Shown here: positions 1 to 35,336 of the stretch, piece by piece
How positions within the stretch are numbered: position 1 is the first letter of the stretch
Layout: each line of letters starts with the position of its first letter
From: a virus
DNA: 35,336 nt
Reading direction: 5' to 3' (one strand)
IMG/VR virus record: IMGVR_UViG_3300037961_005073
Location: 33,165 to 68,500 of that record
Notes under the pieces: model-generated
What the model was told of the DNA's origin: nothing
What the model saw: the letters and a program-made list of their open reading frames with translations, nothing else
The model's database searches: none
Program-made: the position numbers and the translations under genes

Positions 1-493
1 TACCTCGGACAGCACTTGCAGACGTAGAAGCTGCCAATATCTTACTGCCATTTTCTAATTCCAGAGATCCTTTGTTCCAGGATATAATACCCTGTTGCAT
101 CCACTTGGGCAAGTTCTCATATGCAGTCTGTAATCTACTGAGGAGTTCCCTTGCAGTTGCTGCTTTGTTTGCCAGAATACCAATGTTCACACTGTCGTTA
201 AAGACAGCATAATGCAAAAGGTAAGATACGACTGTAGTGGATTTACCAGTCTGACGAGGCATCTTACAGATATTAAATCTGTTGCTGTGGAAGTTGTTGA
301 TTAACTTCTCTTGAAAGTGATATGGATGAAACTGAGTCAGACCCTCATCAAGAGAAACAATTTTAATGTAATTGTTGGCAAAATAAACGGGATCTTCTTT
401 ACATTTCATAAACTCAAGAATTTGCTCTTGAGTAAATTCAATGGCAGTATTTGCTTTTTTTAGATTAGGATTACCAAGATATACTTCACTCAT
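1..493 (-). CDS. 17: Terminase large subunit gp17, N-terminal part (truncated by window edge)
   Basis: This is the ATPase/nuclease motor that packages DNA into the prohead. Reading back from the ATG at 491-493 gives 164 residues that run off the window, so only the start of the ATPase domain is present. A Walker A segment PRQTGKST lies at about residues 79-86, where T4 gp17 has SRQLGKTT. The stretch after it (NIGILANKAATARELL, then GIISWNKGSLELENGS, ending SAVRG) lines up closely with T4 gp17 (AVGILAHK, GIVEWNKGSIELDNGS, AVRG). Walker B and the nuclease domain lie outside the window. The gene starts 11 bases after the stop of the 563-aa gene and has no strong Shine-Dalgarno sequence. Family assignment is very secure. 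Confidence 0.96.
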   Translation of the reverse strand, partial: MSEVYLGNPNLKKANTAIEFTQEQILEFMKCKEDPVYFANNYIKIVSLDEGLTQFHPYHFQEKLINNFHSNRFNICKMPRQTGKSTTVVSYLLHYAVFNDSVNIGILANKAATARELLSRLQTAYENLPKWMQQGIISWNKGSLELENGSKILAASTSASAVRG

Positions 494-504
494 AACAAAT
501 TAAC

Positions 505-2196
505 TCAACACTTCCAGCGACGACGAGCCTTGCAAACGGGTTTATCGGGGGTTTTAGAGCAATCGATGTTATGCATGTCTTGCTGCCCCTTAGAGCGGGC
601 ACAGAAAGACTTTCTACGCTTAGCATCCTTGCTACCTGGTTTGGGATCTCCAGTTACAGCAGTTTTTAATTTGGAACCAGGATTCTCACGACGATATGCT
701 TTGACTGCGGCAGAACTCATACCATCAGTCTTATCTGACTTATTGACTTTTTGCCAATCTTCAGTCTGCAAAAGTGGTTCGCCTGGATTGTAATCGGATA
801 CTTTGTATGTATGAATCTTTGCTCCAGGATACACCTTATCAATTTGTTCTTGAACTTCTTTTCTACTTGGAGTCTTTACTGAAGGGAAGAACATTTTAAT
901 TCCATAGTATTTTCCTCTCCATGACAAATGAACCATAATAATATTTCCAGTTTTTGATGGCAATCTAACTGCTTCCTCCATGGATTCGCCCATAGGTTTT
1001 ACATAATTTTTATTTGGGCCTAATTTGCCACCATTTCCACCTCTGGGTGCATCACAAGCAACCTTTCCATGAACTGGACAGTCCATACCTTTAGAAGTAT
1101 GAGAGCACTTCATCTCTTCACCCAATGCCTTTTCAGGAGTTTCTGTTTCTTTTTTTGTCTTTGCTAATTGCTGTTGTCTCTTCTGAGCAATCATCTTATC
1201 GATTATTGCCTTTTTTCTTTGAAGTTGAACTTCTTGTGGAGACATTGTTGCTTGTTCTTGAGTAACTTCAGTCTCTTCTTTTTTGACACAGTTTGGATAT
1301 CTCTTACCAAACATAGTCTTCATACCTTTCTTTTCATAGCCCTTCCAGCACTTCTCATCAAGCATTCTACTTCCAATGCCATCAGTTGCTTGTAGGGGTT
1401 CTGGTTTGATAAGGTCTACAGTTTCATAATCTGTAGGAACAAAATCATCTCTCCAATTTGAAAGTTCAAACTCTTCTTTCTTAGTGCTATTTCCCCAATT
1501 AGCAGCACCTTTCTTGCGACACTTGACTAGTGCTCCTGATGCATATGCACTTGGCCAAACTTTATAGCGAGACTTTACTTTATGATAGCAAGCATCTTTC
1601 TCACCTGCTGCCTCATTGGTGACATAATCTGCTGCAGTGTCTATGTAATCTGCTGCCTTAGTAATTTTAGATTGAACCCAAGCTTTAAGTTCCCCTTCTC
1701 CTTTTTTACCCATTTTTTTCTCCAATCTTTTTGCAGCATTTCTAACGGTCTTAAGTTCAGATCGTGCCATTGAATATTCGTGGTCTTTTTTAGTTTCTTC
1801 AGTTGCCACGTTAATTGCCTTCCCTTTTCTATCTGGATTTGGATCTTTACGGTTCTTACGACGGAATGCTCTCTCCTCTTCATCCTTAGAGAGATTGCGC
1901 TTCATTTTACTAGAACCGCACTTTGGTTTAGTGGTTTGCCCTGGTTGCTTTGCACAAGGTTTTCCAGCATATTTACCACCTAATTGAACCCAACCAGGTT
2001 TTCCATCAGATGATTTGCTCTTGCCAAACCAGTCACGCAAAGAGTTGTCACCACTCTTGTTTGCTTCATCAACAGTAGCACCATTTTCTTTACGAAGCAT
2101 TCCTTCAGGGTCTACCATAAACCCAGAAGGAATTGGTTTGCACTCTTTATTTGTATAACAGTAATATTGCCCTTTGGGGCAGCTACTATTTTTCAT
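505..2196 (-). CDS. Mosaic Cys/Lys-rich protein of unknown function between gp16 and gp17
   Basis: I know pieces of this 563-aa protein from other T4-like cyanophages but cannot name a function. Visible segments: an N-terminal Cys-rich piece (CPKGQYYCYTNKECKPIP, residues 6-23); an LRDWFGKS...GGKYAGKPCA...KPKCGSSKM segment (53-98, perhaps DUF5872-like); DPNPDRKGKA (118-127); a helical stretch (about 140-195); a CYHKVKSRYKVWPSAYASG segment (203-221); CWKGYEKKGMKTMFGKRYPNC (283-303 region); a possible metal site with Cys and His (about 363-381); a beta-rich segment near 410-475; and a basic C-terminus rich in Cys and Arg (490-563). It has no signal peptide or membrane segment. In T4, genes 16 and 17 adjoin, so this is an insertion between the terminase genes. 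Its strong basic charge would suit DNA or RNA binding, but that is inference. Confidence 0.85.
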   Translation of the reverse strand: MKNSSCPKGQYYCYTNKECKPIPSGFMVDPEGMLRKENGATVDEANKSGDNSLRDWFGKSKSSDGKPGWVQLGGKYAGKPCAKQPGQTTKPKCGSSKMKRNLSKDEEERAFRRKNRKDPNPDRKGKAINVATEETKKDHEYSMARSELKTVRNAAKRLEKKMGKKGEGELKAWVQSKITKAADYIDTAADYVTNEAAGEKDACYHKVKSRYKVWPSAYASGALVKCRKKGAANWGNSTKKEEFELSNWRDDFVPTDYETVDLIKPEPLQATDGIGSRMLDEKCWKGYEKKGMKTMFGKRYPNCVKKEETEVTQEQATMSPQEVQLQRKKAIIDKMIAQKRQQQLAKTKKETETPEKALGEEMKCSHTSKGMDCPVHGKVACDAPRGGNGGKLGPNKNYVKPMGESMEEAVRLPSKTGNIIMVHLSWRGKYYGIKMFFPSVKTPSRKEVQEQIDKVYPGAKIHTYKVSDYNPGEPLLQTEDWQKVNKSDKTDGMSSAAVKAYRRENPGSKLKTAVTGDPKPGSKDAKRRKSFCARSKGQQDMHNIDCSKTPDKPVCKARRRWKC

Positions 2197-2220
2197 GAAA
2201 AATATAGTTCTTTTTATTAT

Positions 2221-2667
2221 TTAGATGTTTTCGTCTTTCTTTGATTGCTGTTTCAATAATTTTGCCAAATCTGCTGTTGATCCGACGAATAACGCATTGT
2301 TGACAGTTGATGGACCTTTTACCTGCTTCTCTTCCTCAACATCTTTAAGTTTCTTTTGAAGATCCATTAATTTATCCGTCGCATCCGCAACATTCTTGAT
2401 AAGTTGACCTGCGACTTCATATGCTCTAGGCATTTCACTTTCTTGGGCCAACTCTAGAATACCATTAATTGCTTCTTGACCCTTTTCAATTAAGGAATAT
2501 AAATTTCCTCTAGTGTAATCATAATCTTTTTTTACATCTTCTGTTGAAGAATTTATCTTTTCAATTTTTTCATCAATATTTTCATCATCGCTAATGTTTG
2601 CAGGAACTACTTCCCCAGTAATATTAAAAGCTTCGTTAAGTTCATCATATTTTTTTGTCATAGTCAT
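2221..2667 (-). CDS. 16: Terminase small subunit gp16
   Basis: This is the small terminase, which recognises and regulates DNA entry into the packaging motor with gp17. Length is 148 aa against 164 in T4. The layout matches T4 gp16: an acidic N-terminus, a helical core starting DYDYTRGNLYSLIEKGQEA (T4 DYGVVRRNMHFQQQ), a second helix with DKLMDLQKKLKDV (T4 KEILKLHKDMKDI), then NNALFVGSTADLAKLL (T4 NATVFMGSPTELMDEI). The start codon overlaps the gp15 stop by four bases (ATGA), which implies translational coupling. A second Met two residues later is an alternative start. The 24-base gap after it holds only a weak late-promoter-like string before the 563-aa gene. Confidence 0.93.
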   Translation of the reverse strand: MTMTKKYDELNEAFNITGEVVPANISDDENIDEKIEKINSSTEDVKKDYDYTRGNLYSLIEKGQEAINGILELAQESEMPRAYEVAGQLIKNVADATDKLMDLQKKLKDVEEEKQVKGPSTVNNALFVGSTADLAKLLKQQSKKDENI

Positions 2668-3665
2668 GAAATTGTACCACTAAATCCAAAATCATCATCC
2701 TCTTGTATAAGAGCATCATCTGCAGTTGTTATTGATTTAATATCTGCACCCTTTAAATGTGATGTGATAGGTGTATTATCTTTTCCTCTTTGTACGGTAA
2801 GTTTGTTTCCAGATTTTCTTGTAACATAAACCTGTTCATCATCTATATCTAAATATGTTCTTGTGCTTATGCCACTTGCATCGACAACTGCAAATACAGT
2901 TTGTTTTTCGTCAATATCATCTGCCAATTGTGTAAGAACTGTTCCAGTGTAATTTTGAATAGCTCTTGGTACTGTAGAATATGTCAATGCTCTTTGTGTA
3001 TTGGCAGTATCTGTTCCAGTAAGATAATTGAGAGTAACCTTTTTGACAATATCTTTCGTTGCAGTAGATACAGGACCGAAAAGATATGTCTTTGCTGTAA
3101 ATCTTAATGTATAAAGAAGAACTCTCCTAGAAGTAAAGTCTCCCTCATAGTCATCCTGCATAGTTATGTTTTCTAAAACTATGGGAATATCTCTTTTTTC
3201 TTTGATTGATTCTACAAGTTCTACAGTTAGATTATATGCAGGTTGAAAGTATGGAAGAATCTGCTCAACAATTTGAAGAGCATCATCATTTAATTTACTC
3301 ATAATACTCAATTCAAATTGCATATTATAAGGAACCGGCATAAATGCTTTTCTAATTTCAGATCCATCATTTGGATCATTTACCGTAATTGTTTGAGTTG
3401 TAGTTACTTTTCTAGAAGGATCATATGTTAATCCTGTAAATTCAAATGACATTCTAGGTAGGGACAAAGAAGTCGTTTTATTTAAATCTGGAGATTGTTC
3501 TAATCTAGCTAAAAACTTCTGAGTAGGACCATAAGCCAATGGCACCTTCATATCATTGATAATTTGATCTGAAGAATTTGTATGCTTGATGGTTATGTTG
3601 TTAAATAAAGTACCAAAAGCGATTACAGTTCTTCTTAGAATTTCGTTATAAAAATACTCAAACAT
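2664..3665 (-). CDS. 15: Tail completion / sheath stabiliser gp15
   Basis: gp15 caps the top of the contractile tail and joins it to the neck. The start MFEYFYNEILRRTVIAFGTLF parallels T4 gp15 MFGYFYNSSFRRYATLMGDLF. YELSIM/FELSIM followed by QIVEQILPYFQPAYN matches the most conserved T4 stretch (QIVEQILPYFQPHFN). It has 333 aa against 272 in T4. The extra length is C-terminal (about residues 245-333) and contains a segment LDIDDEQVYVTRKSGNKLTVQRG that recurs, diverged, in the two giant proteins of this window. A CATAAATA late-promoter match lies about 40 bases upstream. The gene is followed directly by gp16, with a four-base overlap. Confidence 0.95.
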   Translation of the reverse strand: MFEYFYNEILRRTVIAFGTLFNNITIKHTNSSDQIINDMKVPLAYGPTQKFLARLEQSPDLNKTTSLSLPRMSFEFTGLTYDPSRKVTTTQTITVNDPNDGSEIRKAFMPVPYNMQFELSIMSKLNDDALQIVEQILPYFQPAYNLTVELVESIKEKRDIPIVLENITMQDDYEGDFTSRRVLLYTLRFTAKTYLFGPVSTATKDIVKKVTLNYLTGTDTANTQRALTYSTVPRAIQNYTGTVLTQLADDIDEKQTVFAVVDASGISTRTYLDIDDEQVYVTRKSGNKLTVQRGKDNTPITSHLKGADIKSITTADDALIQEDDDFGFSGTIS

Positions 3666-3706
3666 TTTGCATTTACCGTATATTATTAACTAAACATATT
3701 ATTTTT

Positions 3707-3714
3707 TATTTATG
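3707..3714 (-). promoter_or_regulatory. T4-type late promoter octamer (CATAAATA) before gp15
   Basis: The minus strand reads CATAAATA followed by an A-rich run, overlapping the gp14 stop and about 42 bases before the gp15 ATG. T4 late promoters use TATAAATA alone, without a -35 box. Cyanophage versions are reported with a relaxed first base. Such AT strings also occur by chance in AT-rich DNA. The position in one of the few intergenic gaps is the main support. Confidence 0.55.
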
Positions 3715-5149
3715 GAACTCCGAATGGATTGGATTCTTCAAAATCTAAAATAGCATCTGCTTCACTCTCAATATCATCATTATCGTTAAAACCACCATCA
3801 TTAAGACTACGATCAACAATTCTTATTTCATAACTTGCATTGGATGTTCCACCTGTGAGAGTTTCTCCAGAAGAGAATGATCCTACAATATTTGATATTT
3901 CCAATTCACTTGTGTTTGCATTCCACGTTCTAACCCTTGCGGTTGCTCCTGTAACGCTGCCAGTCACAGTCTCATTAAATGCAAAAGTTCCAACTCCTGA
4001 TGTGCTTGGGTTGCCAATAACAATAGTTGGTGCAGTACTATAACCCAAACCAGCATTTGTTAGTCTAATACTGGTTACAATTCCTGCATTGTTAAGAATC
4101 GCAGTTGCTGCAGCTGATACTGTTGTAACGCCAGATTCAAATATTTCATTTGCAAATGTAATTGTTGGTGGATCTACATATCCACTACCAGTATTAGTTA
4201 CCGTTATAATGCCAACAATTCCATCACCAATAGATGCAGTGGCAGCTGCTCCCACCCCACTTGAAGAGAAGAATTGAACTTTTGGAGTAACTGTATAACC
4301 AGCACCAGGATTTACTATTTGGACAGACTGAACAGATTTTTCATTTGAACTCAAATTTTTATTACATGCAACAATGCCACCAATCATTACAGCACTTGCT
4401 ATACCAGTAACACCTCCAAATATTGCATTTGGTGCAGCAGATATTGCAACTCTTGGTGGGGAAGTATATCCACCACCCCTATTATTTACGGTAATCAATC
4501 TAATACCACCATCAACAATTGATGTTATAGCCTCAGCAGTAACTCCAGCACCTACTAATGTAAGTGTCTGTGTTCTGCCAATAAAAATTTCTTCACCATC
4601 TACACCTTCTACTCCTTCTAATAAATCATCAATTTCAGAAACACCTGTGTCAATAATTTCATCTTCATATTGAAACAGTTCACATCTTAATTCATAAACA
4701 TAATTCTCTTGTAGTTGATAGAATGGTTTTTCGTGCTCTACATACTTAATTTCAAATAATCTATCTCCTAATGGGAAATATAAAAGATCCCCTTCTTTTG
4801 GTCTTGAAGATAATTTGACATTCTGTTCATTTTTTATTAGTGGAGAAATGTAATCATTAAATCTCTCTTTTGAGATGACAAGAGTAATCTCATTTGTAGA
4901 CTCAATACCAAACTTTGATAATATTGTTGGATTATCTCCATATCCATCAACATTTTGAACATAAGCTTCAATTGGATATGAAGAATCAAATCTAGATTCT
5001 ATCACTTCTCTCATTACTGTTTTTTCAGTAATGTAGAATCTTGGAAGATAATGAATTTCGACACCATATATCTTCAGTTGTTCATTAATTAAATCTTGTA
5101 CTAAATTTTGTTCTGTCTTAGAACCTTGTTGAAAAAATGGATTTAACAT
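3710..5149 (-). CDS. 14: Neck protein gp14, enlarged by beta-repeat modules
   Basis: gp14 forms the neck under the portal with gp13. Residues 1-180 match the conserved gp14 core (MLNPFFQQGS, the IYGVEIHYLPR segment, GDLLYFPLGDRLFEIKYVEHEKPFYQL). Length is 479 aa against 256 in T4. The extra part, about residues 185-450, is an array of four glycine-rich repeats with the pattern [GSA]-x-G-Y-x-x-x-P, centred near residues 225, 282, 321 and 367, spaced roughly 40-57 residues. A TGSVTGATARVRTW...GSFSSGETLTGGTSNA module follows near 396-440. An acidic tail ends the protein. The gene starts four bases after the gp13 stop. The core assignment is secure. The role of the repeats is unknown; surface decoration or glycan contact is a guess. 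Confidence 0.93.
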   Translation of the reverse strand: MLNPFFQQGSKTEQNLVQDLINEQLKIYGVEIHYLPRFYITEKTVMREVIESRFDSSYPIEAYVQNVDGYGDNPTILSKFGIESTNEITLVISKERFNDYISPLIKNEQNVKLSSRPKEGDLLYFPLGDRLFEIKYVEHEKPFYQLQENYVYELRCELFQYEDEIIDTGVSEIDDLLEGVEGVDGEEIFIGRTQTLTLVGAGVTAEAITSIVDGGIRLITVNNRGGGYTSPPRVAISAAPNAIFGGVTGIASAVMIGGIVACNKNLSSNEKSVQSVQIVNPGAGYTVTPKVQFFSSSGVGAAATASIGDGIVGIITVTNTGSGYVDPPTITFANEIFESGVTTVSAAATAILNNAGIVTSIRLTNAGLGYSTAPTIVIGNPSTSGVGTFAFNETVTGSVTGATARVRTWNANTSELEISNIVGSFSSGETLTGGTSNASYEIRIVDRSLNDGGFNDNDDIESEADAILDFEESNPFGVP

Positions 5150-5153
5150 ATTA

Positions 5154-5999
5154 TCATCCGATCATGTCTAAAGGTGGAAGTTCATAAGTGTTTGACATTT
5201 TCTCCATAATCACTTCAATTTCTTTTTGTGCGTCGTCATAGATTTGTCTACCATTTAGTTCAATTCCGCCTGGAAGTTTCACACCTTGGAATTTAATTAA
5301 GTTTTGGCCCCATTGACGCTTAATTAATGATGTTAGATATAACTTAAGAAAAGAATCATTCCACACTCTACTATAATCATTCGGATTTAATGCTCTATAA
5401 CAATCAATAACAATGTAATCGTCAACATTAACACTACCCCAATCAATATCAAGATATAATTTATCCATTCTTTGATTGAATCTTATTTGTTTTTGTGTAT
5501 TTAAAACAAAATCAAGATCTTCCAAATATGTTTTTGTCATCGCATATGTGAGAATTTCTGTAGATCCCCAATAGTAAATATCATTTAAAAATAATTGATA
5601 TTTGATACTAAACATATTGTTTGTGGTTGTATTGCTACCATCAAACTGATATATTTTTGATATCCCAATCACATCTGGTGGAACTTGGAGGTAATTACTA
5701 CTTTCGTTATAATTGAATGTAGTAGCAGTTCCAACTATTGATGTGGATGCTGATGTTGTTGCTATTCCTACAGATGAATCTCCTCCAGGTGCTCTTCCTC
5801 TACTAATATCATCTTGGGTAATTTTATATTTTAAATATACCTGACCGACACCATCAAAATGTCTTTCCTGAAAAAATTGAATGGCATCATCAACTAGATC
5901 ATCAATCTGCTCATCAGCAACATTGATTTCCAAAACTGGCGCTCCCAGTTTTCTTTTGCAATAATCAATTAATTGTTGTCTAGATGCTGGTTGAGCCAT
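5154..5999 (-). CDS. 13: Neck protein gp13
   Basis: gp13 closes the filled head and provides the platform for the tail together with gp14. Length is 281 aa against 309 in T4. The N-terminal helix (SRQQLIDYCKRKLGAPVLEINVAD, then QIDDLVDDAIQFFQERHFDG) is the typical start of cyanophage gp13. The central part (LFLNDIYYWGSTEILTYAMTKTYLEDLD) and the C-terminal segment (LIKRQWGQNLIKFQGVKLPGGIELNG) also fit. The gene is preceded by a late-promoter octamer and an AAGGGA Shine-Dalgarno sequence, and is followed by gp14 after four bases. Nothing looks truncated. Confidence 0.94.
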   Translation of the reverse strand: MAQPASRQQLIDYCKRKLGAPVLEINVADEQIDDLVDDAIQFFQERHFDGVGQVYLKYKITQDDISRGRAPGGDSSVGIATTSASTSIVGTATTFNYNESSNYLQVPPDVIGISKIYQFDGSNTTTNNMFSIKYQLFLNDIYYWGSTEILTYAMTKTYLEDLDFVLNTQKQIRFNQRMDKLYLDIDWGSVNVDDYIVIDCYRALNPNDYSRVWNDSFLKLYLTSLIKRQWGQNLIKFQGVKLPGGIELNGRQIYDDAQKEIEVIMEKMSNTYELPPLDMIG

Positions 6000-6017
6000 T
6001 TTATCCCTTTTTTAAAA

Positions 6018-6025
6018 TATTTATG
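6018..6025 (-). promoter_or_regulatory. T4-type late promoter octamer (CATAAATA) before gp13
   Basis: CATAAATA on the minus strand lies 19 bases before the gp13 ATG and overlaps the end of the 78-aa gene. An AAGGGA ribosome-binding sequence lies between the octamer and the ATG. It has the same form as the site before gp15. Confidence 0.55.
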
Positions 6026-6257
6026 ATTTAGTATTGGATGTTAAAGATCTCAGTAATGATTTAATCTCATCAATATCATTTTTTAGATCAAAGAGATCTT
6101 TTTCTAAATTTTCAATTTTTTCGGTTTCCTTGTTTTTCAATTTTCTTCGAGTCACATATTGATTATATTCGGACACGTTGGTATTAATAATCGAATTCGT
6201 TTTAGGATCCCTTATTAAATCATCGTGTCCTTTCACTCTATGGTATTCGTTATTCAT
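6021..6257 (-). CDS. Small conserved coiled-coil protein between DUF4815 protein and gp13
   Basis: The 78-aa product has an N-terminal YHRVKGHDDLIRDPKTNSIINTN segment, a type found in small proteins near the neck genes of T4-like phages, then a charged helix (about residues 38-75) with heptad-like Leu/Ile spacing that should form a coiled coil. I chose the ATG at 6257 because it follows the stop of the upstream gene by one base (TAA-A-ATG), the same junction as between gp6 and the gp7-like gene. An in-frame ATG at 6272 would add five residues and overlap the upstream gene. Function is unknown; its place in the late block suggests a virion or assembly protein. Confidence 0.8.
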   Translation of the reverse strand: MNNEYHRVKGHDDLIRDPKTNSIINTNVSEYNQYVTRRKLKNKETEKIENLEKDLFDLKNDIDEIKSLLRSLTSNTKS

Positions 6258-6258
6258 T

Positions 6259-9200
6259 TTATGCAAGTGCAATTACTCTCAAATCTTTTACTCTTGGAAC
6301 ATATGCTTGATTAGTGGAAGTCAAGACCAACTTAACTCTATATGATTTAAATGATGGTAAGTTATCAGCAGTAAAGGTATATTCTTTGTAATCTAATTCT
6401 TCGGGGACAAATCCCAAAGAAGATGTTGGAGTTACAAAAGAATCTGGTCTGCCATCACTAGCTTCAGGAGATATAATCTGATTCTTAAAATCTAAATTAT
6501 CATATCCTGGGAATGGAGTGAAGATAGGAGTAAAGTTTGGATTATCTCCTATAGCATAGAATGCACGTATATCAGAGTAAAGATTAATATGTGCGTTCAT
6601 TACCATCTTAAGAGATGTTGATTGAGTTTCAAGAGTTATTTCTTTTGAAACATATTGGAAAGCAGTTGGGTCAGAATTTATGTCAGAAACTCTTTGATCG
6701 TTTGCATAATCAGTAATAGTACTATTAACTCTATTTGAGGTAAAGATCATTGATACTCTTTGTGTATCAATAACTGGTGATAATTTACTATTAGTTGTAC
6801 CAAGAGACAATCTCATATTAACAGATTTACTTTCAGGAACATTATCCAGTTTATTTTGTTCATTAATCTTAGAACATATAATTCTAGGAGTTTCTAGATA
6901 ATTTGGGCTATTTGGGGCAATAGTCTCAAATCCATTATCAACAAAAGGAATCTCATTTCCACTCAAACTCTTACCTGTCACTGTTCTAACTTCAGCACTA
7001 ATAGAAGTTCCAGGAACAGTAAGGTTTTGAACAATTGGAGTTAAGACCTCAAAAGGTATGTTCTGTGATGCATCTACACTATATCCACCAGTATTTTTTG
7101 ATTCTTTTTGATAAAGTTTTGGATAACCATTTTCAATAGACCTATCAATGCCATCTGTAGATGTATCAATCTTAATATGATAAGAATCAAATGTAATTGG
7201 ATATGATTCAGTAGAAACATCTCCAAGATAATGAGTTTTGTTAATTCTCTTAAGAGATATTCCATTCAACTCATATTTGAAAACGGGAGTTCCTACAGGA
7301 TAAGTTCTTGCATTTGTCCCTCTTAAAATGTCTCCTTCAATATTATTACCACTAACAGAAGTATACTCAATAATTTCATTTCCAATCTTTAAGTATCCTG
7401 GGTTTGTTGTGCCAACACCAACACCTTCAAAAGTTGAGAACCTAGAAGCATCAGTTACAGTTAAAGCGGATGTTGAATCTGCAGAATATGAAACACCAAG
7501 TTTTGTTGGTCTAATATCAGAAATTGCACCAGAAATTTCTACATAGTCTTCTCCAGTGTACATGCCATGGTTCTTATGGTTGACTTTAATATGCAAACCA
7601 TCAGAAACAGTTGTAATATTATCAATCGTAACACCAATACCAACAATTTCTGTATTGAGATCAGCTGCAGTTCCTGCACTATTGGTATATCTCATCGTAT
7701 TTGCAGCACCAGTCAAGAAATCACCTTGGACATTATTAAGAATAATTTGATTGGTATTTGCAATTGATACTACAGATAATCTGGCATTTTGGCCAACATT
7801 AACTGCACCAATAGATGCAATTTCAAGTACATCTCCTGCTCTATAACCATTGCCAGTTAATGCAATCGTAGCCACACCAACACTTCCATTATTGATGGTA
7901 ATATCAGCAGTTGCTCCAGAACCATTTCCAGTTATAGTATTCAATGATACTCCACTAAAAGTATATCCACCAGATGTAGGTGTATATCCAATACCAGCAT
8001 TAATAACACTCAAATTACCTGTAGCAATTCCTGCATTATCAATATAATTGCCAGTAGCATTAGATCCATATTGAGAAACAGTATTTCCAAATTCAAGATT
8101 AGGATCACTTATTGTTGAACCTAAACTAATTCTGATTTCTTTAGAAGACATTTGCAAAGAATCTGGCAGGAGTCTTGCAATCTGGGTGTTTCCTCTATTG
8201 AGATCTGGGTTATAAAATTCAATTGTACCATCCTCAATAAAATCTGCTCTGTCTAGAGTAAACTTAAGATCTTCCCATTGACTTGGTTCCCAAGTAGAAG
8301 CATTTTGTGATTTGAAGAATGATCCCAAAGTTGGTTGATTTGAAACGAATGCTTGAGTATTAATATCATTTTCACCAACTCTCGAAATAAACACACTATA
8401 ATCTGGCGACTGTGAAAGCATACAAATTGAATATTCAGTGCCACCTTTGAGATAAACTGGCGCATCAAATTCAAAATAAGTTACCGCAGTTCCATCTTCG
8501 GATACTGTACACTGTTCTGGTTGTAAGAAAATTTCAGAGAATGGTAGAACTTTTTGTGTTGGAGTTCCAAGTTCCATCGTTCTAATTTGAAGAACAACAG
8601 GAATATTGGATGTAGAAACAGTATTAAAGTAGACTCCACATCTAGTAATAAATACACCCTCAGATTCTTCCACATAGAAAGACTGTGCAATTGGGTCCCA
8701 CCTACGTGGTGGAGGTGGTGGTGGTCTTCTTGGTGGTGGAGGAGGTGGTGGTGGGAAGGCCCATGTTCTAGAACTAATAACTGTGGTAGCAACAACTTGA
8801 GCGCCTGTTGTTCTTCTAATATCCCTCTGCTCAGTCTGTTCAATTAAATCAACCCTACCATTTCTAACAGATACAATATTTTCCTGTACTGTTTCTAGAG
8901 TACCAGAAGATATAAATCCTTCCGTTGCCGAAGTAGTTGCAAAATCTGGATCACCATCTTCATCATTAATGAGAACAAATGTTTTTGCACCAGTTTCAAA
9001 TCGAGGATGAATATCAACGTTTGGATCTGGAATAAACAAACTACCCTTAACAGTAGCAGTAATATCAGAAATTAATCTGATAGCTCTTACATTTGCGATT
9101 GCACCACTAGTTCTTCCAACCAAGGGCATTCCTGGTTCAATATATCCACTGAATTGACCTTGGGCAATGTTTGCCAATGAGAATGAATCAACATTGAGAA

Positions 9201-12200
9201 TGGTCGAAGATGATGAATATTGGGAACCTAATGGTTGTAGTGTATATGGATCCTCTGGATAAGTAAGCTCAGGTGCATTATACGGACCATTTCTATGGTT
9301 TAATTGTGCAACTCTGAAGATAATACTTGGATTAAGAGATGCATTTCTATCTGGAGCTCCTGCAATAACACCACTTCCTCCATCAACAGTTTCCCCTACT
9401 TCAAATGTTCCAGAAACCATTTCAATTTCTAGAAGTTTTGGAATACAATATTGTGTAACATCAACACCATCAAAATATGCATATACTCTGGTATTTGGTT
9501 TTATGCCATGTCCAGCAAATGCAATATTTCTTGATCTCATGAATGGGATCAATTCTCTACTTACAACTCTATCTCCAACTGAAGTGTTATCAATTTGCTC
9601 ACTAAATGTTGCTCTTGTTCCATCTCTTGTTTCTATGCCAGTATCAATAACTTCCAATAGTGTGTCTTCAAGAGTTTCATTTCTGATACCCCATCCTAAC
9701 CATACATTTTGGTTTCTTGTTCTGGTTGTAGTTATCTGCTCTTGACCTGTCCAATTAGCAACCCAAGAATTCCAAACAGTTGGTGCAAATCCAGTTTGTG
9801 GGTCTACATTAAGATTTTGTACAGCGTCAGCAAAAACCCTTGCATAATTTCCTTCAACGTTAATATATTTCGCTTCAAGTCTAACAGTATCAACCCAAGT
9901 ATCAGAAGCTGGATTTAATTGTAAAGATCCTCTCCAGAAATTGAGAATGAATGGAGTAACACTTTCCACCCTAGTTCCAAAGTTTTGGGATTTCCACTCA
10001 ATATTTGAGTAATCAAGGGTTACAATATCACCTTTCTTTACAACATTAACACCTTCTGGTTGAGTAAATGCAAGGTCTGCTGATGGATCTATACCAGTTA
10101 CTGGTCCAGGTATTAAGTCTAAAGCATTAGTAAAGTGGGAAGGTCTTAACTCTTTATTTTGAATATCAATACTATTCTTGTAAAGAATTGCATTATCTTG
10201 TGCAAGAAGAGTTGTAAAATTATCCACAAAGAAACCAGACTTAAATCTAGATAAACCCTCAGAATCTGGAATAAGAAGATTTGCTGTGTTAGTTTCTAGT
10301 AAAGATAGAGATGTGTAGTATTCTAAATTCTTAATTCTTTTTTCAAGTTGTCTGATATCAGACATCCTATATCTCTTATGCTCTAAGAATTGAATGGAAG
10401 CATTAGCCACATCATATAGATATGGTGGTAAAAATATGGATGCTATTTCAATAGAATCATCAACTGTAGTTGGTTTTTGTGGATTTTCTGAGGGCGATCC
10501 ATAGTTGATTTGGAAAATACCATTTTTTGTCAAACAAACTCTATCAATTCTTCCGAGGAAGAATGAGAATGATGCGATTATATTCTCATCAGAAGCTAAA
10601 ACATTAGCAGCAGAATTTCCAGATGCATTAAAAGATCTTCCATAAAACTCAAATGGTGATCTTGTTGCGTTAGTTAAACTATATTCAGAAACTCTTGGTC
10701 TAATATCAATTAGATCAGTGTTTCTATGCCCATTAACCGTCTTAATTTCTTTAGTATAATCAAAATCTTGATAAGAATTGCAAATTGTTATATCACCATC
10801 ATCTGATTGCTCATAATAACCAGTACTAAAGTATACCTTCAATTGTTTTGTAGGTACTACCCGATCAGATTTTCTTGAAATTGAACCATAATCATAAATT
10901 GTGCCTTTTTGTCCTGTTTTAAATGTATAATTTGATGATACATCAAAACTTTCAGCATCAAGTGTAGATATAACTGCAGAAGAAACTGATTCTGAGAATA
11001 AAATAGTTTCGCCTTCTTTAAAGGTATTTTTATTCTTGTATATAAATTCTACTTGAGTAGAGGAAATTTTTCCTGCACAAATTGCAACAGCTCCACTTGT
11101 TTGCCCAACAAATTCTTCTCCGATTATTAAATCAGTTGTTGTATTTGATGGTGTAGTAATTGAAGTTAAAATTGCTTTCGGTGCAAATGCATCTGAAGTA
11201 CCAGCAGATTCAAAAATACCATGTATTTCTACAATGTCTGGAACATTGAGACAAATATCATCATCCTGAACCCTTGTACCATATGGGAAATTGCCATATT
11301 GCAATCCATCATTTAATGTAGTTGCTCCGATACCAGATCCCTGAAGTTTTGATTTGTCAATTACTAGAGTATTAACTCTTTTCTTTCTTTTTGATTTTGA
11401 TGTTGGTTTGGTTTTTGTTAAAGTTGTTATTAATGTGCAACCAGTATCATCTGATCCTAAATTGTAAATTTGAATTTGTGATCCTCCTGATGCAAAAGAA
11501 AATTTGTCAGAAGTTAATACTTCATAAGATCCATCAGTTCTTACTAATGAATACCTTGCTGAAGTAAATGGCAAGAAAGTTTCATTTGTTCCAGCATCAA
11601 CAGGTGCGGTTAATTCCCCATTTGCGATGTTAACCGTAAATTCTTTTCTAATAGTTAATGACGCTTCTGATAAATCAACATTAGAAACGTGATTTTTAGG
11701 AAGCTTTGTATATAAAGTACTATCAGTTGAATCATCTAAGTAACTTGCCAAAACTGTCAAATCTGTAATTTGCAAGTTTGTGGATGGTAATGTTGAATTT
11801 GTTATTCCAGTAACTGACTCTACCTGTTCAACTTCAACAAAATTTGACCCAATAGTTGTAACTTTTGCAATAACTGGATCAGATAAAGTAGTATCTGTAT
11901 ACTTAATCAGATCATTTTTCTTGACCAATGTTCCAGGAAAAACTGGATTTAAACTTGTTACCGTACTAATTCCAGCAGTAAGGGCACTGACAGTTGCAAT
12001 TCCAATTATATATCTATCAGTCTGAACAATATCTGCAGAAAATGTAATTGCAGCACCAACTACCCCATGAACAGATTTTACATTTGTAGTTCCATGTGCA
12101 GTAACAGCAACTCCAATCACACCACTACTGATACCATTAAAAATAAATGATTCATTTGGAATAAATGTTCCGTTAGTATTATAGAGTGTTATTGCCTCAC

Positions 12201-13725
12201 TATCATTTACATCTGCAAACAAATATCCAGTAGCACCACTATTTTCTCCCTCTACATATGTTGGAGTAGAGTAGGTTACTGGGTAATTTAAAGTAACTTC
12301 TGTTGTTGTTTGTAAATCAAATAAAGAAATTTCCCACTCATTGATATTGCCATTCGATAATGAATATGCACCAGAATCTAATCTAAAATCATAAACTCTT
12401 GCAACTCCAATTTCTTTACCAGCAGCAATCGTTGATGCAGATCCAACTCTCTCATCACGCAAACTTAAAACAAAAGTATTTCCAATTCCTACAGTTGGAG
12501 ATCCATATACTCTGTTTAGTTTGAATGTTGATCCTGTATTGTAAATAATTGATTGATTTTTTAATGTTTTTGTAGTTCTTGGTTTTTCTACATCAAGAAA
12601 AACAGGTCCTGTCGTTTCTATTTCATAACCTTTAACAAACGCTTTTCCTGGAGAAACTTGATAAAGTGCCAAACCTTCTTCTGGCGTAGATCCACCAAAG
12701 GTAAATTGACCATCTTGGTGAATTCCCCTATTGCCCTTTCTATCATTTAAAGACTCTTTTACAGAAACATCAAACGGATTTACAACATAATCCCCAGATT
12801 CTGCAAAAGTTCTTCTCGCAAGTTCAGCTGCAAGATAAGATTTGTCAGTAGTTTGAGGTTTTATCTTAATAGCACCATCAATGATTGTCGCTAACTCGAT
12901 AAAATTGTCATCATTAATATCTGATAGACTCTTTTTAAATAATCTTGTAGTAATTCTCAGTCTATCTGCACCAGGAGCTGCATAGTTATTAAATCCTTGA
13001 GAATTATCATTTAAATCCTCATCAAGATCAGCATTGATAACTTCTTCTGTTATAAACAGTCCGACTCTATAATTAGGAAGATTTGAATATTGGTCGAGTA
13101 TTAATGTTTCTGTTCTTACATTTAAAAACTGACCTCTAATAAAATAAACACCATCAAAAATGGTAAAAGAAGATCCTACTGATGCAGCATCAGATTCTTT
13201 AGTTATTGCAAACGGAGACCCTTGTTCAATTGCGGTATTTCCAAGAAGACCACTCGTAATTGGTGCAGATGCGATTAGAGATTCTCCATCAGCAAAAGTA
13301 TCTTCTAAATTATTTGAGGTATTCGATCCCAAATAATTTACATAAAGGGTAAGATTTCCACGTTCAGAGTCTTCGGGCAATAAAATCTTATCAACTGTTG
13401 CAGTTACTCCAGAAGTTTCACCCGTTATCTTTAATCCAACTAATTGATCTGCATATGCAGCGACTGGAACACCCAAATAATCATTAACTAGCTCTATTGC
13501 ATAATAATATGAATTATATACGGTATTTCCAGGAATTACTTTTGCACCTTCTTTAAAAAAGTGTTGTCCAAAAGTTTCAACTTGATTTTGGAGAATTGAT
13601 TGTAATCCTGTCAGCTCTCTTGCTTGAACAGGATATCCAGGTTTAAAAAGAATTTTATGATAATCATCATTTGCATCAAAATCATCAAAGTATGGTGATA
13701 CATTTAAATTTGTTTTCTGTGACAT
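6259..13725 (-). CDS. Giant DUF4815 structural protein (2488 aa), probable peripheral baseplate component
   Basis: The N-terminus (NVSPYFDDFDANDDYHKILFKPGYPVQARELTG, then LQNQVETFGQHFFKEGAKVIPG) is the DUF4815 signature found in cyanophage structural proteins. It replaces T4 genes 9-12 in position, between gp8 and gp13, so a role in the outer baseplate or fibre attachment is likely but inferred. Near residues 1655-1675 a run of prolines broken by RR precedes WDPIAQSFYV, a conserved motif that opens the C-terminal half. Glycine-rich modules lie near residue 1900 (INAGIGYTPT, ALTGNGYRAGD). An IGNEIIEYTSVSGN module with a following RG lies near 2115. The end (VPRVKDLRVIALA) is typical of this family. 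It starts six bases after gp8 and shows no frameshift. Confidence 0.92.
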   Translation of the reverse strand: MSQKTNLNVSPYFDDFDANDDYHKILFKPGYPVQARELTGLQSILQNQVETFGQHFFKEGAKVIPGNTVYNSYYYAIELVNDYLGVPVAAYADQLVGLKITGETSGVTATVDKILLPEDSERGNLTLYVNYLGSNTSNNLEDTFADGESLIASAPITSGLLGNTAIEQGSPFAITKESDAASVGSSFTIFDGVYFIRGQFLNVRTETLILDQYSNLPNYRVGLFITEEVINADLDEDLNDNSQGFNNYAAPGADRLRITTRLFKKSLSDINDDNFIELATIIDGAIKIKPQTTDKSYLAAELARRTFAESGDYVVNPFDVSVKESLNDRKGNRGIHQDGQFTFGGSTPEEGLALYQVSPGKAFVKGYEIETTGPVFLDVEKPRTTKTLKNQSIIYNTGSTFKLNRVYGSPTVGIGNTFVLSLRDERVGSASTIAAGKEIGVARVYDFRLDSGAYSLSNGNINEWEISLFDLQTTTEVTLNYPVTYSTPTYVEGENSGATGYLFADVNDSEAITLYNTNGTFIPNESFIFNGISSGVIGVAVTAHGTTNVKSVHGVVGAAITFSADIVQTDRYIIGIATVSALTAGISTVTSLNPVFPGTLVKKNDLIKYTDTTLSDPVIAKVTTIGSNFVEVEQVESVTGITNSTLPSTNLQITDLTVLASYLDDSTDSTLYTKLPKNHVSNVDLSEASLTIRKEFTVNIANGELTAPVDAGTNETFLPFTSARYSLVRTDGSYEVLTSDKFSFASGGSQIQIYNLGSDDTGCTLITTLTKTKPTSKSKRKKRVNTLVIDKSKLQGSGIGATTLNDGLQYGNFPYGTRVQDDDICLNVPDIVEIHGIFESAGTSDAFAPKAILTSITTPSNTTTDLIIGEEFVGQTSGAVAICAGKISSTQVEFIYKNKNTFKEGETILFSESVSSAVISTLDAESFDVSSNYTFKTGQKGTIYDYGSISRKSDRVVPTKQLKVYFSTGYYEQSDDGDITICNSYQDFDYTKEIKTVNGHRNTDLIDIRPRVSEYSLTNATRSPFEFYGRSFNASGNSAANVLASDENIIASFSFFLGRIDRVCLTKNGIFQINYGSPSENPQKPTTVDDSIEIASIFLPPYLYDVANASIQFLEHKRYRMSDIRQLEKRIKNLEYYTSLSLLETNTANLLIPDSEGLSRFKSGFFVDNFTTLLAQDNAILYKNSIDIQNKELRPSHFTNALDLIPGPVTGIDPSADLAFTQPEGVNVVKKGDIVTLDYSNIEWKSQNFGTRVESVTPFILNFWRGSLQLNPASDTWVDTVRLEAKYINVEGNYARVFADAVQNLNVDPQTGFAPTVWNSWVANWTGQEQITTTRTRNQNVWLGWGIRNETLEDTLLEVIDTGIETRDGTRATFSEQIDNTSVGDRVVSRELIPFMRSRNIAFAGHGIKPNTRVYAYFDGVDVTQYCIPKLLEIEMVSGTFEVGETVDGGSGVIAGAPDRNASLNPSIIFRVAQLNHRNGPYNAPELTYPEDPYTLQPLGSQYSSSSTILNVDSFSLANIAQGQFSGYIEPGMPLVGRTSGAIANVRAIRLISDITATVKGSLFIPDPNVDIHPRFETGAKTFVLINDEDGDPDFATTSATEGFISSGTLETVQENIVSVRNGRVDLIEQTEQRDIRRTTGAQVVATTVISSRTWAFPPPPPPPPRRPPPPPPRRWDPIAQSFYVEESEGVFITRCGVYFNTVSTSNIPVVLQIRTMELGTPTQKVLPFSEIFLQPEQCTVSEDGTAVTYFEFDAPVYLKGGTEYSICMLSQSPDYSVFISRVGENDINTQAFVSNQPTLGSFFKSQNASTWEPSQWEDLKFTLDRADFIEDGTIEFYNPDLNRGNTQIARLLPDSLQMSSKEIRISLGSTISDPNLEFGNTVSQYGSNATGNYIDNAGIATGNLSVINAGIGYTPTSGGYTFSGVSLNTITGNGSGATADITINNGSVGVATIALTGNGYRAGDVLEIASIGAVNVGQNARLSVVSIANTNQIILNNVQGDFLTGAANTMRYTNSAGTAADLNTEIVGIGVTIDNITTVSDGLHIKVNHKNHGMYTGEDYVEISGAISDIRPTKLGVSYSADSTSALTVTDASRFSTFEGVGVGTTNPGYLKIGNEIIEYTSVSGNNIEGDILRGTNARTYPVGTPVFKYELNGISLKRINKTHYLGDVSTESYPITFDSYHIKIDTSTDGIDRSIENGYPKLYQKESKNTGGYSVDASQNIPFEVLTPIVQNLTVPGTSISAEVRTVTGKSLSGNEIPFVDNGFETIAPNSPNYLETPRIICSKINEQNKLDNVPESKSVNMRLSLGTTNSKLSPVIDTQRVSMIFTSNRVNSTITDYANDQRVSDINSDPTAFQYVSKEITLETQSTSLKMVMNAHINLYSDIRAFYAIGDNPNFTPIFTPFPGYDNLDFKNQIISPEASDGRPDSFVTPTSSLGFVPEELDYKEYTFTADNLPSFKSYRVKLVLTSTNQAYVPRVKDLRVIALA
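8706..8755. repeat. GGT/GGA triplet-repeat tract encoding a polyproline linker
   Basis: The plus strand is an almost pure run of GGT and GGA triplets with one short interruption (TCTTCTT). The minus strand encodes eight prolines, RR, six prolines and RR inside the 2488-aa protein. The many GG pairs on one strand could form a G-quadruplex, and the triplets are likely prone to length change. The composition stands out strongly from the AT-rich surroundings. Confidence 0.85.
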
Positions 13726-13731
13726 AATTCT

Positions 13732-15285
13732 TTAGAACTGCAAAATGACTTTAATATCTTCTTTTTGGTTGGAAGACCTTGTTATTGAAGGTCTATTGTC
13801 AACATAAATTATATTTCCAGAGTGTTTTTTTACCTCCGGATTTGCCAATCCATTCGTGAATGACTGACCAAGGTAGTATGTCTTATTATTTATTACGGTA
13901 GTTATACCTGAAAAATTATCTTGAATAGACAAATTAACACTTGTTCCACCCTCAATAACTAAACTACCATCACCTATTGGAGTGCTTGTAAATTCGGTCA
14001 AATCAAATCCATAAGTTGGATTAGTTTGTCCTGTACCAACAGTGTTAAATCCAGCAACAGTTCTATCTTGCCAATATTTTAAAACCCCAGTTGTTTGATC
14101 ATAACTTACAACACGGCCAACTGCTGTCACTCCAGTAGAAACAGTTTGTCTAATATAAGAATCTGGAGTGTATACTGCAGAACTATAACCAATTCCGGTC
14201 AACTTAAGAGCAAAAGTTCCACTAACTTTATCTGATGTTAGGACTTGATCGCCTCCAAATTCTTCAGGATTTTCTACAATACCTATTCTTGCCACTTCAT
14301 TTCCAGTGATAAAATCTGGATTTTCGTTATCATTTTCAATTCTTGAGTATAAAAGGACGTTATTGGCTCCCAATTCTCTATAGATATCAGCACCATGACC
14401 ACCTTTTGGAGAAATTATAACGTCAAATGTGGGTATAGTTGTTCCTGTTGGAACATTTCCAGATACTAAATCAACACTACCAAAAGTATATCCAGATCCC
14501 TCATTCGAAACTGTTACTGACTCTATTTGTTGATCATTATTAACAACTATAGTACACTCTGCTCCAGTTCCATCTCCTTTAATTGGAACTTCTGTATATG
14601 TTCTATTTGCCGGTCCAACAGCAATACCTCTATTAGTAACCACAACAGTTTTAATGGAACCATCAACGGCATTATTTCTCACCGGAGAATTTTCACTAGA
14701 AGTTTCCCAATTCTCCGGAACTGGCATAAAGTCAGTAGATTCAAATTTTGAAATTTCTGTTGGTTTTATTGTATAGAGATATTTCCAAATATATCCATCA
14801 CCACTCGTTCCTGGAGATTTGGGTTCTAAGTCAACAAAACCTGGTTCATCCAAAGATGGTTTACCTAGTAAATTATCTGGATCAGTTCCATTTTGTAGGC
14901 AAATATAAACACGATAATCACTATTAACTACATAATAATTTGCATTATATAATGATGCCGATCCAGAAACAGGAGCTGGATTTGATATAGTATAATCATG
15001 TCTATACATTTCATAAGTTGTTCCAGAAGACCAAAATCTTTTACGAACAACTTGCCTAACATCCGTAGAATTGATTTTTTTCAATCCAATAATATTATCC
15101 CAATAACTGTTTTCATCATCAAAACTATCTTTAGGAGTTGGGGGATTAACGTTCCAATCACTTTGAAAGTCAGTTGGATTTGTCAATCCTATAAAAGAAT
15201 AATAAGAATTTGCGTTCGAATTAATTTTAGATACAAAATTTTTCGCATTCAATATTCTAATTTGATCAGTTATAATAGCAGCCAT
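13732..15285 (-). CDS. 8: Baseplate wedge subunit gp8 with inserted domains
   Basis: gp8 is a wedge protein binding gp10, gp7 and gp6 in T4. The 517-aa product keeps the gp8 framework. An N-terminal segment contains NSYYSFIG and the WSSGTTYEMYRHDYT strand. GDGYIWKYLYTIKP (about 162-175) parallels T4 GDGYVWEYLFEIPP. The C-terminal KHSGNIIYVDNRPSITRSSNQ...ILQF parallels T4 RHSGEMIYMENRPPIIMAMDQ...ILFTF. T4 gp8 has 334 aa; the extra roughly 180 residues lie in the middle (about 205-450) and include a glycine-rich module with SNEGSGYTFGS near 260-270, like those in gp14. The gene lies 22 bases after the gp7-like stop, in a gap that contains AATAAATAAATA. Confidence 0.94.
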   Translation of the reverse strand: MAAIITDQIRILNAKNFVSKINSNANSYYSFIGLTNPTDFQSDWNVNPPTPKDSFDDENSYWDNIIGLKKINSTDVRQVVRKRFWSSGTTYEMYRHDYTISNPAPVSGSASLYNANYYVVNSDYRVYICLQNGTDPDNLLGKPSLDEPGFVDLEPKSPGTSGDGYIWKYLYTIKPTEISKFESTDFMPVPENWETSSENSPVRNNAVDGSIKTVVVTNRGIAVGPANRTYTEVPIKGDGTGAECTIVVNNDQQIESVTVSNEGSGYTFGSVDLVSGNVPTGTTIPTFDVIISPKGGHGADIYRELGANNVLLYSRIENDNENPDFITGNEVARIGIVENPEEFGGDQVLTSDKVSGTFALKLTGIGYSSAVYTPDSYIRQTVSTGVTAVGRVVSYDQTTGVLKYWQDRTVAGFNTVGTGQTNPTYGFDLTEFTSTPIGDGSLVIEGGTSVNLSIQDNFSGITTVINNKTYYLGQSFTNGLANPEVKKHSGNIIYVDNRPSITRSSNQKEDIKVILQF

Positions 15286-15300
15286 TTGATGGAGTTTTTT

Positions 15301-15312
15301 TATTTATTTATT
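15301..15312 (-). promoter_or_regulatory. Double late promoter octamer (AATAAATAAATA) before gp8
   Basis: Two overlapping matches to ATAAATA lie on the minus strand across the stop of the giant gp7-like gene, about 16 bases upstream of the gp8 ATG. The form fits a T4-type late promoter. It would let gp8 and the genes after it be transcribed independently of the 13-kb gene upstream. The string is low-complexity, so chance is possible. Confidence 0.45.
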
Positions 15313-18300
15313 CGCTATAACTTGTATATTTTAGCGGAGATGTTCTCTTCACAATAGTTCCTGTTGAAATTCCAACAATTCCAGAAGAATTATATGCTGA
15401 ATGTGATGTAGATATATTTCGACCAGTTAATGTAATTCTTCCCCAACTATATTCGCCAAACATATTACTATAACCAATACCAGCATTTGGGTCATCCAAT
15501 CCATAAAAACTATCCTTCAAACTTACAGTTACTTTTGCAACATAAGTGTAACCAAGACCAGGAGTATCAGTCTGCCCAATAGAAACACTAATTGCCTCAT
15601 AAACATTATCCAAATGTGTAGTACCAACGCTAACTTGTTGACCAGAAGAATTAAGAGTAGTTACTCCAGATCCAACATTTGAATTGTAAACTGTGAAATA
15701 ATATCCAGTTTGAATGCCACTTATAGTAGTAACTCCTGTAACTGAAGACTCTCTAAAGAAAGAATTTTCTGGAATATGAAGATCAAATACTAAACCAGTA
15801 TGTGCCACACCAATAGAAGTTGTAGATACTCCAACAATAATTCCAGAATCACCTTCATATAGATCAACCTGAGCAATTTCTTTACTCATAATTGGAGGAG
15901 AAACTAAAACTGATGGTGGTTCCGATGAGGAATAACTAGTTCCACCAGAACCAGTGACTGTTATACCTGTAACAACACCATTTGTTATAGATGCTGATGC
16001 AGATGCTCTTTGAGTCGTTCCAAGTCCAACGGGGGATTGTATACTAATGATGGGAGCACTTGGATAACCAGAACCACCATCTGTTATAGAAATTGATTGC
16101 ACAGTGCCTGCGGAAGATACTACTGCCGTCGCAGAAGCAGGTGAAGATACTACTTGCGGGACAAATGTAATATTATCTTGGAAGGCCAGAGTTACTCCAC
16201 TTTCATTTGTTGGGTTGAAAAATGGGCGAATGTTATCAACAGATGCAATAGTAGATCCTATACCAACAGATTGAATCAAGTATGCAAGTGGATTGATTTT
16301 TGGCTCATACAATTCTCTACTCTTTCCAATTACTTTTCCGTCAATAATTTTGTCATTTCTTTGTTTACACCAAACAACAGGTCTAATTAAAGATTCATCT
16401 GTAGTATTTCCTGGACCAAAATATGGGTTTGTTGATACAAGATCAGTAGAATCGACTATAGATACTGTTCTATCATCTTCCTGAAGAGATGCTTCTTGGT
16501 TGTTATATGGATCATAACCAACTTGTAATGAATCTCCAACTTTGACAGACTCTAAAATATCTCTAGGTACAACATCAACAGAACCCGTTCCTTTATAGAA
16601 AAGAATTGAGCATTTATCCTGTGGTCGAGGTGCCTCTGTAAAGGTTAATAAAGATCCACCTAGGAACTCATAGGCTTCACCAGGAACTTGAAGAATGTCA
16701 TTAATAAACACTAATATTACATCCTTAACATCAATTTTTGAACCAGATGCTGATTTAATTGCAGTTGGAACTGTGTCTATTTTCAATTGGAACGTTCTCT
16801 TCGTACCATTAAATTCGTTTTCGATTTGGTCAAAGACTTGAAGATCTCCAATATTCCATGCAACAAATTTGTCGGTAAATGTTTTTTCTATACTAATTTG
16901 AAATTCTGAGAATGATGTTGATGATGTTGTAGGAATACCAGTCAATCCACCCAAAGGAACTGTCAAAATTTCTGACTGACCATATGCATATCCAGTATTA
17001 GTAAGTTCAAAATCAATTATACTTGATCCAGTACCAACTACAATATCTATTGATGCATGTGTTCCTAATCCCACTCCAAATGGAGATGAAGAACTATATT
17101 CCAAAGGAATATTGGAATAACTTAGTGGGGCCTCAATTAAAATATCAAGTGGTTTATTAACCTTACCACATCTTGCATAGAAGTGTGTTCTAGTTGAGAT
17201 ACCGGTGTTTATTTCAAAGGTTGTATTATCAATAACTCTAAGAACATTTGTTCCATTTACCGCTGGATCTGATCCACTAGCAGAGTTATTATTTAATCTT
17301 GGTGCAATAAGAACCGGTTGTGCAACTCCACCACTTTGATAGTAAGTAGCAACTGTGGAAGTTCCAACATTAACTTCAAATTCTGTAGCACTATTAACTG
17401 CAAGGACTTTAGTACCACAATATGCAGGATCAGTTGTTCTTGGATACACATGCGTAGAACCACCATTATCCAAACCACAAGTCATTCCAATACCAGTTAA
17501 CAGAACATCACTCTTCTGACCACTTGTCGAAAGATTATGTGGACCAGAAGTTGTAACTGTCATAATGCCAGTAGTACTACTGTATACAACATTAGAAATA
17601 TTAACTGGTCCAGCACCACTATAATCGCATGTAAATGCTATTCCAGAAACAATAACCCTATCACCAAAAGACAATCCGTGTGCGTTGGAGGTAGTAACTG
17701 TTGTCAGACCAGTTATTGATGAATATCCAACATTTGAGATATCTCTTGGTACATAGAATACTTGAGAATCTGTAATGGACACATCTGTGGATATATTACC
17801 AGTTCCGGTCATGATAGTAGCAAAACCAACATGATAAGTGGTTATGCCAGGTCCACTATTCTCCCCACTATTCTCCACACTTACATTTACGTATCCAAGA
17901 GTTGGATTTGTAATACCAATACTGACTTGAGTTCCAGTTGGAATCTCAAGAGAACTTGTAGATCCAATACCAATTCTTACAAAAGTAGAAGCTGTCGATA
18001 CAACAGGACAATGTTCTGCATTAATGAATGTACCAACACCAATAGTAACGTTATCTCCAGTGTTCAACAGGTTGATAATATCATATACACTATTTGAATC
18101 TTCCAAATAAATTTCAGTTGATCCAATGCCAATAGTGCTAGATGTATCGGTTAGAATTTCATATCTATCTCTTCCTCTATATCCAGAACCACTATTTCCA
18201 ATACTAACAGATTGAACTGTTCCGAGACCAGATACAGTTGCAGTTCCACCAGCAGAGACTAATGGTTGATATCCAAGGCCTTCAACAGAACCAACAGAAA

Positions 18301-21300
18301 CAATGATTCCACCAACTGGAAGAGTTGATTTACTGATATCTGATGAAGTCGTTCCTTCTCCGTTAAATGTTATTGAAGTTATTCCAGTGCTTTCATTTAG
18401 TGTATAATCAAAAAGCAATCCTGGTCCTTGGAAAATGTCATTAACTAAAACAATAGAATTTTCAGTAGATACTCCAGTGACATTAGCACCTTGATATTTC
18501 AAGGTAAATGTATCTGCAGAACCGTTAAATTGTCCAGAAATTCCATCATAAAGATAATTTTTAGAGTATGTGGAGTATGTGGTATTCACATCTCCAGATC
18601 TCATGAAAGATCTTCCATGGAACTTAGATCCCTTAGATATTCCCCCCCAGTCTCTTTCATCCGGTCTATTTGTAGTTGAAGAGAACGGAAGATTTCCATA
18701 TGGAGCCTCTACAAAATGTATGGTAGTATCTTCAATATTATAATTACCATCAACTTTCGTCACTGTAGTTCCTGCAGTATAACTGGAAACTGATGTTCCA
18801 ACCCAAGGTCTTCTGACACCAAAAACATTAGTGGATCCAATGCCAACAGAAGTAATTTTCATAACTTCATCGCCAACTTTTATGAGATCTCCACTAAAAA
18901 TTGAAGTAATTCCAGAAACAAATACATTATCAGTAACTATTGATAAATCTTCAGATAATACTGTCGAAACATCAGTATTATGAATTGGACTTTGAATCGA
19001 ATTATCAAGTGTAACAAGAACTTTTGTATTTTTGTTACTTGCAACAAATTTATGGAATGTACCAATACCCACATCCGCAATATTCAATGTTTCTGGAGAA
19101 GCACTAAGAGCTTTTTCTGCAGTTGATGCAAGTTTAAATGAACTTTCACTGGTCTTAACCACATAAACTTCTGATGGAAGTTTATCAGTCACGCCAATTC
19201 CAGGAATATTAGTGGAAGCAATTTCAATGGAGTTATCTGCTAAGTCTATTTCACCACCATGACTATAATTTATTTTTTCTCCGGTTACAAAGAAATGATT
19301 TGATATATTAAAACTATTATTAGTAGTATTGACTACACTTGCATCGCTACCATCAAAACGTTTCTCAAAAATTGGAACAGTTTTGTGCTTTAATTCAAAT
19401 GATCTCTTAATATCAAACTCTGTTCCTCTATAGATTGCATAATTACTTTCTAAAAGGGAATTGTTGAATGACATCCCATCATTAACAAATGATCCACTAT
19501 GTTTTATAGCATTAATGTAAACATTAGAGTGTACATTAATATTTGGCAATGGAGTAAACACCAATTCAACTGTATTAGTTCCATTTATTCTGGTGCCAAT
19601 AGTTCCAAGTCCTGATAATGTTTCAACATTTGCATATTCTACCAAGTAAGATTCTCCAGTTGAAGTAGAACTATCATAAGTTCCCAATGAAACGAATTCA
19701 GATATTTGATGTTCATTATTGCTTGTATCTGAAATTTGAATGACTCCATATGCAGCACCATAATTAATTGGGTAGGTCCCAATCACATTTTCTGTAGGAG
19801 ATCCAGAAGAACTTATTGTCGTTGTTTTTGATTCTAGTCTTGCATTTACAAAATCGATAGTACCAATACCTGATGTTGCAGAACCTGCCATAAGAATTTG
19901 GACAGAATTTACAATAGAGGTGGTTCCAATACCAGCTGTTGGAGTAAAATCAACCTTCAATGTAGATCCATCAAGATATGCGTGATAAGTTCCTAATCCA
20001 GATATTGCACTAGAAAGTGATGCATTTAAAGTTCCATAATCTTGGAATGTGACATTAGTTCCATCGTGAATTACACTAAATTCTTCAAATTGATCAACTC
20101 CAATATCAGAACTAATATTAACAATAACCTTAGCTGAAGTGTACGTATTTGCAACAGAAACAATATTTCCCGCCACTCCATCTTCAATTGAAACGCTACT
20201 AGTCTTGATAGTAGATGCTCCAAAAGATGTACTACCAACACTTAAAAGATTTTCATCTAGGTTGTACGCTAATAATGATACGTTAAAGTCATTGATACTA
20301 AATTTGGTTGGATAAAAATAAAGTACACCATTATCTCCAGATAATGCAAAATCAAATGATCCCATATCATAAGTCGTTGACAATCTGGCATAATTGTTAA
20401 TATAACCAGTAGATGAATCATTTATTATAGATAACAACTGAACTTGAGATTCATTATTATATCTTCTATCTTTAATATATGCAATGATTTTTTGTGATCT
20501 TGCATTTGCTTGTACAAAATCATAAACATTAGCAAATCTTGTTGATCTTGGTTGACTGTTAAATTCACCACTTACATCATCAATAGAAAGAACCCTATTT
20601 CCAACAGATTCGATATAATCTATCAAAGTCGCACTTTCAAAGAAAATTTTATCAGAAATTACTCCAGAAGAAACTGTTTTAAAGTTTTCTCTAACTCTAT
20701 CAAGATTGAATACACAATCCAAATCCATAACACTGATTAAATCTGCAACAATGTCAACACTAGTAAGATTTGTTGATAGACCAACTGATAATGAATTAGC
20801 ATCGGCAGGAGTTGTTTCTAATTGAAAATCTGAAAATTTCTTATATCCAGCAGTATGATTTAAAGATCCAACAGCATCTTCCCATGTATTATAATCAACA
20901 TTAGATTTTAAACTGTATGCAAAATTTTGATAATAAAAGTTGTCTTGAATTTTTTGTGAATCAAAATTTAAATATCCAGTATTATTTTGCCATCCAGAAT
21001 TAACTTTTGAAGAGGATTCTAAGTTTACAAATGAATCATAACTGTTAACTGAAACACCAATTCCTAGTGTATTTGAAGACAGGCCTTCTATAAATTCACC
21101 AACTACAAACTTTTGGTCAGAAATTACTTTTAAGAAACTGTTTGTTTGATCCCACGAATCAACTATTCCCAATGAAACTGAATTTGATTTTACTTTCTCT
21201 CCTGGCAAAAAGTTATTTTTTTGTAATTGGGATTCAAAAACTGGAAATTCTTTTTCGGGAATAATTCTTCCAGAAGAATTGAATGGATCAAAAACTCCAG

Positions 21301-24300
21301 GATATCCATTTCCAATCTGATCTGTTAAATTGTAAGTAACCGTAGCGGTTCCAATACCACCAACATTCGGGTCAATTGCAGTTAAAGTGAATAGTGAATA
21401 GTCATAATCAGAAGAATTAAAGCCTGAACCTGTAGATCCAACACCAACACTTACGTTTTCGATTAAAACCCTATCATTTACTGCAAATGGGAAAGATTCC
21501 GAGTCACTAAATCCTTTAGATAAAGTGACAGTGACATCTTTGGTTAATCCATCATATGATATAGTGCTGATACCAACACCATTTGGGTTATTGATTGGAA
21601 TTATTTTTGGTTCAACATCAGATAACCCAAAAGTATTACGTAAAATAGTTACGCTGCTATCATCCAGATTATATCTTAGGTCTGCTTCTGGTACAAGAGA
21701 ATTTGTTTTCCCATCAAATACTAAAAGTTTTGGTGCTACTGTATATCCTTTTCCAATATAATTAACTTGTACAAAATCAAATGAATTCAGAGGATCTATC
21801 TTTATTATTTGAGGTAAACTAGAACTAGGTGTTAAAGTTGTATCAGTTGGGAAATTAAATCCAATATTTTCTACTGCAGAATTTTTTAATCTTCCTATTG
21901 ATTTTCCATCACACGTTAAAATAGCACCACTTCCTATTCCACTTGTTACAGTCTCTATTCTTGGTAGAGAATTATATGAAAATCCTGCATTATCAATCCT
22001 AACTTCTTTAATTGGGCCAAATGCATTTATAGAGTCTGTTGAATAAGATAACACTGAAGAACTTGAAGTGTATTCATCATCTTCAGGAAGATCTTTTAAA
22101 GTATACGTAAATGAGGTAGATGATCCAACTAATACTTTATGCTTTCCATTGTATTCACTAGAAATAATTAATAATTCATTATTTGACTTAACTTCATCGT
22201 CGATAATAATTCTATTTTTAGTTTCTGGCAAAGTTGCATCATATATTGGCGTCAATTTATAGTATAGTTTTTCTGGTAAAGAATCTGTTACCAACAATTC
22301 ATATTTGGCATCATTAGTTACACCAATAGTTCCATATTTTTGAATATCAAAAATTTTACTCGTTTTTGAAGACTCAAATAAGTTTGTAAAATTGCTATTA
22401 ATGTAAAATTCTAATTTAAATGCGGGATATTTGGTTGATTGATATGTATATGAAAGAGTAGAATCTGATAAATCAAAAACAACTGTAGAATTTTTATAGA
22501 AATTTAATTTTGGATTAACAGAAGAAATTTCTCCTGCAGATGCAATGGCAATTTGGACAATATCAGGTATTCTCTTTGTGGCTCCATAGTAACTATTTGA
22601 TAATTGTATAGTATTTTTGTCAAAAACAACCACATAATACTTTCCATTATTATTGAGACCTGGATGTGGTGATGATGATGTATGAATAATTTTATCACCA
22701 GTAGATAATCCATGATCACTAATGGTGATGGAATTATTAGAAGTATTCACATCTGAAGATGTAAATGTCTTTGGATTAATTACCATTACCGAATGGTAAT
22801 CATTATATTTTACAACAATAGTTGATGTTGATGATGGATTTACATCAATGTATACATGATCATCATTTTTCAGACCATGGGTTTGTGCAGTGGAAACAGT
22901 TACTGTATTTTTAAACACAGATCCTGATAAAGATGAATAGTTTGTTTTAAAACTATGATAAGTGTTAGTTCCAAATCCAGTAAAATACAATGTTCCTATC
23001 GAATTTGTATCTGGTGTTATGCCGTAGAAGAATCCAGTTGTACCTAATCCAACCTTTACTGTAGATACTCCAATTAAATCGTTTGATACTTTTGCAACAT
23101 ATAAAGTTTGTGGATCTGAAAGAACAAGACTTGTACCAACACCATCAGTAGAAACTCCGATAACAGATCCACCGTTAGCTGAATAAGTTAAAATATCTCC
23201 AGTCAATAATCCATGATCTGGTAAAAATATAGATTTAGTTGGAACAAAAATTTGTGTAGATCCTGAACCTGGATTTGAAATTGATAAAGTTGTACCAATA
23301 CCAACACCAAAAATAGTGCCAACTCCTAAAGATTCGCTTGGATTAAAATAAATTTCTTTATTTCTCCTATATGGAAAATCACTTCTAAATCCAGCATCTA
23401 TTAGAATTTTTCTTGGAACTTCATATACAGTTTCTCCAGTTGTATGAGATACGCCAACTGTACCACCAATTTGTCTTAAAACTCTCAGCCTGGAACTTAT
23501 TTTGTCTATCTCCAATACCTTAAGTCTTTCATCCGTAATTTGAATGATATCATTTACTCTGAGTACATTCAAATCACCACGTACTTGAATGTAAGTAGAA
23601 ATTCCTGTCGCAAGCAACGTACCAATGCCTACATTAGTATTTCCAACTCCAACCAAGAAAAATGTATTTGATGATATTCCTGCAGTATAGGTTCCTTGTA
23701 TACCATTTGAAATTGAACTCAGACCAGAAACATTAATTGTATCGAGATTGGTAAATTCATGTGGATTTGTGGAAATTAATTCATAAGTATTTTTTGCACC
23801 TATACGATTAATTTCAACATTTGATAAAGATGTTGTCCCTAAACTTATAGTGTTAACATCTTTTCCAGACAATCTAGATACCTTAGCTGAGGCACCAAAT
23901 CCTTTTGCTGTACCATCAAGATTATCATTATCAAATACCAAGTCATCATTAATTTGATAATTATTTCCACCAAATTCAACATCTACTTTATCAATCTTGC
24001 CTGAATATGTTGATTTTATTTTAATAGTTTGTTCCAAATTGTTTGGCAAATTAATATAATCATAATATTGATTGCCAAATTTTAAATTATAATAATATGT
24101 GTTTCTTTTCCAATTAGTTTCATTTAAATCAATTTTTTCTTGATTTGAGTTAGTGTTAAAATTAAACGTATTTGGTTTTGATATATAAGAGTTTCCAATA
24201 ATATATGGGAATGCTGGTCGCTTATATCCAACAAAACTTCCAGTAGAATCGACAGAATCTAAAAATGTTGCAAAATATGCATATGTTCCATTTGGAAAAT

Positions 24301-27300
24301 CTGGAGTAACGCAGAATCTGCCATTATTTCTATCAAGAACGGAATCATCATCTACTTCAACATATGAATAATCTTCAATGAAAAATCCTAGTGGGAAATT
24401 TGATGTTGATGGCCTGTTTGATTTGGGATCTAAAACATACCCAGATTTCATTTGGCTAACAATTCCACCCTCTTTTGTACTATATGCATATGGTCCATAT
24501 ATTGGATTTCCGTCATATGCCCAACCAATAATTGGAGAGTGGTCTGTTGAATTAATTTCATTAGATCCATTTTTTCTCAAATCTGCTTTGGAATATAAAG
24601 GATTCCCCAAATTGTCTATTGAATAAACTAACTCTCTTAATTTTCTTGGGGCATATAGATTACAATACTGAAGACTATCTTTTATATTTTCCGTTGGGGT
24701 TAAAACTCCATCATCTTCAGAAATATTATTAAAATATTTCTGGAAAAGGTTTATATTCCAATTTTGAATTTCTGCTACGGCATTAAAACCAGATCCAGAT
24801 TGAATAACATCTATTGTAGTTGATGTTTGCTCATAACCAGATCCACCACTTACAACATAAACTGAAATTATTCTACCATTCTCAATGATGGGAGTCAGAG
24901 AAGCTCCACTACCCAAACCATCACCATCAACAACTAATTCTGGAGGGGATATGTAATCAGATCCACCATTATTAACAATAACTTTTGAAATCGATCCATT
25001 AGAAACAATCGGCACTAATACCGCTTCAGATCCTACACTAAGGTTGAAAGATGGTTGTCTTTGGTAATTAAAAGTTTGTGAAGATCCATAATTATAACCT
25101 TTAGTCTCTAAATGCACTGAATTAATTGATCCAGTAAATTTTGGACTAATCTTGGCTTTAAAATCTACTCCATTAACTGAAGAGATGCCAACATTTCCAA
25201 CTACTTCAACAGAAATTTCTGGATAATTAAAAATATGCGAACCACTTCCAGAATTTGTAAGTTCAACATATTGCTTTGTTTTATAATAAAAATCTTTTCC
25301 TTGACCTGTGGCACCCAATTGAGAAAGTTTAAACGAATTATCATCAACCTTAGTCAAATAATATTCCGTATTTGTTGTTAATCCAGAAACAGGTGTTCCT
25401 TCATTGTAGTACTTAACAATTTCTCCAGACTGGAATTCATGGTCATCTATCGTTACCTGATTTGATGATGTGTTTATTCCTGCAACAGTGCAAGTTTTCT
25501 TTTTATTTTCATATCCAGTGCCAGATGAAACTATACTGACAGAATCTAAAATTGACTTTTTGTTTACAGTGTTAAGTCTATGAACACCTACCCCATAAGA
25601 AGATAGTGTTACTGTATTAACTCCCACAGCAGCCTCAGAATAAGATTTATGTAATTTAATCTGATATGGAGTTTGTACAGAAATATAATAAATCGACTCT
25701 GATTCTAATCCACCAATAGGGGTTTGAGAATCTGCTTTATAAACTACTGGCTCTAAATTTGAAAATTTGTGGTACGTTGAAAATCCAATTGTGGATCGTG
25801 TGCTCCCCAATCCAACTCTCTCGGACTTAATATCAGAATTAAAAGTTACTTCATGTGGAATCAACTTCATATTTGCTAGAGCAATTGCTCCTGATCCATT
25901 TCCTCCAGTTATTTGAATTTTTGGAGTTTCTTGATAGGCAAATCCTGGATCAACAATATCAATCCTTTGTAAAGATCCCGAAACGGCGCAATATCCAGTA
26001 GCACCTGTCCCAATTGTATCTGAAATTAATAAATCAGGTGGATTAATGACATCAAAACCATTTCCTGGAGAAGTTACATTTACTTTTTCTATACGACCAT
26101 AATATAAAATATCATTTGACTTGTAATTTAAAATTTCTACACCATTCACTAAAATACCAGTTTTTCCTGGAACAGTTTCATAAGTATAACCATCATTCTC
26201 TGGTAAATTTACTTCTCTAAGTATTTTTTGTGGGATTAATTTTTTAGAATAAAATTTGCGATGGGCAATTAAATTATTTGTTACTGGTACTGGCCCTTCA
26301 ATATTGATAAATTTTGATTTATCAATATCAGCACGACTTCTTGCTAATTTAATCTCACTAGAATTTATTCTTTTAACATAATAGATACCCTCATCAAATA
26401 AGAAAGAACCATCAACAATAGTATCAGTAAATTCATTATCGAAACCTAAAGTACTCGATAGAACTTGCTCTGGTTTGTAATATACTTCATCTCCAGTATA
26501 AAACCCATGGTCAAATCCAGGTGTGATATTAAAAGTATCCCCGTCAAAAGATCCAGAAAATAATATTTCTGGATGAACTGGTTTTAATGGAGTATCTTTG
26601 AAAGTTGGAAGTGAATTAGAAGCTACTAAAGTTTTATTACCATCAAAATATACATTCTGTACATTTGTTGATACAATATTCAATTCTGCATTATCTGGCG
26701 TATTAACTTTTGAGATATATCTATGGGCTTTATATTTTTTGCTTGATTCTGTAGATATTGCAGAACTAAACTTAAGAACTAATTGGTTATCCGAAATGAC
26801 TGATAATACAGTACCTATAAAAGTTTGATTAACTTCATCTATTAATTTTACACTCTCTCCAATTCTAAAAATGTGAGCTATATCAAGAGTAACCGAATAT
26901 GTATTGTTTACACTATCAGATAAAGAAATATCTAAAACATTATACTTGGTAGCAAAATTTAAAACCCAGTTTTTGGACTTCAAATTTTTGACATTTACTC
27001 CAAGACTATTCAATGCAACTGAATCGCCCTTATTATAAAAATATGCATTGGGATCTGGATCTAATGAATTTAAAACCGAACTAATTCTTACACGTATTTC
27101 TTCTCCAAATTCATTAGTTGCATGGGCATAGGTGTTTATTCCAACACTAGAATTGTCAAGAATCCTGCCAACTATATTATCACAACCATAAAATTGATTA
27201 ATTGTTTTTGAAGTGTAGCTAGTAAAACCAACACTTCCATCATCATATTTAAATTGAAGTTCTCCTGATTCGGGAAATCCAATTGTAGAATCTACATCAA

Positions 27301-28282
27301 TATGTGTTGAGTTTTCTAAGACATCTCCAATAGCACTTGTTTTTGGATGAACACTAAATGCTCCATAGACAGCACCCTCATAATTAAGATCTCTATTATA
27401 CCCTGCATCAATTTTAACTCTATAGTATTCTCCACCAGTCTTTACATTAATTTTCTCTACATTAGATACAGGACCATATGCACTATTAATATCTCCATAT
27501 TCATTTTGGAAAAGAGTGAGATTTACTAAATCAAAAGGATCTCCCTCTACAGATTCTACAGAAAAATCATTAGTAATCTGATAGTTAGCATCAGATGGTT
27601 TGATTAATGATTCTCCAGGCCTAATAATTTTTACTTCTTCGTTATATAATGCTTTAAATAAAATTTCAAAAGATCTATCAGTTCCTTTGCTAGAATAAAA
27701 ATCTTTAACCTGTTTTAGAAAAACATTTTGATTTAATTCCGAATCAAGAGTTCTATTTTCTAATCCTGGAGACAATTGATATTTTGTCTTGGATAAAAAT
27801 TCTTTAAGGAATAAAGCACTTAGATTGGTAATCGTTGTGCCTGCACTATGCGCTTCTGCTTCCGACGTTGAAAAGGACAATTCCTTTCCATACTTAGAGA
27901 TACCACTAAATCCCCTAACACAACCTGTAAATGAATTTTTTGTTCTTCCAGTGTATGTAATTATTTCGTCGTCAATCTTTAAAAGACCATAAGAGTTTGG
28001 AAATCCTTCAATACCATTTGGTGAAGATAACAAATCAACAATTATTGTTTCACTAATTTCATCTATTTCGGTCAAAAGGACAACCGACTCATTTAAATTC
28101 GTTGTCTCGTCAAGTTTTATATACTTATCAATATTTTGAAGTAAATCTAAAGGAGCTCCTTTAAATTCCTGTGCAATGTAATATTGGGATAAAAAATCTG
28201 CAACAAGTGGGTACTCCTCCCTTACATAAGAAGGAAGTTGATTTTTTACGATGGTATTGAACTTAACTCTATTTTGGGTCAT
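15308..28282 (-). CDS. 7: Giant gp7-like baseplate wedge protein (4324 aa)
   Basis: It lies between gp6 and gp8, where T4 has gene 7 (1032 aa). The N-terminus confirms the link: DFYSSKGTDRSFEILFKALYNEEVKI (about residues 194-219) lines up with T4 gp7 DFYSTKGIEASYKFLFKVLYNEEVEI. An LLKIDDEIITYTGRT...VRG module lies near 100-125. The remaining 4000 residues are mostly repeats. HG-x(2)-TGD-x-V-x-Y modules ending in YYV...FKL are found near 595, 840, 950, 1860 and 3000, with partial copies elsewhere. Glycine-rich GSGY modules number ten or more. A YHYH-domain-like segment (GWAYDGNPIYGPYAY) lies near 1257. Two FNG...VFINDILQxPG modules lie near 3282 and 3864, the latter type resembling T4 gp10. 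The frame is open for 13 kb. It probably initiates the wedge and adds a large peripheral extension. Confidence 0.88.
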   Translation of the reverse strand: MTQNRVKFNTIVKNQLPSYVREEYPLVADFLSQYYIAQEFKGAPLDLLQNIDKYIKLDETTNLNESVVLLTEIDEISETIIVDLLSSPNGIEGFPNSYGLLKIDDEIITYTGRTKNSFTGCVRGFSGISKYGKELSFSTSEAEAHSAGTTITNLSALFLKEFLSKTKYQLSPGLENRTLDSELNQNVFLKQVKDFYSSKGTDRSFEILFKALYNEEVKIIRPGESLIKPSDANYQITNDFSVESVEGDPFDLVNLTLFQNEYGDINSAYGPVSNVEKINVKTGGEYYRVKIDAGYNRDLNYEGAVYGAFSVHPKTSAIGDVLENSTHIDVDSTIGFPESGELQFKYDDGSVGFTSYTSKTINQFYGCDNIVGRILDNSSVGINTYAHATNEFGEEIRVRISSVLNSLDPDPNAYFYNKGDSVALNSLGVNVKNLKSKNWVLNFATKYNVLDISLSDSVNNTYSVTLDIAHIFRIGESVKLIDEVNQTFIGTVLSVISDNQLVLKFSSAISTESSKKYKAHRYISKVNTPDNAELNIVSTNVQNVYFDGNKTLVASNSLPTFKDTPLKPVHPEILFSGSFDGDTFNITPGFDHGFYTGDEVYYKPEQVLSSTLGFDNEFTDTIVDGSFLFDEGIYYVKRINSSEIKLARSRADIDKSKFINIEGPVPVTNNLIAHRKFYSKKLIPQKILREVNLPENDGYTYETVPGKTGILVNGVEILNYKSNDILYYGRIEKVNVTSPGNGFDVINPPDLLISDTIGTGATGYCAVSGSLQRIDIVDPGFAYQETPKIQITGGNGSGAIALANMKLIPHEVTFNSDIKSERVGLGSTRSTIGFSTYHKFSNLEPVVYKADSQTPIGGLESESIYYISVQTPYQIKLHKSYSEAAVGVNTVTLSSYGVGVHRLNTVNKKSILDSVSIVSSGTGYENKKKTCTVAGINTSSNQVTIDDHEFQSGEIVKYYNEGTPVSGLTTNTEYYLTKVDDNSFKLSQLGATGQGKDFYYKTKQYVELTNSGSGSHIFNYPEISVEVVGNVGISSVNGVDFKAKISPKFTGSINSVHLETKGYNYGSSQTFNYQRQPSFNLSVGSEAVLVPIVSNGSISKVIVNNGGSDYISPPELVVDGDGLGSGASLTPIIENGRIISVYVVSGGSGYEQTSTTIDVIQSGSGFNAVAEIQNWNINLFQKYFNNISEDDGVLTPTENIKDSLQYCNLYAPRKLRELVYSIDNLGNPLYSKADLRKNGSNEINSTDHSPIIGWAYDGNPIYGPYAYSTKEGGIVSQMKSGYVLDPKSNRPSTSNFPLGFFIEDYSYVEVDDDSVLDRNNGRFCVTPDFPNGTYAYFATFLDSVDSTGSFVGYKRPAFPYIIGNSYISKPNTFNFNTNSNQEKIDLNETNWKRNTYYYNLKFGNQYYDYINLPNNLEQTIKIKSTYSGKIDKVDVEFGGNNYQINDDLVFDNDNLDGTAKGFGASAKVSRLSGKDVNTISLGTTSLSNVEINRIGAKNTYELISTNPHEFTNLDTINVSGLSSISNGIQGTYTAGISSNTFFLVGVGNTNVGIGTLLATGISTYIQVRGDLNVLRVNDIIQITDERLKVLEIDKISSRLRVLRQIGGTVGVSHTTGETVYEVPRKILIDAGFRSDFPYRRNKEIYFNPSESLGVGTIFGVGIGTTLSISNPGSGSTQIFVPTKSIFLPDHGLLTGDILTYSANGGSVIGVSTDGVGTSLVLSDPQTLYVAKVSNDLIGVSTVKVGLGTTGFFYGITPDTNSIGTLYFTGFGTNTYHSFKTNYSSLSGSVFKNTVTVSTAQTHGLKNDDHVYIDVNPSSTSTIVVKYNDYHSVMVINPKTFTSSDVNTSNNSITISDHGLSTGDKIIHTSSSPHPGLNNNGKYYVVVFDKNTIQLSNSYYGATKRIPDIVQIAIASAGEISSVNPKLNFYKNSTVVFDLSDSTLSYTYQSTKYPAFKLEFYINSNFTNLFESSKTSKIFDIQKYGTIGVTNDAKYELLVTDSLPEKLYYKLTPIYDATLPETKNRIIIDDEVKSNNELLIISSEYNGKHKVLVGSSTSFTYTLKDLPEDDEYTSSSSVLSYSTDSINAFGPIKEVRIDNAGFSYNSLPRIETVTSGIGSGAILTCDGKSIGRLKNSAVENIGFNFPTDTTLTPSSSLPQIIKIDPLNSFDFVQVNYIGKGYTVAPKLLVFDGKTNSLVPEADLRYNLDDSSVTILRNTFGLSDVEPKIIPINNPNGVGISTISYDGLTKDVTVTLSKGFSDSESFPFAVNDRVLIENVSVGVGSTGSGFNSSDYDYSLFTLTAIDPNVGGIGTATVTYNLTDQIGNGYPGVFDPFNSSGRIIPEKEFPVFESQLQKNNFLPGEKVKSNSVSLGIVDSWDQTNSFLKVISDQKFVVGEFIEGLSSNTLGIGVSVNSYDSFVNLESSSKVNSGWQNNTGYLNFDSQKIQDNFYYQNFAYSLKSNVDYNTWEDAVGSLNHTAGYKKFSDFQLETTPADANSLSVGLSTNLTSVDIVADLISVMDLDCVFNLDRVRENFKTVSSGVISDKIFFESATLIDYIESVGNRVLSIDDVSGEFNSQPRSTRFANVYDFVQANARSQKIIAYIKDRRYNNESQVQLLSIINDSSTGYINNYARLSTTYDMGSFDFALSGDNGVLYFYPTKFSINDFNVSLLAYNLDENLLSVGSTSFGASTIKTSSVSIEDGVAGNIVSVANTYTSAKVIVNISSDIGVDQFEEFSVIHDGTNVTFQDYGTLNASLSSAISGLGTYHAYLDGSTLKVDFTPTAGIGTTSIVNSVQILMAGSATSGIGTIDFVNARLESKTTTISSSGSPTENVIGTYPINYGAAYGVIQISDTSNNEHQISEFVSLGTYDSSTSTGESYLVEYANVETLSGLGTIGTRINGTNTVELVFTPLPNINVHSNVYINAIKHSGSFVNDGMSFNNSLLESNYAIYRGTEFDIKRSFELKHKTVPIFEKRFDGSDASVVNTTNNSFNISNHFFVTGEKINYSHGGEIDLADNSIEIASTNIPGIGVTDKLPSEVYVVKTSESSFKLASTAEKALSASPETLNIADVGIGTFHKFVASNKNTKVLVTLDNSIQSPIHNTDVSTVLSEDLSIVTDNVFVSGITSIFSGDLIKVGDEVMKITSVGIGSTNVFGVRRPWVGTSVSSYTAGTTVTKVDGNYNIEDTTIHFVEAPYGNLPFSSTTNRPDERDWGGISKGSKFHGRSFMRSGDVNTTYSTYSKNYLYDGISGQFNGSADTFTLKYQGANVTGVSTENSIVLVNDIFQGPGLLFDYTLNESTGITSITFNGEGTTSSDISKSTLPVGGIIVSVGSVEGLGYQPLVSAGGTATVSGLGTVQSVSIGNSGSGYRGRDRYEILTDTSSTIGIGSTEIYLEDSNSVYDIINLLNTGDNVTIGVGTFINAEHCPVVSTASTFVRIGIGSTSSLEIPTGTQVSIGITNPTLGYVNVSVENSGENSGPGITTYHVGFATIMTGTGNISTDVSITDSQVFYVPRDISNVGYSSITGLTTVTTSNAHGLSFGDRVIVSGIAFTCDYSGAGPVNISNVVYSSTTGIMTVTTSGPHNLSTSGQKSDVLLTGIGMTCGLDNGGSTHVYPRTTDPAYCGTKVLAVNSATEFEVNVGTSTVATYYQSGGVAQPVLIAPRLNNNSASGSDPAVNGTNVLRVIDNTTFEINTGISTRTHFYARCGKVNKPLDILIEAPLSYSNIPLEYSSSSPFGVGLGTHASIDIVVGTGSSIIDFELTNTGYAYGQSEILTVPLGGLTGIPTTSSTSFSEFQISIEKTFTDKFVAWNIGDLQVFDQIENEFNGTKRTFQLKIDTVPTAIKSASGSKIDVKDVILVFINDILQVPGEAYEFLGGSLLTFTEAPRPQDKCSILFYKGTGSVDVVPRDILESVKVGDSLQVGYDPYNNQEASLQEDDRTVSIVDSTDLVSTNPYFGPGNTTDESLIRPVVWCKQRNDKIIDGKVIGKSRELYEPKINPLAYLIQSVGIGSTIASVDNIRPFFNPTNESGVTLAFQDNITFVPQVVSSPASATAVVSSAGTVQSISITDGGSGYPSAPIISIQSPVGLGTTQRASASASITNGVVTGITVTGSGGTSYSSSEPPSVLVSPPIMSKEIAQVDLYEGDSGIIVGVSTTSIGVAHTGLVFDLHIPENSFFRESSVTGVTTISGIQTGYYFTVYNSNVGSGVTTLNSSGQQVSVGTTHLDNVYEAISVSIGQTDTPGLGYTYVAKVTVSLKDSFYGLDDPNAGIGYSNMFGEYSWGRITLTGRNISTSHSAYNSSGIVGISTGTIVKRTSPLKYTSYSE

Positions 28283-28283
28283 T

Positions 28284-30206
28284 TTATGGTCTTACTAAAT
28301 TTCCGTTACTGTAACTAGAGGATACTACATAATTGGATGCAGAGGGATCTAACCCAGAAGCAATTTCATCAACAACCATATCAAAAGTACTGCTATTAAT
28401 ATCTAGTTGCAAATAAAGATCCTGTAATCCGACAACATCATTTGATCTTGGTGTTGCGGAAATCTCAATGGTGCTTTGTCCGTTTTTAACCTTTCCTGCT
28501 ATAATGTTAATTGGATTTAAAGTAATTATTCCTTTTTTATAATTAATAGTTCCAATATCTCTTCTTACAACAGTCGGAGTTGTGGAATTTGGATTTGGAA
28601 CAGTAAATAAAAACATAGTTCCAGTTTCTCTATTTGAATTTGGAATATCTGACATGTAAACGTCGAAGTTTATATCAGCTACTCTAAATGCTGATGTTTT
28701 AATATTATATCCATTAATGTTGTTAATGTGAAATTCGTTTCCAAATCCAATTTGATATTCTGCAAAAGAATTTAAAACAACTCTCAAATCTCTTCTCATT
28801 TGAATTGTTGTTATATTTGATGTAACAGAAGGATCACTATCATCAATTATTTTTAAAAATTTACTATATTTAAATCTTGCACCATATCTATTTAACTCCG
28901 ATGATTCTGAATATGTATTTGCATTAGCTTGCACTATACTTGAAACTTGTTCTGAAGATGAAGATAAATTCGTATTATAGTAAACCTTTGAATTTATCTC
29001 AAGGAAAAGATACTTAAGATCAAGAATTTCTGGTACAATTCCTGCAACTGCATATTTTTTTAACTTTAGTTTTATATTTTCTTTAATTAGATTGGGAATG
29101 AAATCACCTGTCCTTGGTTTAATACTAATAAAAACTTTTCCATATTGTGGCGGAACCAATTCCTCTCCACCAAATACTGAAATTGATTCTGTTTCTGGAT
29201 AAATCTTAGCCGGAATTAGTGTTTCATAATCATTTGAAGTCAATGCTCTATTTTGAGAGGCATAAATTCTTGGTGCGAATTTTTTAATAGACTCAACACT
29301 TTCGATCGATTCCCCACCAGATGATACAATATCTGTTACTAATAAAGAAATTCCAGTGGTAACAGAATATTCAGCACCATTTCTAGTATATGAAATATTT
29401 CCAGAATAACTAAATTGACTTACGCCATTAGCACTGTCTCCAGATGAAATAATATATGATACCTCAATAGCATTTCCTTCTTCTAACTTTCTACCAAAAA
29501 CACCATCTCCAAAAAATATTTCATATCGCTCATCTTCAATTTCTTGAAGATAATAGACATTAGAGTTTGAGGTTATATCAAATAAACTATCTTGTTTGGA
29601 ATATCTTACTGAAGCAGTTGATGTTTCATTACTTCTTACTTTAACATCAATTAATTCGGTATCAATTCCAACATTATCTAAAATAAACTTTTGATTTGGG
29701 TTTGTAGATGAAAATGTATAGTTGGATGTAACCAAACTTCCTTGATAAATTGATATTTCATCGAAACTTGCAATTCCATTTAGTACAGGAACTGTAATAT
29801 CTTCTAAAATTGAATAAACAAAAGATTGCCCACCAAAACCAGGTGAGGATGCTACCACTCCTTTTTTAAGAGTTAATGCTGCAGGAGCTGGAACAATATC
29901 ACTAGCATCAACAAAAAAAGTAACTACGGATCTAGATGCTTTTCTTGATCTAGGCAAATAACCAATATTTCTTGCTAGAGAAACAACATTTTCTCTTAAA
30001 GTAGCACTATCAATAAAAACCTCATTTGCAACCATGTTTGCATTATATGAGGAAATATATGTATTATATGCCAATACATCAATTAATGATGAAAGATTTG
30101 ATCCTTCAAAATCATAATCCGTAAAATTTGAGTTAGATCTCAAATAATCCCTAAGAGTAGTTTTAATCTGGTCAAAATCCAGATTTGAAAAGTCGGATAA
30201 TGGCAT
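28284..30206 (-). CDS. 6: Baseplate wedge protein gp6
   Basis: gp6 forms the continuous inner ring of the baseplate and joins neighbouring wedges. At 640 aa it matches T4 (660 aa). The N-terminal part (DYDFEGSNLSSLIDVLAYNTYISSYNANMVANEVFIDSA, then VVSLARNIGYLPRS) is the classic gp6 start. A baseplate-J-like signature EIFFGDGVFGRKLEEGNAIEVSYIIS appears near residues 228-255. The gene begins directly at the end of gp25 (TAAATG) and ends one base before the ATG of the gp7-like gene (TAA-A-ATG), so gp25, gp6 and gp7 are tightly coupled. Confidence 0.96.
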   Translation of the reverse strand: MPLSDFSNLDFDQIKTTLRDYLRSNSNFTDYDFEGSNLSSLIDVLAYNTYISSYNANMVANEVFIDSATLRENVVSLARNIGYLPRSRKASRSVVTFFVDASDIVPAPAALTLKKGVVASSPGFGGQSFVYSILEDITVPVLNGIASFDEISIYQGSLVTSNYTFSSTNPNQKFILDNVGIDTELIDVKVRSNETSTASVRYSKQDSLFDITSNSNVYYLQEIEDERYEIFFGDGVFGRKLEEGNAIEVSYIISSGDSANGVSQFSYSGNISYTRNGAEYSVTTGISLLVTDIVSSGGESIESVESIKKFAPRIYASQNRALTSNDYETLIPAKIYPETESISVFGGEELVPPQYGKVFISIKPRTGDFIPNLIKENIKLKLKKYAVAGIVPEILDLKYLFLEINSKVYYNTNLSSSSEQVSSIVQANANTYSESSELNRYGARFKYSKFLKIIDDSDPSVTSNITTIQMRRDLRVVLNSFAEYQIGFGNEFHINNINGYNIKTSAFRVADINFDVYMSDIPNSNRETGTMFLFTVPNPNSTTPTVVRRDIGTINYKKGIITLNPINIIAGKVKNGQSTIEISATPRSNDVVGLQDLYLQLDINSSTFDMVVDEIASGLDPSASNYVVSSSYSNGNLVRP

Positions 30207-30608
30207 TTATCTTGTAGATTGTAATACAAATTCTAGTTGTTGTGCATTAATGTCTGCACCGATTATGTTATATACGATAATTACATCAAAAGAATTATTA
30301 TCAAAGTCTGGATATACATTTACAGTTACCAGTTCAACTCTCGGTTCATAATTTCGAATAGATTGTCTAATTTCATCCTCAATTAACACTGCTCCAGCAG
30401 CATTAACATTTTCAAATAAACTAGCAGTCACTCTAGATCCAAAATCTGGATCAAAAAACTTTTCTCCAGGGAGAGTAAGTACAATATTTTTCACTGAACG
30501 GGAGATTGCCGTTGCATTTTTAATCGCGATCAAGTCACCGTTCAGAGGACTCCTCTGAAAAGTCATACTTAAGTCTTTAAATCCTTGGCTTACCCTTTCT
30601 AGAGGCAT
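30207..30608 (-). CDS. 25: Baseplate wedge protein gp25
   Basis: gp25 is a small wedge protein of the gpW/gp25 lysozyme-like fold family that sits by the tube and sheath start. At 133 aa it is almost the T4 length (132). Characteristic residues are LPGEKFFDPDFGSRVTASLFEN (about 45-66) and DEIRQSIRNYEPRVELVTVNV (about 78-98). It is the first gene of the coupled gp25-gp6-gp7 group, with a late promoter octamer just upstream and no clear Shine-Dalgarno sequence. Confidence 0.96.
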   Translation of the reverse strand: MPLERVSQGFKDLSMTFQRSPLNGDLIAIKNATAISRSVKNIVLTLPGEKFFDPDFGSRVTASLFENVNAAGAVLIEDEIRQSIRNYEPRVELVTVNVYPDFDNNSFDVIIVYNIIGADINAQQLEFVLQSTR

Positions 30609-30628
30609 TAATTAGTGTAATTCTAACT

Positions 30629-30636
30629 TATTTATT
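30629..30636 (-). promoter_or_regulatory. T4-type late promoter octamer (AATAAATA) before gp25
   Basis: AATAAATA on the minus strand lies 21 bases before the gp25 ATG, overlapping the stop of the 87-aa gene. It is the likely start of the main baseplate transcript, though the leader would then be very short (about a dozen bases). Confidence 0.5.
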
Positions 30637-30898
30637 ACCCTTTTAAGATATTATCTTGAGAATCTTCATCAGAAGTTTCGTACAATTCTGTTTGAATATG
30701 ATAATCTCTCTTTTTTGGAGTTAAATCATCATTTGCAATCTCGCGAAGCATTTTTTGATGCTGATGATTGCCTAAATTGTCTAAAAAATCGTGATTTGTG
30801 GTCATATTGCCCTCATTTGCGTAGTCTGTGATTAGTCTTGTGGTTCCCCACATCTGTTTCATGTATTTTTTGTCTCTATCAACGGGTGAATTTCCCAT
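30635..30898 (-). CDS. Hypothetical 87-aa protein upstream of gp25
   Basis: I do not recognise this protein. It is hydrophilic and His/Asp-rich, with YMKQMWGTTRLITDYANEG near the N-terminus and a stretch NLGNHQHQKMLREIANDDLTP in the middle. There is no signal peptide or membrane segment. An AGAGG Shine-Dalgarno sequence lies five bases before the ATG, and its first bases are the end of an 8-bp hairpin (30906-30926), so initiation may be influenced by that fold. A late promoter octamer lies further upstream. Its place just before gp25 suggests late expression. Confidence 0.75.
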   Translation of the reverse strand: MGNSPVDRDKKYMKQMWGTTRLITDYANEGNMTTNHDFLDNLGNHQHQKMLREIANDDLTPKKRDYHIQTELYETSDEDSQDNILKG

Positions 30899-30905
30899 TT
30901 TAGCC

Positions 30906-30926
30906 TCTGATTTACGTGAAATCAGA
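30906..30926 (-). promoter_or_regulatory. Hairpin abutting the start of the 87-aa gene
   Basis: A perfect 8-bp inverted repeat (TCTGATTT / AAATCAGA) with a 5-base loop ends seven bases before the ATG of the 87-aa gene. Its 3' arm overlaps the AGA of the AGAGG ribosome-binding sequence. It could modulate translation or mark a processed mRNA end. No T-run follows, so it is not a typical terminator. Confidence 0.6.
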
Positions 30927-30956
30927 ACTTTTAGAGGGGTTGCTATCCCTTTTTTA

Positions 30957-30964
30957 TATTTATT
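30957..30964 (-). promoter_or_regulatory. T4-type late promoter octamer (AATAAATA) before the 87-aa gene
   Basis: AATAAATA followed by TAAAAAAGGG on the minus strand overlaps the stop of the 237-aa gene, 59 bases before the ATG of the 87-aa gene. A transcript from here would carry the hairpin at 30906-30926 in its leader. Confidence 0.45.
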
Positions 30965-31673
30965 GCGTATCTAGAGGTCGGCCATCTTGGGATTTGTACA
31001 TATCTTCTATCGATTCTTGCTCTTTTTTGCGTTCTTTCGATGTTTTCCAGAAATATTCGTCTTCACGACCCATTCCAAGACGTTCAAAACCATTTTCTAC
31101 TTGGTAATATTGAGTCGAAACCTTAAAATCTGGCATTTTTGGCTCAACAGGTGTCAGACTATTGTCAAAAATACGCATTCGATTGTTAGGATATAGTGCA
31201 TACTGACCATTATCCAATTCAATTAGGTTATGTGACTTGTGTTCGGCAGGATTTTCACTTGTCGCATAGTCTACTACATCAGGATCTTGATGATAATTGT
31301 CTAAAGTACAGATATAAGTTCCTTTCTGAATACCAAAATCTCTTGTATACAGTTCATAGTCCATACTACCAATAAATTGCTTCGTAACTGCAACAACACC
31401 ATAGTCCATACAGTTCCAGAACTGTAGGTTAGGAAGGTCCAGATCGGGGTCTGGAAGCGCCGGAGACGAGAGAAACGCGCTGATAGGTAGTTTGTCATAC
31501 ATTGCCGCATATTCAGGCAAATATGTCTCAAAATAAAAAGTGCGCCCAGGTATCGACTTAGCCGACACCCAGACGCCTTTTACAAATTCTCCATGACCAG
31601 ATTGATGATCAGTTAGATATTCTTTACGAACCCATACTTCAACTGAAGGAAGATTACAAATTAAAGCAGTCAT
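30960..31673 (-). CDS. Conserved cyanophage hypothetical protein (237 aa)
   Basis: I believe this is a conserved cyanophage protein but cannot assign a function. The N-terminus begins MTALICNLPSVEVWVRKEYL. Notable stretches are GVWVSAKSIPGRTFYFETYLPEYAAMYDK (about 34-62), FWNCMDYGVVAVTKQFIGSMDYELYTRDFG (about 85-114), LDNGQYALYPNNRMRIFDNSLTP (about 152-174) and a charged C-terminus (WKTSKERKKEQE). It is rich in aromatic residues and predicted to be a soluble globular protein, with no signal peptide or membrane segment. It follows the 45-aa gene by 24 bases and precedes the baseplate block. Confidence 0.82.
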   Translation of the reverse strand: MTALICNLPSVEVWVRKEYLTDHQSGHGEFVKGVWVSAKSIPGRTFYFETYLPEYAAMYDKLPISAFLSSPALPDPDLDLPNLQFWNCMDYGVVAVTKQFIGSMDYELYTRDFGIQKGTYICTLDNYHQDPDVVDYATSENPAEHKSHNLIELDNGQYALYPNNRMRIFDNSLTPVEPKMPDFKVSTQYYQVENGFERLGMGREDEYFWKTSKERKKEQESIEDMYKSQDGRPLDTQ

Positions 31674-31697
31674 TATGTATTAATGTAACTGCTTTAT

Positions 31698-31835
31698 TTA
31701 CCTTCTACCTTGACCACGATATTTCTTCTTTGCCTTATTACGAGAAGTAGCCGAGAGAAGGGTATGTTGAGATTTCCCTTGACGAGTCTTTTTGGGCTTA
31801 CTGGGTACATATGACCCACCTTTCATCATTGCCAT
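31698..31835 (-). CDS. Very basic 45-aa protein
   Basis: A 45-residue ORF begins MAMMKGGSYVPSKPKKTRQG and ends KAKKKYRGQGRR. Roughly a third of the residues are Lys or Arg. It starts one base after the stop of the 49-aa gene (TAA-C-ATG) and sits in the same direction in a tightly packed gene string, which supports it as real. I recall similar small basic proteins in cyanophages. The composition suits nucleic-acid or ribosome binding, but that is only inference. Confidence 0.75.
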   Translation of the reverse strand: MAMMKGGSYVPSKPKKTRQGKSQHTLLSATSRNKAKKKYRGQGRR

Positions 31836-31836
31836 G

Positions 31837-31986
31837 TTAAATTTCCTCTAATGTAATTAAATTTGGATCAATATCATCTCCTGAAAAGTATTTTTCGGAG
31901 AGTTCTGAAAGGATCTCTGCACATTCTTCATGAGTGAGATCCTTATGAATAATATTCCCTTGATATAGAATATTAAAGCGTGCCAT
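31837..31986 (-). CDS. Small acidic conserved protein (49 aa)
   Basis: The product MARFNILYQGNIIHKDLTHE... is acidic, with a predicted beta strand then a helix (THEECAEILSELSEKYFSG), and ends DPNLITLEEI. It resembles small conserved cyanophage proteins with the pattern 'YxGxxxHEDLTxEEC'. The start at 31986 shares one base with the stop of the glycosyltransferase gene (TAATG), a classic coupling overlap. An upstream in-frame ATG (32034) would extend it into the coding sequence of that gene and is unlikely. Function is unknown. Confidence 0.75.
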   Translation of the reverse strand: MARFNILYQGNIIHKDLTHEECAEILSELSEKYFSGDDIDPNLITLEEI

Positions 31987-32759
31987 TAGATAACCCGAGT
32001 CTTTTCGTGACCAACACGAATCCGAGGATCGCACCAGATCTTGAATCCTGCTTCAATAGCATCGAGACAGAATGAGACATCCTCCCCACACATATCCTGA
32101 ACTGCACCAGATTCAAAGACTTGCATCTTCGGAGCAAACCATGGGTACTTCATCTCAGAGTTCTCAAATACTCCGTTCTTGATCAGTACCCATCCAAAAC
32201 CTGTGTAGTCAACGGTAAATGGCTTACGACGCTTTGAAATACTCTCAACCGTTTCATGATTCATGACTCCACCGTTTTTGCGGAAGTCATCTTCTTCAAG
32301 CCAATGTGCTACAGAGGTCGTGCGACCATCTTCTGTGGCATACCATCCAGCAACAATCTCTTTCTCTTCTCCCTCTTCATTCAGAGCAAGATCGCACAAC
32401 TGCCAGAATTTGTTGGAATCATAGACAATATCCGAGTCAATCCAAAGTTGATAATCATAATCAAGTTTACCATCCCAAGGGATTTGATCAGGACCACGCA
32501 ATACGTTTGCACCGAGACACTTGCATCGTGCAAAGTTAACCATCGATGAATAGTCTTGACTGATCTGAATACTCATATTGTTCTGTACCAAATCAAAGCA
32601 CAGTTGTACAAATGATTTTAGAAATGCAAAAGAACATCCCCTGCCTGGTAGACAAAAAACAATCTTCTTACCTTTCATTCTTTCTTTGATTGCTGCAATA
32701 TCCCACTCTTCTTTTTTCTTTTGTGGTGCAGCTGCTTTTACAGTAAATCCTTTTGCCAT
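31986..32759 (-). CDS. Glycosyltransferase-like protein (GT-A fold type)
   Basis: The 257-aa product has the layout of a family-2-like GT-A glycosyltransferase. A beta strand KIVFCLPGRG lies near 32-41. A DXD-like WIDSDIVYD, with Asp-Ser-Asp at 108-110, would bind the metal and sugar nucleotide. A GFGWVLIKNGVFE strand lies near 187-199, a CGEDVSFCLDAIEAGFKIWCDP segment is centred near 224-245, and a HEK follows at 251-253. I have seen this type annotated in cyanophages as a glycosyltransferase. The sugar and the acceptor are unknown (hydroxymethylated DNA base, virion protein or host surface glycan). A strong sigma-70-type promoter lies just upstream, so it is probably expressed early. Confidence 0.72.
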   Translation of the reverse strand: MAKGFTVKAAAPQKKKEEWDIAAIKERMKGKKIVFCLPGRGCSFAFLKSFVQLCFDLVQNNMSIQISQDYSSMVNFARCKCLGANVLRGPDQIPWDGKLDYDYQLWIDSDIVYDSNKFWQLCDLALNEEGEEKEIVAGWYATEDGRTTSVAHWLEEDDFRKNGGVMNHETVESISKRRKPFTVDYTGFGWVLIKNGVFENSEMKYPWFAPKMQVFESGAVQDMCGEDVSFCLDAIEAGFKIWCDPRIRVGHEKTRVI

Positions 32760-32781
32760 AAGTTTGAATCACTTCATTTCA

Positions 32782-32810
32782 ATTCTATCAGTTTATGTAT
32801 GTGCTGTCAA
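32782..32810 (-). promoter_or_regulatory. Sigma-70-type promoter before the glycosyltransferase gene
   Basis: On the minus strand an exact TTGACA (32805-32810) is followed by a 17-base spacer and TAGAAT (32782-32787), five of six bases of the -10 consensus. Transcription would start about 32775, just before the ATG at 32759. The site lies in the only gap between this gene and the 65-aa gene. Confidence 0.8.
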
Positions 32811-33004
32811 TATGAATGCTCCTCTGTTTTCTGTCGTGTTACCTCTACCTCCTCATACGATAAATCCCCAAGTTCATAATCAGTTTTCATTAAACCAACC
32901 ATTCCCTTGAGGGTTTCCCATTTACTCTTAAATTGTGTTTCACTTAGATTGTTGTACAAACACTCCCTCTTTGCATATATGTGATACATCTTTGTGGGTG
33001 TCAT
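32807..33004 (-). CDS. Small conserved cyanophage protein (65 aa)
   Basis: The product begins MTPTKMYHIYAKRECLYNNL and continues with a helix ending KGMVGLMKTDYELGDLSYEEVEV. I recall a cyanophage family with the pattern 'ECLYNNLSExxFxxxWxxLxxMVGLMxTDY'. Function is unknown. I prefer the ATG at 33004 because GGAGG (33010-33014) lies six bases before it. An in-frame ATG at 33028 would add eight residues but has its GGGAG only two bases upstream. The gene overlaps the -35 region of the next promoter by a few bases. Confidence 0.78.
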   Translation of the reverse strand: MTPTKMYHIYAKRECLYNNLSETQFKSKWETLKGMVGLMKTDYELGDLSYEEVEVTRQKTEEHSY

Positions 33005-33034
33005 TTTTTCCTCCGGATTTTTTTCCATATCTCC

Positions 33035-33184
33035 CTAATTTACTAACGCATTATATATCAGTACTATCAAAAACCCAAGGGGTATTAATACTATTCTACC
33101 CATTGTCTTTGGATATCTGATTAACCACCCTGCGAATACAACCTTCCAGAAATTCCAATATGGGCGACTTTTTTTCACTCTCAT
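33035..33184 (-). CDS. Small membrane protein (49 aa)
   Basis: The product starts MRVKKSRPYWNFWKVVFAGW and contains a hydrophobic stretch (about residues 31-46: IVLIPLGFLIVLIYNA) that should cross the membrane once, after a basic Trp-rich N-terminal part, giving an inside-positive orientation. It fills the gap between the leader below and the 65-aa gene exactly. A sigma-70-type promoter lies about 150 bases upstream with a structured leader between. There is only a weak GGA as ribosome-binding sequence. Function is unknown; a role in altering the host membrane during early infection would be plausible inference. Confidence 0.65.
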   Translation of the reverse strand: MRVKKSRPYWNFWKVVFAGWLIRYPKTMGRIVLIPLGFLIVLIYNALVN

Positions 33185-33208
33185 TTTCTGTCCGGATTTT
33201 TTTTATTC

Positions 33209-33275
33209 GCGTGATATTGATAAGGCGTTTTGTCACCTCTGTAGGTTACAGGGACCCATTGATTTTATATCACGC
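33209..33275 (-). promoter_or_regulatory. Long-range inverted repeat in the leader of the 49-aa membrane protein gene
   Basis: GCGTGATAT at 33209-33217 and ATATCACGC at 33267-33275 are perfect 9-bp complements enclosing 49 bases. Inside lies a smaller hairpin (CTGTA / TACAG with a 3-base loop). Next to the outer arm lie the palindrome GCCGCGCGGC (33277-33286) and another inverted repeat (AACCGC / GCGGTT, 33293-33316). The segment is between a predicted promoter and the ATG at 33184 and has no ORF that I trust. It could be a structured 5' leader or a small RNA. Confidence 0.5.
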
Positions 33276-33330
33276 CGCCGCGCGGCATCAACAACCGCCC
33301 GCAAATAACTGCGGTTTCACTGATACTCTG

Positions 33331-33359
33331 AGTCTACCACATTACGGGGAGACTGTCAA
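33331..33359 (-). promoter_or_regulatory. Sigma-70-type promoter before the 49-aa membrane protein gene
   Basis: An exact TTGACA (33354-33359) with a 17-base spacer precedes TAGACT (33331-33336), four of six -10 positions. It lies just after the stop of the 90-aa gene. The predicted transcript has a leader of roughly 140 bases that holds the inverted repeats described at 33209-33316. Confidence 0.65.
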
Positions 33360-33380
33360 TTAGCGTCCCCCCGCAAAGTA

Positions 33381-33653
33381 TCACATTTCGTCGAACATTT
33401 GATCCATCTCGATAACATTGATTTTACGGTCATTCCACTTAACACCGTCAGGAGTAGCTGCATCATTGAATGAACATGCTTCCAGACAATCAACAAAGGT
33501 ACGATAATCCTTTGCCTCACGCGCTAAGTGATAAAGACCCTCATCATTACCGATCCAGAGTGCTACATTCCAGGTCTCATAATTTGTCCACCCGTTGTAA
33601 GTGGTATCGGTGAGATTTGTCTGGAAAGTTGTGGTCATAGAGGTTTGAGTCAT
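33381..33653 (-). CDS. DUF7249-like small protein (90 aa)
   Basis: The protein carries the motif NGWTNYETWNVALWIGNDEGLY (about residues 20-41), which I know from a small phage and bacterial family annotated DUF7249. After it come LAREAKDYRTFVDCLE and a C-terminal IEMDQMFDEM. Function is unknown. The start at 33653 (MTQTSMTTTF) is my choice. A second Met five residues later is also possible, and the longest frame (from 33686) would run through the conserved repeat at 33667-33688, which looks regulatory. No Shine-Dalgarno sequence precedes any of these starts. Confidence 0.8.
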   Translation of the reverse strand: MTQTSMTTTFQTNLTDTTYNGWTNYETWNVALWIGNDEGLYHLAREAKDYRTFVDCLEACSFNDAATPDGVKWNDRKINVIEMDQMFDEM

Positions 33654-33666
33654 GCTTACACTATAG

Positions 33667-33688
33667 GGACACTTTGAAGGGCCCACTA
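33667..33688 (-). repeat. 22-bp repeated leader element, copy 1
   Basis: These 22 bases are identical to 35164-35185. On the minus strand the core reads AGTGGGCCCTTCAAAGTGT. Similarity continues on both sides with small gaps (GTAT before; TAGTGT after). Copy 1 ends 13 bases before the ATG of the DUF7249-like gene. A weak promoter match (TTGGTA, 17 bases, TATTAG) overlaps its upstream edge, so the element could be the transcribed start of the leader. Confidence 0.8.
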
Positions 33689-33707
33689 ATACTCAGTTTC
33701 CTACAGA

Positions 33708-33884
33708 TTACCAACGGACAGGTTTACTCAGGTCCTCCACGTAACTATCAATCACCCGCTCAGATCCTTCCAATTCAAAAAGATCCTCCCAACAAATTTG
33801 GTGTGGGTCAAAGTCTTCCATCACCTCTAAATCCAGGGTGATTCTGTAACGTTGCTTCTGTGCCTGACTATAAAGAACTGACAT
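33708..33884 (-). CDS. Small acidic protein (58 aa)
   Basis: The product begins MSVLYSQAQKQRYRITLDLE and continues with VMEDFDPHQICWEDLFELEGSE, ending YVEDLSKPVRW. It has a strand followed by acidic helices and no membrane segment. I recall similar short proteins in cyanophages and cyanobacteria (pattern 'DFxPHQIxWExLxELE...YVEDL'). Function is unknown. A GGAG sequence lies eight bases before the ATG, and a near-consensus sigma-70 promoter lies upstream, so the gene is probably an early one. It ends just before the 22-bp leader repeat of the next gene. Confidence 0.78.
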   Translation of the reverse strand: MSVLYSQAQKQRYRITLDLEVMEDFDPHQICWEDLFELEGSERVIDSYVEDLSKPVRW

Positions 33885-33914
33885 GAGACTGACTCCGTTG
33901 GGTGATACTTAAGC

Positions 33915-33943
33915 AGTATAGAATGTCTGAGCGATATTGTCAA
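33915..33943 (-). promoter_or_regulatory. Sigma-70-type promoter before the 58-aa gene
   Basis: An exact TTGACA (33938-33943), a 17-base spacer and TATACT (33915-33920) lie upstream of the ATG at 33884. This gives a leader of about 25 bases with a GGAG sequence. It is one of the best promoters in the window. Confidence 0.8.
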
Positions 33944-33955
33944 TCTTCCACTGGT

Positions 33956-33963
33956 TATTTATG
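33956..33963 (-). promoter_or_regulatory. Late promoter octamer (CATAAATA) in the early region
   Basis: CATAAATA on the minus strand lies 13 bases upstream of the -35 box of the sigma-70 promoter of the 58-aa gene. It has the same sequence as the sites before gp13 and gp15. It could give late transcription of the small-gene block, but a single AT-rich octamer is weak evidence. Confidence 0.3.
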
Positions 33964-34032
33964 AGGAAGACTGATATTTTTGTGTTGTCAATCCCTGGAA
34001 AAACTTATCAGCGGGGGGTTGACAATTTGGCG

Positions 34033-34076
34033 GTGATCGGTTAAGCTCATGCTCGCTTAGATCACAAGGTCTGAGC
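34033..34076. other. Two mutually exclusive hairpins
   Basis: Hairpin A pairs GTGATC (34033-34038) with GATCAC (34060-34065) and TAAGC (34042-34046) with GCTTA (34055-34059), leaving a 3-base bulge and an 8-base loop. Hairpin B pairs GCTTAGAT (34055-34062) with GTCTGAGC (34069-34076), allowing two G-T wobbles when read as plus-strand RNA. The arms share 34055-34062, so only one can form at a time. Confidence 0.5.
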
Positions 34077-34115
34077 ACATTTAGAGAGACATAAAATCAT
34101 CAGCAAAATAACACA

Positions 34116-34171
34116 TAATCCACATACTTTTCCACAATAAACTAACAGTTTTCCACATACATTGTGGAAAG
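34116..34171. other. Cluster of four DnaA-box-like 9-mers
   Basis: The copies are TAATCCACA (34116-34124), TTTTCCACA (34128-34136), TTTTCCACA (34149-34157) and the inverse of CTTTCCACA (34163-34171). TTTTCCACA is, to my knowledge, the cyanobacterial form of the DnaA box (E. coli TTATCCACA). Copies three and four form a perfect 8-bp inverted repeat with a 5-base spacer. Copies two and three are 21 bp apart, two helical turns. AT-rich DNA follows. The arrangement resembles part of a bacterial replication origin or a DnaA-controlled regulatory region. Confidence 0.6.
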
Positions 34172-34246
34172 GTATAAACAATGCAAAGCCATTTTTAAAG
34201 CCTTTTTTAATACTTTTTTTGCATAATCTTTATATATTTGAGTACA

Positions 34247-34271
34247 AAAGGGGGTAAAATTGCCCCCCTTT
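34247..34271 (-). terminator. Intrinsic terminator after the 49-aa gene
   Basis: An 8-bp stem (AAAGGGGG / CCCCCTTT) with a 9-base loop lies eight bases after the stop of the 49-aa gene. On the minus strand the 3' arm runs into TTTTGT. The stem also reads acceptably in the plus direction (TTTGTTGTT follows), so it may work both ways. Confidence 0.7.
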
Positions 34272-34278
34272 GTTGTTA

Positions 34279-34428
34279 TCAGAAGTCAGTAGGATTACCA
34301 GAGAAGTCAACAGCTGAGAGAGGAGAAATTGCCTCTTCATTTGTATCAGTCAGAGCATCCAAGATCTGGAGCATTTCATTACCATTGTTGGCAACTTTCA
34401 GCATACCGATCATCACTTCTTTGGACAT
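34279..34428 (-). CDS. Small conserved cyanophage protein (49 aa)
   Basis: The product begins MSKEVMIGMLKVANNGNEML and continues with QILDALTDTNEEAISP, ending LSAVDFSGNPTDF. It is a short acidic protein with an N-terminal amphipathic helix and no membrane segment. I think similar proteins occur widely in T4-like cyanophages. Function is unknown. It is followed at once by a strong terminator, which marks it as the last gene of its transcript. I see no strong Shine-Dalgarno sequence. The upstream gap holds the ACTAGG repeats. Confidence 0.72.
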   Translation of the reverse strand: MSKEVMIGMLKVANNGNEMLQILDALTDTNEEAISPLSAVDFSGNPTDF

Positions 34429-34560
34429 GAGTTAGTGTTAGATAAGAGGGAAAGATAGTGAGTTTAGAGTCATCACTAGGACTAGGTTAAACTAGGTCTT
34501 ACGTTGTGAATCAGTCTCCCAATTCTGTACTGCCTAGATTGTTAATGAAGACGTATAATC
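34429..34560. repeat. Gap with three ACTAGG repeats
   Basis: ACTAGG occurs at 34475-34480, 34481-34486 and 34491-34496, the last two separated by TTAA. On the minus strand this is CCTAGT-TTAA-CCTAGT-CCTAGT. It lies 47-68 bases before the ATG of the 49-aa gene. It could be an operator. No good sigma-70 or late promoter is visible in this gap. Confidence 0.4.
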
Positions 34561-34722
34561 TTAGTCTAGGAAATCATCAATTATCTCACCGATTGTTTGG
34601 TTTCGATTGTTATCGGGTTCGATCAAATTACTTGCGGATTGTAGTGCATCAGCAGTGAATTGTCTTGCATCATTGGATTGCCAAAGAAGAACGCCAAGAA
34701 CACAAATAAGAACGATTCGCAT
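34561..34722 (-). CDS. Small secreted or membrane-anchored protein (53 aa)
   Basis: The first 14 residues (MRIVLICVLGVLLW) form a hydrophobic segment, too short for a sure transmembrane span but suited to a signal anchor. The rest is soluble and ends in an acidic tail (GEIIDDFLD). I recall cyanophage small proteins with the same plan: a short hydrophobic start, then 'DARxFTxxAL...IEP'. Function is unknown. It lacks a clear Shine-Dalgarno sequence and lies downstream of a hairpin that separates it from the 107-aa gene. Confidence 0.68.
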   Translation of the reverse strand: MRIVLICVLGVLLWQSNDARQFTADALQSASNLIEPDNNRNQTIGEIIDDFLD

Positions 34723-34750
34723 GATGTAAAGAATGAAGGGAAGACTATAG

Positions 34751-34771
34751 GGAGAGAGTGTTAATCTCTCC
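34751..34771 (-). terminator. Hairpin between the 107-aa and 53-aa genes
   Basis: GGAGAGA (34751-34757) and TCTCTCC (34765-34771) form a perfect 7-bp stem with a 7-base loop, 11 bases after the stop of the 107-aa gene. No T-run follows on the minus strand, so it is either a weak terminator or an mRNA-stabilising or processing hairpin. Confidence 0.45.
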
Positions 34772-34782
34772 GTGTAATCATC

Positions 34783-35106
34783 TCAAGCAAAGATGTAACC
34801 GTTATCGAAATCACGAGTCACATTGTTGTCACGAATGTACCACTGATAATCCTTTTGAAAGACACCATCAGTGACTGCATTGCAGAAGCGGTCGATGAGT
34901 GCATTGAGGCGAGATTTGGTAGTGTTAGACTGCCAACCGCCATCAAAGATTTGAAGGAAGTTATCACCAACAGTAGCAATATGATTGCCGTGGAGATAAA
35001 CTTTAGACTCATCAGATTCAGGGCAATAAGTGACAGAAGTGTTAGCAGATGACCAGTTCTTGTTGTTAGAAACTGCACTGTTCATTTGCTCTTCGATCTT
35101 ACGCAT
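34783..35106 (-). CDS. Conserved small phage protein (107 aa)
   Basis: The product reads MRKIEEQMNSAVSNNKNWSS... and has the stretch SKVYLHGNHIATVGDNFLQIFDGGWQSNTTKSRLNALIDRF (about residues 34-74), then QKDYQWYIRD. I recall this 'HGNxIATV...DGGWQSNTTKSRLNAL' pattern in cyanophage hypothetical proteins. It looks like a small alpha/beta domain with no signal peptide. Function is unknown. Its leader carries the second copy of the 22-bp repeat, about 57 bases before the ATG, and a GC-rich hairpin. A reading frame in another phase over the same DNA is a shadow. Confidence 0.8.
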   Translation of the reverse strand: MRKIEEQMNSAVSNNKNWSSANTSVTYCPESDESKVYLHGNHIATVGDNFLQIFDGGWQSNTTKSRLNALIDRFCNAVTDGVFQKDYQWYIRDNNVTRDFDNGYIFA

Positions 35107-35135
35107 GTTTGGTTTTTGATTAGAGTTGGTTTGTT

Positions 35136-35158
35136 GTGTGGGGTTGTGCCCCTCACAC
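35136..35158 (-). promoter_or_regulatory. GC-rich hairpin in the leader of the 107-aa gene
   Basis: GTGT-GGGG (35136-35143) pairs with CCCC (35149-35152) and ACAC (35155-35158), with a 5-base loop and a 2-base bulge. It lies between the 22-bp repeat and the ATG at 35106. It may act as a transcription attenuator or an mRNA-stabilising 5' hairpin. Confidence 0.45.
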
Positions 35159-35163
35159 TACTA

Positions 35164-35185
35164 GGACACTTTGAAGGGCCCACTA
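35164..35185 (-). repeat. 22-bp repeated leader element, copy 2
   Basis: Identical over 22 bases to 33667-33688 and in the same orientation relative to the following gene. TATAGT overlaps its upstream edge on the minus strand (a -10-like string with no good -35). Here the ATG is about 57 bases away instead of 13, so the element is tied to the transcript start rather than to the ribosome-binding position. Confidence 0.8.
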
Positions 35186-35207
35186 TACATAACTCACTGT
35201 TGAGTGG

Positions 35208-35336
35208 TTATCGAAAGTCCTTACACATTTCATCATATGATGCACCAACAGGAGCAGATTTGCAGAATCGTGTCATCTTTGCATCTTGTTCCTCATTGAT
35301 AGAAATCACACTCATTGCAGTGCCAAAAGTAATAAC
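35208..35336 (-). CDS. C-terminal part of a small protein (cut by the window edge)
   Basis: The open frame covers 42 codons and ends AKMTRFCKSAPVGASYDEMCKDFR. The visible N-terminal part (VITFGTAMSVIS) is hydrophobic, so a small secreted or membrane-anchored protein is possible. An internal ATG at 35315 would give a 35-aa form. It is in the same orientation as all other genes and ends 22 bases before the repeated leader element of the 107-aa gene. I do not recognise it. Confidence 0.55.
   Translation of the reverse strand, partial: VITFGTAMSVISINEEQDAKMTRFCKSAPVGASYDEMCKDFR

Follow-up and report, generated by a model that had tools for sequence, protein, structure and literature searches.

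A recurrent element of promoter, DnaA boxes and AT-rich DNA in T4-like cyanophages as a candidate replication origin

Why should a T4-like cyanophage carry a cluster of binding sites for DnaA, the replication initiator of its host? To our knowledge, T4-type viruses are not thought to need this protein. The cluster lies in a viral stretch of 35,336 nucleotides (positions 33,165 to 68,500 of the IMG/VR record IMGVR_UViG_3300037961_005073), hereafter called the window, and a sequence-only reading had left three roles for it: an origin, a DnaA-controlled promoter or a decoy. In the literature searched, which included few subscription papers, no earlier account of DnaA boxes in T4-like cyanophages came to light, nor did a mapped replication start of such a phage. 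A single theta origin predicted for Syn9 is mentioned in a review (PMC2984593).

The T4-like identity proposed for the DNA was borne out by gp25, gp6 and gp8-type baseplate genes on the minus strand, and the record was found to be a T4-like cyanophage near S-SM2, Bellamy and SynMITS9220M01. Beside the baseplate genes, a leftward ORF of 4324 aa (15308-28282) takes the place of the long gp7 of S-SM2, and another of 2488 aa (6259-13725) that of its VrlC protein. The region of interest is bordered on one side by a series of small leftward genes and on the other by the leftward genes that lead to gp25. Its surroundings, described earlier as non-coding, comprise about 400 bp (33885-34280) without a leftward gene. 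The following features were located there:

33915-33943, minus strand: leftward sigma-70 type promoter TTGACA-17-TATACT, 11/12 consensus bases, directed toward the gp25/gp6 side
33956-33963, minus strand: CATAAATA, which by its sequence fits the cyanophage late promoter motif NATAAATA (PMC2984593)
34019-34047, plus strand: rightward sigma-70 type promoter TTGACA-17-TAAGCT, opposing the flanking genes, conserved in isolates and contigs
34054-34083, plus strand: conserved core CGCTTAGATCACAAGGTCTGAGCACATTTA, an imperfect dyad, which defines 58 viral contigs
34116-34124, plus strand: weak DnaA-box-like site TAATCCACA, assigned from sequence only
34128-34136, plus strand: DnaA box TTTTCCACA, exact match, with the same spacing to the next box in S-SM2
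34149-34157, plus strand: DnaA box TTTTCCACA, exact match, 21 bp from the box at 34128, the spacing typical of the family
34163-34171, minus strand: inverted DnaA-box-like site CTTTCCACA, one mismatch
34170-34250, no strand: AT-rich tract, candidate DNA-unwinding element, AT content in the top ~2-3%, with TTTTTTAAT-type words
34250-34267, plus strand: terminator-like hairpin GGGGGTAAAATTGCCCCC, from a consensus scan

The order is thus rightward promoter, core, boxes, AT-rich tract and terminator-like hairpin, and the promoter is directed into the AT-rich tract. The conserved promoter and core, transcribing against the genes, had been overlooked in the sequence-only reading. In the window the -10 hexamer of this promoter is weak, and a consensus scan missed it. 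Leftward promoter sites are also visible in S-SM2, Bellamy and SynMITS9220M01. The core, of about 30 bp, reads CGCT[TA]AGATCAC...CACATTTA and occurs in tandem in some relatives. The hairpin would end a predicted rightward RNA of ~215 nt and possibly leftward transcripts too.

Four DnaA-box 9-mers had been claimed. Two of them are exact, at the claimed distance of 21 bp, and are the only exact copies of TTTTCCACA in the 68.5-kb record; a third is the inverted site with one mismatch, and the fourth, with two mismatches to TTTTCCACA and one to TTATCCACA, is weak. The box at 34149 and the inverted site at 34163 form the perfect inverted repeat that had been noted, 8 bp in length, while the box at 34128 pairs with the same inverted site over 14 bases, one G-U included. 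When the window was dinucleotide-shuffled 300 times, no shuffle held two exact boxes within 60 bp and two held three clustered one-mismatch sites, so that such clusters stand above chance, as the comparison with shuffled sequence proposed earlier was meant to decide. Over the whole window one-mismatch sites were at chance level (19 observed, 20.3 expected), from which it follows that their clustering, and not their number, is unusual. At least two near-consensus matches to the box of the host group therefore stand together beyond chance. The adjoining tract is AT-rich as described, the 70-bp windows that start at 34170-34190 falling within the top ~2-3% by AT content.

In order to find relatives of the element, viral contigs were scanned with the core alone, which returned 58 stretches; together with isolates and the window they gave a set of 62 elements. 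An exact TTGACA was observed in 49 of the 58 elements with a recognisable rightward promoter, and a 17-bp spacer likewise in 49 of the 58. The flanking ORFs run opposite to this promoter in nearly all elements, and TTTTTTAAT-type words of the AT-rich tract are common to most of them. Extra copies of the core were present in 9 of 56 elements, with none expected from shuffles. Counted as TT[AT]TCCACA, DnaA boxes were 139-fold denser in the 62 elements (51 per 13.5 kb) than in their flanks (12 per 440 kb). At least two boxes were found in 20 of the 59 near-complete elements, and the spacing was 20-22 or 42 bp in 22 of 29 cases. The cluster is therefore a recurrent feature of T4-like cyanophages that extends beyond one record. 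In some elements that lack boxes, the repeat TTCTCAATAA, direct and inverted, stands at the same place and resembles half of a Fur-type site, and other box-free elements carry TATGCGTC/GCATAAA repeats at the box position; both kinds may be alternative initiator or regulator cassettes.

A second search was started from the boxes instead of the core, using viral contigs with pairs of TTTTCCACA at any spacing from 17 to 29 bp. Among the matches listed, 85 of 121 pairs were 20-22 bp apart. The listed contigs with T4-like cyanophage proteins numbered 59, and in 20 of these, among the matches listed, a laxly defined promoter-core element was found within 500 bp of the boxes, with ~2 expected. In some of them the boxes stand upstream of the promoter, and further elements with diverged cores were seen by eye among the listed contigs. 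A second architecture was observed in eight contigs among the matches listed, in which as many as four boxes form an array that precedes a TTGACA-17-TA...T-GGCCAAGATC promoter element by 150-200 bp. Pairs at 20-22 bp were also present in contigs that do not match T4-like cyanophages (44 of 68, among the matches listed), so DnaA boxes in viral DNA seem to be helically phased quite generally.

The isolates presented a mixed picture. In an alignment of four of them, the rightward promoter and core were conserved and the following stretch was variable; both boxes at 21 bp were kept in S-SM2, and the other three isolates had no box. S-SM2 has a single copy of the element with its two exact boxes. 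Syn9 has two boxes at the element, inverted, and S-PM2 three, the promoter being poor in both. Beside the boxes of S-PM2 (19480-19620) a run of degenerate repeats (AAGATTTTGAGATTTTGCAAAAACTGAGATTTC...) is reminiscent of tandem binding sites. In S-SKS1 the order is promoter, five tandem repeats of ~22 bp, three boxes at 21-bp steps and AT-rich tract. In P-TIM68 two boxes precede the promoter by ~185 bp, and in S-8S55 a single box lies at the element. In these six isolates the boxes at the element account for 13 of the 38 exact TTTTCCACA or TTATCCACA copies in their genomes. No box was found at the element in 6 of the 12 isolates (Bellamy, SynMITS9220M01, S-SCSM2R, S-CAM9, S-SSM7 and P-SSM2). 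The conservation in relatives on which the earlier proposal depended holds for part of them, at the same element, and fails for half of the isolates; DnaA is thus not generally required. Neither of the two refuting conditions examined, chance frequency of such clusters and lack of conserved boxes in relatives, was borne out. On a tree of a neighbouring gene, box presence changes about 10 times, at least two of them on well-supported branches. The box array is gained, lost or exchanged often, and promoter and core persist.

As for the protein that reads the boxes, TTTTCCACA is the cyanobacterial DnaA box, known from footprints with Cyanothece DnaA and from reports on Synechococcus elongatus and Anabaena (PMC4674748). 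In WH7803, which such phages infect, DnaA carries a canonical DNA-binding domain with the usual recognition motif. The published consensus and this domain together strengthen the DnaA-box reading, and host DnaA probably binds the phage boxes. A DnaA of the phage itself was considered as reader and rejected, since the C-terminal DNA-binding domain of DnaA was absent in seven phage records.

Among an origin, a DnaA-controlled promoter and a decoy, the anatomy tends to favour the origin. We tentatively read the site, with slightly less than even confidence, as a composite transcription-activated origin of a T4-like cyanophage that involves DnaA through an exchangeable box cassette; for the role as origin taken by itself the chances appear evenly balanced. 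Host RNA polymerase would start at the opposing sigma-70 promoter and read through the core and the AT-rich tract, where the RNA would stay annealed as an R-loop, as at T4 oriF/oriG, and would supply the primer from which the phage replisome starts the leading strand. Host DnaA, in this lineage and about a third of its relatives, would sit beside the AT-rich tract on an array of two to four consensus boxes with a phase of two helical turns, and the bound protein would help to open the DNA or regulate the transcript. Opening of the DNA by DnaA is the weakest step of this proposal. It is also possible, and we hold this somewhat more cautiously, that the group has a single conserved transcription-coupled origin to which DnaA is recruited by a phased exchangeable cassette, although T4-like cyanophages bring their own helicase, helicase loader and primase; box-free lineages would then use other repeat cassettes at the same spot. 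The proposed check by GC skew gave the origin no support: neither GC skew nor fourfold-site skew shows the switch expected of a bidirectional (theta) origin at the element in S-SM2 or Syn9, genomes in which a one-strand coding bias weakens the test, and skew was set aside as an origin marker.

The order in which we would place the alternatives is a DnaA-controlled promoter, then another binding protein, then a decoy. According to the first, the locus is the gene of a ~215-nt regulatory RNA whose elongation is tuned or blocked by DnaA bound downstream, and no origin is present. The strong conserved promoter, the terminator-like hairpin and the lack of an ORF agree with such a gene, as do the RNA fold of the window (z -6.2) and the known ~225-nt antisense RNA CfrI of S-PM2 (PMC2984593). 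The elements also fold better on average than controls (-1.9 vs -0.4). However, their antisense strand gives folds that are on average just as good, a sign of symmetric DNA repeats. No covariation was found at the variable pair of the core hairpin, so that a covarying one-strand structure, as expected of a noncoding RNA, is missing at the core pair tested, and no known RNA family in Rfam was matched. Moreover, relatives have exchanged the sequence past the core and retained the AT-rich tract. An RNA hairpin as the main reason for the boxes was rejected, given that many relatives have a decayed inverted arm (TGTTAAAAA, TGTGAATAA) and direct boxes that hold their 21-bp steps, and that covariation is absent from the core hairpin. 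Often mispaired, the inverted arm nevertheless stays box-like, and such variants are kept also in relatives that have lost the pairing with the direct box. Helical phasing and missing RNA covariation argue against a structured RNA behind the boxes. The transcript itself would fit either view because a T4-type origin needs a transcript anyway. We regard the RNA-gene explanation as unlikely, though worth keeping in mind.

It is rather improbable that another phage or host protein happens to recognise TTTTCCACA. The different repeats, such as TTCTCAATAA, at the same place in other elements speak for this, since several binding proteins may be used there. On the other side, an unsupervised word count over the 200 bp after the core returned as its most frequent 9-mer exactly the cyanobacterial DnaA box, with 35 copies in 19 of 49 distinct elements; it also ranked best of the 130 anagram 9-mers present after the core. 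The E. coli-type variant TTATCCACA was found at 21-bp steps as well.

A decoy, in which the consensus boxes of the phage titrate DnaA and block host initiation, increasingly so as phage DNA accumulates, appears less probable again. Its attraction lies in the host chromosomes. A canonical TTTTCCACA was not found upstream of dnaN in WH7803 or RCC307, and a host oriC with canonical boxes beside dnaN was rejected for these marine Synechococcus; only degenerate boxes were seen there, for instance TTTTCCACG and TTTTCCCCA in WH7803. Exact boxes are few in the chromosomes, 14 in WH7803 and 8 in RCC307. With degenerate boxes beside dnaN and exact ones rare, the phage array may bind better, and it should outbind the host sites by dnaN if DnaA reads these sequences as elsewhere. 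Against a decoy, a genome offers two to four boxes, a small number early in infection; titration would not require their link to one promoter element, and they are missing at the element from half of the isolates. Finally, a chance cluster without function has a negligible probability: the one-mismatch total of the window would agree with it, but it is rejected by the shuffle counts in the window and in the elements, where 43 boxes were observed after the core against 0.36 in shuffles of the same elements, and by the enrichment over the flanks.

The ~300-bp element, which the group conserves and which the culturable phages Syn9, S-PM2, S-SM2 and S-SKS1 contain, offers a place to seek the origin; it lies at ~52.6 kb in Syn9, ~19.3 kb in S-PM2 and ~58.1 kb in S-SM2. 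Phages deemed able to do without host initiators may thus use host DnaA, capture it or compete for it.

When known systems are compared, CfrI of S-PM2 is likewise an opposing noncoding transcript of ~225 nt in a T4-like cyanophage, but it lies at psbA and a homing endonuclease gene, and the transcript here is only predicted. Cyanobacterial oriC regions (Cyanothece, Anabaena, S. elongatus) also carry TTTTCCACA boxes in a noncoding region; the phage element differs in having no dnaN or dnaA neighbour and in its regular 21-bp steps. T4 oriF and oriG each combine a promoter with an AT-rich unwinding element, at which an R-loop of the transcript primes the leading strand, and T4 oriE has iterons (PMC3016281). 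The cyanophage element resembles oriF (ori(uvsY)) and oriG (ori(34)) in its promoter followed by an A+T-rich tract, in the predicted use of a noncoding transcript and in the T4-type replisome genes of the phage. In contrast, T4 uses a MotA middle promoter and the element a sigma-70 type TTGACA-17 promoter, to which DnaA boxes and an iteron-like core are added. Since cyanomyoviruses lack motA (PMC2984593) and the MotA promoter is absent, the element falls outside the oriF/oriG class as defined. Synteny with ori(uvsY), considered because gp25 is near, was rejected, uvsY being ~47 kb away in S-SM2. Iteron plasmid origins with DnaA boxes are represented by pSC101, P1 oriR and F oriS. Unlike these, the cyanophage element has no identified Rep initiator gene and stands, with a strong opposing promoter, on a lytic phage with its own replisome. 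The side-by-side arrangement of tandem repeats, DnaA boxes and AT-rich DNA known from them is clearest in S-SKS1; extra core copies occur in 9 of 56 elements, and the window has a single core.
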